Origin: Cladocopium goreaui
Lineage: Eukaryota; Sar; Dinophyceae; Suessiales; Symbiodiniaceae
Length of the DNA: 64,000 nucleotides
Reading direction: 5' to 3'
Assembly (NCBI GenBank): GCA_947184155.2
Contig: CAMXCT020001668.1
Span: 776,081-840,080, forward strand
Positions 1 to 64,000 of the stretch are shown here, in pieces. The notes under the pieces were generated by a model. That model made no database searches. It saw only the letters and a list, made by a program, of their open reading frames with translations, and was not told the DNA's origin. The position numbers and the translations under genes are program-made. Every line of letters begins with the position of its first letter. Positions within the stretch are counted from its first letter, which is position 1.

Positions 1-186
1 AAACACCCAGCATCTGAATCACAGGGGCCCAGGAATCATATTGAATCCAGGCCAATTTTGGGGTCGACCAATTTTGGGGTCCATACAACTGGAAGTGCAG
101 TTCCAGTTATGAATAGTTGTAAGTGATTCAGTGGAGAGATGTCTTTGATCATAGTTATTAGATGTTATAAGGGTTAATTATATCAT

Positions 187-284
187 TTGGTTGGTGGTTT
201 GGAACATGAATTTTATTATTCCATATATTGTGATAATCCTTCCCAACTGATATGTTTCAGAGGGGTAGGTCAACCACCAACCAG
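187..284 (+). mobile_element. Foldback element family A, copy 1
   Basis: TTGGTTGGTGGTTTGGAACA at the left and CCACCAACCAG at the right, with internal TTCAGAGGGGTAGGT. About 98 bp. Confidence 0.75.
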
Positions 285-634
285 TCATGTTATATCCCAA
301 CTTATGGGTTACAACTATGGTAACTTATCACAGGGTTATATCCTGGTATCATGGTACACTTATGGGTTATCAACCCTTATCCCAATTTATGGTTAGTTCA
401 CCGTGATAGCCTCAACTGCTGCGTAACGTCGTAGCTGAGGACCTCACTTTGTTTGTGCGAGAATACGTGCCTCAGCTGGAGATTGGGCCATGACAACAGC
501 CTGGTGTTGCTTTGGAAAACGATGTGACACTTGCTATGAACATATCTGGTTGGTGGTTGCCATATTGGGATATAGTGGGATATATAATGGGATATATAAT
601 GGGATATATGGTATAATATATATATATATTATAT

Positions 635-737
635 CTGGTTGGTGGTTTGGAACCTTTTTATTTTTTCCATTCAGTTGGGAATAATGATCCCAACTGACTT
701 TCATATTTTTCAGAGGGGTAGGTATACCACCAACCAG
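635..737 (+). mobile_element. Foldback element family A, copy 2
   Basis: CTGGTTGGTGGTTTGG and ACCACCAACCAG ends, with internal TTTTTCAGAGGGGTAGGT. A second left end alone lies at 546, separated by TA-rich filler. Confidence 0.8.
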
Positions 738-802
738 ATAGATGTGGTTTGAAAATATATGGAAAAGGATGTGGAGAATGGACGAGAATGGAAAATGTCA
801 TG

Positions 803-908
803 TACCCTCTGGTAATTTAACGTAGCTATTGAAAATTACCATTTATAGTGAGTTTTCCCATTGAAAATGGTGATTTTCCATAGCGGACTGTTAGTTTACC
901 AGAGGGTA
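803..908 (+). mobile_element. Foldback element family B, copy 1
   Basis: TA-CCCTCTGGTAA to TTTACCAGAGGG-TA with AAAATGGTGATTTTCCAT inside. The TA flanks fit a mariner-type target duplication. Confidence 0.8.
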
Positions 909-1232
909 ATATTAATGACATCTATTCAGGGGGGAAGATTTACGGGAAACCCATGGTAAACTGGTGGGAAACCCCAGCAGGCTCCTGGTGGGTCCTGTGA
1001 TGATGTTGACTCGGTGTATGGGTTTCCAGGTATCCTCCATATTTTCCCTAACAGGGTTTGGTAAATGTCCCATTTTGGGATTGGTTTAAAACATCACTTG
1101 CAAAAGTACCTGTTGGAGATGACATATTAATGTATTATAGTAATCCCCAATATTTGGGTGATGTGAAAAATTAGCTAAATGTCGATGAAATTATAGCCAT
1201 TGACCAACCCCTATTATACCCAGCCCAAATAG

Positions 1233-1343
1233 CTGGTTGGTGGTTTGGAACATGTTATATTGCTCCATTCAGTTGGGAATGTCATCATCCCAACTGACTT
1301 TCACTCCATGATTTTTCAGAGGGGTAGGTATACCACCAACCAG
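1233..1343 (+). mobile_element. Foldback element family A, copy 3
   Basis: Well-preserved copy with 12-bp terminal inverted repeat CTGGTTGGTGGT. The central GTTGGGAATG and CATCCCAAC pair forms an inner stem. Confidence 0.85.
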
Positions 1344-1349
1344 ATATAA

Positions 1350-2389
1350 ATATCCATAAGTTCTCCATAAACCCATATTGGGACCCATATTTCAATATCA
1401 ATTTAGAGTTTCTCCATAAAGCCATATTAAATAGCCATTGATAATATTCTCAATGACTATTAATACCCAACCAATGGCTATATAATGGGTATTTTGAATA
1501 TTAACCCATATGATGCTATTTATTCTCAATGCCATATTAATAGCCATATTAAATACCAACCCAATAGCCATTGACCAACCCCTATTTTTCGGCGTCCCAT
1601 GGCACCATATTTTGTAGTCATCCCATGACATCCGACGGCAAAGGTGCAGGGCTGTCGCTTAACCTGCGATCCTTGGCCGGGAGTGGTTGGAAAATAATGA
1701 TGATTTAATGGTGAAGAATATGGCCGTTTTTTTTATTATGAAAAAATGGTGATTTCATACTGATTTGATGGGATTTCATGGATTTGTCTTTTTTTTTTAA
1801 TATACCTCGTTTGGAAAGGTTGTCCGAACCCAAAGCCCTCCTCAAGTAAAGAGGTTTTTGGAGCCTACGGGTCGGGTGTCTTTAACTCAAAGCGACGGCG
1901 TTTTCCCACACGATTCGGGCGTATTGTCTTAGTGTTGGACATCCACATTTGTGCCGCCGCGGCAGAGATTCTAGGCCGTTTTCATGATTCTTGGATTTGG
2001 CATTCCCATCACAAAGTCAAAGTGGGCATGGGAAACATTGAACCTATGCAAAACATCATCAAAGACATTCCATGTCATATCCGACAAAACATGAGAGTGA
2101 TTGGGACTGCCATATGTATCCATATGTTGTGAATGATTCATCAACTTCTTTCTTCAATGGTAGAAATCATCACAGATCCCACCGATTCCCATCGTTCTAA
2201 TCCCCTAGTCCCATCATTAAACCTCAACAAACATGCTAACACCATCATCACATTATCCATTTTTGGTGGTTTTAACATGTTGTTGAATCATCATTAAATT
2301 CTCCCAAATAGGACATAGATGGAAATAGCATCATGATCCCATTTGTTGAATCCCATGTTCCTATGATGTTTATTGAATCCAACTATTAA
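1350..2389. other. No gene seen
   Basis: A/T-rich DNA with short local duplications (GCCATATTAATAGCC-type phrases at 1420-1580). A small open frame at 1932-2132 has no supporting features. Confidence 0.5.
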
Positions 2390-2487
2390 CTGGTTGGTGG
2401 TTTGGACCATTTTTTTTTCCACAATGTATGGGATAATCCTTCCCAACTGACTTTCATATTTTTCAAGATGGTAAAACCACCAACCAG
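2390..2487 (+). mobile_element. Foldback element family A, copy 4
   Basis: CTGGTTGGTGGTTTGGACC to AAACCACCAACCAG. The internal splice-like motif has diverged to TTTCAAGATGGTAA. Confidence 0.8.
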
Positions 2488-2707
2488 ATATTCATTGAAT
2501 CCAACTATGAACAAGAAAAATATTGGTCAGAAAAATATCCCCAACTATGTTTAAGGTGAATTAAATCCAACTATTAATATTTATGGTAAAACCACCAACC
2601 ATATTTAAAAAATCCATATCATTCCATTAAAAAATATGTATTAGTATTTAAAAATCCATATCCATATCATATATTAGTATTTAAAATCCATATCAAGGAA
2701 AAACAAG

Positions 2708-2811
2708 AAAACATCCTTCCCCGATGGCTTTTTGAGGCCATCAAGCGCTACACCCACGAAGAACGGAAAGAAAAGAACCTGCGTCAGCAGCTCCTAAGGC
2801 GAACACCGAAG
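2708..2811 (+). CDS. Putative exon, basic helical segment
   Basis: Open frame after an AG, reading FEAIKRYTHEERKEKNLRQQ and ending in RRTPK before a TGA. The highly charged helical composition is unlike the flanking A/T-rich DNA. No clear donor is visible; it could be a terminal exon. Product unknown. Confidence 0.4.
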
Positions 2812-3175
2812 TGAAAACCCCTTTTTAGGTACCTTATGATCTATGAAAAAGTGGATTTAAGCATGCAAAACTATGGGATTTCAGCACAAAGTCAAGATTG
2901 AACTTTCAAATTTGGGAGAAGATCCGGGTTTCACGATCAAACGAATGAGATGAAAGCTGATTAAACCGAAAAATTGGGTTTCACCAAAGAAGCAATGGGG
3001 CCTTCACTAGCTTCTTGGTGGCTGGGGGGCTTGGACTTTTGGCACGGCATTTCTTCCACCAACTGGGTAGACATACAAGCAACCATGATGGAGAAAAATG
3101 GAGAAAAATCATATCTTACTGTGTGGTAAGCAACTGCAAATGGAATATGTTCCAATTGTACATGCACATTTACAG

Positions 3176-3309
3176 GTGATGCGATTCAAATGTAGTTGTT
3201 CCTATTGTTGGCCGAGCACCCCTGAGAGTTCCATGGAACGAAAACATGAGAACCAACTTGGCTCGGCGTTTGAACATCTGCAGGAAGATCCTTGGCTAAC
3301 CTTCGATGG
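3176..3309 (+). CDS. Putative exon, Cys-rich start
   Basis: TTTACAG acceptor and GTAGTG donor; 44 codons plus two bases. It contains FKCSCSYCWPSTPE and LGSAFEHLQEDPWLTFD. Its end phase matches the start of the island at 3960, giving a Gly codon at the join. Product unknown. Confidence 0.5.
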
Positions 3310-3404
3310 GTAGTGTAATCATAATCCATCATAATCCTTTATACAGCTTTCTGCTATGCAAATCGGAATGTCTATATGACTATAATATATATATATATAT
3401 AAAT

Positions 3405-3510
3405 ATAACTGTTAATTAATTTTATCTATTTTTTTATTTATGTATTTATTCATTTATTTAGTTATTCATTTATTTATTCATTTATTTACTTATTCACGTA
3501 TTTATTTTTT
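3405..3510. repeat. T-rich ATTTATTC simple repeat
   Basis: Imperfect TTTATTCATTTATT units follow a TA run at about 3385-3402. Confidence 0.8.
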
Positions 3511-3959
3511 AGTTTTTTTTTGAAAAAACAATATGCCTACTATTTGTGACCAGCTAAGGCAGCTAAGGGTATTGGCAACTATGACCAACTGTAGTTCAGG
3601 GCGTCAGGACATGTACAGCCTTTAGACCATCGGTTATAACGTGGTAAAGCCACAAACCATCCTCATTTTCCTCGGAAATGATTAAAGAACCGGCCCAAAT
3701 GGTAGCTTTTGGTCTACCAGATCAAGGATTTTCTTAGCTTTGAATTGTGTTTGGTATAACCATTTTACCACATCATACGTATTTCACGCGCAAAAGTAAC
3801 CCCAAAAAATGAAAGATTGAAAAAACCTAGAACCCTACTTCAGTAGTCTTTTCAAAGTCTTTTTCTAAGAATAAGATGATATAAACCATGTTTTTCTTTT
3901 TTTTCCCGGGGCCTGTGTATCAGATTGGCCTTTTTTCTTCCCCTCATTCATGTTGCCAG

Positions 3960-4005
3960 GAACGCCTTTGAAGAGGCCGAGGACTCGAGGCATGGCTGGT
4001 GTGCG
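3960..4005 (+). CDS. Putative short exon
   Basis: TGTTGCCAG acceptor and GTGCTG donor, reading NAFEEAEDSRHGWCA. It joins in phase with the exon-like islands at 3176 and 4643, which supports a real GT-AG exon. Confidence 0.45.
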
Positions 4006-4642
4006 GTGCTGAAGTGGTGCTGAATCGATGTCGCCAGTGGGGACCAGTGGTGAATCATGGTGAATCCCAACACCCCCTATGAAAAACACCCCCGAAACGA
4101 AATCATGGCTTAGGAAAGGGAATTTCCACACAAAAAAGGAACCATTTTGATGGGGTGTTTAATATTAGGGTGATGGGATTTTCATAATGATTGCTATTAC
4201 TGATAGCTAGTAATAGTCATAATAGTCAATAATGGTTAATTCACAATCGTGAAGAATGGTGAGAAAAAAAGATGAATAATGGCAAACGTACGAAAGTCCA
4301 GAGATGTCTTAAGAAAAAATGATCGGAAACTCACAAAAAAAACTACTTGTGGAAAACGGGTGCTGACAGCCAAACAGATCAAACCAATGAACGAAGAAAA
4401 CAGGGATCCATTTGTCTGCCTATGCCTATGCCTGCAAACCTTACAAGTAAATCTGCTATTTCCAAATATTGAGATGAAGATGGGTAACCATAGGTCACCC
4501 ATGGAAAGGGAATCATTGAATGTGTCTTACCGAGAAACATCCATCATCATCCATCTACCATTCTACATCATTCCACATAACCAATCCGTTGGCCACAATG
4601 ATCTGTAGCACCCCCCAAAAAGATGTAGAAACGTATTTTCAG

Positions 4643-4767
4643 GATGGTATAGATGATGTGTTCCCCGTAATCTCCAGGTTTCCAGAGATGGGGGGGTGCT
4701 ATGGTAGCTGGAATAGCACTTCATCCCTGGACAGCCCTACTGGCTCACCTGTCGATCTAAGTGGCTA
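4643..4767 (+). CDS. Putative exon, Ser/Pro/Gly-rich
   Basis: TATTTTCAG acceptor; consensus GTAAGT donor at 4768. Reads DGIDDVFPVISRFPEMGG and SSLDSPTGSPVDLSG. Joined with the usual boundaries to 4887 it would create a TAG, so one of the two boundaries is wrong or another exon intervenes. Confidence 0.45.
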
Positions 4768-4886
4768 GTAAGTGGGTTGGAACCCCTTACAACTGAGATG
4801 GAGCAAGGTGATATACCCCAGTGTCTAACAACCACTAATCGTGAATTCTAGCAACATCGGACCCCACGGGTGCGAATGATTTGCAG

Positions 4887-4948
4887 GGCCAATTTCGAGG
4901 AGCAGGCCAGGGTCATCAGCAGTAAGTTGCCAAAGAAGCACGCGGAGG
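4887..4948 (+). CDS. Putative exon, helical
   Basis: TTTGCAG acceptor and GTAGGA donor. Reads ANFEEQARVISSKLPKKHAE. Its end phase fits an acceptor at 5351 for the next island, giving Ala at the join. Confidence 0.5.
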
Positions 4949-5351
4949 GTAGGACCTTTGCCCCTCGGCCACTAAAGTCACTAAAGCTGTGGTGAATGGA
5001 GGGAGCGATTTGGCCATAGCTATGGGTGTAGCCGAAGATTCCCTATCTTCCATGGGGATGATAGGTCAAACTACTCAGGTCTCAATACCTGCCCTTTGCG
5101 ATCTAAGATGGCTAGAACATCTGCAGGGTCGGAGAAGGTTCTAAACTACAAAGTAGTGCCCCGTACTTAGCCAAGTATGACTAGGTGAACTGTTTGAGGT
5201 GGATACTGTATATCTATACTATTATTCCATATTATTCCAATCTATTCTTAAACTATGTGTATTTAAATATATATATATATATATATGTATTATACATGTA
5301 TATACATCATATATATACATCATTATCTCCAGCTTTTGGTAGCTTATCCAG

Positions 5352-5450
5352 CCCTAAAATTCCGCCGACTCGCTGAGGATGCCCTGCACATCCTAGCGCT
5401 GCAAAGGGCCAAGAGCTTCGATTTGCACATGGAGAACTGCAGCTTGGCGA
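5352..5450 (+). CDS. Putative exon, helical
   Basis: TATCCAG acceptor. Reads LKFRRLAEDALHILALQRAK then SFDLHMENCSLAR; an alternative acceptor at 5332 would add LLVAYPA. No GT donor precedes the in-frame TGA at 5462; a GA or GC donor, used by some dinoflagellates, is possible. Confidence 0.5.
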
Positions 5451-5676
5451 GGAAAAAAAACTGAGGTCCCCACAAGTTGGTGAGGTAAGTTGACGACTCT
5501 AAGTTTGCTTCATAATATGATTTTTGGGGAATATCATTCCATGGTTAGTTTTTAGTTGATTGAGTAGGTATATCCGGTATCCTCTGGTATAATCCAACAT
5601 GGTTGGCTAGAAAATCCCCTGTGGGTATCTATAAATCACGGATTTTCCACTGCCATATTTGCTTCACATCGGCCAG

Positions 5677-5798
5677 GTCGGCAAATCTCCGAGGGCTGGC
5701 TGGCACTGCAAAATGTCCATAGCTATCAGGCCATGTCCAGGCCGGCGAAGCGATCGGATAATCCGAGGAAACTGCGGAGCATGTCCAAGTGCTATGTT
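5677..5798 (+). CDS. Putative exon, basic
   Basis: GGCCAG acceptor. Reads RQISEGWLALQNVHSYQAMS and then a basic stretch (RPAKRSDNPRKLRSMSK) up to a TGA at 5799. Donor not resolved. Confidence 0.42.
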
Positions 5799-6120
5799 TG
5801 ATGAACGGAGGGTCAACGCAGGAAAAACAACACATGTTTTCTGGCAGCTTTGACCAACTAAACACCATACATGTTGGATTGCACAGAAAAGGCGCAGAAA
5901 ACAGGAGACCATAGGAGACCCGTTAAGGTCACCCCTTTTTTCGCAGGACACACAAAGGTGCCACCAGGATGACCATAGACCTTGCCTGCCTCACTGTGCA
6001 GGTTATATCCACGACTGGCGGCCATCGAGAAAGAGATGGAAGTGGTTTGGCCGAGAACAGCATCCATCATGCCGTGCAGCATGGGTTAACCAGCACCAAT
6101 TCGTTGGGAATCATGTGTTG

Positions 6121-6233
6121 CTGGTTGGTGGTTTGGAACATGATTTTTATTTTTCCATTCAGTTGGGAATTTGATCATCCCAACTGACTTTCACTCCATC
6201 ATTTTTCAGAGGGGTAGGTATACCACCAACCAG
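6121..6233 (+). mobile_element. Foldback element family A, copy 5
   Basis: Near-identical to copy 3, including CACTCCATCATTTTTCAG and GGGGTAGGTATACCACC. It lies about 145 bp upstream of an exon-like island. Confidence 0.85.
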
Positions 6234-6237
6234 ATTG

Positions 6238-6345
6238 GGAATCATCAGATTTCCATCAAATTTCCATCAAATTTCCATCAAATCATTACTAAATCATTAA
6301 CAAATTTCCATCAAATTTCCATCAAATCATTAAATGGTCATCCAT
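6238..6345. repeat. 12-bp repeat TTTCCATCAAAT
   Basis: Runs of TTTCCATCAAAT are interrupted by AAATCATTA segments. They immediately precede an exon-like island and may provide its pyrimidine tract. Confidence 0.8.
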
Positions 6346-6378
6346 CAAACTCATCCAAAATTTCCGGGCACTTTTCAG

Positions 6379-6484
6379 ACAGCCTGGGGAGTTCTCCAGG
6401 ATACGATTCGCAGCATGACGGAGCTCACCAATCCGGGTCGCCTGGTTTTTGAGCGAAAACCCCCCAGTGATCGAAAAGTGGGAT
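6379..6484 (+). CDS. Putative exon
   Basis: ACTTTTCAG acceptor in phase 0. Reads TAWGVLQDTIRSMTELTNPG then RLVFERKPPSDRKVG before TAG. Product unknown. Confidence 0.5.
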
Positions 6485-6873
6485 AGCTGGAAAAATATCA
6501 GGTAAATAATGCCCATAGCAGTCTATAAACACGTGGTTACTATAGACGTATTCGTAGGCACATAGGTATATTAAGTTTGCCTCCATAAATTGGGATATGT
6601 TGGGATATGGGGCCCCTTATGGGGCCCGGCCTAACTATTATGGTTGTATCAGTTTGTCTTTTGTATACCGCTTATTGAGCTGCGAATTGAGCAAAGAAAA
6701 AACCTGTTGTTTTGTCGTTGCGGTGTTCAATACCCTACATGACATGTAAACGCTGAAGTTAGATGGGAGAGGTTTTTGTTATTGAATTTGCCACATTTAG
6801 ATACCAGGACCATGTAGGATCATGTAGGCTGAAAGAACTGGAAGAGATATGAACACCTCATTCCGGGCTTGAC

Positions 6874-6960
6874 ATGACTGTGAGAACTGTGCGCAATAGT
6901 GACGATTCCGAAGAGACAGCAGGGCAGCACCGGTTCTCTTCCAATGATGAGCTCCGCAGC
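6874..6960 (+). CDS. Putative coding island, acidic/Ser-rich
   Basis: Frame open from about 6850, with an ATG at 6874, to TAG at 6961. Reads VRNSDDSEETAGQHRFSSND. Splice sites not resolved. Confidence 0.35.
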
Positions 6961-7120
6961 TAGAGATGGGACATCACAACAACTCCCTGACTGAGGTTGT
7001 GAGTATTTTTTTGATCCTGGGGGATGAATACCAAGATGAAATCCCCCTCAAGAAACCCTGGTTGAGTATAGGGTGTGTGACCGTTTGTGGTCCTGGTGAG
7101 GAGATGACATCGATTTTCAG

Positions 7121-7152
7121 ATCTGCAAAGGGCCCATGATCCAATCCGAAAG
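7121..7152 (+). CDS. Putative 32-bp exon next to the LINE
   Basis: GATTTTCAG acceptor and GTAGCT donor. Reads ICKGPMIQSE plus two bases. It is the last plus-strand island before the antisense LINE. Confidence 0.3.
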
Positions 7153-7284
7153 GTAGCTGGATGGTAGCTGGATGGCTGTTTTTTTTTTCAGTATCGCTGG
7201 GGAAGGTACTTTGGCTGGTTGTTTTCTTTGTCACTCATCCAACTATAGGGCAAAGCCTCTGAGATGCCTCAGAACAAAAACAAC

Positions 7285-7335
7285 TTTATATATATATATA
7301 TAATATCATATGCATATATATATATATATATTCAT
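7285..7335. repeat. TA microsatellite at the LINE 3 prime boundary
   Basis: Two blocks of alternating TA flank a TGCATA core just beyond the 3 prime untranslated part of the LINE. It may mark the insertion target or the element tail. Confidence 0.7.
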
Positions 7336-7425
7336 CAATGATAATTAATATCACTTTTCCCATCACTTTTCCTGCTGATCTCAAAGTAGACGGCCGAAGC
7401 GGACTACATTGAGCCCCCAAAACTT

Positions 7426-10400
7426 CTACATGCCGAAGAAATCGAGATCCTTCCACTCCACGTATCGTGCACGGCAGCTCGCGAGTTGTTGGTCAATTGC
7501 GGCTGTTCGTTCTGGACTTACCATGACCGTCACACAAGGGCACCAGAACTGCAAGACGTCAGAGGTTGGCCTGCAAAGTCGCAGGGGGGGCTCTACCTTC
7601 AAGTGTTTCCATGTGCGTGTGACATAATTCATGAACCATCGGCACCTTTTCCTGAAAGGCACTGTCGGGCAATCTCGGCCATTTTGCCATGCTTTAACAG
7701 TTTTCTTATACCATGGGGATGTGTTTGGGTAACATACCTGAAGATCAAGATAAAGCTGATACCAAGACCACAGCTGGATCGGTTGTCCATCCTCATGAAT
7801 AGTATCTATCCATTGCGCTATCTTACCCCAGTCCTCAGTGATGTAGGGTGCAAGCGGGGCACCCAAATGGCTAACTCGCCAGTGAGACATCACTATGGTT
7901 TCAGCTGAGTGGGTCGGCCCTTGTGCCACAGAGACTCCCCGTGACTGGTGAGATTTTAAACGCAAAGCAAGATTCCCAACTTGTACAAACATGGTGTGCA
8001 AAGAACAACGAAATGCTACTAACTCTCGAACCTGCTTGGATACCACTTTCCATAGTTTGTGTACATGAGGAAAACTAAGGCAGATTTTCCCTGCTGCCTC
8101 ATCTGCCGCTGCGTTACCTGCGATTGCAAATTCAGTAGCTGGGTCTGCGTCTTCATAGTTCTCTTGGTGGCTGTAAACTTTGAGAATTCCCTTACACAAG
8201 AGTTTGGTTCGGTGGGCCCACAGGTGAAGGGTCAATAGCAAATCATGATTGGCAGTTTTGTGAGAAATCTTGGAAAAGAAAAAATCAGGTGTTTCAAAAG
8301 CCTGTCGCAACTCATTTACTACAAAGTCATTATCAATCCACAACCGAAATGGCTTACGGAGACGATCCTCAAGAATCAAAGCAGCTATGACAGCTGTCAG
8401 TTCAGCTCTAGTGATTGTCTGGATCAGGCCCGGCAATACACTTGCTCCCACTGGTGTGAAATCATGTTGGTTATCTGGCGTGTAAAGGACAATTGCCCAA
8501 GATGCTAGTCTGGTCATTTTGCAGGCTGGGTTAAGGCATGACCCATCTGTGAAAATGTCTAAAGTGGGTGGGACTATTTCGGGAATAATTAAATTATGGG
8601 TGTTGTCAGGAATATTGTGAAGTGCTTGTCGGAAATAAGGCAATGCTGCAGGTGCTGGAATCCATCCGTGGTTGAAAGTCGCAGGGTGCGACTGCATGGC
8701 CAGTTGGCGGTGGTGTTCAGGCATAGATTTTCTGGCATCTTCCAGGCTTGGGCATTCCCAATGTCTGTGAAATTGGCTGTCTGCGTTATGGCAAAAAGGG
8801 CAATCTGTACTTTCATCTGCATCCCGATATTTTTGATGGTCAGCAGTGAAAAAGGTGCCGTTGAGGCATTTCCTAAGTATGCTGGCATCACTGGAATTTT
8901 GCGGGAAATTTGCTGTAGTAAGGTATGGTGAAGTTTGGGAAATCTCTTGGAATGAGGCTCTGTGTGCAACATGATGCATCGCTTGGGTTTGCCACGCTTC
9001 TGTCAGGCGCAGTCTGATGTCTTGTATTGGTTGCTGCCATAAGTCAATTGCGAAACCATTGTGGTCCCAAAAGGTATCATCATCCCAGTGCCAGTTGATT
9101 GCATGCAGCCTCTGCAGCAAAACACTGCACGGCCCTACTGTTGGTTTTTTCCTGTCATTGGGCTCAGCGAGTTTGGTCAATACTGGAATGCAGGCATCTG
9201 CTTCTGTCATGGAACGGAAGTCCATGACTGTTTTGAGGACTCCATGAAAACCAGGGTCGGCCGAAGGATGTTCCACTAGACTAAGGTGTATGGCGGGTGA
9301 TGCCCCCCACATATGTTCCCCAAGTCCCCGCAGTGCTCCAGTACGCAGGTGTTCATAGTGTTCATCACCTAAGTGGACCGAGGTTATTCCATGAAGGGCA
9401 TTGGGCCATGCCACCATTTTAATGGCTTTCAGTTTCTGGGTGTACGGTGCTTGGGATCTGGCAATGTCGGGCCATCTGGACTTGAAATTCTTGATTCTGT
9501 TAGTGATGACACTATTTGTCATTTGTTTGGAAAACTGTACGTGTCCTCCTAATTCACGTGTCCACATTGCCACTTGGTGCTCACTGTCTCGGAGGTATTT
9601 CCTTTCCTTTTTATCATTTGACCAAACAACTGTCTTCTTTTCGTCGAGTTGAATGTCTAAAAGTTCAGTGATTCTCCTTAGTTGATACAAACCTTCTCGT
9701 GTCAGGTGTGCCCTGTTGGAGATAACTTCCATGTTATCAACAAAAGACAAGAGTTTGACTTCAGGGGCTCGGTGTTTCATGAAACAATCGATGAGGCAAT
9801 TTATGGCAAACATCCCTACCACGCTTAATCCGCAACCTTCCGCACATCCTGTGCTGGATTTTATGGGTGGTCCAGCTGACCCCCTGATGCTGAATCGGCG
9901 GACCATCCCTTGTAGTGCCCGAAACCACGTTGATACCAGGTTGGGGTGAACTCCTAAATGTGTAATAACCTCCATCATCGGGATGCGTGGTAGATGATTG
10001 AAACATTTAACCACGTCAACTATAGCCCCTGAGATTGTTGTTGAATCATGATTGGCTGCTTCAATGGCAGTTTGAACTCCCATCCAGACTTGCGATGCCG
10101 ATCTATTTGGAACATTTCCGAAACATCCTGTTGGGGCGTATCGAGAAACATGCCTAAGAATCTCACGAGACCTGATGGATGACCAACATCGATATATAAC
10201 ACTGAACAGGGTTATAGGCCGGTACTGGGAAATTTTTGAGGCGTTTGGGATTTTTTCTAGACTATGGACTAGTCCTACCAGTAGGGATGATGGCCACTCC
10301 TTACCACACTCAATGGCGTATAGGAGGTCGAGAAGTACTTGTGTTTGGTACTTCGGCATGTGTAGTAGGTCCTGCCGGGACCACCCATCTGGTCCGACGG

Positions 10401-10539
10401 CGGACCGGCTCTTTTTCTTTTTGAGTGTGTTGTACCAGGTGTCCAGGCTGATTTTGGTATGTGGCATGGGATCTCCTCGTGGTGTGTTCTTAGTGAAGTG
10501 TGCTACAACTGGATCCCAATAGTCAACTGGCATCTCCAC
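7426..10539 (-). CDS. LINE reverse transcriptase and RNase H ORF
   Basis: 1037 codons counted from a GTG at 10539; the first ATG is at 10533. Reverse transcriptase occupies about residues 45-290: GPDG (49-52), QYRPI (105-109), VDVVKCFN with catalytic Asp175, GCAEGCGLS in place of GxPQGxxLS, and FVDN (266-269) where most families have YADD. A CPFC...H...H...C zinc motif lies near residue 590. RNase H spans about 660-820 with TDGS, RAELTA, IDND and a final GNAAADEAA carrying the fourth Asp. These activities copy the element RNA at the nicked target. The frame stays open upstream of the GTG to about 10660 and reads there as coding (EIRDEWRKRWDRH). The endonuclease and RT were therefore probably one frame, split by an indel or by programmed -1 frameshifting. 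Confidence 0.9.
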   Translation of the reverse strand: MEMPVDYWDPVVAHFTKNTPRGDPMPHTKISLDTWYNTLKKKKSRSAVGPDGWSRQDLLHMPKYQTQVLLDLLYAIECGKEWPSSLLVGLVHSLEKIPNASKISQYRPITLFSVIYRCWSSIRSREILRHVSRYAPTGCFGNVPNRSASQVWMGVQTAIEAANHDSTTISGAIVDVVKCFNHLPRIPMMEVITHLGVHPNLVSTWFRALQGMVRRFSIRGSAGPPIKSSTGCAEGCGLSVVGMFAINCLIDCFMKHRAPEVKLLSFVDNMEVISNRAHLTREGLYQLRRITELLDIQLDEKKTVVWSNDKKERKYLRDSEHQVAMWTRELGGHVQFSKQMTNSVITNRIKNFKSRWPDIARSQAPYTQKLKAIKMVAWPNALHGITSVHLGDEHYEHLRTGALRGLGEHMWGASPAIHLSLVEHPSADPGFHGVLKTVMDFRSMTEADACIPVLTKLAEPNDRKKPTVGPCSVLLQRLHAINWHWDDDTFWDHNGFAIDLWQQPIQDIRLRLTEAWQTQAMHHVAHRASFQEISQTSPYLTTANFPQNSSDASILRKCLNGTFFTADHQKYRDADESTDCPFCHNADSQFHRHWECPSLEDARKSMPEHHRQLAMQSHPATFNHGWIPAPAALPYFRQALHNIPDNTHNLIIPEIVPPTLDIFTDGSCLNPACKMTRLASWAIVLYTPDNQHDFTPVGASVLPGLIQTITRAELTAVIAALILEDRLRKPFRLWIDNDFVVNELRQAFETPDFFFSKISHKTANHDLLLTLHLWAHRTKLLCKGILKVYSHQENYEDADPATEFAIAGNAAADEAAGKICLSFPHVHKLWKVVSKQVRELVAFRCSLHTMFVQVGNLALRLKSHQSRGVSVAQGPTHSAETIVMSHWRVSHLGAPLAPYITEDWGKIAQWIDTIHEDGQPIQLWSWYQLYLDLQVCYPNTSPWYKKTVKAWQNGRDCPTVPFRKRCRWFMNYVTRTWKHLKVEPPLRLCRPTSDVLQFWCPCVTVMVSPERTAAIDQQLASCRARYVEWKDLDFFGM

Positions 10540-10660
10540 ATGTCGGTCCCAACGTTTCCGCCACTCATCACGAATCTCCGGAAGAGCTCCTCCAGGTCTC
10601 CTACAAACTTTTCTTGACGCAAGGTGGTTCCGATTTGAATATGGTCAACTTTTTCAGCCC
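10503..10660 (-). other. Overlap of endonuclease and RT frames (-1 relation)
   Basis: The endonuclease frame runs to the TAG at 10503. The RT frame is open from about 10660 and its residues over this stretch look like conserved LINE linker. The switch therefore most likely falls around 10580-10640. I see no clear slippery heptamer with a downstream pseudoknot. Confidence 0.55.
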
Positions 10661-12338
10661 AAATTTTGTCATCGGAGCAGATTATGGGGTCAATCAATCC
10701 ATCTGGGGAGATGATTGGTAGACTATCATCAAACTGGGGATTATTGGACAGGGTTATGGAGTTATCTTCAAGGTCTATGTCCAAAACTTCACAGCTGCAT
10801 GAGTCATCTAATATTTCGACTGGGGAAGCTGTGGGCAATTTAATGTCTGCAAAGATTCGATTTGGGTTGGCGACCCGATTGGCTCTTGCGGTATTCTGCA
10901 GGTCGCGGATGAGGATTTTTTCAAAGTCCCTAAAGCTGGCTTCAAATATAGAAACAATTTGGTCAATTTCGTGAAGGGTGGGTATCTGCCATCCCAGTTC
11001 CCGGGGAGCACCCGCAGTCATGGTTGGGCATTTTTTCCACCAATTTTGGAAACCGAATGGGAAACCGGAGCTAGTGATTATACTTCTCCATTCACGTTGG
11101 GCATGTATCTGCTGATTTTGTGAAGCAAAATTATTGCTGTGAATAAGGCGCTTGATGGATTCTAGTCTTCTCATTTGTTTATACCACTGTTGGTGTCTGA
11201 GGCATTGACCATGATATTCAGGCTTCACATGGCCATGCCTGGTGGGTTGGAGTGGCCTGGTGTGGTCTTGAATGACCTTCGTCTGCGTTGTGAGGGATCT
11301 GCCCCGCTGGCAAGTTTGTAACCCTTTTTGGGATTTAGTGATCATTTTGTCATTTACGACATCTTCAAACCCTTTAGCAATGGCTTCAAGCTGCTTTTGC
11401 GTGCAATCATCTGGATTGGTATGGGTGGACGTTTCTGGCAAAATGCCAATGTCTTTTGACCAGTCAATGGCACGTGGCTGCCTCCAAACAAAAGATTTAG
11501 GGGGTTTACCAAGGTTTGTGAACTCAGCAAAGAGCGTAAGGTGATCTGGGAATTGATCAAAAGTTTCTACTTTATGGAAGAAAGGGATTAATTCCGGGCT
11601 AATCCAAATGAAGTCTTTCGTAGTAGTTTTGTGGCAAGTTTTTGAAATTGGTCGGGCGTATTTTTCTTTTCCGAGGACTTGGCACTCTCTCCATCCTTGG
11701 TCATATAGTCGCTTTGGCTGTTCGAGCACATCATATTCTTGGTTAAAGTCACCCACAAGGAATCGCTTTCCTTTGGCCATGAGTAACCTATCTACCACTT
11801 TTTCCATCAAGGCATTTGTGTGGTTCCTACCTTCCTGTGTGGCGGCTTGTTGTGCGTATCCATAGAAGACCCCTCCTGTCAACCACTGGTCGTTGACAAG
11901 AAATGAGTGCATGGCAAATCTGGCTTCATTCCAATCGTCATCTGACCAGGTCGGATGCAAGGGTCTTGTGGGTGTGTTGGAAAGCCACCCTGTACCTGTG
12001 TGTTTGCCACCAATGGCAGTGAAAGAGGTACTCCGCAATGGAGCTGGAGCTCCGGCATGGAAACGAAAATGGCTTTTTACCAGTTTTAGGCTTCGCTGAA
12101 ACTTGGCAATACCTGGTTTTGATAAGTGGGATTCGCAAACTCCATAAATTGTACATGTGGAACTTGGGAGTTCCTGGAGTTGATCCAACTTGTGCATTAT
12201 CCCATTCGGATTGATGGCTCCTAGGATAAGCTCTGGTTGAACAGGGCCGGGGTTCAAAGCTTCACCAATCCTAATGTAAATCCCGTCAATGGTCAAATGA
12301 ACCATTAATTTGCTAGTGCGCGGATGGCACCTTGGCAT
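10503..12338 (-). CDS. LINE AP-type endonuclease ORF
   Basis: 611 codons of the exonuclease-endonuclease-phosphatase fold, which nicks target DNA to prime reverse transcription. Visible motifs are AINPNG (Asn in the first metal-binding strand, about 43-45), GVCESHL (catalytic Glu69), a GDFN box near residue 196, SKTCHKTTTKDFIWI (about 228-242) and a terminal FPDHLTLFAEF His motif near 262. The N-terminal GEALNPGP (residues 25-32) is a leader I associate with dinoflagellate LINE endonucleases. The last 200 residues are a linker to the reverse transcriptase. The frame is that of ORF1, separated by one TGA. It ends at a TAG inside the next ORF, which lies in the -1 frame. Confidence 0.88.
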   Translation of the reverse strand: MPRCHPRTSKLMVHLTIDGIYIRIGEALNPGPVQPELILGAINPNGIMHKLDQLQELPSSTCTIYGVCESHLSKPGIAKFQRSLKLVKSHFRFHAGAPAPLRSTSFTAIGGKHTGTGWLSNTPTRPLHPTWSDDDWNEARFAMHSFLVNDQWLTGGVFYGYAQQAATQEGRNHTNALMEKVVDRLLMAKGKRFLVGDFNQEYDVLEQPKRLYDQGWRECQVLGKEKYARPISKTCHKTTTKDFIWISPELIPFFHKVETFDQFPDHLTLFAEFTNLGKPPKSFVWRQPRAIDWSKDIGILPETSTHTNPDDCTQKQLEAIAKGFEDVVNDKMITKSQKGLQTCQRGRSLTTQTKVIQDHTRPLQPTRHGHVKPEYHGQCLRHQQWYKQMRRLESIKRLIHSNNFASQNQQIHAQREWRSIITSSGFPFGFQNWWKKCPTMTAGAPRELGWQIPTLHEIDQIVSIFEASFRDFEKILIRDLQNTARANRVANPNRIFADIKLPTASPVEILDDSCSCEVLDIDLEDNSITLSNNPQFDDSLPIISPDGLIDPIICSDDKIWAEKVDHIQIGTTLRQEKFVGDLEELFRRFVMSGGNVGTDMWRCQLTIGIQL

Positions 12339-12356
12339 GCAATCATGGATTGTGTG

Positions 12357-12359
12357 TCA
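12357..12359 (-). other. Single in-frame TGA between LINE ORF1 and endonuclease ORF
   Basis: ORF1 ends in RMRHGE followed by TGA. Six sense codons (HTIHDC) then lead to the ATG of the endonuclease ORF at 12338 in the same reading frame. Readthrough would fuse the two proteins. Alternatively, termination followed by reinitiation 18 nt later would make two proteins. Confidence 0.8.
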
Positions 12360-15300
12360 CTCGCCGTGACGCATACGCTTATTTAAAAGCGCTTCTATCC
12401 TGCTCATCTGATCATCCATCTTTGACTCCAGCATTTTTTGAAGGCTGGACTGCTGTGCATCCACTTGGTTCTTCACCGCAACAATCTGGGAGCTCATCTG
12501 TCCATTGTGCTGTTGTTGTTGGGATTGGAAGGCATTCAGGTTGGATGTCAGTTGGTTCACATTATGCTGCAGTGTTTGGACTTTCGTTTCCAACTCATCA
12601 ACCCTCTGATCATTCACCCCTTCCATATCCACATCCGCGGTTTTGTGGGGCTTCATGTTTGCGGTGACATGTTTGGCAACGGATGCTTCGATGGCGGCAG
12701 ATTGGGCAGGTGTCAAGGCATGAGGAAAACCACTTCCTTGACTCCACGGGTCGGCTTGCAGCCATGGATCTGTGGCAGGTTTGCTCTTGTCTGTTTCTGG
12801 TACCTGTGTCATTGATTGGATGGTCCGTCTGGACGCTACCAAACCTTGGCTGGGAACTTTGTTGGCCTGAGTTTTGTGCGGTTTGATCGGTGAGATCAAA
12901 ATATCTCCTTGTTCCAGGGAGTATACCCAGTGGGAAGGGTTTTCACTGGATTGGGTTGACCAGAAGACACCTTCCTGCCCAATACTTTGTCCCAGAGGTT
13001 GGCCGGGGCGTGCTGTCCACCCCCACTCCTTGTAGAGCTTCTGTAGAGAGCTCTTGGTGGTACCAAAAGGCAGTGGTCCAACACGGTATGTGGTCATCTG
13101 TTCTCCTGCCATGTAATCCACGTCTGGGCGGTGTTGTTCATGGATATCCTTTGCAAATTCACAATGGGTTCTCAGTCCAAAACGATCCCCGCTGCGAACT
13201 AACCAAGTTGGGTGCAAACTGGTTTGTTTGGCAAGCATGACATCCTGGAAATTTTTGCGTGGCATCCAGATTACTTTGTAGGATGTGTCTGGGGACCTAC
13301 CCGTATGATCACGCGGTTCAAAGTACTTCCCTGCTTGACCGCTGGCGTCTAGGATGACTTCATGGGCAGGACACTTGACACGGAAAGTGACAATGAAGAT
13401 CTCTGCTTCCTCTGGTTTGCATCGTTTGTACTGTTTTGTCACATACTGGCGGTCCCAAACGTCAACGATGGAATCGGGATTTGCGGTGAACTCACTTTCA
13501 GCAAACAAAGTTCGCACCGGCTTGTCCGTGATATCGGTCCATTTGAGTTTGGTCTGATCCTGAAACACCAGTGCACGGATGACACGTGTTTCCACTTCCT
13601 CAATCTTGGTTGCGGATTGTGGTGTTGCTCTGTGAACTCGTTTCTGGCCTAGCTGGAAAAGAGCTCCCATGACCAACATTGGTTCACCCGTAGGTTTGCA
13701 GGTGGCTGGGAAACGTACCAAATCATGCGATGGCAGGCGAGGATCATCATGGTCAAGCACAATCAAACCTAGGCCTTCCTGTGTGAGTGGCACTTTCAAC
13801 TGCAGGAAGGGTGTAGCATCATCAAAGGATACACACGCGATCCCTTTGCATTGGGCTTTGAATTGGCTAGGGGAAATCTGTTGCAAAAGGACTCCATCGG
13901 CTTGCTGGAAGATCGTGTTGGGGATCTGGACCTGATCGGCAATGAGGCGCTGGGGTTCCTGCGGCTTGGATTGTTTTGCTTTGTGTTGCTTTCTGCCAAC
14001 GGCTTGTCCCGATGCGATTTTGCTGTCGATACTGGCTTGAAGTTCTTCACTCAAGACAATTCGAAAAGGAGGCTTCAACTGTGATGCTCTTGCTTTCAAG
14101 TCCTGCCATGGCTTTGGTGATTGTAATGTGCGTTGGATCACATCGGCTCCCAGCTTTTGCGTCAAAGCTTGTGCAGCTTGTGATGACCTGTTGCTATTCA
14201 CTCCGTGCTTTTCGAGGAGTTCTCGTAGTGCTGGCAAGTGCTGGTCAGATGTTCCTCCAAGCGGCAAAGCATATACTGGTGGATCATGTGCTCCTGACAA
14301 GACCAGATGGTGAGCAAAATTCTTTCTCCATGACTCAGCTTCATCGGGAGAGATTGCACGGTTGCTGTCCGGATCCAATGCTTGGTTGATGATCCATGCA
14401 ATGGTCTGAAATCCACAATCATTGGCAAACGCATGGGGCATGTGTGTTCCACTTGCCTGCTGATATTCTTCCAGCATCTCAGCCTTGATCCATGCTGTTA
14501 CTGCCGGCGTCATATCATATGTTGTTGTGATGGTGAAATTGTCATTGACTACTTCAACCATGATTGGAAACCAGTGATCTTTGAACAAACCCGCAGTCAT
14601 GAGTTTCATTTGTTTGGACTCCTGCGCGCTCTCAACGGCCGTGAGGATCCAATCTGCCAAGATTCTTGGGTTTTCTGTTTCTTGCCTCAAGTCCAAAGGG
14701 CTGGTGGTGACTGCTGTCCCTGAAACATGTATTGTCTGAAGGTAAAAGATCATTTCATCCATCGCAACCCATCCTTTCTGATGCCAAAGGGCTTGGGAAC
14801 GTTTCATTCCATCCAGGCATGGTTGGCCCTTTGGGTCTCCAATGTTATGTCCATGCTGAACAATTAGGAGTTGATGGTCTGGCATGATCTCGGACACTGA
14901 CAATTGGAACCCCACCCCATTAACTGGTTTGAAAGGGTGATCGCCATGATTCCAGAGGTGCTGGAATTTTGCTTCTGCGCAAACTACTTGACCAATGGTG
15001 GACTCAGTTGAAACGGCAATGGGAAACATGGTTTCGTTCTCATGAGCAATCCAGCAAGTCTTGGTGTTGGCAATTTGTGACTCAGGAGGCTCGACCTGTT
15101 GCATGGATATTTGTTGATGCTCATTTTGGTGGTGTTCTCCGTCTTGGTGCACTCGGTCTGGTGCATTTGGATTGTCAAGCTTGGCTCTTTTTGTGCTGTT
15201 GCTTGCACTCTCTTCTACCGGTCGCTTGAGTGATGGCGGTGAATCAGGTGCTTTGCTGGTTTCAAAGCCTGTAACCCCTCCATTGGTGGAAAAGGCTGTA

Positions 15301-18098
15301 ATTTGCATTGCTTGCGAGGCTTCTTTCACCGGGTTGATGCTTGTCGGCAAGGATTGGTCATGAGGGGCAATGCTCGCTAGTATGTATCCACCTTTGCCTT
15401 TGGCAATCCTGTCATTCATCTTGGCTTTTGTTGTGGAAACTGATGGACCAGAAAGAGGCTGCCTTTCATCCATGTCACTTCTGACATTGCCATGTTGGGC
15501 TTCACGTGAATCAACACCTAGGTCAGCAAAGGCATCTGATGCATGCTTGGTTTCTCGGCGAACGGATGCATTTTGCAGGCCGGATGCAACGGATGTCATC
15601 TGTTGATCTGTACACCGATCGGATGCAACCCTGGATGCTTCTGTACCTCGGATTTTGTCGGGATTCGGATGTCCTGTGCCTTCGGAGATGATGTGATCTG
15701 TACACCGATCGGATGCGACCCTGGATGCTTCTGTACATCGGATGCTGTCGGGATTCGGATGTCCGGCGTCTTTGGAGATGATGTGATCTGTACACCGATC
15801 GGATGCAACCCTGGATGCTTCTGTACATCGGATGCGGTCGGGATTCGGATGTCCGGTGTCTTTGGAGATGATGTGGTCTGTACACCGATCGGATGTAACC
15901 CTGGATGCTTCTTCATATCGGATGCGGTCGGGATTCGGATGTCCGGTGTCTTTGGAGATGATGTGATCTGTACACCGATCGGATGCAACCCTGGATGCTT
16001 CTGTACATCGGATTTTGTCGGGATTCGGATGTCTTGTGCCTTCGGAGATGATCTGATCTGTACACCGCTCGGATGCAACCCTGGATGATTCTGGACATCG
16101 GATGCAGTCGAGATTTGGATGTCCTGTGCCTTCGGAGATGATGTGATCTGTACACCGCTCGGATGCGACACTGAATGCTTCTGTACATCGGATGCTGTCA
16201 GGATTCAGATGTCCTGTGTCTTTGGAGATGATGTGGTCTGTACACCGATCGGATGTAACCCTGGATGCTTCTGTACATCGGATGCGGTCGGGATTCGGAT
16301 GTCCGGCGTCTTTGGAGATGATGTGATCTGTACACCGATCGGATGCAACCCTGGATGCTTCTGTACATCGGATGCGGTCGGGATTCGGATGTCCTGTGCA
16401 TTTGGAGATGATGGCATGGTCGGATGCATCGGGTATGGGCGCCACTACGGTCGGAGAGATTCGATCTGTGTTTGTCGTCCCTTCGGCTGCAAGTCTGTCT
16501 TCTGGGATTCCAGCATTCCTAGGGTATTCGGATGCATCCCTTGGGAACTTTGTACACGGCCCGCTGTCTGGTGCAGATGCTCCATGAATGGATGTCTCGT
16601 AGGTTCCAATCAGGTTGTTGGGTTTTGGATCCTGTTCGGTGTTTGCTGTACAACCGGCGCGGGGAATCTTTGTACACGCTCGGGCGCCCAACTTTGCTTC
16701 ACCTGCACCTTTCGGCCTGAATTCCATGTTATCCAACTCCTCAACACTTGGAAAGCAAAAAGGATGATCAATGCTGTTAATTTCATGTTGGAAAATCCGG
16801 TTGTATTTCGTGTCAGCATGTGGCCAAATTTCATCCCTTTCCTTCAGCAGAATTCGACAAAACTGTGCTAGGGAATGCCTGGGATGTTCCACCTGTTGAA
16901 CCAGTCCTTTGTCCTGCAATTGGTACAAAACGTTGGCAAACACCCACAAAGATTGGAGTGGCGATGCGCATTGACCCACTCCTGCCAGGTCAAGTCGAAT
17001 GTTGCTGGTGTCGGATGCTTGCAAGTATGACGGAGGGAGTCCGCACATCAGTGATACCTCAGTCGGGTGTAAATGGCGCGCACGGAGAGACATGTGAGGC
17101 TGCTTTGCATCCTCAAACGGCACAAGCACTCCGTAAATCCCCTTGCCTGTTGGCATCCCCTTACATGTGTTAATGCAATGTGATCGGATACCCCTTCCAT
17201 CCGTTTGGAAAGCACTGAGTTCATCATCATCAAGTACAAGTTGTTTCATGTCGCATGTGTTACTGTCCATCATGTTGGGGATGAGATGAAGAATGAAAGG
17301 ATCAAACCGCAGAGATGGCATGGGAGGAATGTCTTCAAGCGGGACATACTCTGCTGCAATGGTACACCACCATCTGTCCCTGCGTCCTGGCCACATGTGA
17401 TGCATCTGCAGTACCTCTTGTTTGAAAGTACTTCCTGTGAGCTTACTGTGCAATTCTAAATGGCTTTGAATCCATTGGGATCGCTTGGCTTGAGGGGTAC
17501 ATTCCAAAATGGTCATGACTGATTGTAAAAGATAGCTCAACTGAAGGGTTCCAGTGAAAGACCTGCTATGATCATCCAGTGAAAACGGTTGACATGAGAT
17601 ACCTGCGCTCACCATCTTTCCAGACCCGGTCTGCTTTGCGACTTCGGCCGCCGTAGCTGACGCTGAGATGTCTCCTTGAATCACTTGGACTGAGTACCTG
17701 TCTTTCACCCATTTGCAAAAGGTCGGATTCTGCTCCACGAAAAGGCATGTGTCAACTCCCAAAAATCTGAAACCAACGTCAACTGCCCCGATTCCTGCAC
17801 ATCCCTCGATCAACTGCTGAAGCTTCTCAATGTTTGTCGACTGATGCTCTAGCAAAAAAGAATCACTTCTGAAATCCAACCAAGGCCTACGACCATTCAG
17901 GAAAGATACCTTGAATAATGTCATCTTCATCGTGTTTCTATTGATCGGAGCATTGGTGAGGAAAACTTGGTGGTTGACCATAGATCTGCAAACATGGGCC
18001 CCAGGGCAGAAAATCAAAACCTGTGCCACCACATCTGTCTGCTGGCCATCCGAAAGGTCAGAAAACGAAGGTTCCAGGAAATTGGATGAAACGCCCAT
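12357..18098 (-). CDS. LINE ORF1: C5-cytosine DNA methyltransferase polyprotein
   Basis: 1913 codons. The start is the ATG at 18098 in a strong GCCATGG context, with an in-frame TAA two codons upstream. Residues about 95-390 show the ordered motifs of C5 methyltransferases: motif I (EGCAGIG, 98-104), motif IV (GISCQPFS with catalytic Cys169; the usual Pro before Cys is Ser), a motif VI-like LEC around Glu199, motif VIII (RRDRWW, 239-244), motif IX (RHLHPTEVSLMCGLP, from 341) and motif X (about 372-390). The enzyme would transfer methyl from S-adenosylmethionine to cytosine C5. Residues about 563-831 are a 30-residue tandem repeat. Around 1170-1235, DHWF, TTYD and ANDCGFQT appear in the His-Asp-Cys order of Ulp1-type (C48) peptidases. 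The last 100 residues are Gln-rich coiled coil, as in other LINE first ORFs. No stop or frameshift interrupts it, so selection may be recent. Confidence 0.85.
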   Translation of the reverse strand: MGVSSNFLEPSFSDLSDGQQTDVVAQVLIFCPGAHVCRSMVNHQVFLTNAPINRNTMKMTLFKVSFLNGRRPWLDFRSDSFLLEHQSTNIEKLQQLIEGCAGIGAVDVGFRFLGVDTCLFVEQNPTFCKWVKDRYSVQVIQGDISASATAAEVAKQTGSGKMVSAGISCQPFSLDDHSRSFTGTLQLSYLLQSVMTILECTPQAKRSQWIQSHLELHSKLTGSTFKQEVLQMHHMWPGRRDRWWCTIAAEYVPLEDIPPMPSLRFDPFILHLIPNMMDSNTCDMKQLVLDDDELSAFQTDGRGIRSHCINTCKGMPTGKGIYGVLVPFEDAKQPHMSLRARHLHPTEVSLMCGLPPSYLQASDTSNIRLDLAGVGQCASPLQSLWVFANVLYQLQDKGLVQQVEHPRHSLAQFCRILLKERDEIWPHADTKYNRIFQHEINSIDHPFCFPSVEELDNMEFRPKGAGEAKLGARACTKIPRAGCTANTEQDPKPNNLIGTYETSIHGASAPDSGPCTKFPRDASEYPRNAGIPEDRLAAEGTTNTDRISPTVVAPIPDASDHAIISKCTGHPNPDRIRCTEASRVASDRCTDHIISKDAGHPNPDRIRCTEASRVTSDRCTDHIISKDTGHLNPDSIRCTEAFSVASERCTDHIISEGTGHPNLDCIRCPESSRVASERCTDQIISEGTRHPNPDKIRCTEASRVASDRCTDHIISKDTGHPNPDRIRYEEASRVTSDRCTDHIISKDTGHPNPDRIRCTEASRVASDRCTDHIISKDAGHPNPDSIRCTEASRVASDRCTDHIISEGTGHPNPDKIRGTEASRVASDRCTDQQMTSVASGLQNASVRRETKHASDAFADLGVDSREAQHGNVRSDMDERQPLSGPSVSTTKAKMNDRIAKGKGGYILASIAPHDQSLPTSINPVKEASQAMQITAFSTNGGVTGFETSKAPDSPPSLKRPVEESASNSTKRAKLDNPNAPDRVHQDGEHHQNEHQQISMQQVEPPESQIANTKTCWIAHENETMFPIAVSTESTIGQVVCAEAKFQHLWNHGDHPFKPVNGVGFQLSVSEIMPDHQLLIVQHGHNIGDPKGQPCLDGMKRSQALWHQKGWVAMDEMIFYLQTIHVSGTAVTTSPLDLRQETENPRILADWILTAVESAQESKQMKLMTAGLFKDHWFPIMVEVVNDNFTITTTYDMTPAVTAWIKAEMLEEYQQASGTHMPHAFANDCGFQTIAWIINQALDPDSNRAISPDEAESWRKNFAHHLVLSGAHDPPVYALPLGGTSDQHLPALRELLEKHGVNSNRSSQAAQALTQKLGADVIQRTLQSPKPWQDLKARASQLKPPFRIVLSEELQASIDSKIASGQAVGRKQHKAKQSKPQEPQRLIADQVQIPNTIFQQADGVLLQQISPSQFKAQCKGIACVSFDDATPFLQLKVPLTQEGLGLIVLDHDDPRLPSHDLVRFPATCKPTGEPMLVMGALFQLGQKRVHRATPQSATKIEEVETRVIRALVFQDQTKLKWTDITDKPVRTLFAESEFTANPDSIVDVWDRQYVTKQYKRCKPEEAEIFIVTFRVKCPAHEVILDASGQAGKYFEPRDHTGRSPDTSYKVIWMPRKNFQDVMLAKQTSLHPTWLVRSGDRFGLRTHCEFAKDIHEQHRPDVDYMAGEQMTTYRVGPLPFGTTKSSLQKLYKEWGWTARPGQPLGQSIGQEGVFWSTQSSENPSHWVYSLEQGDILISPIKPHKTQANKVPSQGLVASRRTIQSMTQVPETDKSKPATDPWLQADPWSQGSGFPHALTPAQSAAIEASVAKHVTANMKPHKTADVDMEGVNDQRVDELETKVQTLQHNVNQLTSNLNAFQSQQQQHNGQMSSQIVAVKNQVDAQQSSLQKMLESKMDDQMSRIEALLNKRMRHGE
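15604..16410 (-). repeat. 90-bp coding minisatellite inside LINE ORF1
   Basis: About nine units with a 90-bp period; the CTGTACACCG core recurs at about 15608, 15698, 15788 and so on to 16328. The period is a multiple of three and encodes a 30-residue unit with cores such as CTDHIISKDTGHPNPDRIR. Units differ mainly by point changes, and the frame is kept throughout. Confidence 0.9.
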
Positions 18099-18167
18099 GG
18101 CTTAATCTACCCGCCCGAAGTTTGGCCAGGACCGCTCTACCCCCCTGGTAGGATTCGGGCCCAGAGC

Positions 18168-18187
18168 CTTGAGCCATTTTGACCATG
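18168..18187 (-). other. Possible relic spliced leader upstream of LINE ORF1
   Basis: On the minus strand, 70-90 nt upstream of the ORF1 ATG, 20 nt ending in TGGCTCAAG match 14 of 20 positions of the 3 prime part of the conserved dinoflagellate spliced leader, including a run of nine. A retrotransposed trans-spliced mRNA would carry such a relic at its 5 prime end. The match may be chance. Confidence 0.25.
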
Positions 18188-18445
18188 ACCCACAGTAAAA
18201 AAGATCTGTAAACAGACGTAGCTAGTAGACTCGGACATCACTTTGCACAGGTGCGGAAGCGCCCGAAACAGACGTCATTGAGGAGGCCAAAATCGGACCA
18301 CAATTTGCTGAGTCCCGGGGAAATCCACTACCGCTCTGGAATCGATTTAGGGAATGTGTTCAGCAAATCCCAGGGGAAATAGCTCACCTGTGTCAAAATA
18401 GTCCGTTTGGCGGCTATTTTGATGTGGGGCATTGGATCATTGAAT

Positions 18446-18718
18446 TCACATGGATCCATTTAACATCATGAAGCTATCAAACACAGAAGGTACCACTGCT
18501 TTTAAGGGGTTACACGTGGTCTCCAAATGCACACATGCAACGTCACACAGATCGTAAATTCGCATCGTGTTTTTTCCGCACCCTCCGTTGTACTTGTGGA
18601 AAGAAATTGGTTTAGAAGACGGTTTCCCATCTAAATTCCACAAATCGGGATCTATACCCACCAGCTCAGCTAAAGTTGCAAGATATCTAAGATTGGCCGT
18701 ATCATGGACATGAAGCCA
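18446..18718 (-). CDS. Unknown minus-strand open reading frame
   Basis: About 90 codons open between stops on the minus strand, upstream of the LINE 5 prime end. There is no ATG near the start. Segments such as DTANLRYLATLAELVGIDP and GGCGKNTMRIYDLCDVACVH have a protein-like composition with four Cys. It is not in the frame of LINE ORF1. It could be an exon of a minus-strand gene or a remnant of another retroelement. I do not recognise the family. Confidence 0.3.
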   Translation of the reverse strand, partial: WLHVHDTANLRYLATLAELVGIDPDLWNLDGKPSSKPISFHKYNGGCGKNTMRIYDLCDVACVHLETTCNPLKAVVPSVFDSFMMLNGSM

Positions 18719-18719
18719 T

Positions 18720-18963
18720 TAAGCAAATTACATGTTACTAATCTCATACATGAGCACAGGAACCCCCATGGACTTTAAGGGTCAAAATCAGAACTTCTTG
18801 TAGTTTTTATTCATGTCTTGAAAATCTATCAATTCGACATGTCAATATCATCCATGATGCCGCTAGCTTATGGCGGCCATAGCTTAGTATGACTCTGATT
18901 CGATCCTGAAGTGACGTGTTCCCTCATGTTCCCTTTAGATGTCCCTTGGAAAATCAACCCGAT
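18720..18963. other. No gene seen
   Basis: Ordinary A/T-rich spacer between the unknown minus ORF and family B copy 2. Confidence 0.5.
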
Positions 18964-19069
18964 TACCCTCTGGTAATTTAACATAACTATGGAAAATCAC
19001 CATTTTTCATGGGAACTTTCACTCTAAATGGCCATTTTCAATAGCTATGTTTGACATACCCAGAGGGTA
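18964..19069 (-). mobile_element. Foldback element family B, copy 2
   Basis: TA-CCCTCTGGTAATTTAACA to CCCAGAGGG-TA. The internal arm GGAAAATCACCATTTTTCAT is the reverse complement of copies 1 and 3. Confidence 0.8.
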
Positions 19070-19101
19070 CCATCCATTCACCGTGAAAGCGATCGTCACA
19101 G

Positions 19102-19194
19102 GAGGAGCCCAAGAAAGATGAGCACCCGAAGCGGCGTGCGCAACGACGGCGTGTGGCCTGGCGACCAACAACCATCAACTACCATGACTGGGGA
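19102..19194 (+). CDS. Putative exon between two inverted foldback elements
   Basis: CGTCACAG acceptor. Reads EEPKKDEHPKRRAQRRRVAW and then RPTTINYHDWG; the TAG that ends the frame is the flank of family B copy 3. Copy 2 ends 32 bp upstream of the exon. Strongly basic. Confidence 0.5.
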
Positions 19195-19300
19195 TAGCCT
19201 CTGGTTATGTCAAACATAGCTATTGAAAATGGCCATTAATAGTGGATTTTCCCATGAAAAATGGTGATTTTCCATAGCTATGTTAGTTTACCAGAGGATA
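19195..19300 (+). mobile_element. Foldback element family B, copy 3
   Basis: TA-GCCTCTGGTTATG to TTTACCAGAGG-ATA with ATGAAAAATGGTGATTTTCC. It is inverted relative to copy 2, and an exon-like island lies exactly between the two. Confidence 0.8.
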
Positions 19301-20176
19301 GCTGAAATATGGTCCCAGCCATCAAAATGGATGTGATGGAATGGGCGTGGTGCAAATGGCACTGGCTTTAAAACACAGTTACTGGCTTTGCCACTTTTTT
19401 ACAGAGTTTTGGGAGAGATTTTCTCTCCCACATCTTTGAAGCATGAAAAATCGTGGGGATATTTTTTTAAAATAAATATACGTAGTTTTTAATGTATACA
19501 ATGCATGTACACCTGACAATGATCTGATATGGATGATATAGGTTTTCAATGGTTTTCACCATCAGGACTATGGGATCTAGCGATGCCGAGGGGAAACAAT
19601 CAGTTGCCAGACTAAATTGTACCGGATATGAGTTAACTACCACAGATTTGGGGTGAATTGGGTTGAATTTGCCATCCGCAAGTGATCAAACCGGTTTATT
19701 TAGGTTTCATGTTTCACTTCATGTGGGTTTGTCCGAAAATGGAGCAACCCAAAGTCTCATGGTTTCTCTCTCTGGGTCTTTTGGAACCCCGACTTTCAGA
19801 CACACCTAAATATCATATCTTTGGTTAGCTGTATCCCATGTTACACCGCATATCATATCGCATCTCCATATATTCCAGGTACAGTTGGCTATATCTCCCA
19901 TTGTGCACCTGCTAAATTCAACCTTAAAAAAACCAATTTCGAACCTGTGGTTTTCAACGATAATGTTCCGCACTTTATCGCCATGCACAGGGGTGGTTCC
20001 ACGTTAAATTTAGGGATTAGCGAGGTGTATCTAACTTTATCCTATTCATCCCCTCCCCCTATTGGTGGCCCATATGGAGGGTAATGATTGAAGATCATAT
20101 TAGCAGTATCAATCACCCCTCCAGGATGATTAAACCAAGTTGTAAAACAAAGAACCATGGTTACTCGCCGGCATTT
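19301..20176. other. No gene seen
   Basis: Unstructured sequence apart from short open frames on both strands that look random. Confidence 0.5.
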
Positions 20177-20270
20177 GTTTAAACATAGCTATGGAACACC
20201 ACGACGTTTTTAATTGGTAAACCATCTATACATGGTCCATTTTCCATAGTTGTGTGAGATTACCAGGTAA
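20177..20270. mobile_element. Foldback element family B, degenerate copy 4
   Basis: AAACATAGCTATGG and TTTTCCATAGTTGTG arms are recognisable. The left CCCTCTGG end is lost, and the right end reads TTACCAGGTAA. Confidence 0.5.
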
Positions 20271-20376
20271 TCTTCCATATGTTCCCACATTTTCCCGCAT
20301 TTTCCTCACATTTTCCTCACATTTTCCCACATTTTCCAACATTTTCTCCACCATCCCCGTCCTGTCCCCGGCCAAG

Positions 20377-20496
20377 GAGACCATGCGCAAACGTCGCCAA
20401 GCGATGGAGAAGAAGATGTCCTCGGTCCCCGAATCCTCGCAGTCCTTGTCGGTGCCGACGACCGATGACGACCGACGACCGCTGGTGGTGCAAATA
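20377..20496 (+). CDS. Putative exon, basic then Ser-rich
   Basis: It follows a long TTTTCC-rich pyrimidine tract (20270-20350). Reads ETMRKRRQAMEKKMSSVPES then SQSLSVPTTDDDRRPLVVQ. The acceptor AG at 20375-20376 is the likeliest. Confidence 0.45.
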
Positions 20497-20581
20497 TAAG
20501 GGGAACCTTAATGGTGGTTAATGGTGATTAATGGTGATTAATGGTGGTTTTTTAATGGCTAATAGTGAATTAATGGACATA

Positions 20582-20698
20582 TACCCTCGGGTTCTTTGAC
20601 ATATAGCCATGGTATAGATGGCCCATAGAAATAGATGGTTTACTGTTCTTAAAAATGGTGGATCTTTCCATGGCTATGTTAGTCATAACCAGATGGTA
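20582..20698 (+). mobile_element. Foldback element family B, copy 5
   Basis: TACCCTCGGGTTCTTTGACA to CATAACCAGATGGTA. A further partial left end (TAGCCTCTGGTTCTTTGAC) starts directly at 20697, so two copies abut. Confidence 0.6.
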
Positions 20699-21825
20699 GC
20701 CTCTGGTTCTTTGACATAGTCAATGCATTGTGTCACACATTGGTTTAAGGGAAGTTTTACAGGAAAGCTCCATATTTAAAGGGAAAATCGATGGTTTCCA
20801 ATAGTCCCTTGAACCAATCCATTGACGTAGCTGTGGAAAACCGATCATTTCTGGATGACTTACCTATATATTTACTTTTACCTATGTTTACCTACCGCAT
20901 TAAAAATTGTGATTTTCCATAGCTATATGTAAATAGCCACATAATGGGAATATGATGGTATACTCTGGTATACTGGTATATTCTATTTCTGGATAAACCT
21001 AATCTAGTAAAGCAATAGTGAACCATTCCCAAATTCACCAATGCTTTTTATGGGTGGTATCAACCATCAAGATATGGGTGTTCATGCTTCACGAACATTA
21101 CTTATATTATACGAATTTCAATTATCACATATATATATATATACCTACAGACTCCTCTAGGCAGAAAAAAGTGCCCAACCTGCCTGTAGGCGTTTATTTC
21201 TGCCGATGAAACCAGAATAAATGCCTAGGCCCAAAAAAAATGCCGAGGCTGATAGATTTTTGTATGGTCTTGTCATGTTGTTCAGTGCTGAAAAATGTTT
21301 CGAACAAAATTCTTCCAAATTCCGTTTCTCTGCCACCTAGATTCCGGTTTTTTCCGCCTAACTTCCGGCTAAAAATGCGTTGGCACTAAATGATGTCGGA
21401 GCAAAAAAACATCTTGAGATAAAAATGCCTACATCAATATAAACCTGCCGAGTTTTGCAAATTTCCGGGTGAAAGTGCCTATGCGGCTGCCTAGGCGCCG
21501 AGGGCAGAAAAAAGTGCCCAAGGGTTCTTCTAGTATAGATCACATCATAGTTTAGTGCTACTTATGTGGGAAACTCCATACCATGAACCTACCATTTGGG
21601 GATTGGGTATACCACCCACAAAAATAGTGATTTTGGGGATGGTATGTTTAGTGTCAACAGCGCTGCTAACGACCCCTCCCGATTTGCCAATTTTCCTTGC
21701 TGCCTCAAGTGCATGCCTCAGCTTCTCGGGTCTTGTCATGCATTCAGTGTGTCGGGTGGGTGGGTGGGGGGGTAGGGGTTGGTGCGGGGGGGTGTGGTGT
21801 GGGATAAAAGTGTCATTGGCACGTC
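20699..21825. other. Decayed repeats, no gene seen
   Basis: It holds eroded family B arms (to about 20950). A segment at 21150-21520 begins and ends with GGCAGAAAAAAGTGCCCAA and contains several AATGCCTA phrases, so it may be a separate repeat element. A minus-strand piece near 21650-21740 (RPEKLRHALEAARKIGKSGG) is coding-like but unsupported. Confidence 0.5.
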
Positions 21826-22029
21826 CACACATATGTGATGCTAGCTACTGTGCGTTCTCCTGCACTTGCACACATACGTCATGCTACGCTACTGTATGTT
21901 CTTGTGCACTTCCACACGTACGTCATGCTACGCTACTATACGTTCTCCTGCATGTCCACACATGTGATGCTAGGCTACTTTACGTTCTTGCGCATTTCCA
22001 CACATACGTCATGCTACGCTACTGCGCCG
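21826..22029. repeat. 44-bp tandem repeat, about 4.7 copies
   Basis: Units begin CACACATACGTCATGCTACG and contain CTACTGTACGTTC; starts lie near 21826, 21869, 21913, 21957 and 21999. Confidence 0.85.
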
Positions 22030-22360
22030 CCGGTTGTTTTTGGATATGATGAAAAGCTTCATGTTTCGTTACTACGCTGGATGTAAGATGTGGAACCTTT
22101 TGGGAAAGCTGGCCAAACATTGCTACCAAAAAAAGCATCCCCTGGAAATTCTTTTCAATATGGTCAAAATATCGTGCAAAAACAATAATGTTGGCTGCCT
22201 AATAGTAATTACCACCCCCTATTTTTTTTTGATGGCGGCACCCCGTGGGGGAGTGAATTTTCATTAAAAATGATGATAAAACACTGTAAATACCGATGTT
22301 TTATGCATTTGGAGGGTCTAAAACCCTAGTAAAACACACTTTTTTCATCATGATCTTGAC

Positions 22361-23060
22361 ATGAGATATACAAAAACATTGACAGGCACCAAAAAGACCA
22401 AAAAAACCAAACCACTAGATGCACCAAACATCGACAGGCACCAAAAAAAACAAAAAAAACAAAAAATCCAGCAACTACTCAGAAGTGGACCCATAGTTCC
22501 CGGAAATTTTATTATTTTTTGTTTTTTTTGGTGCCTGTGCAGGTTTGGTGCATCTAGTGGTTTGTTTTTTTTGGTTTTTTTGGTGCCTGTGCAGGTTTGG
22601 TGACTCTGACTTCACAAAACATTGATAGGCACCAAGAAAAACAAAAAAACAAACCACTAGATGCACCAAACATCGACAGGCACCAAAAAAAACAAAAAAA
22701 ACAAAAATTCCAGCAACTACTCAGAAGTGGACCCATAGTTCCCGGAAATTTTAGTTTTTTTGTTTTTTTTGGTGCCTGTGCAGGTTTGGTGCATCTAGTG
22801 GTTTGTTTTTTTTGTTTTTTTTTGGTGCCTGTGCAGGTTTGGTGACCCTGACTTCACAAAACATTGACAGGCACCAAAAAAAAACAAAAATTCCAGCAAC
22901 TACTCAGAAGTGGACCCATAGTTCCTGGAAATTTTAGGTTTTTTTTTGGTGCCTTTGCAGGTTTGATGCATCTAGTGGTTTGTTTTTTTGGTGCTTGTGC
23001 AGGTTTGGTGCATCTATTGGTTTGTTTGTTTTTTTGATGCCTGTGCAGGTTTTGGTGATT
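22361..23060. repeat. A/T-rich inverted-repeat cluster
   Basis: The pieces CATCGACAGGCACC-A(n) and T(n)-GGTGCCTGTGCAGG, CACTAGATGCACCAAAC and GTTTGGTGCATCTAGTG face each other several times. Around them the block CAGCAACTACTCAGAAGTGG is repeated directly at about 22460, 22705 and 22892. Each pair can fold into a long hairpin, and the roughly 245-bp cassette is tandemly duplicated. Confidence 0.85.
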
Positions 23061-23564
23061 CTAGATTGTGTATGTTTGGATCTTGGCCATATTTTAAACT
23101 TATGTTCCAAAGAAGCAAACATACCGTTATCTTTGAATAGCTATGCCACCACACAGGTTGCCTGACCTTAATATTCAACAGCTTGACACACGTCTTTGTC
23201 TCTTAGGCTTTCTCTCTCTCTCTCTCTCTGTCTAACTATTGAAATGAGACTGCTGACAAGACTCTGCAAGATAACAATGATAAACGAGATATGTACCTAC
23301 TTCTTGAGTTGTAACATTCCCACCATCCTTCTTATCCAGAGTGTTAGATGTGCTTGTGTTATATCCACCTATATAATGTATGCCCTTCCCACCATACTTC
23401 TTATGTAGTGCAAATGCTTCTATATACAATATATGTTAAGATGATATCAATCTAACAAGTTCATGATGAAACACCTATATCATATCAATTGCTTTTAACA
23501 ATAGAATTTCTCCATCACCTCCATCATACTAGTCACCTATTGCTACTGTATATTCTGTTCCAAG

Positions 23565-23660
23565 ATGCGCAGCTACCCATTCTTATGGCATCTTGCGCAG
23601 CAGATGTTTTCTGTTATGTGCTGATTGTTTGTACTTCTTTGCAAGCCTCACGGGAAAAAT
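23565..23660 (+). CDS. Weak putative exon
   Basis: TGTTCCAAG acceptor. Reads AQLPILMASCAADVFCYVLI then VCTSLQASREKL. The hydrophobic stretch could be a membrane segment. Low confidence because the composition is not decisive. Confidence 0.25.
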
Positions 23661-23952
23661 TGAATCCTGCCACAAGAGTCTGTAAATGCCAGTGATTTAT
23701 GACAGCATATGAGAGCCTTTGGAGGTGAACTCTATTTTTTGCTCTAAAATAACGGTTTTAAGCCCACTTTGGTCACAAAACACTGTAAATACCAGTATTT
23801 TTGACCATTTTTAGAGCAAAAATCACTCCCCCATGAGGGGCCGTTCTGGATAGCTGGGATCGATGATAGATTCTCCATGGTTTTGTTGGGTTTCTGATAG
23901 ATTCTGAATGGATTTGGTTGGGTTTCTGAGAGATTGGCGAGGAGTTGGCAAG

Positions 23953-24039
23953 GCGGAAGTGGACATGGAAGTGGGGGCAGAGGTGGTGGAGGCGAAGGAG
24001 GAGGACGAGGAGGAGGAGAAGAAGGAGAAGGAGGACAAC
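23953..24039 (+). CDS. Putative exon, Glu-rich acidic tail
   Basis: Reads AEVDMEVGAEVVEAKEEDEE and continues as Glu/Lys to TAA at 24040. The purine-rich DNA (GGAGGAG runs) could also be simple sequence that happens to be open. Confidence 0.35.
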
Positions 24040-24261
24040 TAAATTGGAGTTGCGGAAAAAAGTTTCCACTATTGCCATGCCTGGTGCAGGTTTGTTATTG
24101 CTATTCTGGGGCTTGCAAAGGGGGTACCCTTTGTGGACCTGTTTTCTTGCTTTTTTTAATAAGGGTTTTATAAGGAAATCAGCTGTTTGGTAATTGGATC
24201 AGATTTCTGGAATCTAAGCTTTTGCTAATCAAAAGTGAAGGCTGCTTTGAAAAGGATTTGC

Positions 24262-24482
24262 TTTCCTTGACTCTTTTGGCAATACTAAAAGTAAATGGAG
24301 CTAATTGACTTGTAGTATTGGAGAAAAAATTGGAGTTGGGAAAAAAAAACCACTATTGGCATGTTGGGTCCACTATTGGCCATGCCCTCTGGACAAGATC
24401 TGAACATGACTCTTTTGGCAATACTAAAAGTAAATAGAGCTAATTGACTTTTAGTATTGGAGAAAAATTGGAGTTGCGGAAA
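24262..24482. repeat. Local direct duplication, about 140-bp offset
   Basis: The stretch CTCTTTTGGCAATACTAAAA through GAGAAAAATTGGAGTTG occurs twice, near 24270 and 24412. A related piece lies near 24040. Confidence 0.7.
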
Positions 24483-25416
24483 AATGTTTCTACTATTGAC
24501 AAGATATCACTATTGGTCAGACAAAATTATGAAAAAGGAAAATGGTTCCCCCGCCTCAAGTTGGCAGTGACAGTTGCAAAACACTGTAAATACCACGCTA
24601 TGGCGTCAGAGCCTGGAAAAAAAAGGTGTGTTTTCTGAGGGTCGCACCTGGCGCCGTAGCCTTGTTTATTTTGGAGTTTATCACATTAATATATATATAT
24701 ATATGGTGGGTTGTTTTTTTTTTTTAACGGCTGTTTTAAACCTGTTGGGAAGATGAACAGTTTTATTCGGTAAAAGGCTAAGGGTGGTAAAACCTATGAA
24801 AAGTGGACCTACCAGAAAACATGGTGGATCAATGCGATATATTGGAGTCTAATTCTGAGATTAATGTGGTAAACCGCTATGAGACTGTTGGGCGGCATAC
24901 CCCTGTGGGTGATGTAAAGTGGTTCATAGGGTTTGGTTTCTTGTTGGGGATGATTTTTACCACCCATGAACTGGGTTTGTTTAAAAGGAATGCACGCATT
25001 TATTGCAAGGAAGGATGCTACATGGCTCACGTGTCATAATAGTTCAAAACGCGCTTGGTCGATGGTTCATCCCTAGGTCAATCAAATTCACTGGGATCCG
25101 TTTCTGCAGTGGATCTGCAGGCCCAAAACAGACCAGTCCTTTGAGCCACCGTATCGGGATGAGTGTTCGCAAACGGCCGTATTTCAAGATAATTTAAATC
25201 ACTATTTGAACAAAAGAATGAGGAACCGCAACGGTCAAGGACAAGAAGAAATTAGTGTCAAACAATTTTTCAAGACCGCCTTCCTGTTTCTGGGGTGTCA
25301 AAAATAGTGCGCAAATTGTTTCAGCGCGCAAGAGTGCCATTATGGCGTTTTATTCATTTGACTTGGCCGATTAGTCCATTCATGAATGCTCATTACACGA
25401 TCACTACGTAGTCAAA
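24483..25416. other. No confident gene
   Basis: An open frame at 24803-25039 includes a hydrophobic stretch (WFIGFGFLLGMIFTTH) but starts without ATG and lacks splice evidence. The last 350 bp lead into the RCC1 copy. Confidence 0.4.
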
Positions 25417-26717
25417 ATGTTAGGCCGAACGCAGAACGCAGGTTGTGACCAGCCATCCAATCTTCAGGTGTCAGATTTGGCCTTGATTCCAGCAATGCCT
25501 TCTGCAGGCTATCATCATAGCGTGCTTCTGAAGAGTGATGGCAGTGCTATCGCCGCGGGAAACAACCACTATGCACAATGCAACATCCCGCCCTTGGATG
25601 AGGGAATGGCATATACTCAGATTTCTGCAGGCGGTGCTCATACGGTGCTTCTCCGAAGTGATGGCCGTGTTGTTGCGATCGGATACAATGAAGATGGTCA
25701 ATGCGACATCCCACCTTTGGATGAGGGAGTTGTGTATTCCCAGACTTCTGCTGTCGAGTCTCATACAGTGCTTCTCCGGAGTGATGGCAATGCTGTTGCC
25801 ATCGGATGGAATCTGTTTGGACAATGCGACATTCCACCTTTGGATGAGGGAATGGCATATGCTCAGATTTCTGCAGGCGGTGCTCATACGGTGCTTCTCC
25901 GAAGTGATGGCCGTGTTGTTGCGATCGGATGCAATGAAGATGGTCAATGCGACATCCCACCTTTGGATGAGGGAGTTGTGTATTCCCAGACTTCTGCTGG
26001 CCAGTCTCATACAGTGCTTCTCCGGAGTGATGGCAATGCTGTTGCCATCGGACGGAATCTGTTTGCACAATGCAACATCCCGCCCTTGGATGAGGGAATG
26101 GCATATACTCAGATTTCTGCAGGCGGTGCTCATACGGTGCTTCTCCGAAGTGATGGCCGTGCAATGAAGATGGTCAATGCGACATCCCACCTTTGGATGA
26201 GGGAGTTGTGTATTCCCAGACTTCTGCTGGCCAGGTTCATACAGTGCTTCTCCGGAGTGATGGCAATGCTGTTGCCATCGGATGGAATCTGTTTGGACAA
26301 TGCAACATTCCGTTGGCAAAGCCAGGAATTTGGTACCTTGGCAATTTGAAACATGGCATAGACCTAGTTTTACAACTAGAATTTGCACACAAGGAGGATG
26401 TAATCACTCTGATATGCTCCACTTTGGTCGGGGAAGAATGCTTTCGTTTGACTGCACGGGGCATTGATGTGGCCTGGGAGACACAGAAACGGATTGCTCG
26501 TGAATTGAAGGCGAGCCTCCAAAATCTCCAGCTCGTTCTGCCAGATGGACAGTTGTTGGCCAAAGTCTGCCGTGCAAATCCAGGAGTTTCACTTCTTGAG
26601 GTAGCTCAAGGCGCACAGTGCCACCAGATGAAACAGTCGGCCACCACTGCTTGGTTTCCAGGTTTGTGTGTGTGTGTAACATGTCCAAGCCATATCTTGA
26701 TTTGGGTCCTGAGGTGA
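25417..26717 (+). pseudogene. RCC1-repeat protein with ubiquitin-like tail, frameshifted
   Basis: From the ATG at 25417, seven RCC1-type blades of about 41 residues follow (cores HTVLLRSDG, VAIGxNxxGQC and IPPLDEG). RCC1 blades form a seven-bladed propeller used in chromatin or ubiquitin-ligase proteins; the role here is unknown. The blades alternate in near-identical pairs with a 246-bp period, so they were amplified or homogenised recently. Near 26160 one copy lacks 16 bp relative to its sister repeat (between GATGGCCGT and GCAATGAAG). This shifts the frame: the first ORF ends at 26349 in garbled sequence, while the correct frame continues from about 26170. It then reads into a C-terminal domain (LICSTLVGEECFRLTARG, LQNLQLVLPDGQLLAKVCR) resembling the ubiquitin-like tail of dinoflagellate RCC1 proteins. 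It has no introns and is probably a retrocopy or decayed gene copy. Confidence 0.75.
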
Positions 26718-27238
26718 GGCCTGACACATGCCCATGCGATATATGATATGTTCATTGTTGAACTGTTTTGATGCTTGTGCAATGGAAAAGGCACAAGCAG
26801 ACGCAAAGGGATTTGTAAGTACCACAGAATCAGGCCAGTGGAATATCAACGACAAGCACAGCCACCATGTTTGTTGCATGGAACATCGGGGTTTGTCAGC
26901 ATATGTCAAAAAATATAGCTCCAAAGGGGATGATTCAGGACAGAAACTGACCAGTCTGAAGTTTGGACCCACACCCAGTTGACGGCGGAACCTTCAGATG
27001 CTCCATCTATCGGATGTTTGCTCACATTTGACGATGATTTACCTATTCAAATTGGTGATGTTCCATAGCAAACTGTTAGATTGCCATAGGGTCAGCCTAT
27101 TTCCCATGACATGTTTATAACTTGCTGGTTATTTCAACCCTATTGTTGGTGATCATCGTTGCTTATGGTAATCACATATTCGATATTCCACAATATTCCA
27201 CATCTTCCCCGATGTTTCCCATTGTTTCCCTGATGCAG

Positions 27239-27333
27239 GGGGCATCGCGTCCGCAAATCTCCTTTGAAGACAAGGAGCGCCCAAACTGTGGGGACACGTG
27301 TTGTTGCACTAAAAAATGCCAAAGCAGAACAGT
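27239..27333 (+). CDS. Putative exon, frame ambiguous
   Basis: CTGATGCAG acceptor. Two frames stay open: one reads GASRPQISFEDKERPNCGD, the other HRVRKSPLKTRSAQTVGTR and VVALKNAKAEQ. The second has the more typical composition. Confidence 0.35.
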
Positions 27334-27593
27334 GACTTGGATTCCTTGGATCAACTTGGTGAATTCTATGGTTGAGATCCAGCTCTATTGAATGTGGTTA
27401 TAGACCAACTTAGAACTGTGGGGCCTCACCAAGTATGTAGCCTTTTGTAGCCTACTGAAAGGAATCGTGGTAATTTAATGTCAACAGTTTTATATCTTCC
27501 TGGTTGTTGATGTAGAATGCATATAGCAAATGGTGTAGTAAGTGGCATCTAATCGCTAATAGCAATAGTCACCATGCTTTTTCATTAGCTAAG

Positions 27594-27672
27594 TGAAGAC
27601 GAAGGCGGTCCACTCACAGCTTTTCAAAGGGCGCCCCCACCGATCCTGATGGGCCGAGGAAACCCGTATTGT
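27594..27672 (+). CDS. Putative exon
   Basis: TTAGCTAAG acceptor. Reads EDEGGPLTAFQRAPPPILMG then RGNPYC to TGA. Pro-rich. Donor unresolved. Confidence 0.35.
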
Positions 27673-27730
27673 TGAGGGCTTCTCGTGTGTGGAGCACGTT
27701 ATAACTTCCACCATGGTCAACCATCAATTA

Positions 27731-27833
27731 CGGGTTGGTGGTTTGGAACATGTTTTATTTTTCCATAATATATGGGATAATCGTTCCCATTGACTTTTTA
27801 ATATGTTTCAAGATGGTTAAAATCACCAACCAT
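27731..27833 (+). mobile_element. Foldback element family A, copy 6
   Basis: GGGTTGGTGGTTTGGAACATG to ATCACCAACCAT. The ends are eroded and the internal motif reads TTTCAAGATGGTTAA. Confidence 0.7.
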
Positions 27834-28292
27834 CACCACCAGGATTTATTGGTGCCCTTTTTTCAGACAAAAGCACGTTTTGTTTGGTACAACCGAACCG
27901 CCCATGGTGGCTGCTTGCAGGCAAAACATGTCCCACTGCTTGCTGGGGTGTGACATTCGTACTGTCGTTGGCAACTGCGATGCGATTCGCACATATCGCA
28001 CGTGGCAGGGCATTCATCGTCCTAGCATGTTCTTGCTAAAACCTCTATTGTAGAGTAGGTCCGTTAGTCAAAAATCACACGATCAGCCTATATCCTATGA
28101 TTCCAGATTGAGATCATTAAGGATTCAAGCATATAATTAGCATACATCACAAGTTCATAGAATTTGTGCCATCTTGATCCCAATAAAAACTTTATGGTCT
28201 TTATACATATTTCATAGGTATTTCATAGAATTTCAACACACTAAGTCTGGTCTCTACGTTTTTCTTTCTCCCACTTTGTCCCATCAACGCAG

Positions 28293-28364
28293 GAGGCCCA
28301 TGAGGCGCAACTGGCCGATCTCAAGAAACGTTTCAAAAAGATCTCGGACGATGTGGCTCCTTGG
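28293..28364 (+). CDS. Putative exon, coiled-coil-like
   Basis: TCAACGCAG acceptor. Reads EAHEAQLADLKKRFKKISDD then VAPW to TGA. The heptad-like charge pattern makes it one of the more convincing islands. Confidence 0.5.
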
Positions 28365-28439
28365 TGAAATGGGTGAAACAGGAAGATGTTGAAGACATGG
28401 TGAAATCATGTGTATTTATATACATTTAAACAATATGAT

Positions 28440-28620
28440 AATGATATAATTCTATATAGTTATATCTAACTTAACTGTTTATATAACTATATATAACTAT
28501 ATTTAACTAAATATAACTATATATGTATAACCATATATAACTATACATAACTACATATAACTATACATAACTATATATAACTATGAGTTCACTATGAGTT
28601 AACCATGAGTTAACCATGAC
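28440..28620. repeat. AACTATATAT-type A/T-rich tandem repeat
   Basis: Imperfect 10-bp units (AACTATATAT, AACTATACAT) end in ATGAGTTAACC repeats. Confidence 0.8.
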
Positions 28621-29699
28621 TTAACTGGGGCTAACGATATTTCATGGTCCTAATGGTTGGCTGATGTTGGTTTGTTAGCAGTGGATTTGTCTGGGGACGA
28701 TGGATTTGAATCAATTATATAGGCATGCACTGTTGTCAAAGAATTGAATGGGGATAGTTAATTGGAGTTGTTGCTCTATTGATTACTGTAAGTAGATATA
28801 CTTTATATATATATATATATGTGGTTGTTGATTGAATGTGGTAGCTTTGTCACAGTTTTCAATGGGATATATATATATATATATATACAATATTTATCTA
28901 TTTATTATGCGGAATATCTAAGCAACTTTTTGTGATAATTGTGATATAATGACGAGCAGTTTTTTAAATGTTTATTATAGCTATTGAATGCGGACTTGTT
29001 TCCATTTTTTGTACTGTGGCGTTTTGATCATCAAATGTTTAGTTAGGCCAACTCCTTGATGTTCAATGTTCCCTGCAAACTACGCTACTTACAGTTGAGA
29101 GTAATTACCGTTGGGTGCTACAAACGGCTGAGTGTGAAACGTACACTGAAACGTACACTCCATGAACTCAAAAAGATTCAACAAAAACATCTGACCAGTA
29201 GAATCTACTGCCACAATGGTTTTGACATCCCGAGGTCGGTTTCCTATGATTGACCATCAAATCATGGGAATTATCATGAGAAAAATAATGCGCTGATATG
29301 ATTTGAACCGACCAGGGGTAATACTGGCTGGCTGCGCATATATATGTATATATATATATATATAGATGTGTGTGTTTATTTGTTTATGTCTTTATTTTTT
29401 TACGCGAACAAACAAATCGGATATATGATCAATTTTGATCAAGCATTGAGCATATTGCTACCAAACTCAGTGGAACATCATCATTATATATGTTATTTGC
29501 TTCAGCCATGCATTTTCTTGACTTGGTAATGCAATAGTGGACTATCCCCAATGTCTTACCAGAAATAGATGCTACGAACTATGAGATTTCCCCAATTGTT
29601 TTCTGCTTTGATCACCTTGATGTTGTTTTTGTTCACCCCTAAAATATGTTTTAATTTCTTTTCAATGTAGCATCACGCGGCCCAAGTTGATTCAACTAG
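28621..29699. other. A/T-rich spacer
   Basis: TA microsatellites at about 28805, 28868 and 29340. No coding signal found. Confidence 0.55.
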
Positions 29700-29789
29700 A
29701 TCAACCCCAAGAATTCCAAGAGCAAAGTCAGTCCAGAGCTGATATTGGTGAAGTCATTCAATGACTTGTGGTACCAATGGATCCGGAAA
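29700..29789 (+). CDS. Putative exon
   Basis: CAACTAG acceptor. Reads SKVSPELILVKSFNDLWYQW then IRK to TAG. An overlapping frame (KLIQLDQPQEFQEQSQSRAD) is also open, so the frame is uncertain. Confidence 0.4.
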
Positions 29790-29972
29790 TAGACCCATTG
29801 ATGATCCATGGTTTGTTTGCATTGCTTCAGCCGGCCAATGACAGATGGATAAAACACACCAAGTGAATGCTCCATCAGCAACAAACTATCCCATGAATCA
29901 ACCATTTGGGATCTTAAACAAAGGCATACAATGAACCAGTAATATGTAAACGTGGCATGGCACACTATGAAG

Positions 29973-30095
29973 CAAATGTTTTTTGCGCCGGCATCTGAAT
30001 GGAACGAATTCAGTCCGAGGGATGCGCCGAAAAGAGTTGGTTTTCTTACGGCACAACCAGGGCATTGGCTCTTCAGCCAAGCTCTTCTGGAGGCA
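29973..30095 (+). CDS. Putative exon
   Basis: The frame is open from 29958 to TAG at 30096. Reads QMFFAPASEWNEFSPRDAPK then RVGFLTAQPGHWLFSQALLE. The acceptor is taken at the AG at 29971-29972 because a TAA lies just upstream. Good coding composition. Confidence 0.5.
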
Positions 30096-30347
30096 TAGTT
30101 TTCAGACCAGTTATTCCAGTTATCGGGCCATTTTCAATAGACATACCATGGCATAGCAGCCCCCGAAAAGATCGATTGTTGTTTTTGGGCGGGGTATTAA
30201 ATCGTATATACTAGAATCATTATACATTTGTCATCATCATTTATCATCTACAATTAACTGGTGATATATCCTACAGTCCTATACATGTATAACTTTTTGG
30301 GCGTTTCTATACGATATTTTTTGTGTTTATATCTGCCATACACGAAG

Positions 30348-30439
30348 CACATCCCGGATCCTTGCCCTGTCGGCCGCTGAGGAATTGAACTTGGACGCAG
30401 GGGATCGTAGCAGTTTCTCGGCTATGAAAATGAGATCCT
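30348..30439 (+). CDS. Putative exon
   Basis: AG acceptor and GTAAAT donor. Reads SRILALSAAEELNLDAGDRS then SFSAMKM. It looks like a helical protein segment. Confidence 0.5.
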
Positions 30440-30893
30440 GTAAATGATCTAGGTCTAATGCGTCTAATGGTTGTAAGGGTGATTAATGTGATTAGGATAC
30501 TTAGGATAGTCAGCAAATCAAAAGGTCTCCAGTAATTAGGGTGATGATAATCGTAAATCATCATGACTACAATGGGATATCATGGAAGATACCAATGGAT
30601 AATCATGTTGCGACCTCACTTTCTGCGACGTCTCTGGAATGATGGTTAGGATTATGGCAAGTATGTCCGAACTTGCCAGGTTGGTGAGATATGATAATTA
30701 TATTCATTATATTTTACCAACACAGCAACAATGAGCTACCATCATTTGAATTTGAGCCGATTTTGATGAGTTAGCCCACCATTCAAAAGGTTTCAGGGTA
30801 GGAATTTGCCATGATGTTCTCACAAAAAGAGGTCACAAAAACATTGATAACATTGACCCAGCCTCCCTTGTTCTACACCCTATATGTTTCCAG

Positions 30894-30956
30894 CTGGCCA
30901 CCGTTGATGGTCCCACTTGGGCACATTTCCTTGAGGAACTTTTCTTGTCCATTTCA
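30894..30956 (+). CDS. Putative exon
   Basis: TATGTTTCCAG acceptor, phase 0. Reads LATVDGPTWAHFLEELFLSI to TGA at 30957. Family A copy 7 starts 28 bp downstream. Confidence 0.5.
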
Positions 30957-30983
30957 TGATCTAGGTAGACAAGCAACGTACCA

Positions 30984-31084
30984 CTGGTTGGTGGCTTGGA
31001 ACAGTTTTTTATTTTTCCATATATTGGGAATAATAATCCCAACTGACTGATATTTTTCAGAGGGGGGTTGAAACCACCAACCAG
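30984..31084 (+). mobile_element. Foldback element family A, copy 7
   Basis: CTGGTTGGTGGCTTGGAACA to AAACCACCAACCAG with TATTTTTCAGAGGGGGG inside. It begins about 28 bp beyond the exon-like island at 30894-30956. Confidence 0.8.
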
Positions 31085-31727
31085 ATCATAATTCACTATT
31101 CTAGTAGGATTTTACATTGTCTATCTTTTGGGGGGGTTACCACAGGTGAAATTTTGAATATATCAAGAATTTGCATCGTGCATCCCCACTTATATACCCG
31201 CAATCAAACATGGCAAGGGAATGGGCATTTAAACGGGAACAGTTCGGAACATAGTTTATTCATGGTGGATTTTCCAGCAAATCATCTTTCATCCACAGGG
31301 TATCACATTGAATGTCCCATGAAGAATCCGGTTTTTCATGGTTATCAATGATTCACCATTATCTACCACATGGGGGGTTTCTTAAAATTTCAGATCCCCT
31401 AAGTCACCATGATTGTTTCAATACCAAGTCGTGGTCCATGACGACTGGATGATGACTGGGGTACCCCCATGACTAAGCCCGGAAACCTCCATGACTGGGT
31501 GAAGTGATGTATAAATATTGCTATCGATATGCCACACATGGAGCATTTGGGTACAATGTGGGGCCCCCAAACGATAGCTAAGTTGGTGCAAATACTGTAA
31601 CTCCAACTTCACTGTGGTTTATGCTACTTATATCTACTTATAACGAACCAACGTTGCTGTTTTTTTTTTAAACCAACGTTCACATCGCTGGGCCCCACAT
31701 TGTATAAACCATCCAACACCATCGCAG

Positions 31728-31797
31728 GACTGCAACATCTCTTCGCACTGCTGTCGCAGGGGCAACAGAAGATGGAGGAGGCGGTAGAGACCTGGCC
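31728..31797 (+). CDS. Putative exon, Gln-rich helix
   Basis: CATCGCAG acceptor. Reads LQHLFALLSQGQQKMEEAVE. A GTAGAG donor is available at 31784, in which case the exon is shorter. Confidence 0.5.
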
Positions 31798-32252
31798 GAA
31801 AAAACACCAGAGATTGGATTTTTTGTGGGAAAACATAGGAAAGTATTGGAACATAATGGAAAAGATGCGAACATATAGTCCAAATCATCTAGAATCATAG
31901 GGATTTTGTAGGGATTTAACTTTAACATGATTTAACCATCCAAAAAATGATATGTCATGGGAATGAATGAGATTTGATCATTTACAATAGGGACTTAACT
32001 TTCCAAAATGGTGCCCCAGGTCGTTGGCTACGTTGGCACAAATTACTAAAATACGTGTTGGGTTTATAGTTCATGAAGGCTATAAATTACAAGCGGGCGG
32101 TGCCGGCACCATCTTATATCTTGCAGTTTTGGTGGATGCTAAAAGAATGTGAACAGGTTTTGCCAAAAAGGAACCAGGCCCCAACAGTTGTTTGTTGAAA
32201 ACATTTGAAACAATGTGGTAAGGTTTCCTAAACAAGGGGAGTGTGAAGTATG

Positions 32253-32362
32253 TACCCTCTGGTAAACATACAAGAAGCTATTGAACATGGCCATAGAAAT
32301 AGTAGATTTTCCCATGAAAAATTGTGATTTTCCATGGTTATGTAAACGTTTACCGGAGGGTA
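32253..32362 (+). mobile_element. Foldback element family B, copy 6
   Basis: TA-CCCTCTGGTAAACATAC to GTTTACCGGAGGG-TA, internal arm TTTTCCCATGAAAAATTGTG. Confidence 0.8.
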
Positions 32363-32654
32363 TCCCAAATTTTGGAGATCGTGAAATATCTGGTTTGTCT
32401 CTCATTTTTAGCGACCCACCAATCCATGGGAAAGCTTGAAACTTATCCATCTTTGGCGGGTCATTTTTCATATTTCTTGAGGCTTTCTGAAATTCCGCAA
32501 ACATATAGTCAGTATAGCAATCATATAGCAATCATATAGTCAGTATAGTCAGTGAAACCATCTGGGTATTGCCACAAAAATGATGAGGGTGTCAGTATAG
32601 CGATTGACAATGGAGTGGGATTGCCTGCAATTACTTGCTTGGTGGCTTCACCAG

Positions 32655-32718
32655 CGTCACTAAGGACGGTTTGGCCAAAATTGAGGCGGACGCAACAAGA
32701 TACGAGACTTCGGCTGGA
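32655..32718 (+). CDS. Putative exon
   Basis: TCACCAG acceptor. Reads VTKDGLAKIEADATRYETSA to TGA at 32719. The frame is also open upstream (LLGGFTS), so the acceptor may be earlier. Confidence 0.45.
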
Positions 32719-33402
32719 TGATGGGTGATGTGCTGTGGCGTGCCTGTCATGTTGAAAAACGGAAGAAGACTCGCCCTAGATCAGTAGGGTTTTAGAATGT
32801 TTTAGATAGGGATCGCTCCTTGTAGAGACCAGTACTATTTTCAATATGTTTTTGCGATTCTCAAAAAGTCATTAAAACAAGAAAAAGTGAAAACCAGGGG
32901 CCCAGGGGCCCAGGGGAAAATAACGTTTGAGAAGATTTGGGATAGGTCAATTAGAAGCCACTTGCCCTTTGCCACTCGACCGCGCTTGGCGCGCCACTTG
33001 GGGCATCGCCACTGACTTGAGGCATTGCCTGCCCTGTGCGGGACATGTGATGTGTGGAAAAGAAAACCATTTCTACATTGACCCAAACTCAAACATTTCT
33101 CAAAAGCGCTCAAAAAGTTATTACATTTCACAAAGCAACAAAACATCTTAACAGGTTTGTCAAAAAAAGGCCTCAAAGATTTGTGCGCTGACTTTTTTCC
33201 TCCTCAATGTATTCATAAATATATATATATATACAGTACACACACACTATGTAAAAATGTATATATATGTATAGCATATTTATATATATAGATAAATACC
33301 AACTATACATGTGCTGGCTTGTTCACACAATTCCCTTGCGCCCATCCTTTGGCCGTTCGAACGCGAACGACCAAAAAAACGCGGTGTGTTTTTTCCGCTC
33401 AG

Positions 33403-33453
33403 GAACTCACTGTCTCTGAGAAGCTACGAAGCAAGTTTTTGGGCCGAAACCTG
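33403..33453 (+). CDS. Putative 51-bp exon
   Basis: TTTTTTCCGCTCAG acceptor and GTGAAT donor, phase 0 to 0. Reads ELTVSEKLRSKFLGRNL. A strong polypyrimidine tract supports splicing. Confidence 0.5.
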
Positions 33454-34312
33454 GTGAATTCACTGTGTGTTGAAATATTCCATGACTTTCAGAGTACTTT
33501 CTAGTAACAAGTTTTGATCCTCGATGTTCAAAAAATGTACAGAAAACAACAATCCTTACCTATAGCACTAAAGAATATATATATATATATATAGAGATTC
33601 AATATGATTTCAAGACTCATGGTATTGACCTAACCACAAAACAGTTAATTTGTTTGTTGTCATGTTTGCCTTTCACACATGGAAAAAAACACCAAAACTA
33701 TCCAAAACTACAGGTTGTTGCGCTGTTGTTTTAGGGATGTAGACAGATTGCAACAGTACCTATGCATACCAACCAGTTGGCGGAAGACCTGCCGGAAACT
33801 TCAATGTGTGGCTAGAAGCCATGGTTTCCTATCAATTTCCAATAAATCAATTCATATGGTGCTTCATCCCATTTCAGCCATGGAAACCCAATAACTTCCT
33901 ATGGTCATATCGAGTCATCTCGAGTCATATCCCCATGAAATGCTTGGTTTCATCATGTTTTATCCGCCATAGACATCCCAGTCTCGTCCCCAAGAGGTAT
34001 GAAAAATGGGCCATGGAGTCCTTAAAACGCGGTCGGGTACCCACCGAGATGGACCCTGGTCGGGGAGACCCAGTTGGTGGATTTCGGTGGTGAAGTTCGG
34101 TGATTCTTTCGACATGTTGCCATGGTAAATGCCCCCAAACAAATGTGATGTTCTGGTGATACATTAGCCATGAATATTGGAACATGCCAACTAAACATTG
34201 GCATTTTCCATGTTGATGTTGGACTGCCAAAGGGTTAAGCACGTCTATGTAAGATGATGTTCACTCTGAGGATTCTCAAATTTGACATGTCCATCATCTA
34301 TTCCATGGTCAG
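33454..34312. other. No gene seen
   Basis: A TA run near 33570 and overlapping open frames on both strands at 33925-34242 without splice or composition support. Confidence 0.45.
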
Positions 34313-34380
34313 GCTGCGTAGACCACTTATGGTGGTGGAATTGTGCGGGGAATTCAACGCCCTTGATGAATCGATACACG
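34313..34380 (+). CDS. Putative exon
   Basis: GGTCAG acceptor and GTCTTAG donor. Reads LRRPLMVVELCGEFNALDES then IH. It ends in phase 0, compatible with the next island at 34520. Coordinates may be off by one base. Confidence 0.42.
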
Positions 34381-34519
34381 TCTTAGATGATTTCAGGCAA
34401 TCTGAGTGATTTCTTTGGAGGTTTGGAACCTTTCTTCCACTGATGCTGGAAATAGATGTTTCGTCATGCCCCTGATAGTCCAATTCTAAGAAATCAATTC
34501 GTTTCCCTATCAATTTCAG

Positions 34520-34627
34520 GTGGGGAAGGCTGAATTCATCTTGGCTTTGGCATGGTCGTTGCATGTTGGGCAGGTCAAACCTGCAGACTGGCCAGCTGCT
34601 ATCTGGAAATTCATGGACTTTGCATTT
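34520..34627 (+). CDS. Putative exon
   Basis: CAATTTCAG acceptor, phase 0. Reads VGKAEFILALAWSLHVGQVK then PADWPAAIWKFMDFAF to TAG. A CAG-GTCAAA donor lies inside, so the true exon may end after LHVGQ. Confidence 0.5.
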
Positions 34628-34841
34628 TAGATGGAGGTTTACAGGGTAACTGTCCCATTTTGGGAATAGTGGACATCACCTTATAGTAGCCATTATAGAC
34701 CATATACCTAATGGTTGGGTGATGTTCAATGGGGACATTTAATGACCCATGATTTATGGCTGTGAAAATCATCAATGGTGAATCATCGTGAATCATACTG
34801 ATATATCATTAATTACATGGTTCCTGTGTTCCCCTTCCAAG

Positions 34842-34887
34842 ACTTCAAGACAAGGTGGCATTCAATGGGAGGAACTGTCTGCAGCAG
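34842..34887 (+). CDS. Putative 46-bp exon
   Basis: CTTCCAAG acceptor and CAG-GTAAAA donor. Reads LQDKVAFNGRNCLQQ. It is the last island before the 106-bp array. Confidence 0.42.
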
Positions 34888-35282
34888 GTAAAAACAGCCA
34901 AATGTCATGACACCGTGGGGGTTCAAACAGCTGCAGCATGCTGCAGCCCTCACCAGGGTACTGGGAGATACCATGAGATACCCCACCATACTTGCTCGCA
35001 ACAAAACTATGAATGGGGCTCATCTTAGTGGAGATATATGGAGAACCCATGGGTTTTGATCAATGATGGTGCCCTGAAGTTCTGAAGTTCTGAATATCAT
35101 CCACGCGTTAGGACCCTCAAGATAGACATTGCAGCCGCCGCGAACCCCATGCCCAAATGATTTTCTTGGTCGAGTGTTTTCGCAGTTATGAATTCTCAAC
35201 TATACAATCCTATACATAATCATTACAAGACAACTTAATAGAATGGGCTAGCGCCCTGGTGCCGCCGACCCCCCTTTTTGGA

Positions 35283-38009
35283 GGGGCATGTTGCTGTAAG
35301 AGTTGTTGCCTTGGAGGCCTGCGGAAGCGTTTGGAGGGTTTCAGTCCGGTCAAACGACAGTCTTCAACTCCCTGAAAAACAGATGGCAGGGGCATGTAGC
35401 TGTAAGAGTTGTTGCCTTGAAGGCCTGCGGGAGGGTTGGAAGCGTTTGGGGGTTTGAGGCCGGGCAAACTGCAGTCTTGAACCCCCTGAAAAACAGATGG
35501 CAGGGACATGTAGCTGTAAGAGTTGTTGCCTTGGCGGCCTGCGGAAGCGTTTCGGGGGTTTGAGGGCGGGCAAACGGCAGTCTTGAACCTCCTGAAAAAC
35601 AGATGGCAGTGGCATGTAGCTGTAAGAGTTGTTGCCTTGGAGGCCTGCGGAAGCGTTTGGAAGGTTTGAGGCCGGGCAAACGGCAGTCTTGAACCCCCTG
35701 AAAAACAGATGGCAGGGGCATGTAGCTGTAAGAGTTGTTGCCTTGGAGGCCTGCGGAAGCGTTTGGGGGGTTTGAGGGCGGGCAAACGGCAGTCTTGAAC
35801 CCCTTGAAAAACAGATGGCAGGGACATGTAGCTGTAAGAGTTGTTGCCTTGGAGGCCTGCGGAAGCGTTTCGGGGGTTTGAGGGCGGGCAAACGGCAGTC
35901 TGGAATCCCCTGAAAAACAGATGGCAGGGGCATGTAGCTGTAAGAGTTGTTGCCTTGAAGCCGGGTTTGAGGGCGGGCAAACAGCAGTCTGGAATCCCCT
36001 GAAAAACAGATGGCAGGGGCATGTAGCTGTAAGAGTTGTTGCCTTGAAGCCCTGCGGAAGCGTTTGGGGGGTTTGAGGGCGGGCAACCGGCAGTCTTGAA
36101 CCTCCTGAAAAACAGATGGCAGGGGCATGTTGAAAAAACAGATGGCAGGGGCATGTACCTGTAAGAGTTGTTGCCTTGGAGGCCTGCGGGAGGGTTGGCA
36201 GCGTTTGGCGGGTTGGAGGCCGGGCAAACGGCAGTGTTGAACCCCTGAAAAACAGATGGCAGGGACATGTAGCTGTAAGAGTTGTTGCCTTGGGAGGGTT
36301 GGAAGCGTTTCGGGGGTTTGAGGGCGGGCAAACGGCAGTCTGGAACCCCCTGAAAAACAGATGGCAGGGGCATGTAGCTGTAAGAGTTGTTGCCTTGAAG
36401 CCCTGCGGAAGCGTTTGGGGGGTTTGAGGGCGGGCAAACGGCAGTCTTGAACCCCCTGAAAAACAGATGGCAGGGGCATGTAGCTGTAAGAGTTGTTGCC
36501 TTGGAGGCCTGCGGAAGCGTTTGGGGGGTTTGAGGGCGGGCAAACGGCAGTCTTGAACCCCCTGAAAAACAGATGACAGGGGCATGTAGCTGTAAGAGTT
36601 GTTGCCTTGGAGGCCTGCGGGAGCGTTTGGGGGGTTTGAGGGCGGGCAAACGGCAGTCTTGAACCTCCTGAAAAACAGATGATGGCAGGGGCATGTAGCT
36701 GTAAGAGTTGTTGCCTTGGAGGCCTGCGGAAGCGTTTGGAAGGTTTGAGGCCGGGCAAACGGCAGTCTTGAACCCCCTGAAAAACAGATGGCAGGGGCAT
36801 GTAGCTGTAAGAGTTGTTGCCTTGGATGCCTGCGGAAGCGTTTGGGGGGTTTGAGGCCGGGCAAACGGCAGTCTCCCTGAAAAACAGATGGCAGGGGCAT
36901 GTAGCTGTAAGAGTTGTTGCCTTGGAGGCCTGCGGAAGCGTTTGGGGGGTTTGAGGGCGGGCAAACGGCAGTCTTGAACCCCCTGAAAAACAGATGGCAG
37001 GGGCATGTAGCTGTAAGAGTTCTTGCCTTGGGAGATGGCAGGGGCATGTAGCTGTAAGAGTTGTTGCCTTGGAGGCCTGCGGAAGCGTTTGGAAGGTTTG
37101 AGGCCGGGCAAACGGCAGTCTTGAACCCCCTGAAAAACAGATGGCAGAGGCATGTAGCTGTAAGAGTTGTTGCCTTGGAGGCCTGCGGAAGCGTTTGGGT
37201 GGTTTGAGGGCGGGCAAACGGCAGTCTTGAACCCCCTGAAAAACAGATGGCAGGGGCATGTAGCTGTAAGAGTTGTTGCCTTGGAGGCCTGCGGGAGCAT
37301 TTGGGGGGTTTGAGGGCGGGCAAACGGCAGTCTTGAACCCCCTGAAAAACAGATGGCAGGGGCATGTAGCTGTAAGAGTTGTTGCCTTGGAGGCCTGCGG
37401 AAGCGTTTGGAGGGTTTCAGGCCGGTCAAACGGCAGTTTTGAACTCCCTGAAAAACAGATGGCAGGGGCATGTAGCTGTAAGAGTTGTTGCCTTGAAGGC
37501 CTGCGGGAGGGTTGGAAGCGTTTGGCGGTTTGAGGCCGGGCAAACTGCAGTCTTGAACCCCCTGAAAAACAGATGGCAGGGACATGTAGCTGTAAGAGTT
37601 GTTGCCTTGGAGGCCTGCGGAAGCGTTTCGGGGGTTTGAGGGCGGGCAAACGGCAGTCTGGAATCCCCTGAAAAACAGATGGCAGGGGCATGTAGCTGTA
37701 AGAGTTGTTGCCTTGAAGCCGGGTTTGAGGGCGGGCAAACGGCAGTCTGGAATCCCCTGAAAAACAGATGGCAGGGGCATGTAGCTGTAAGAGTTGTTGC
37801 CTTGAAGCCCTGCGGAAGCGTTTGGGGGGTTTGAGGGCGGGCAAACGGCAGTCTTGAACCCCCTGAAAAACAGATGGCAGGGGCATGTAGCTGTAAGAGT
37901 TGTTGCCTTGGAGGCCTGCGGAAGCGTTTGGGGGGTTTGAGGGCGGGCAAACGGCAGTCTTGAACCCCCTGAAAAACAGATGGCAGGGGCATGTAGCTGT
38001 AAGAGTTGT
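35283..38009. repeat. 106-bp minisatellite array, left part
   Basis: About 26 units with consensus landmarks GAAAAACAGATGGCAGGGG, GTAGCTGTAAGAGTTGTTGCC and CAAACGGCAGTCTTGAAC. Variants include shortened units carrying GAAGCCGGGTTTGAGG (about 35957 and 37716) and units with GGTTTCAGGCCGG. The unit lacks TTA, CTA and TCA, so all three minus frames are open over kilobases. The long minus ORFs here are by-products of that, not genes. Confidence 0.95.
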
Positions 38010-38048
38010 ACACGAGGCCCGAGAAGGGCAGCCAGACTTGCAGGCTAA

Positions 38049-38663
38049 AGAGAAGACCCCAAGCCCAGCGACAAGACAACGGTGCCAGCAAAGGAAGGAA
38101 AAGCAACGCAGAAAAGAAAGTTGTGCGAATACAAGTGTCCGCACTGTAGTGAATCCGTGACGAGCACGGTGCGTACAGGTCAAGTAGATCATCGCCGCAG
38201 ATGCGGGAACCGATTTCGCGTGAAGGACGCACGCGTAGTGGACAAAGCTTATGTTTACATGTGCCCATTTTGCAACGGGGAGACTGTAAGCAACACCAGA
38301 ACGGGGCGAATAGACCATAGGAGCGTTTGCGGCAACCGATTTTATGTGGAGGAGGGCCGTGTCAGCACAGTGGCAAAAGCTTACGTGTACATATGCCCAT
38401 TTTGCAATGGGGAAACGTCAAGTAACACCAAAACGGGGCGAATAAACCATAGGAGCATATGCGGCAACCAATTTTATGTGAAGGAGGGCCGTGTCAGCAG
38501 AAAGACGCGGCGCCATGCCCACTCCTGCCCGGTGTGTCAAACTGTTGTGTGGTCATGCCGTTCGTCTGGGCAGATTCACGTCAACCATGACACGCCTGCT
38601 GGGAAACCATGCAAGAAAACAAAATGGTTCGTGCCACAACAGAAGCCCCATAAGAGATGGTGA
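38049..38663 (+). CDS. Tandem C2HC zinc-finger-like protein or exon in the 106-bp array
   Basis: Open from after a TAA at 38046 to the TGA at 38661. There is no ATG before the second finger, so this may be an exon. Three repeats of about 43 residues share CPxC-x14-H-x3-CGNxF (Cys at about residues 19/22, 61/64 and 105/108 counted from 38082; His 37/79/123; Cys 41/83/127). A fourth diverged module begins CPVC and ends with a His and GKPC. The spacing suggests one zinc ion per repeat. The tail is basic. The 680-bp island around it is unique sequence bounded on both sides by 106-bp minisatellite. A nucleic-acid or protein-binding role is possible but not shown. Confidence 0.6.
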   Translation, partial: REDPKPSDKTTVPAKEGKATQKRKLCEYKCPHCSESVTSTVRTGQVDHRRRCGNRFRVKDARVVDKAYVYMCPFCNGETVSNTRTGRIDHRSVCGNRFYVEEGRVSTVAKAYVYICPFCNGETSSNTKTGRINHRSICGNQFYVKEGRVSRKTRRHAHSCPVCQTVVWSCRSSGQIHVNHDTPAGKPCKKTKWFVPQQKPHKRW

Positions 38664-38689
38664 ATCACAAGCTCTTGTAGCCCATGCAC

Positions 38690-41600
38690 TCCCTGAAAAA
38701 CAGATGGCAGGGGCATGTAGCTGTAAGAGTTGTTGCCTTGGAGGCCTGCGGGAGGGTTGGCAGCGTTTGGGGGGTTGGAGGCCGGGCAAGCGGCAGTCTT
38801 GAACCCCTGAAAAACAGATGGCAGGGACATGTAGCTGTAAGAGTTGTTGCCTTGGAGGCCTGCGGGAGGGTTGGAAGCGTTTCGGGGGTTTGAGGGCGGG
38901 CAAACGGCAGTCTGGAACCCCCTGAAAAACAGATGGCAGGGGCATGTAGCTGTAAGAGTTGTTGCCTTGAAGCCCTGCGGAAGCGTTTGGGGGGTTTGAG
39001 GGCGGGCAAACGGCAGTCTTGAACCCCCTGAAAAACAGATGGCAGGGGCATGTAGCTGTAAGAGTTGTTGCCTTGGAGGCCTGCGGGAGGGTTTGGGGGG
39101 TTTGAGGGCGGGCAAACGGCAGTCTTGAACCCCCTGAAAAACAGATGGCAGGGGCATGTAGCTGTAACAGTTGTTGCCTTGGAGGCCTGCGGGAGCGTTT
39201 GGGGGGTTTGAGGGCGGGCAAACGGCAGTCTTGAACCTCCTGAAAAACAGATGGCAGGGGCATGTAGCTGTAAGAGTTGTTGCCTTGGAGGCCTGCGGAA
39301 GCGTTTGGAAGGTTTGAGGCCGGGCAAACGGCAGTCTTGAACCCCTGAAAAACAGATGGCAGGGGCATGTAGCTGTAAGAGTTGTTGCCTTGGAGGCCTG
39401 CGGAAGCGTTTGGGGGTTTGAGGCCGGGCAAACGGCAGTCTTGAACCCCTGAAAAACAGATGGCAGGGGCATGTAGCTGTAAGAGTTGTTGCCTTGGAGG
39501 CCTGCGGAAGCGTTTGGGGGGTTTGAGGGCGGGCAAACGGCAGTCTTGAACCCCTGAAAAACAGATGGCAGGGGCATGTAGCTGTAAGAGTTCTTGCCTT
39601 GGAGGCCGGTTGAAGCGTTTGGGGGGTTTGGAGGCCGGGCAAACTGCAGAGTCTTGATGTAAAAAAACAGATGGCAGGGCATGTTAGCTGTAAGAGTTGT
39701 TGCCTTGGAGGCCTGCGGAAGCGTTTGGGTGGTTTGAGGGCGGGCAAACGGCAGTCTTGAACCCCCTGAAAAACAGATGGCAGGGGCATGTAGCTGTAAG
39801 AGTTGTTGCCTTGGAGGCCTGCGGGAGCATTTGGGGGGTTTGAGGGCGGGCAAACGGCAGTCTTGAACCCCCTGAAAAACAGATGGCAGGGGCATGTAGC
39901 TGTAAGAGTTGTTGCCTTGGAGGCCTGCGGAAGCGTTTGGAGGGTTTCAGGCCGGTCAAACGGCAGTCTTGAACTCCCTGAAAAACAGATGGCCGGGGCA
40001 TGTAGCTGTAAGAGTTGTTGCCTTGAAGGCCTGCGGGAGGGTTGGAAGCGTTTGGGGGTTTGAGGCCGGGCAAACTGCAGTCTTGAACCCCCTGAAAAAC
40101 AGATGGCAGGGACATGTAGCTGTAAGAGTTGTTGCCTTGGAGGCCTGCGGAAGCGTTTCGGGGGTTTGAGGGCGGGCAAACGGCAGTCTGGAATCACCTG
40201 AAAAACAGATGGCCGGGGCATGTAGCTGTAAGAGTTGTTGCCTTGAAGCCGGGTTTGAGGGTGGGCAAACGGCAGTCTGGAATCCCCTGAAAAACAGATG
40301 GCAGGGGCATGTAGCTGTAACAGTTGTTGCCTTGAAGCCCTGCGGAAGCGTTTGGGGGGTTTGAGGGCGGGCAAACGGCAGTCTTGAACCCCCTGAAAAA
40401 CAGATGGCAGGGGCATGTAGCTGTAAGAGTTGTTGCCTTGGAGGCCTGCGGAAGCGTTTGGGGGGTTTGAGGGCGGGCAAACGGCAGTCTTGAACCCCCT
40501 GAAAAACAGATGGCAGGGGCATGTTGAAAAAACAGATGGCAGGGGCATGTAGCTGTAAGAGTTGTTGCCTTGGAGGCTTGCGCGAGGGTTGGCAGCGTTT
40601 GGGGGGTTGGAGGCCGGGCAAACGGCAGTCTTGAACCCCTGAAAAACAGATGGCAGGGACATGTAGCTGTAAGAGTTGTTGCCTTGGAGGCCTGCGGGAG
40701 GGTGGTTGGAAGCGTTTCGAGGGTTTGAGGGCGGGCAAACGGCAGTCTGGAACCCCCTGAAAAACAGATGGCAGGGGCATGTAGCTGTAAGAGTTGTTGC
40801 CTTGAAGCCCTGCGGAAGCGTTTGGGGGGTTTGAGGGCGGGCAAACGGCAGTCTTGAACCCCCTGAAAAACAGATGGCAGGGGCATGTAGCTGTAAGAGT
40901 TGTTGCCTTGGAGGCCTGCGGAAGCGTTTGGGGGTTTGAGGGCGGGCAAACGGCAGTCTTGAACCCCCTGAAAAACAGATGGCAGGGGCATGTAGCTGTA
41001 AGAGTTGTTGCCTTGGAGGCCTGCGGGAGCGTTTGGGGAGTTTGAGGGCGGGCAAACGGCAGTCTTGAACCCCCTGAAAAACAGATGGCAGGGGCATGTA
41101 GCTGTAAGAATTGTTGCCTTGGAGGCCTGCGGGAGCATTTGGGGGGTTTGAGGGCGGGCAAACGGCAGTCTTGAACCCCCTGAAAAACAGATGGCAGGGG
41201 CATGTAGCTGTAAGAGTTGTTGCCTTGGAGGCATGCGGAAGCGTTTGGAGGGTTTCAGGCCGGTCAAACGGCAGTCTTGAACTCCCTGAAAAACAGATGG
41301 CAGGGGCATGTAGCTGTAAGAGTTGTTGCCTTGGAGGCCTGCGGAAGCGTTTGGAGGGTTTCAGGCCGGTCAAACGGCAGTCTTGAACTCCCTGAAAAAC
41401 AGATGGCAGGGGCATGTAGCTGTAAGAGTTGTTGCCTTGGAGGCCTGCGGAAGCGTTTGGAAGGTTTAAGGGCGGGCAAACGGCAGTCTTGAACCCCCTG
41501 AAAAACAGATGGCAGGGGCATTGTAGCTGTAAGAGTTGTTGCCTTGGAGGCCTGCGGAAGCGTTTGGGGGGTTTGAGGCCGGGCAAACGGCAGTCTTGAA

Positions 41601-43250
41601 CCCCCTGAAAAACAGATGGCAGGGGCATGTAGCTGTAAGAGTTGTTGCCTTGGATGCCTGCGGAAGCGTTTGGGGGGTTTGAGGCCGGGCAAACGGCAGT
41701 CTTGAACCCCCTCAAAAACAGATGGCAGGGGCATGTAGCTGTAAGAGTTCTTGCCTTGGAGGCTTGCGGGAGGGTTGGAAGCGTTTGGGGGGTTTGAGGC
41801 CGGGCAAACTGCAGTCTTGAACCCCCTGAAAAACAGATGGCAGCGACATGTAGCTGTAAGAGTTGTTGCCTTGGAGGCCTGCGGGAGGATTGGAAGCGTT
41901 TGGGGGGATTGAGGGCGGGCAAACGGCAGTCTTGAACCCCCTGAAAAACAGATGGCAGGGGCATGTAGCTGTAAGAGTTGTTGCCTTGGAGGCCTGCGGA
42001 AGCATTTGGGGGGTTTTGAGGCCGGGCAAACGGCAGTCTTGAACCCCCTGAAAAACAGATGGCAGGGGCATGTAGCTGTAAGAGTTGTTGCCTTGGAGGC
42101 CTGCGGAAGCGTTTGGAGGGTTTCAGGCCGGTCAAACGGCAGTCTTGAACTCCCTGAAAAACAGATGGCAGGGGCATGTAGCTGTAAGAGTTGTTGCCTT
42201 GAAGGCCTGCGGGAGGGTTGGAAGCGTTTGGGGGTTTGAGGCCGGGCAAACTGCAGTCTTGAACCCCCTGAAAAACAGATGGCAGGGACATGTAGCTGTA
42301 AGAGTTGTTGCCTTGGAGGCCTGCGGAAGCGTTGCGGGGGTTTGAGGGCGGGCAAACGGCAGTCTGGAATCCCCTGAAAAACAGATGGCAGGGGCATGTA
42401 GCTGTAAGAGTTGTTGCCTTGAAGCCGGGTTTGAGGGCGGGCAAACGGCAGTCTGGAATCCCCTGAAAAACAGATGGCAGGGGCATGTAGCTGTAAGAGT
42501 TGTTGCCTTGGAGGCCTGCGGAAGCGTTTGGAGGGTTTCAGGCCGGTCAAACGGCAGTCTTGAACTCCCTGAAAAACAGATGGCCGGGGCATGTAGCTGT
42601 AAGAGTTGTTGCCTTGAAGGCCTGCGGGAGGGTTGGAAGCGTTTGGGGGTTTGAGGCCGGGCAAACTGCAGTCTTGAACCCCCTGAAAAACAGATGGCAG
42701 GGACATGTAGCTGTAAGAGTTGTTGCCTTGGAGGCTTGCGGAAGCGTTGCGGGGGTTTGAGGGCGGGCAAACGGCAGTCTGGAATCCCCTGAAAAACAGA
42801 TGGCAGGGGCATGTAGCTGTAAGAGTTGTTGCCTTGAAGCCGGCCGGGTTTGAGGGCGGGCAAACGGCAGTCTGGAATCCCCTGAAAAACAGATGGCAGG
42901 GGCATGTAGCTGTAAGAGTTGTTGCCTTGAAGCCCTGCGGAAGCGTTTGGGGGGTTTGAGGGCGGGCAAACGGCAGTCTTGAACCCCCTGAAAAACAGAT
43001 GGCAGGGGCATGTAGCTGTAAGAATTGTTGCCTTGGAGGCCTGCGGAAGCGTTTGGGGGGTTTGAGGGCGGGCAAACGGCAGTCTTGAACCCCCTGAAAA
43101 ACAGATGGCAGGGGCATGTAGCTGTAAGAGTTGTTGCCTTGAAGGCCTGCGGGAGGGTTGGAAGCGTTTGGGGGTTTGAGGCCGGGCAAACGGCAGTCTT
43201 GAACGTCCTGAAAAACAGATGGCAGGGGCATGTAGGTGTAAGAGTTCGGC
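38690..43250. repeat. 106-bp minisatellite array, right part
   Basis: About 43 further units of the same repeat after the unique island, ending near 43250 in degenerate copies. Shortened GAAGCCGGG units recur near 40247, 42421 and 42838. A truncated junction (GGGGCATGTTGAAAAAACAG) near 40520 repeats one near 36130. The same ordered set of variants recurs about every 1.8-2.2 kb, which indicates higher-order units. Confidence 0.95.
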
Positions 43251-43635
43251 AGGAGCATGTAGATGGCTGGGGCATGTAGCTGACAGAGGTGTTGCCTTGA
43301 TGGCGTGTGCCTTTGCTTGCGACCCGAAAGCCAAGTTCCACACCTCCGGTGGTCCCAGGCGCCGCCCCTGCCTTGGCAAAGGCCGGGGTCGGCGGATTTC
43401 GAGCATATGTTTTGTTATTTTTAGATAATCTAAAATCTCTATATATATATATAATCAGAATAAATACACACATGTTATATCTATGGCAGTATTGTATAAT
43501 AGATTATGAATATATGGCACATGTATGGCACATGCGGCGCATTTGCGGCTTCTTCGAAGCGCCAGCTTCGATGGGATGAAACCGAGGCTCGAGCCTCGGT
43601 GTGTTGGTGGGAACTGGAACATCACCAGTTTTATT

Positions 43636-43880
43636 CGGTAAATCATTAGGTAAATTATCATGGCAAAATCATGGTAAAATCATGGTTCATCATTACCAGT
43701 TTTATCATGGTTAAGCATGGTAAAATCATGGTAAATCATTTCGTAGATCATTTAAGTAAAACGTGGTAAAATCATGTCACATGATTTAGTAAATCATCAG
43801 TTAAATCATGGTAAAACATGGCACATCATTAGGTAAATCATTAGGTGAAATTATGGCAAAATCATGTAAATCATCATGTA
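43636..43880. repeat. AATCATGGTAAA-type degenerate tandem repeat
   Basis: GGTAAATCATTAGG and GGTAAAATCATGG units alternate for about 245 bp. Confidence 0.75.
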
Positions 43881-45080
43881 TATCTGATTGTGAACCAGTT
43901 TTTTCCATAGCTATAACCAGAGGGTGAATAAAAAGAGAAAACAAGAAAAGAAACAAGACTCAGCTTATGACTTATTTTTTTAAACATGAGTGTAACTTGA
44001 GCCCTCTCAGACCAGCCCATTTGTATGATGACAAGAGCGCAGTAAAGCTAGGTCGGACGGTTGAGTTTTGAGGCATTAAAGAACAAAACCTGAAGTGTGT
44101 AGGCCCTGGATTTTCTGGTGGCGATAGATGGTTGGTCAAGCTGTGTTTTGTTCACTCTTTTTACCGGAATGAACCATGTATTTACACTCGAGTTTCAACA
44201 TCGTGATGCGCATTGTTGAAACATGTTTTAAAGGATGACAACTTGTTCAAAACATGTCACGAACATTGTTGTATTTTTGGTTAAAGGATGTTAACATTTC
44301 ACACTAGTGATGAACATTGTTGTATTATTGGTTCACAGGCAATGATTTTCCAAAATGGTGACACACACATTGTATTTTTGGTTAAATGGTGATGCAGTAT
44401 CAGAATATATAGTGATGACATTTTTGTAAATAGTGCTAAACAGATATGAACAGTCTTCCACTCTTATCATTAAGCATATAGTTGGCGTTTTACACTAATT
44501 ACATCACATATCTCGTCCGTTCTACAAAGAATTAATGAAGTGTTGAAAGATGACCATTAGATCATATCAATGCATATTAGATAATACTAGACACCATTAG
44601 TCTATTATTAGTTAAATGATATATCTTATTAGTCTATTAGTTAAATAATATGTTAAATAAATATATATATATCATTTAGACCATTAATCTTATTGACTAT
44701 AAATCCAAGAATAAAACTAATATATCATAAGGATGGTATAGATATATCTTATTATTGGATTTATTGGTATTAAGACCATCCTGAATACCATCGGTGGATC
44801 TCCTCCATGAGGCTGCTGGGATATACCTGGGGGTACAAGTTAGAAGAGAACAGTAGAGGAACATTTGGGTCTATAAGCGTAGATTAACTATACAAAGATT
44901 ATAGTCATATATATATATATATTGTAATGATCATATATATCATGATTATAACTGTAGGTTAATAACTGTTAATCATTGATATAGTCATATATATATATAA
45001 CAGTAGATTAAGTATCGGGTTTATGGCAGATATATCATGATACGATTTATACGTTGATGTGATACCACGACTTTACGAAG
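43881..45080. other. A/T-rich spacer
   Basis: It opens with a lone family B right end (CCATAGCTATAACCAGAGGG near 43905). After that come loose TTGTTGTATTTTTGGTT repeats and TA microsatellites. No gene seen. Confidence 0.5.
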
Positions 45081-45180
45081 GAACTTCTGGCGCCGCGTGG
45101 CGCCGCAGCTTTCCCACGGCGAGGCCCCAGCATCGGCGGAGACGGAGCTCTTTGCCAGCTTGGGTCCCAGCAGGGGAAAA
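45081..45180 (+). CDS. Putative exon, GC-rich island
   Basis: Reads NFWRRVAPQLSHGEAPASAE then TELFASLGPSR. GC content rises sharply against the A/T-rich surroundings. The frame stays open to 45247. Donor uncertain. Confidence 0.42.
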
Positions 45181-45506
45181 CACCTCGGTGGAGCGGAAAA
45201 AGACATGTTTTTTTTGTTAAATGAAAGGGTGAAATTGAGTAATTTATGAAATCAGCTTTTGTTTCGTTATGTTTTGTTTGTTCATTATTGTTTCTGTTTT
45301 TTTTGGGAAACATGGCGAGGGTTTCTATATAGTTCCCCCTGCGAAAGAGACTTAAGTTCCAGCTGGTCAATCTATTTCCCAGCTGTGAAGGATGAGGCTG
45401 GATGAATGCCCCAAGATTTGATGGTGTATCATGGTGTATCTCCCATTGGACTGACATCATGACACAAGCAGCAAGGGACACAACATGACACAACTGCATC
45501 TTTCAG

Positions 45507-45564
45507 GTAAGAAGGTGCTTCAATTTGGGGAGCAGCTCGGCGAACTTCAACCACGCCAGAACTG
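45507..45564 (+). CDS. Putative exon
   Basis: ATCTTTCAG acceptor and GTGACA donor. Reads KKVLQFGEQLGELQPRQN. Short, but with both splice signals and coding-like content. Confidence 0.45.
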
Positions 45565-46241
45565 GTGACAAGGCATGAAATTGGTGGCCTGAAATCAGCG
45601 AAATTGACAAGAAATTATCACTCAACACGGGAGATCGCTGAACAGATACGAACGGAATGAAATCAAGAAACCTATCAGCAACCTATCAACCAGTAGGTTT
45701 CCAACAGCCATGGAGCCTAGATTCCCAGATGGATCCCTTGGGATGCCGGAGATTCTTAAAGTATATAAATAAATGTATATACATATACATATATTATATA
45801 TATAATCCGTAGCATCCTGCTTCCGATGTAGACAAAGATATAAAGAGCATAACACAAACAGAAATAACGAACTATGGGTGCGCCTCTCGGGTTTCCTGCC
45901 CGGGTTTCCTGCCGAATTATCTATACAGTGGCGTGTTGTTTCTTGAAACTTCCCATTTGCATTCGTTTGCAGATGATTTCTGAAGAAACGCACCTGGATT
46001 TCCAAATTGGAAGAAGCCAGCCCCAAGTGGGCCGGGGTCCTTCAACATACCCATGTGGGTGTTGCAGCACGACATAAGTGAAGCCTTACTGAAAAAAATC
46101 GAAGTGAACCCGTCGGAATCTTTGTTAAGAGTGGTTTCTACTTGGGGGCGCAGTTCTACTCAATTTGTGACTTATGACTATGATAACCCAAGTATAGCAC
46201 CAACCTACAACCCTACAGAATTCTACAGTAATATCTATAGT

Positions 46242-46358
46242 TACCCTCTGGTAAACTAACCATAACTATGGAAAATCACCATTTTCAATGGGTAAACCAA
46301 CTATAAATCAGCATTTTCAATAGCTTTTTGATGCTTTTTGTATGTTTACCAGAGGCTA
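46242..46358 (-). mobile_element. Foldback element family B, copy 7
   Basis: TA-CCCTCTGGTAAACTAACC to TTTACCAGAGGC-TA. The reversed internal arm is GGAAAATCACCATTTTCAAT. Confidence 0.8.
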
Positions 46359-46449
46359 GTGGCCTTTCTGATTTCCACCAAGGATGTGGTGCACTGGTGG
46401 AGTTTTTGGAGTTGCTTGGCGAAACTGAAGGGTTTCCACGGCTTTCGTA

Positions 46450-46690
46450 TACCCTCTGGTAATTTGGCTATGGCAAAATAGTTCATTTTTACTGGTTGGT
46501 GGTTTGGAAATGTTTGGTGGCTTTTATTTTCCATATTTTTTCTGGGATGTCATCCTTCCCACTGACGAACTCATATTTTTCAGAGGGGTTGAAATCACCA
46601 ACCAGTATATATACTGTTTATAGATGATGTTCCTGATTTAGCTATTAAACAGGGTGATTTTCGATGCCTATGTAAAAAATCACCGGATGA
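46450..46690. mobile_element. Foldback element family B, copy 8, interrupted
   Basis: A left end TA-CCCTCTGGTAATTTGG is cut at 46491 by a family A element and seems to resume at 46606 with GTGATTTTCGATGCC and a poor right end (CACCGGATGAT). Confidence 0.45.
46492..46605 (+). mobile_element. Foldback element family A, copy 8, nested
   Basis: CTGGTTGGTGGTTTGG to ATCACCAACCAG, flanked by TA on both sides. It splits a family B element that begins at 46450. Confidence 0.75.
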
Positions 46691-47282
46691 TATGAAGCAA
46701 CAACTATGGTGAATTGATCCGGAAAAGCTGATATGGCTGGGTAGGGCATCATTTTTGAAGACAAACCCATGGAGAAATCTCACAAGGTCCTTTAGCAATC
46801 AGATGGGATGGGAAGACACTGAGGTCCCAGGGAGGCCTGATAAGTTCTGGAGATTCGTTTCGCGAAGTCCCCACAACCTTTTTTTAATGGGATGATCAAA
46901 GAAGAATTTCTTCAACGGTGGAACCAAACCACAAGTTAGAGGCCATCAAATGGTATTCCTTATTAGCAAACCTATGCCTTTCGTTCCTTTTCGGCTTGTT
47001 TCATTTGGCAGCTTGCGCTGAAGGAGGTCATGAAATAAGAGGAACTATCATTTTTTTCCAGCTGCTCGGTTGAAAAATAGAAACATAAGAGGAACCACGT
47101 TAGAACTCCAACCTTGGCACAAACCAGCTCGTGAAGCTACGCTTTTGCTTGAGGCGCTTGTGGCACAATTAATTCAAAGCTAGCTATCAGCAAAAACTGT
47201 TCAACTGTTTGGTATGGCCACATCATTTTCCTCGATGTTTCCAATTTTCCATAGGTTTTCCATAGGTTTTCCCATTTTTCAG

Positions 47283-47432
47283 CCGAAAAAACCCATCATT
47301 CCTCTGCTGATGCCATGGGCGCTGATGCGGATCCCTCTGCTGCGGTGCTGCGTGCCGAAGTGCGGCGCATCTTGGGAGAGCAGACGCCGGAGCTGCTTGG
47401 AACCGGCCGGGACCCGGCCTCATATGGGGGAA
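47283..47432 (+). CDS. Putative exon, Ala/Asp-rich helix
   Basis: CATTTTTCAG acceptor. Reads SSADAMGADADPSAAVLRAE then VRRILGEQTPELLGTGRDPA. GC-rich with coding-type third positions. The donor is near 47425-47432, possibly a non-GT site. Confidence 0.52.
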
Positions 47433-47582
47433 ACCATGGGAAAATCCCCGAACTAAAAATATCTAATAAAGATGTTGAACATGGGAACATCACTGATTTT
47501 ACATATATAATTTATATATATATATATACACCTATATACTTTTATTCTTTAAATGTAAACATATAATTACCGTATAGAAAAA

Positions 47583-47965
47583 CCTAATCTATCTATCTAT
47601 CTATCTATCTGTCTATCTATCAATCTATCAATCTATCAATCTATCTATCAATCTATCTACCAATCTATCCTATCTATCCTATCTATCCTATCTATCCTGT
47701 CTATCCTGTCTATCCTATCTATCCTATCTATCTTATCTATCTTATCTATCTTATTTTATCTATCCTATCCATCCTATCCATCCTATCCATCCTATCCATC
47801 CTATCCATCTTATCCATCCTATCCATCCTATCCATCTTATCCGTCCCATTCATCCTATCCATCCCATTCATCCTATCCATCCTATCCATCTTATCCATCC
47901 TATCCATCCTATCCATCTATCCATCTATCAATTTGTCTATCTATCTAGCTATCTATCTATCTATG
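47583..47965. repeat. Tetra- and penta-nucleotide microsatellite
   Basis: CTAT, CTATC and CCATC/CTATC units run nearly without break for about 380 bp. This is pyrimidine-rich simple sequence with gradual drift of the motif. Confidence 0.95.
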
Positions 47966-50769
47966 GATGGGATTTTCCAGCCTAAACCAGGTTTGGTTTT
48001 AACAGAGGGTAAGCGGGTACGAGAGGGGTTGTCCTTTGGTAAGCAAACATAATTAAACGTAGATTCGGAAATCCATGAGTTTCACGGTATCACAAAGAAC
48101 TGGGTCTGAAATGAGAGCCGTTTTGTTGTCAAGCACTGGGATTGAGTTATGATGCTATCATTTGTGTGACAGAACAAAGGTAAAGGTCGTTTTCCATCAA
48201 CGTTTTACAGTTCGATGCGGCCAACCCACCATGAAAGCAGATCATTTTCGGGGTGAAACACCATGGGTAGACATGGACCCATGTCCTGTCATTTTCCATA
48301 TAGGGTAAGTTCCAATGGCTTAGACCATCAAGTTTAAGCAAGAGTTGATGCCACATAGGTGGCTTGTTTCGCTTCAGAAATAGCCAAACTGCTTTCTGAC
48401 CAAAATTATGTAGGTTCTAAATCTTTCATGGTCCTTCACCCGTTAACGTGAAAGACTTGCAGCGGGGTTGACCTAGCTCCTTGCTTAAGCCAAAAGTTTG
48501 GCTAGAAACAAAGGTTTAGTCAGTAACAACAAGGTTCTGATTACTGAGCGCTTGGTTTCAAGTTCCATTGTGAAAAAAGACATGGACCCGGTGCAGCTGG
48601 GAAGACATTCAATACTTCACATACCACCATACCCGATACACACATCAGCAAATAAGCGAAGCCAAGAAGTGGTCAAAAGACCCAACTTTGGTCAGTAATA
48701 CAGAGGTCCCAAATCCCGAGCAAACTGTCTCAAGCTTTTGTATCAAAAACATGGCTACCTGATGTGACTCACGCGCCCGAAAAAAATGATTTACTCACAT
48801 GCACATGAATTGGTGGGGCATGTGCTAATTTTCTTTGAACAACTTTTGGCTCAATCCCGCACTAGGAGCTTTTATGTGAGCCGTATCAGCCTAATCTTGC
48901 ACACACACACACAAATTTCAACCCTTATAGGAAGTTTTTTTACAATGTTTAATGGTTTGCTGAAAAGCTCTGGGTAACCGAGTTCTCTTCAGAAGATCTC
49001 TCTTTAAGCTCTCCTCAGAATGCATTTGCCTGAGGTTTCTTGCCGCAACTCTTGCCGCGATATTTGAGCGAGATCTTGAATAATCTTCTACAGAGGTTTA
49101 TCGAGGAGATTCGTTTTCAGATCGGCTTTGTTTCTCTGTTATCTTAGATAAGCAAGCCCTAACTCTGTTGAGGAGTGAAGTTTTATGGGGAAGGTCTGTC
49201 GCGTTGTCGCGCGATCTCTTGGGAAAGTCTTGGGAAAGTCATGCAGATGAAGTCTGTGTGTGCGAAATCTCAGATGTCTTTAAGATACAATGAAAATATA
49301 GTCAGTTGAAAGCTTGTCAGGACCTCGGCCCGGGAGAACGAGCAATCTGGCAAAATCAAGGTATAAGAGTTTTGAAAGGCTGACGGCAAACTCATGTTTA
49401 AGACTTTCGTCAATAAACTTTGTTTGAGGGATTGCATTCAAAACAGGCTGCTGGAGAGGCCTAATAAAGCTTCAAATTCAGCCATTTTGGTGTGCCTTGC
49501 AAGCGGCGGTCAAATTTCAAAACAAGCGGGGCGCTGAAGATTGAAAAACAGAAAGGCACACGTTATACGCCACGCTTCCTACACTGGAGGTATCATCATC
49601 GTTGGTTTGATGCTTCCAAAAATGGGATCTCTGTATGCACTAGCGCACCCTTACGTCAACTCCTTTGGGATTTTCTGCCAATGTATGAAGTACGATGCGC
49701 GTTAAAGATGCGTCGGCTAGCTACAACTCGATATTACACACGCTACTCCTACAGGGCAGGCGAGCACAAGAGATTTAGTATATCGTCTTTTGTCTGCACT
49801 AGGGGTTTGTTGGCTAGCCTTCAACCTCCATGGTATCTATCTATGGTTCCAAAAATGCTCCGGTAAGCCTCAAGATTGGGACTTCGCAAGGTTTCAGGTT
49901 TAAGAAATATACCATGGATATTGATTCAAAAGCCTAGGGGGGCGCACAAAAGTGCAGCAAAATCATTTTAAAACCTGAAGAAAAATTGTCGGTGTAGCAA
50001 CCCCTGGATTTATTGCGAGCCGTCTAAGCTTTGGTTGTAAATTGGAAATCCAAGGGGATTTGATTGTAACATGGAGTGGCGACTGGTTTTACCATTGGGT
50101 TCCATCGGCTCTAGTAAACTTGTCCGTTTGGACAAAAGAGTTGTTTCCCATCAATGTTCTTACCGCTATGACCACCTTGGTGAACCGACTTCGCCACAAG
50201 TCCCAACCATGTTTGCTCAAATTGAATGGTTTCCAAAACTGATGGGATGAAAACGGAAACCTATAGAAGCAAACCTAGGAGCTTTTTCATGCTATATGTC
50301 TGCTGGATATTGTCCAAACCAGCAAGGAAATTCCATCAGATGGTTCAATCCATTCCCTGGGTTCCGAAAGGGCTTGGGTTATAAGATGCGTCGGTGCTAC
50401 CAGCAAATCCAATGAATCCTAGCTGAAGGCCCAATAAAAATTACGCGTCTGCATACACGACAGGCTGGGGAAACAGGCTTCATTGGTCTAAATGATTGCT
50501 TCACCAGCAATCATCCAAACTTTGTTGGTTTCAAGGACACAAGAGTCTTTCAGTTGAAACAGGTTTTCCTTTCACCGGCAGCTGTATTAAATCTAACCTA
50601 CATATAATATCATTGCAGTCTTGAAAGTTTTGATATTCCAATTTTTTCATGATGGGGTTTCAAAAATTCCAGATGCTATGGGGAATGGGTAGAATAGAAA
50701 AGAACACGATGTGAATATTAACACGTCGAATTGGAAGATTCCGGACTGTACATGATGCAGTTAGAATAC
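47966..50769. other. No confident gene over 2.8 kb
   Basis: Several open frames (the largest 49492-49866, starting at GTG) lack ATG starts, splice signals or recognisable motifs. This stretch is free of both foldback families. Confidence 0.45.
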
Positions 50770-51090
50770 CGCAGATGTTTTGCATCCATTTCCTTTCGCT
50801 TTCCATTACCTCAGCATTTAGGCATTTAGTTCCGTTCATGTTCCTTCCGTGCTGCATCCGTTTCCTTTCGTTTTCTTTTCAGTTTGCATCCATGTCCTTT
50901 CATGGCCCTCCATTTAGTTGTCTTGACGTTTTGCATCCACTTCCTTTCATGTTACCCCTCACTTTGCACCCATTCATGTCCTTTCATATTGCATCTTAAT
51001 CTCATGTCATGTGCCATTCATGTCCTGTCATGTTTTTTTAAAAAATTGCATCAATTTCCTTTCATGTCCTTTTCATCTTGCATTCATTTT
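50770..51090. repeat. Degenerate TTGCATCCATTTCCTTTC repeat
   Basis: About 10-12 loose copies of a roughly 25-bp pyrimidine-rich unit. No clear higher-order structure is visible. Confidence 0.7.
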
Positions 51091-51529
51091 CCACAGCCCA
51101 ACCCTTTGTTGGTAACATTCTCCATGCATTCTAAGAGCAGGCCGGGCCTTTAGATAGAATATTGCGCAGATGCTGCACCCGCCATCGTAAATCCGATTTG
51201 TACGAAATCTGGACTTAACAAAACCGTTCCAAGTGCTGGCCTGAAACTCTACAGCGCCAAATATGTTCAAAAGAAAAACGTTTTTGCTCACAGACCTGGT
51301 CATGACGCAACTCAAAAAATTGATATCTTCGCAGACCTGGGCATGCGAAAAAAATATCCATTGATCTGACATGATGGTGTTTCCTTCCCAATTCTTTAGC
51401 AAAGAGAAACATGGATCACATGTGGTTGCCCGCGTCTTTCCTTGTCTAACTTCTTTTCTTTTTCGCCAAGCTCATTCTTGAGTAGCCCCAAACCTAACCT
51501 TGATGCCGACATTGCATGACTTGAGTAGC

Positions 51530-53870
51530 CACATCCTGGTCAAAAGTTCTTTTTCCTTAGTAGCCAGCTACTCACCAAGACAACTTTTTTCCTCAGCAGC
51601 AAGCCACTGACCAAAATCCAATTTTCTTCAGCAGCCAGCTACTGACCAAACCTCCTTTTTCCTCAGTAGCCAGCTACTGACCAAATCCATGGCTCCGCAG
51701 TAGCCAGCTACTGACCAAAACTTTTTTTTCCTGAGTAGCCGGCTACTGACCAAAAACATTTTTTTTTTCCTCAGTAGCCAGCCCCTGATCAATTTTTTTT
51801 CCTCAACTACCGGCTTTTGAGCAAAATCCATTTTTCCCCAGAAGCCAGCTACTGACCCAAACCCCTTTTCCTCACGAGCCAGCTACTGGCTCAAACCCAT
51901 GCTTCCTCATTGGCCACATGCTGACCAAGTCCATATTTTGTCAGTAGCCAGCTCCTTACCAAAACCCATGCTTCCTCAGTAGCCAGCTACTGACCAAATC
52001 CATGGTTCCTCGCTAGCCAGCTACTAACCCAAACCTCTTTTTCCTCAGTAGCCAGCTACTGACCAAAAACATTTTTTTCCTCAGTAGCCAGCCCCTGATC
52101 AATTTTTTTCCTCAATTACCAGCTTTTGAGCAAAATCCATTTTTCCCCAGAAGCCAGCTACTGACCCAAACCCCTTTTCCTCACGAGCCAGCTACTGGCT
52201 CAAACCCATGCTTCCTCATTGGCCACCTTCTGACCAAGTCCATTTTTTGTCAGTAGCCAGCTCCTTACCAAAACCCATGCTTCCTCAGTAGCCAGCTACT
52301 GACCAAATCCATGGTTCCTCGCTAGCCAGCTACTAACCCAAACCTCTTTTTCCTCAGTAGCCAGCTACTGACCAAATCCATGGTTCCTCAGTAGCCAGCC
52401 CCTGATCAAAATCTTTTTTCCTCAGCAGCCAGCTAGTGGCCAAAATTCATGTTTCTTCAGCAGCCAACTTCTCACCAAAACCCACGCTTTCTCAACAGCC
52501 ACCTACTGACCAAAATCAATTTTTCTTCAGTAGCCCGCTACTGACCAAAATTCATTTTTCCTCAATAGCCAGCCGCAGATGGAAATCTATTTTTCCTCAA
52601 TTGCCAGCTTTTGACCAAAATCCATTTTTCCCCAGAAGCCAGCTACTGACCCAAACCCCTTTTCTTCACGAGCCAGCTACTGGCTCAAACCCATGCTTCC
52701 TCATTGGCCACATGCTGACCAAATCCATTTTTTGTCAGTAGCCAGCTCCTTACCAAAATCCATGCTTCCTCAGTAGCCAGCTACTGACCAAATCCATGGC
52801 TCCGCAGTAGCCAGCTACTGACTAAAACCTTTTTTTCCTGAGCTGACCAAAAACATTTTTTTCTCAGTAGCCAGCCCCTGATCAAAATCTTTTTTCCTCA
52901 GCAGCCAGCTAGTGGCCAAAATTCATGTTTCTTCAGCAGCCAACTTCTCACCAAAACCCACGCTTTCTCAACAGCCACCTACTGACCAAAATCAATTTTT
53001 CTTCAGTAGCCCGCTACTGACCAAAATTCATTTTTCCTCAATAGCCAGCCCCAGATGGAAATCTATTTTTCCTCAATTGCCAGCTTTTGACCAAAATCCA
53101 TTTTTCCCCAGAAGCCAGCTACTGACCCAAACCCCTTTTCTTCACGAGCCAGCTACTGGCTCAAACCCATGCTTCCTCATTGGCCACATGCTGACCAAAT
53201 CCATTTTTTGTCAGTAGCCAGCTCCCTACCAAAACCCATGCTTCCTCAGTGCCAGCCAGCCAGCTGACCAAATCCATGGTTCCTCGCTAGCCAGCTACTA
53301 GCCCAAACCTCTTTTTCCCCAGTAGCCAGCTACTGACCAAAAACTATGTTTCTTCAGCAGCCATCTTCTCACCAAAACCCACGTTTTCTCAATAGCCACC
53401 TACTGAACAAAATCCATTTTTCCTCAGTAGCCAGGTACTGACCAAGTCCAGTTTCCTCAGTAGCCTGCTACTGACGAAAACCCATATTTCTTCAGTCCAG
53501 CTACTGACCACATCCACGGTTTTTCAATAGACAGCTACTGACCAAAAACCTTTTTTCCTCAGTAGCCAGCTGCTGACCAAAATTCCTTTACTGAAAAGCC
53601 AGCTACTCACCAAAATCGGTGTTTCCTCAATCATTTCCCTCGATAGCCAGCTACTTTCCAAAATCCATGTTTCTCATAGACCAGCTACTCTTCAAATCCC
53701 ATCAAAAACACTTTTTCCACAGTAGCCAGCTACTGGCCAAAAAACATTTTTTCTCAGCAGCCAGTTCCTCACAAAAATCGATGCTTCCTCAGTAGCCAGC
53801 TCCTGACCAGAACCGTTTTTTCCTCAGTAGCCATCTTCTGGCTGAAATCCTATGTTTTGGATCGCCATGT
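51530..53870. repeat. Imperfect array of about 33 bp with nested duplications
   Basis: Irregular units around TCCTCAGTAGCCAGCTACTGACC with T-rich spacers. A large block repeats with a 476-bp offset: 52436-52741 and 52912-53217 are almost identical. Shorter duplications of about 313 bp lie to the left. Plus-strand open frames here follow from the repeat. Confidence 0.9.
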
Positions 53871-54808
53871 CTTGATCAAGACATCAGAAAGCATCTGATG
53901 ACCAGACCCTCTTTTCTTCAACAGCTTTCTCTAACATAGCAAAAGGCTGTAGTTGGTCAGCTGCTGACCATTGGCTTGGTGCTGCATTTTTCTGAAATTC
54001 TTCGGCAAGCATCAGAGCTAATGGCCAAGGATATGCCATTGTCTTATGTGCCGTATCTCAACTAAAACTAGTTTGCTGGCGAAAAACAATGTGGTTTTGC
54101 CTTCCAACGAAGGGGAAACTGGCAACCTAGCGCTCCTACACCAAAAAAAACAAGAATTTGTTTTAAAATTGGTTCCAAGTGCTCGGCAACTATCGCTGCA
54201 GTCAGCTGCATGCGTTTGATTTTGCATTTTTTTGTTCATGTTGTTTTACACCAGGCTTTGACAAAGAAGTTGGAGCGCATTTTCCAATTTCATTTTCTGC
54301 GAAAGAGATATATGTTCACTGTGACAAGTGCTTATAGCACCTACATCTCAAAACAAGGACGGGTTTTGCCCGTAGCCAGCCGCTGCTGCAAAGAAAAATG
54401 CATTCCCCTCATTGTTTTTTCTGAATCCAGCCAGCGCAAAGGTGACCCAGGATTCAAGCTTACAGATTTCAATTTGTGAATTTACAAGATTTCAAACAGT
54501 CTTGTTTACAAGAAAGGCAAACACGCATGCCATCAGCCATCAAATCTGAATCATAAACTTGGATTCACGGATTTTGTTCGTTCATAATTTTGTATTTTTG
54601 CGGTTTGAAAAAGAAAAAAAACGAAAATTTGAATGCGACAAGCAAAACCAAACACAAAATCCATCTTGCAAATTGCAAAACGGCAAACTGTTGAAACCGA
54701 AACTCTGCATTCTACATGTGCCTTAGAAGATTGAGCTACAATTTTGCTCGTTTGATTTTGTATGTTTTATGATGTGGTATCAAATGCCATACAATCGGGT
54801 AGTAAACA
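53871..54808. other. No gene seen
   Basis: Unique sequence between the 33-bp array and the four-exon model. The open frame at 54210-54479 is unsupported. Confidence 0.45.
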
Positions 54809-54893
54809 ATGAGTCATACGATGGTCATCCGTCAGAAACCAAACGTCCAATCTACTGACGAACTTTGGCTTCAACAAATCAACTACCTTGAAG
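54809..54893 (+). CDS. Exon 1 of a phase-consistent four-exon model
   Basis: It starts at an ATG and reads SHTMVIRQKPNVQSTDELWL then QQINYLE, followed by a G-GTCTGA donor in phase 1. It joins the island at 55031 to restore a Val codon. Whether the ATG is the true start is unknown. Confidence 0.45.
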
Positions 54894-55030
54894 GTCTGAA
54901 TTCCAATGGTTCCAAGATAGTTGATCCATCAAAGGATCCCATCAATAATATTCAATCATCAGAAATCAACCTTGATTTTCCCATGATTTTCCATATTGCT
55001 CACCATCATTCTTGAATGTTTCTACCCAAG

Positions 55031-55137
55031 TGGTCCCTTGCACCTTGGACGTTGAGTTTCCGAGGCTTATCAAGGCCTTAAGTGGCCGGGAGCTGCAGGA
55101 AATCTTGCTGGAAGCACATGTGCCCTGGGGAAATCGG
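55031..55137 (+). CDS. Exon 2 of the four-exon model
   Basis: CTACCCAAG acceptor and GTTTCG donor. Reads VPCTLDVEFPRLIKALSGRE then LQEILLEAHVPWGNR. This is the most protein-like island of the cluster. Family not recognised. Confidence 0.6.
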
Positions 55138-55269
55138 GTTTCGATCCGTGGGAAAGAAACCCTGGGGAACATGTGATATATTCGATGGAACAGCATGGAA
55201 CATGGAGAATTGGAATTGGATGTTTAGGATTTTTAGGTATCCTGGATGATGATTTTTTTTGAGCTGCAG

Positions 55270-55306
55270 TTTGCGAAGCACCCTATTCAGAATATCCGAG
55301 ATACTG
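55270..55306 (+). CDS. Exon 3 of the four-exon model
   Basis: GAGCTGCAG acceptor and GTTTCC donor. Reads FAKHPIQNIRDT. It enters in phase 0 and leaves in phase 1, matching both neighbours. Confidence 0.45.
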
Positions 55307-55652
55307 GTTTCCCATGGGAATGTTACAATGGTGGATGGTTTCCCATAATAGTTTTAGATTTGCTGAAGGTGATTGTTTTGTCCCGTTTGTAAAACCAACA
55401 CGTGGGAAATCTAAAGGGACTATATGTTTTACTTTTGCGGACCATCTTAAGCAAATCCCGGCAATGATAGGCGGTTTTTAACCCACCAAAACATTATATA
55501 TATATATATATATTATATATGATAGTAGGGAGGTTCAACCATTTTATCAAATAAATATTGAATAGATATTGGGAACCCCTTCCTAAATGCAGATGATGTT
55601 ACATAAATTCTTGCAGGGTACTGATCAACCAAGACAACGGATCTGTAAGTTT

Positions 55653-55771
55653 TACCCTCTGGTAAACGTTTACAGTTCGCCATGGAAAGATCCACCATGT
55701 TTCATGGGAAAATCCACTATTTCGACTGGGCCATGGCTTCAATAGCTATTTTGACAAATTACCAGAGGGTA
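55653..55771 (-). mobile_element. Foldback element family B, copy 9
   Basis: TA-CCCTCTGGTAAACGTTTAC to AATTACCAGAGGG-TA. It ends 17 bp before the AG of an exon-like island at 55789. Confidence 0.8.
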
Positions 55772-55788
55772 ATGATGATCCTACTAAG

Positions 55789-55868
55789 CGCGGAGCAGCC
55801 CATTGAGTCGTCCCATGGATGAAAGGCGAAAGCCAACGGAAGTGCCGACGGAAGTGCCCAGATGGAAG
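55789..55868 (+). CDS. Exon 4 of the four-exon model
   Basis: CTACTAAG acceptor, 17 bp after a family B element, and a GTGCCA donor. Reads RSSPLSRPMDERRKPTEVPT then EVPRWK. The frame stays open further (to 55947), so the donor is a choice. The 53-bp array follows and would lie in the next intron if the gene continues. Confidence 0.45.
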
Positions 55869-56169
55869 GTGCCAGCCAGGGGCGACAAGGGACATCCGAC
55901 CGATATGGCAATCGAACATGGCAAACATGACAAATTAGCATGCAAAAAATCCAGATTCTAGATGATTTGTATTGATGTGTCATGACTTATTGAAATTGAA
56001 CTTGAAATCAGATGTATCTATTGAAATCGATTTGAAACTGGTATTTTGTCCTGGTGTTAGGTTAGATTACCAGAGTGTAACGACTCTGTGTGAAACCAAA
56101 ACTGGCTCCATTTGTAGTGCGGCCATGATGCCGTGACCCCTCAAAGCAACGTCGCTTCAGGGCATTTCA

Positions 56170-59100
56170 CAGGAACTGGGCCTCCAGACTTGCTTCAACA
56201 CACCCCATAAGACCTGTAGGTTCCCAACATACAGCCCCAAACTGGCTCCAACACACCCATAAGACCTGTAGGTTGCCAACATTCAGCCCCAAAGTGGCTC
56301 CAACACACCCCATAAGACCTGTAGGTTGCCGACCTACAGCCCCAAACTGAATCCAACACCTGTAGGTTGCCAACATACAGCCCCAAACTGACTCCAACAC
56401 CTGTAGGTTGCCAACATACAGCCCCAAACTGGCTCCAACACACCCCATAAGACATGTAGGTTGCCAACATAGAGCCGCAAATTGGCTCCAACAAACCCAT
56501 AAGACCTGTAGGTTGCCAGCATACAGGCCCAAACTGGCTCCAACACACACCATAAGACATGTAGGTTGCCTAGGTTGCCAGAATACGGCCCCAAACGGGT
56601 TCCACACACCCCATAAGACATGTAGGTTGGCTAGGCTGCCAACATGCAGCCCCAAACTAGCTCCACACACCCATAAGACTTGTAGGTTGCCAACATGCAG
56701 CCCCAAAGTGGCTCCAACACACCCCATAAGACCTGTAGGTTGCCGACCTACAGCCCCAAACTGACTCCAACACCTGTAAGTTGCCAACATACAGCCCCAA
56801 ACTGGCTCCAACACACCCCATAAGACTTGTTGTTTGCCAACATACAGCCCCAAACTGGCTCCAACACACCCCATAAGACATGTAGGTTGCCATTATACAG
56901 GCCCAAACTGGATCTAACACAAACCATAAGACATGTAGGTTGCCCAGGTTGCCAACATACCGCCCCAAACGGGCTCCACGCACCCCATAAGACCTTTAGG
57001 TTGCCAGCCCCAAACTGGCTCAAACACACCCCATAAGACCTGTAGGTTGCCAACATACAGTCGCAAACTGGCCCCAACACTCCCCATAAGACCTGCAGGT
57101 TGCCAGCCCCAAACTGGCTCCAACAGACCCCATAAGACATGTAGGTTGCCTAGGTTGCCAACATACAGCCCCAAACTAGCTCCACACACCCATAAGACCT
57201 GTAGGTTGCCAACATTCAGCCCCAAAGTGGCTCCAACACACCCCATAAGACCTGTAGGTTGCCGACCTACAGCCCAAAACTAACTCCAACACCTGTAGGT
57301 TGCCAACATACAGCCCCAAACTGGCTCCAACACACCCCATAAAACATGTAGGTTGCCAACATAGAGCCGCAAACTGGCTCCAACACACCCATAAGACCTG
57401 TAGGTTGCCAGCATACAGGCCCAAACTGGCTCCAACACACACCATAAGACATGTAGGTTGCCTAGGTTGCCAACATAAGGCCCCAAACGGGCTCCACACA
57501 CCCCATAAGACCTTTAGGTTGCCAGCCCCAAACTGGCTCAAACACACCCCATAAGACCTGTAGGTTGCCAACATACAGTCGCAAACTGGCTCCAACACTC
57601 CCCATAAGACCTGCAGGTTGCCAGCCCCAAACTGGCTCCAACACACCCCATAAGACATGTAGGTTGCCTAGGTTGCCAACATACAGCCCCAAACTGGCTC
57701 CACACACACCATAAGACCTGTAGGTTGCCAGCATACAGCCCCAAACTGGCTCAAACACACAACATGAGGCCTGTAGGTTGCCAACATACAGCCGCAAACT
57801 GGCTCCAACACACCCCATAGGACCTGTAGGTTGCCAACATGCAGCACCAAACTGGCTCCAACACACCCCATAAGACATGTAGGTTGCCAGCGCCAACATA
57901 CAGCCCCAGACTGGCTCCACACCACCCTTAAGACCTGTCGGTTGCCAGCCCCAAACTGGCTCCAACACACCCCATAAGACTTGTAGGTTGCCAACATACA
58001 GCACCAAACTGGCTCCAACACACCCCATAAGACATGTAGGTTGCCTAGGTTGCCAACATTTGCCAACATACAGCCCCAAACTGGCTCCACACACCCCATA
58101 AGACCTTCAGGTTGCCAGCCCCAAACTGACTCCAACACACCCCATAAGACCTGCAGGTTGCCAGCATACAGCCCCAAACTGGTTCAAACACACTCCACAA
58201 GACTTGTAGGTTGCCAGCATACAGCCCCAAACTGGCTCCAACACACCCCAGAAGACATGTAGGTTGCCCAGGCTGCCAACATACAGCCGCAAACTGGCTC
58301 CACACACCCAATAAGACCTGTAGGTTGCCAGCCCCAAACTGGCTCAAACACACCCCATAAGACCTGTAGGTTGCCAACATACAGCCGCAAACTGGCTCCA
58401 ACACACCCCATAAGACATGTAGGTTGCCAACATACAGCCCCAAACTGGCACCAACGCACCCCATAAGACCTGTAGGTTGCCGACCTGCCCCAAAACTGGC
58501 TTCAAGACACCGGTAAGACCTGTAGGTTGCCAACATACAGCCGCAAACTGGCTCCAACGCACCCCATAAGACTTGTTGGTTACCAACATACAGCCCCAAA
58601 CTGGCTCCAACACACCCCATAAGACATGTAGGTTGCCTAGGTTGCCAACATACAGCCCCAAACTGGCTCGCTCCACACACCCCATAAGACCTGTAGGTTG
58701 CCAGCCCCAAACTGGCCCAAACACACCCCATAAGACATGTAGGTTGCATAGGTTGCCAACATACAGCCCCAAACTAGCTCCACACGCCCCATAAGACCTG
58801 TAGGCTGCCAGCATACAGCCCCAAAGTGGCTCCAACACATCCCATAAGACTTGTACGTTGCCGACCTACAGCCCCAAAGTGGCTCCAACACACCCCATAA
58901 GACTTGTAGGTTGCCAACCTACAGCCCCAAACCGGCTCCAACACAGCCCATAAGACATGTAGGTTGCCTGGTTGCCAACATACACCGCCAAATTTGCTCC
59001 ACACACCGCATAAGACCTGTAGGTTGCCAACATACAGCCGCAAACTGGCCCCAACACACCCCATAAGACATGTAGGTTGCCAACATACAGCCCCAAACTG

Positions 59101-59965
59101 GATCCAACACACCCCATAAGACCTATAGGTTGCCAACATACAGCCGCAAACTGGCTCCAACACGCCCCATAAGACTTGTAGGTTGCCAACATACAGCCGC
59201 AAACTGGCTCCAACACACCCCACAACACTTGTAGGTTGCCAACATGCAGCCCCAAACTGGCTCCAACACACCACATAAGACTTGTAGGTTGCCGACATAC
59301 AACCCGAAACTGGCCCCAACACACCCCATAAGACTTTTAGGTTGCGAACATACAGCCGCAAATTGTCTCCAACACACCCCATAAGACATGTAGGTTGCCA
59401 ACATGCACCCCCAAACTGGCTTCAACACACCCCAAAAGACATGTAGGTTGCCAACATACAGCCCCAAATTGGCCCCAACACACCCCATAACACCTGTAGG
59501 TTGCCAATATACAACCCCAAACTGCCCCGTAAGACCTGTAGGTTGCCAACATACAGCCCCAAACTGGCTCCACCACACTCCATCAGACCTGTAGGTTGCC
59601 AACATACAGCCCGAAAGTGGCTCCAACACACCCCATAAGACATGTAGGTTGCCAACATACAGCCCCAAACTGGCTTCATTGCGCCCCATAAGACATGTAG
59701 GTTGCCAACATACAGCCCCAAATTGGTTTCATTGCGCCCCATAAGACCTGTAGCATACAGCCCTCTGCTCCAACACGCCCCATAAGACCTGTAGGTCTGT
59801 AGGTTGCCTCAAACCCTTTCCAACACGCCCCAAACGCGTTCCAACACGTCGCAAACATAAAGCCACCAACCCGTTCCAACACGCTCCATCAGAACTGTAG
59901 GTTGCCAACATGCAGCCACATAAGACCTGTAGGTTGCCAACATACAGCCCCAACCCGTTCCACCA
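56170..59965. repeat. 53-bp minisatellite array
   Basis: About 70 units of the type AACATACAGCCCCAAACTGG plus CTCCAACACACCCCATAAG plus ACCTGTAGGTTGCC, with indels and an occasional GTTGCCTAGGTTGCC insertion. Blocks of variant units recur several hundred bases to about 1 kb apart. The minus strand lacks stops in all frames, which explains many overlapping minus ORFs that I do not call as genes. Confidence 0.93.
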
Positions 59966-60127
59966 GGCCTCCATCATTCCCCAAAACGATTTAGGCTGTA
60001 AAATCTCTGCACTCAAGGTTCGTTCATTTTAACATAAACCAGTATATATAGTTACCTCTAGCTACATTATAGCCAAATTTAGAATAGCCATATTCTCCTT
60101 GTTGCATCTTCCACACCTCCGCACCAG

Positions 60128-60372
60128 GACCTGAGCTTAGCCATCCAGGCCTTCCAGGCCTTCCAGGCCTTGGTCAGCTTCCAAGGCCTCAGGGGTTGAC
60201 CAACCTGGGCAACACCTGTTACTTGGCCTCGGTGCTGCAATGCCTGGCGCAGACGGAAAGCTTCGCCACAGAGCTGCAGGAGCTGAAAATCTCACAGCTG
60301 GGAGGCATTGGCCAAGCATTGCAGCGGCTTCTGGGGAACTTGCGACAAGAAGCTTGGAGCTGGATGGGAAGA
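60128..60372 (+). CDS. Ubiquitin-specific protease exon with Cys box
   Basis: GCACCAG acceptor. After a Gly/Pro-rich lead the exon reads RPQGLTNLGNTCYLASVLQC, the catalytic Cys box of ubiquitin-specific (C19) proteases; the Cys of NTCY is the nucleophile that cleaves ubiquitin isopeptide bonds. A helical LQELKISQLGGIGQALQRLL follows. The frame meets TGA at 60373; no GT donor precedes it, so the end is uncertain. The rest of the enzyme lies downstream on the same strand. Confidence 0.75.
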
Positions 60373-60726
60373 TGAAGGGTTTTTGTTTGGTAAAAAACTG
60401 AAGTTTAGTTCACAGTAAATACCTTTGAACTTGCGTTTTTAAAGATTGTGGTCAAGAATTGGATGGAGCTGAATGGCTGAGGTGGTGGTGAGTTCCTTAC
60501 TTTGTGGATGTTAATGGGCTGGATGGAGCCGCAACTCAGGTCTCAGTGTTTCTGACTGCGAATTGTGGGCAGTATAGGATTCAATAGGAAGAATCGGAAA
60601 CGTAACTTTCAGTAAACATCAACCGAAAAAGATGTGATAGACAGGATTGCTTGGGAGTCCCAGTTCCATCTGTTTTCATATTTTGAGAAACAGTCCCCCC
60701 GTAGGCTTCCAGGTTTTTTGTTCCAG

Positions 60727-60871
60727 CGACCCCAAGGATTCGCAGGCTTCGGTGGAGGACATTTTGGGCCAGTTGGCTGAAAGATACACCTGGTACCAGG
60801 GCAAGCACCTCGACAAAGGACAGCGGCTGACTGCCATTGCTACAACTGCGACTTGGGAGCCGGAGAGTGGC
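60727..60871 (+). CDS. Putative protease linker exon
   Basis: TTGTTCCAG acceptor and GTAGGT donor. Reads DPKDSQASVEDILGQLAERY then TWYQGKHLDKGQRLTAIATT. It leaves in phase 0, matching the exon at 61442. It lies between the Cys and QQDAHE boxes, where this family tolerates insertions, but I cannot assign it to a conserved motif. Confidence 0.5.
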
Positions 60872-61441
60872 GTAGGTATATAATTCATATTGAATATTAA
60901 CAAAATCAGAAATGGTGAAATTCTCCATTGTTGCAAGGAAAGCATAGTAAATCCATGTAAATCCTCATGTTTGATGGTATTTGAATGTATTTGATTTTTG
61001 CCATCCGCTTTCATTTGTTTTTCCTGGAGAATGATCAGAGGGAGGCATGAATTTGGCGTCAAAAGTTGTTGCTTTCTGTCACCATATTAGATTTTTAGCT
61101 GGGAATCATCCAATTGCCAATTTCCACATTATATCTTTGGGTAATCTAGGTGTAGATGAACCATACCTTCCCAGCCACCTCTGAGACAGTTCTCTACCTG
61201 CAGGCCTCATTGGCATTTTTTGGATACCTGGATGATTTGTGATAGGCTATATATGCTTATATGCCCTATTGGGGGGTTCATCCCAGACTTGGATGCAGGA
61301 TGTAGAATTGCAGGATTTCACAGTACAAGTCATTCAAAAAATGAGGGGTGTCATGGAAAAAATGCCACCCGAAAGTCAAGACCAAAATCCCTGCTGATTA
61401 TAACCAGGATTTACCGATGTCTACTATGATGTCTACCATAG

Positions 61442-61567
61442 TCTACCATGTTGATTGGGACTTGGACCCGTTGTGTCCTCAACCACGGCTGGCCAAGGTC
61501 GCAGCAAGACGCCCACGAGCTGCTGAGAACGCTCTTGGCCGCACTGGCGGATGAGCGGGAAGCAACT
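61442..61567 (+). CDS. Ubiquitin-specific protease exon with QQDAHE box
   Basis: Reads LNHGWPRSQQDAHELLRTLL then AALADEREA. QQDAHELL is the conserved second box of the family. The acceptor AG at 61440-61441 puts the exon in phase 0. The frame ends in TGA at 61568 without a GT donor; a GA or GC donor is likely. Confidence 0.7.
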
Positions 61568-62310
61568 TGACGGGGGGATTCAGCGGTGGCCACCCGTATT
61601 GGATGGGGTGTTGTTGGGGGGCTTATGAACCACTCTTAGAAATACAATTCTTAGAAATACAACTTTTTTCATCACTATACCGACTATACCAAGAAATGCC
61701 AAGAACCATGTTTTAGAAGGGCCATGAAGGGCCTATGAACTTCATTCACAATCTACTACCAATCGATTCCTCTATTAGTCACAATTCTTGGGCGTCGGGG
61801 GTGAATCCCCATTGGTTGATCTTGTCGCTACGTCGCGACTGACCTTGTGGCGGCCCCGCATCGTTTCTTTCCTTAAGTGTTTGACCATCCATTTTGGGGT
61901 TTGATGTTGAGATATGTTGAGTGTAAGTGTTATGGAAAAACCATCTATAAATAAATATATATATACATATATATATATATGTATCAATAGTGAGTGAATG
62001 ACAACGACAATGATATTCATGGAGGTTAAACGAACTTAATACTATTTAATGGATATGGTGGACCGTCCATTCCCATACATCCATATGAATTATCAATCAT
62101 TATAGAACATTGTAGATGTGTGTTTTTCTTAATATTTCTTAATCATATTTAACATGATTTAACATGATTTGGCATTTTCATGAATTTTCTCAAAAGAAAA
62201 CAATCTGCACATAATTATTTGCTTAAATCCAATGATTGGATGGGAAAGTAGGAACCGGTCACCTGTATTCCCGGTAAACACCAATCGGCTTCGCTGATTT
62301 TCCCTTCCAG

Positions 62311-62385
62311 CTGCAGCTCAGGTGAAAGAGGAGAAGGATGTGCTGCAGCGTTTCTTGCAGATTTTGTCGTGTGGAAAACAACCGT
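62311..62385 (+). CDS. Possible protease exon
   Basis: TTTTCCCTTCCAG acceptor. Reads AAQVKEEKDVLQRFLQIL. It is between the QQDAHE box and the zinc pair, where a charged helical linker is expected. End uncertain. Confidence 0.4.
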
Positions 62386-62487
62386 TTTTCAGTGGGGAGT
62401 TTAGCCATCCGTCATCCGTTGGGGTGACCATCCCCAAAAAATGGTGGATAAAGGGCCAAGGGCTGGTTGCTGCTTTCAAACATCACC

Positions 62488-62539
62488 TACCCTCTGGTAA
62501 ACGTTAACATAAATAGCTATGTTTGTGTACCAGAGGGTA
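62488..62539 (+). mobile_element. Foldback element family B, short copy 10
   Basis: 52 bp: TA-CCCTCTGGTAAACGTTAA and TAGCTATGTTTGTGTACC AGAGGG-TA. The centre is deleted but both ends are perfect. Confidence 0.8.
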
Positions 62540-62821
62540 ACTTGTATATTTGGATGATGATCCCCTTGTCATTGCAGGATCGAACCACAAATGGGTCTTG
62601 TTGAGAGCCTATCACGAGCTGAAGTCATAAGTTCTTTCTTGCCACGGGGTTCTATCACCACGTCATTCTAGACGGTGGTTTCGATCTCATTTGATCACAT
62701 TTCACCACCGCCCCAACATAGATCCTAAGAATGCCGAAACACCAGGGGAGTGTCAATGCTACCCTCCCTTCCCAGGTACAAACTCTTCACCATTTTCCTT
62801 GGCAACCGAGGTTTAGTCCAG

Positions 62822-62875
62822 CGCAGCTTTCAGGGCCTTATCTGTGAAGCGATCCTCTGCTGGTCCTGTCGCCAG
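62822..62875 (+). CDS. Ubiquitin-specific protease exon with CxxC pair
   Basis: TTAGTCCAG acceptor and CAG-GTGTCC donor, exactly 18 codons. Reads SFQGLICEAILCWSCRQ. FxGxxxxxxxCxxC is the zinc-ribbon start typical of the family fingers subdomain. It joins in phase 0 to the exon at 63697. Confidence 0.65.
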
Positions 62876-63696
62876 GTGTCCCTGCGCCATGCGCCTGGGC
62901 TTCGCGGTGAGATGGGTTCCCCAGCAATGCCATGGGAATGTCACAAACAAAAAATGTCATTTTGACCATGTGGCTTTTGAGACATCTGAAGGTCATCTGG
63001 CTAACCACAAACATGCAGCAACTTGTTGCTACCGTTTGCACTGCCAAAAGATCTTTCGAGGGTGAATGAAAATGCGCCCAGGACGTTGTAAAACAACAGA
63101 TGTGGGGTCGGAAATTGGGAAGTTGAGAGGCAATTTGGAGGGACGGAAAATTGATATTTCAATATATTTCAACGACATATCAAGCTAGTCCAGCCGCTAG
63201 CCGCAGCTAATTCGTGGTACTTTGACGTAGCAAAAAATCGTGAAATCATCAAATTTCAGAGGTAAATCATCTATTTCTATGGCAGTTTTTTAGCTATGTA
63301 ACAAATTACTAGAGATTACTAGAGGCTAATGAGGCTAATCATCGGCTAATCCATGGTCAATTTTACAGATGACACAAAAAAATAGGCCAAAAAAAAGGCC
63401 TACACTGACATAATTACAGACAAGATGCAACTAGTGAATTAGTCCACTATGTGCATGCAGTGTTTGAAAGAAGTACCGACTTTGGTGACGTGGTTGAGTA
63501 CCTTTTTGTTTGGTGAGTTTTTTCATGCCACCATTTTTTCAGTGGCCATCGAAATGGGACCTAAATTGCAAGTGCCTACCATATATAAGGCCATAATTTT
63601 CAGGGGGATATGCACCCAAAATCTGCTTTGAACAATGGGTTTTCTCAATTTGGGGTTCTGAAATTCCCATGGATTTTTGTTGGATCCTCCCTGGAG

Positions 63697-63828
63697 TTGT
63701 CCACTGAGGAGTTCTTTTTGGACCTGTCCCTGGACATTTCGGAGCTGGACACTGGCCTTTTGGGCCTGCGCGGAAGTGCCATGCAGCCCTTGCTGGAGCT
63801 GCTGGAGGAGGAGGAGGACGAGGACGAG
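63697..63828 (+). CDS. Ubiquitin-specific protease exon with DLSLDI
   Basis: AG acceptor and GAG-GTGCAG donor, 44 codons. Reads LSTEEFFLDLSLDISELDTG, matching the SxxxExFxDLSL strand that follows the first CxxC in C19 proteases, then an acidic helix. The second CxxC pair and the catalytic His box would lie beyond the window. Confidence 0.7.
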
Positions 63829-64000
63829 GTGCAGGGTTGGCTTTTTTAGCCTGGAGGAATCAAAGATCATGGGAGTAACCAACAAAAAATTGTGATTTAA
63901 TGGGCTATAAGGCTATAAGTTAACTAAAATTTAATGGGCTTAATGGGCTATAAGTTATAAATAGAATATTAAGTTAATGTTGATTGGCTACCCGCCAATG

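Follow-up and report, generated by a model that had tools for sequence, protein, structure and literature searches.

The window, the whole 64,000-nucleotide stretch analysed here, appears with a probability of about two in three to carry a young LINE of the SymbioLINE-Dnmt kind that would be copied from a trans-spliced template, express its ORF2 through readthrough of a UGA-C stop and bear an eroded methyltransferase. At 7354-18167 on the minus strand lies a full-length LINE whose ORF1 includes a C5-cytosine methyltransferase (MTase), and by its sequence this copy is a recently inserted, full-length dinoflagellate LINE of the endonuclease type, with the MTase at the start of ORF1. The initial annotation had described a LINE with its own C5 MTase, which is correct; such an element is not new, as dinoflagellate elements of this kind have already been described under the name SymbioLINE-Dnmt (de Mendoza, 2018, Nat Commun; PMC5890265). 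Two features do appear new relative to the literature searched, namely the single-frame UGA border between ORF1 and ORF2 and the spliced leader at element 5′ ends. A term search of PMC5890265 found neither the UGA junction nor a spliced leader on the element, and the open-access literature searched yielded no report of stop readthrough or of a spliced leader in a dinoflagellate LINE.

The element (7350..18167; this and all its features below lie on the minus strand) was delimited by alignment of 13 copies and by the target-site duplications (TSDs) of five sister copies. Its 5′ end is GCTCTGGGCCCG at 18167 and its 3′ end is ..GGAAAAG at 7354, while TGAT at 7353-7350 belongs either to the element or to the target. 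At least 13 near-identical copies of this LINE are present in the 1.17-Gb dinoflagellate genome. Their main aligned pieces are 99.4-99.9% identical to the window, and one aligned piece of copy C949, at a missing unit of the tandem array described below, is 97.2% identical; the 70-nt 5′ leader region of the element occurs, whole or partial, at nine places in the genome. Insertion sites differ among these copies where flanks were read, the exception being the window copy and C5490b, which have a common 3′ flank. TSDs in the five sister copies measure 8-16 bp and start with TGAT, with no poly-A and a 3′ end of GGAAAAG; no TSD was seen at the window copy. The recent activity proposed in the initial annotation is thus backed by the identity of the sister copies and by their TSDs, recognized by eye. 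That annotation would have given way to copies lacking the MTase in ORF1, and all window-family copies whose ORF1 start was read carry the MTase there.

The 3′ flank (1..7340) is 100% identical to C5490:237577-244916, and the part of the 5′ flank tested (18175-22300) has no second copy like that of the 3′ flank. Because the identity covers all 7340 bp tested, 3′ transduction is unlikely as the source of this shared flank, and an assembly chimera or a duplication at the window locus, which is possible from the sequence, fits better.

ORF1 (12357-18098) is an open reading frame of 1913 aa ending in GAG-TGA-C. The MTase core, from motif I to motif X (aa 98-380; 16959..17807), was recognized by Pfam, family alignment, a PDB profile match and motifs read by eye. 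Pfam DNA_methylase matched aa 98-199 of the stop-to-stop frame (E=2.7e-5, or E=3.3e-7 with the N-terminal 450 aa alone), and a profile of eight family members, window included, matched M.HhaI in the PDB (E=7.4e-9), PDB profile matches placing the domain as of the C5-MTase kind only. The full motif set reported at the start of the 1913-codon ORF was confirmed by eye: what we take to be motifs I (EGCAGIGAVDVGF), IV (GISCQPFS), VI (ILECT), VIII (RRDRWW), IX (RHLHPTEVSL) and X (GVGQCASP) are all present. The frame is open across the MTase in the window and in most sister copies containing it, and is broken there by small deletions in C1604 and C949. Outside the window family, 79 further MTase matches were found among the matches listed. 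Two scans of viral contigs returned no viral relatives of the MTase or of the ORF1 C-terminal region, and an AlphaFold model of the MTase built from its sequence alone could not be used (mean pLDDT 36.8).

Within this domain, two blocks that the other families read retain are absent from the window MTase. Motif IV has a shortened catalytic loop (GISCQPFSL-DDHSRSF; 17556..17603), where 8 aa directly behind CQPFSL are absent at 17576/17577; the absent stretch aligns with SGKQKGFE of M.HhaI, and the shortening sits right behind the catalytic Cys. At MPTG-KGIYGVL (17124..17156), about 27 aa of the target-recognition region, with a CxCxCR motif, are absent before KGIYGVL. Among residues invariant in six other families, the window keeps 79 of 114 in the MTase versus 134 of 151 in the ORF1 C-terminal region (p=1.4e-4), or 79 of 101 versus 134 of 150 with gaps left out (p=0.02); the control lineage C968 keeps 79 of 98 versus 134 of 153 (p=0.15). 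The MTase-core branch is likewise longer for the window than for C968 (1.02 vs 0.60), whereas the ORF1 C-terminal branches are similar (0.745 vs 0.755). With part of its catalytic loop and of its target-recognition region gone, the window-family MTase is probably inactive or changed in specificity, though its frame and motifs are kept. DNA methylation by the window copy's MTase is doubtful because the two blocks are deleted.

Retention of 79 of 114 invariants together with all six motifs argues that the MTase has not been free of constraint. Among the young copies, ORF1 outside the tandem array has 6 synonymous and 28 nonsynonymous changes, and the MTase has few changes within the family (3 synonymous and 4 nonsynonymous). 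Because variation among young copies looks neutral, selection is neither shown nor excluded within the family. Between families, MTase dS exceeds 2 or is not computable in all pairs, synonymous sites being saturated. The dN/dS comparison across copies that the initial annotation had suggested therefore looks neutral on few changes within the family and meets saturation between families; long-term constraint shows at the sequence level in the conservation between families. CpG o/e is 0.605 for the element and 0.534-0.561 for those parts of it that lie outside the array; five other stretches of the window give 0.512-0.648. Self-methylation of copies would be expected to deplete CpG, but by this ratio no depletion of the element versus its flanks was seen within the window. 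Eight loci of diverged families have CpG o/e of 0.44-0.49, in line with PMC5890265, where CG depletion is described as a statistical property of the group and provides no single-copy criterion.

These observations bear on what the MTase does. The initial annotation's view was of an intact LINE with an active MTase, one that would shape silencing by methylating the element's own DNA or its target. Its motifs are indeed all kept, the domain is conserved long-term across families, and purifying selection on the DNMT (Ka/Ks < 0.2) and CG depletion have been published for SymbioLINE-Dnmt (PMC5890265). However, ORF2 is broken in the window copy, the window family lacks the two conserved MTase blocks, the element is not depleted in CpG relative to its flanks, and testing of a LINE DNMT in yeast gave no clear result in PMC5890265; we consider active methylation unlikely here. 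Slightly better placed, though still improbable, is a change of function in which the domain without these blocks has RNA or a different sequence as its new substrate for binding or methylation. The open MTase frame in the window and in most sister copies, together with the many invariants retained, would suit such a change, but the loop has been cut immediately after the catalytic Cys, and the relative acceleration affects the MTase and not the ORF1 C-terminal region.

Beyond the MTase, ORF1 contains an in-frame tandem array of nine 90-bp (30-aa) units in its hinge (15604..16413), one unit fewer in C949, and a C-terminal region conserved across families with a coiled coil at its end (12360..15200), in which HW.P and DCGFQ are invariant across families. 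A possible cysteine protease at DCGFQ drew no Pfam or PDB support. ORF2 lies in two parts in the window: an endonuclease (EEP-like) part (10503..12356; ORF 10503-12338), truncated by a single-base deletion near 10572, and a part with reverse transcriptase (RT) and RNase H in a shifted frame that ends in TAG (7426..10644; ORF 7426-10539). Pfam found RVT_1 and RNase_H in 7426-10539. The endonuclease-like ORF of the window had no Pfam match at E<=0.1, and Exo_endo_phos matched weakly in two of six family members (best E=0.0012). The RT box of the window reads FVDN, departing from the usual (Y/F)xDD.

Two of the ten copies covering the site have the one-base deletion and the other eight do not, and the ORF2 frame is uninterrupted over 1643 aa in six sister copies. 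The separate endonuclease and RT ORFs of the window thus exist because of this deletion, which rules out both three intact ORFs and a programmed frameshift between endonuclease and RT, and because of which the window copy would be unable to make the full ORF2 product by ordinary translation. An MTase ORF, an endonuclease-like ORF and an RT ORF do follow one another on the same strand as initially annotated; their description as intact does not hold for ORF2. Near its N-terminus, ORF2 has a conserved motif, IRIGEALNPGP (12243..12275). A 2A (StopGo) peptide at NPGP was rejected: its consensus is D-x-E-x-N-P-G-P, and the motif here, R-x-G-E-A-x-(N/V/H)-P-G-P, has no D-x-E and has its N replaced in four of ten families.

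At the junction of ORF1 and ORF2 (GAG-TGA-CAC; 12354..12362), ORF2 continues in the same frame. There were 106 matches in all, 30 of them non-spanning; spanning the border needs one frame, so only in-frame loci are countable. With stops counted per match, their position being known only for the loci read, and with the junction loci related and several of them near-duplicates, TGA occurred in 75 of the 76 spanning matches, no stop in one (C6063), and only TAA or TAG in none; exactly one TGA was present in 70. All 13 loci read (10 families) show GAR-TGA-C, and in each of them the frame runs on open to the ORF2 motif. The triplet after the UGA varies, and in 5 of the 13 loci (four families) it is CUA; UGA-CUA is the human high-readthrough consensus (PMC4359377). 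A search for a 3′ RNA stimulator found no consistent fold after the UGA in the 10 families (z from -2.0 to +2.1); nor has such a stimulator been found in all known readthrough cases (LDHB; PMC4359377). The readthrough segment showed a weak excess of synonymous change, and this in the closest trio alone (codons with the same aa against those with a different aa, 3:4, 4:5 and 6:4). A single-frame UGA border and, in two families (C968/C1989 and C1101), the lack of an AUG ahead of the ORF2 motif point to programmed readthrough as read from these alignments.

Directly outside the window copy lies TGGCTCAAG (18168..18176), a probable 9-nt relic of the dinoflagellate spliced leader (DinoSL). All or part of DinoSL, in agreement with the published leader (PMC8045281), was found at five of nine element 5′ ends, the other four being without it: the leader is complete (21 nt) in C5490a and C4513, reaches 19 of 21 nt in C1291, and is short in the window (9 nt) and C6010 (8 nt). 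It joins the element at three points, two of them preceded by AG in longer copies, and the complete leader of C5490a lies directly inside the TSD TGATGGTTAGGATT. Since the leader is inside the TSD in this clearest case, trans-spliced mRNA can, by our reading, serve as template for the element.

Other accounts of the junction and of the leader deserve consideration. ORF2 could be reached by termination and reinitiation in the manner of SART1 or L1, the shared frame and the UGA being inherited accidents; this route is known in other LINEs (PMC5972666), and an in-frame Met precedes the R.GEA motif in eight of the ten families read. It nevertheless seems a doubtful explanation, as two of the ten families have no Met at all from the UGA to that motif, the frame, the UGA and the +4 C are all kept despite saturated synonymous sites (MTase dS >2 or not computable), and the spanning match C6063 has zero stops. 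Quite unlikely is that UGA is a sense codon (tryptophan) or generally leaky, with ORF1 and ORF2 forming one ordinary polyprotein. TGA does lie exactly at a conserved MTase tryptophan in two families (C3913/C3199 and C1989), and UGA may, given these positions, be tolerated or sense more widely; four spanning matches have a second TGA, and reading TGA as W yields open frames >3000 aa at many loci. Against this, a single TGA is the rule in the spanning matches, all 79 tryptophans of the three window ORFs are TGG (which follows from the ORFs being open), TGG needs one transition to become TGA, and dinoflagellates are generally taken to use the standard nuclear code. That the leader sequences pre-existed in target DNA, rather than deriving from element RNA, is very improbable: genomes of this kind commonly contain DinoSL genes and relics (PMC8045281), but the C5490a TSD lies outside the leader, and the three join points are distributed over five copies with different 5′ flanks.

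Under the favoured reading of trans-splicing and readthrough, the spliced leader would be trans-spliced onto the element RNA at as many as three sites. Its translation would yield ORF1, with MTase, repeat hinge, conserved C-terminal region and coiled coil, and a fraction of ribosomes would, judging from the conservation, read through the UGA-C in frame to give an ORF1-ORF2 product that joins the MTase to endonuclease, RT and RNase H. The RT would then copy the mRNA, including the leader where present, at TGAT-containing targets, by a priming step assumed from LINEs in general; insertion would leave the TSDs of 8-16 bp without poly-A that are both seen in the sequence. Methylation of the new copy or of its target by the tethered MTase is possible in other families, as de Mendoza (2018) proposed, whereas the MTase of the window family, without its catalytic-loop and target-recognition parts, is probably inactive or re-specified. 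A broader version, which we put forward tentatively and hold to be somewhat less likely than its negation, would have the whole clade express RT only via UGA-C readthrough, as an MTase-endonuclease-RT fusion of about 3500 aa that could couple methylation to target-primed synthesis of each new copy, with trans-spliced mRNA as template, which would make the same machinery a candidate source of the leader-tagged dinoflagellate retrogenes, and with the window MTase non-catalytic or re-targeted.

Why a retrotransposon keeps a DNA methyltransferase has been an open question since 2018. An MTase fused to RT by readthrough would act where the new copy is made, which would offer a direct mechanism. Leader-tagged insertions with TSDs indicate that mature trans-spliced mRNA can be copied by the machinery of this LINE. 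The finding is relevant to the source of dinoflagellate retrogenes, left open in PMC6050394; TGAT-type TSDs would be expected at retrogenes made by this machinery. Since the window family naturally lacks two MTase blocks and has recently spread, it is suited to asking whether MTase activity matters for spread.

Among known systems, SymbioLINE-Dnmt (PMC5890265) is the closest by its published description: an intronless LINE with a DNMT in ORF1, endonuclease, RVT_1 and RNase_H in ORF2, TSDs, no poly-A and many diverged subfamilies, its DNMT falling in an orphan clade specific to Symbiodinium. The window element is likewise intronless with a C5 DNMT domain in ORF1 upstream of the RT ORF, a one-frame ORF2 is found in the six sister copies though broken in the window copy, and the complete 21-nt DinoSL in two copies agrees with a dinoflagellate host. 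Compared by description, the window family differs in its shortened catalytic loop and target-recognition block, though its DNMT motif residues are in place, and in its lack of CpG depletion versus flanks. SymbioDIRS-Dnmt3 and KnitGypsy-Dnmt3, described in the same source, are also DNMT-carrying retrotransposons, but of the DIRS or Gypsy type with Dnmt3, unlike the endonuclease-type LINE of the window. Gammaretroviral gag-pol (PMC5009743) is alike in having upstream and RT ORFs in one frame with a single stop between them, but it uses UAG, whereas the junction here is UGA-C in a LINE, not a retrovirus, with no stimulating RNA structure found. SART1 and LINE-1 ORF2 (PMC5972666) share an unusual expression route for the downstream RT ORF; theirs is reinitiation, while LINEs of the window type keep both ORFs in one frame, and two of the ten families lack an AUG ahead of the ORF2 motif. 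Finally, dinoflagellate retrogenes with DinoSL relics (PMC6050394, PMC12014239) are alike in deriving from reverse-transcribed trans-spliced mRNA. The 2018 review (PMC6050394) left their machinery open and favoured LTR elements, whereas the RNA copied here is the LINE's own, which names a machinery able to do so.

The element, a LINE of the SymbioLINE-Dnmt kind, occupies window positions 7354–18167 on the minus strand, running from GCTCTGGGCCCG at its 5' end (18167) to GGAAAAG at its 3' end (7354), where no poly-A was found. As claimed in the initial annotation, a 1913-codon ORF carrying a C5-cytosine methyltransferase (MTase) domain (ORF1, 12357–18098) is followed on one strand, here the minus strand, by an endonuclease-like ORF (10503–12338) and a reverse transcriptase (RT) ORF (7426–10539). 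The RT ORF also covers RNase H. Its catalytic box (9724–9744, minus strand) is FVDN rather than the usual (Y/F)xDD, both in the window copy and in all nine sister copies read. The hinge of ORF1 (15604–16413) is an in-frame tandem array of nine 90-bp units, with a CpG observed/expected ratio of 1.06 versus 0.53–0.56 in other measured parts of the element; sister copy C949 has one unit fewer. Searches of the assembly (1.166 Gb in 6202 contigs, the window being part of it) yielded at least 13 copies, window included, of which five have an ORF1 open end to end, four are cut by contig ends and four are frameshifted in ORF1. The main aligned pieces of the sister copies, named by contig, are 99.4–99.9% identical to the window, and one piece of C949, from which the array unit is missing, only 97.2%. 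The 70-nt 5' leader region occurs at nine places in the genome, seven nearly whole and two of 47 nt. By eye, target-site duplications (TSDs) starting TGAT were recognized in five sister copies (16 bp in C949; 14 bp each in C5895, C1604 and C5490a; 8 bp in C6010).

The ORFs had also been described as intact, which does not hold for ORF2 (endonuclease, RT and RNase H) of the window copy, split by a one-base deletion near 10572. This deletion is common to the window and C5895 and is absent from the other eight of ten covering copies. Since ORF2 is an unbroken frame of 1643 aa in six sister copies (C6010, C5490a, C5490b, C949, C4976 and C4870), and 16 of 30 RT matches in diverged families lie within open frames of 1614–1700 aa (one of the 16 with a stop), the split into an endonuclease and an RT ORF is a defect of the window copy. 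In ORF1, a one-base insertion near 13774, which breaks the frame near aa 1440, is common to C5895, C5490b and C949, whose 5' flanks differ, so a damaged ORF1 has been propagated, either by copying in trans or by conversion. Small deletions break the MTase frame in C1604 and C949.

On its 3' side, the element is flanked by 7340 bp with 100% identity to C5490:237577-244916, a stretch that adjoins copy C5490b; no second full copy was found for the 5' flank stretch tested, and neither the window copy nor C5490b has a TSD. An assembly chimera passing through the element could account for the window locus, as could a duplication, and statements on the window copy alone should be read with that caution. 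Elsewhere in the window, large tandem arrays with opposite-sign GC skew lie at 35282–43246, 51550–53842 and 56184–59949 (repeat units of roughly 106, 35 and 53 bp), and a tandem repeat of about 123/246 bp at 25575–26312 has open frames on both strands and a consensus that, by eye only, looks RCC1-like.

The MTase domain matches Pfam DNA_methylase, and a profile of eight family members matches M.HhaI (E=7.4e-9), as well as HaeIII and DNMT2 structures. The full motif set noted earlier was borne out by eye, all six motifs being present. We aligned the window MTase with nine loci of seven other families. The catalytic loop is full length in all eight loci covering motif IV, with the form CQPFSx(L/S)GDxxxxxD(P/Q)RS, and aligns with HhaI CQAFSISGKQKGFEDSRG, whereas the window loop, CQPFSL-DDHSRS, is 8 aa shorter. 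In 9/9 other-family loci, (K/R)GLY is preceded by a block of about 27 aa that includes TH(S/A)WG(S/N)Q and CxCxCR (in C1989 a local deletion follows the block); the window lacks it, MPTG running directly into KGIYGVL. When the MTase of family C6004 was used as query, each of the 79 matches outside the window family ran through this block uninterrupted, although crossing does not prove the block complete, and window-family copies split at it (9/9 of those listed).

Six other families share 114 invariant MTase positions, 79 of which are kept in the window (13 fall in gaps), compared with 134/151 invariants of the conserved C-terminal region of ORF1 (ORF1-C; Fisher p=1.4e-4, p=0.02 without gaps). 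A control lineage, C968, keeps 79/98 and 134/153, respectively (p=0.15). Branch lengths for window versus C968 are 1.02 and 0.60 in the MTase core, and 0.745 and 0.755 in ORF1-C. The loss of invariant positions and the longer MTase branch suggest that the domain was long conserved and has since lost constraint or changed function in the window family. Few changes separate the copies within the family, and their pattern is near neutral (MTase, 3 synonymous and 4 nonsynonymous; ORF1-C, 1 and 19). A segment of the C-terminal region (14403–14576, minus strand) shares 36–38% identity with six other loci and contains HW.P and DCGFQ, both invariant; its layout is cysteine-protease-like by eye, with no Pfam or PDB match there. 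A genome search with Pfam DNA_methylase listed 125 matches of 51–194 bits (e.g., C54, C164, C530 and C797), none of them the window MTase; many fall into groups of near-identical sequences whose frames are 375–430 aa long.

In 13/13 loci read, which represent 10 families when the window family is counted once, a GAR-TGA-C junction closes ORF1 and the same frame stays open past the TGA into an R-x-G-E-A-x-(N/V/H)PGP motif; C6169 and C4224 are frameshifted further downstream. No Met lies between TGA and motif in C968/C1989 and C1101, and at least one does in the other eight families. A 400-aa query across the junction of C1480 gave 106 matches, 76 spanning the junction by 40 aa or more to either side and 30 not spanning it. 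The following counts do not place the stop within a match, and spanning requires a single frame, so they show the identity of the stop and not the share of in-frame loci: one TGA in 70, two TGA in four, TGA plus TAG in one, none in one (C6063), and TAA or TAG as the only stop in 0/76. Window-family copies make up 12 of the 76, and TGA occurs in 63/64 of the remainder. Known LINEs express ORF2 by reinitiation (PMC5972666). Our best reading of this junction, from sequence, is programmed readthrough that would yield an ORF1-ORF2 fusion; no common RNA structure 3' of the stop was found across the loci folded. TGA also stands at conserved MTase tryptophans, at two different positions in two families, C3913/C3199 (L029, L030) and C1989 (L028). 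These codons may be decay, or a hint of leaky or sense UGA. They weigh against a purely local event at the junction and make such wider use of UGA possible, if unlikely, even though TGG encodes every one of the 79 tryptophans in the window ORFs.

The complete 21-nt dinoflagellate spliced leader (DinoSL) stands at the 5' ends of C5490a and C4513, and part of it at those of C1291 (19/21 nt), the window (9 nt) and C6010 (8 nt); none was found at the 5' ends of C5895, C5490b, C949 and C1604. The leader joins the element at three points, before GGGGGTAG, GCTCTGG and GTTTTTAG. AG precedes the first two in further-extending copies, and no longer copy was found for the third. The TSD of C5490a sits immediately outside the leader. 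With the leader joined to copies in this way, trans-spliced mRNA can be the template of copying. A 2018 review of dinoflagellate retrogenes (PMC6050394) gives the responsible element as unknown, with a preference for LTR elements.

LINEs that carry a DNMT in ORF1 are already known as SymbioLINE-Dnmt, and the study describing them (PMC5890265) reports purifying selection and CG depletion for the LINE DNMT, whose yeast test was inconclusive. A term search of that study met trans-splicing once, in a general context, and readthrough nowhere, and in the open-access literature we found no report of readthrough or a spliced leader with LINEs or dinoflagellates. The architecture is known; what sets this family apart is an eroded MTase, together with two features, in how the element is expressed and copied, for which we found no earlier description.
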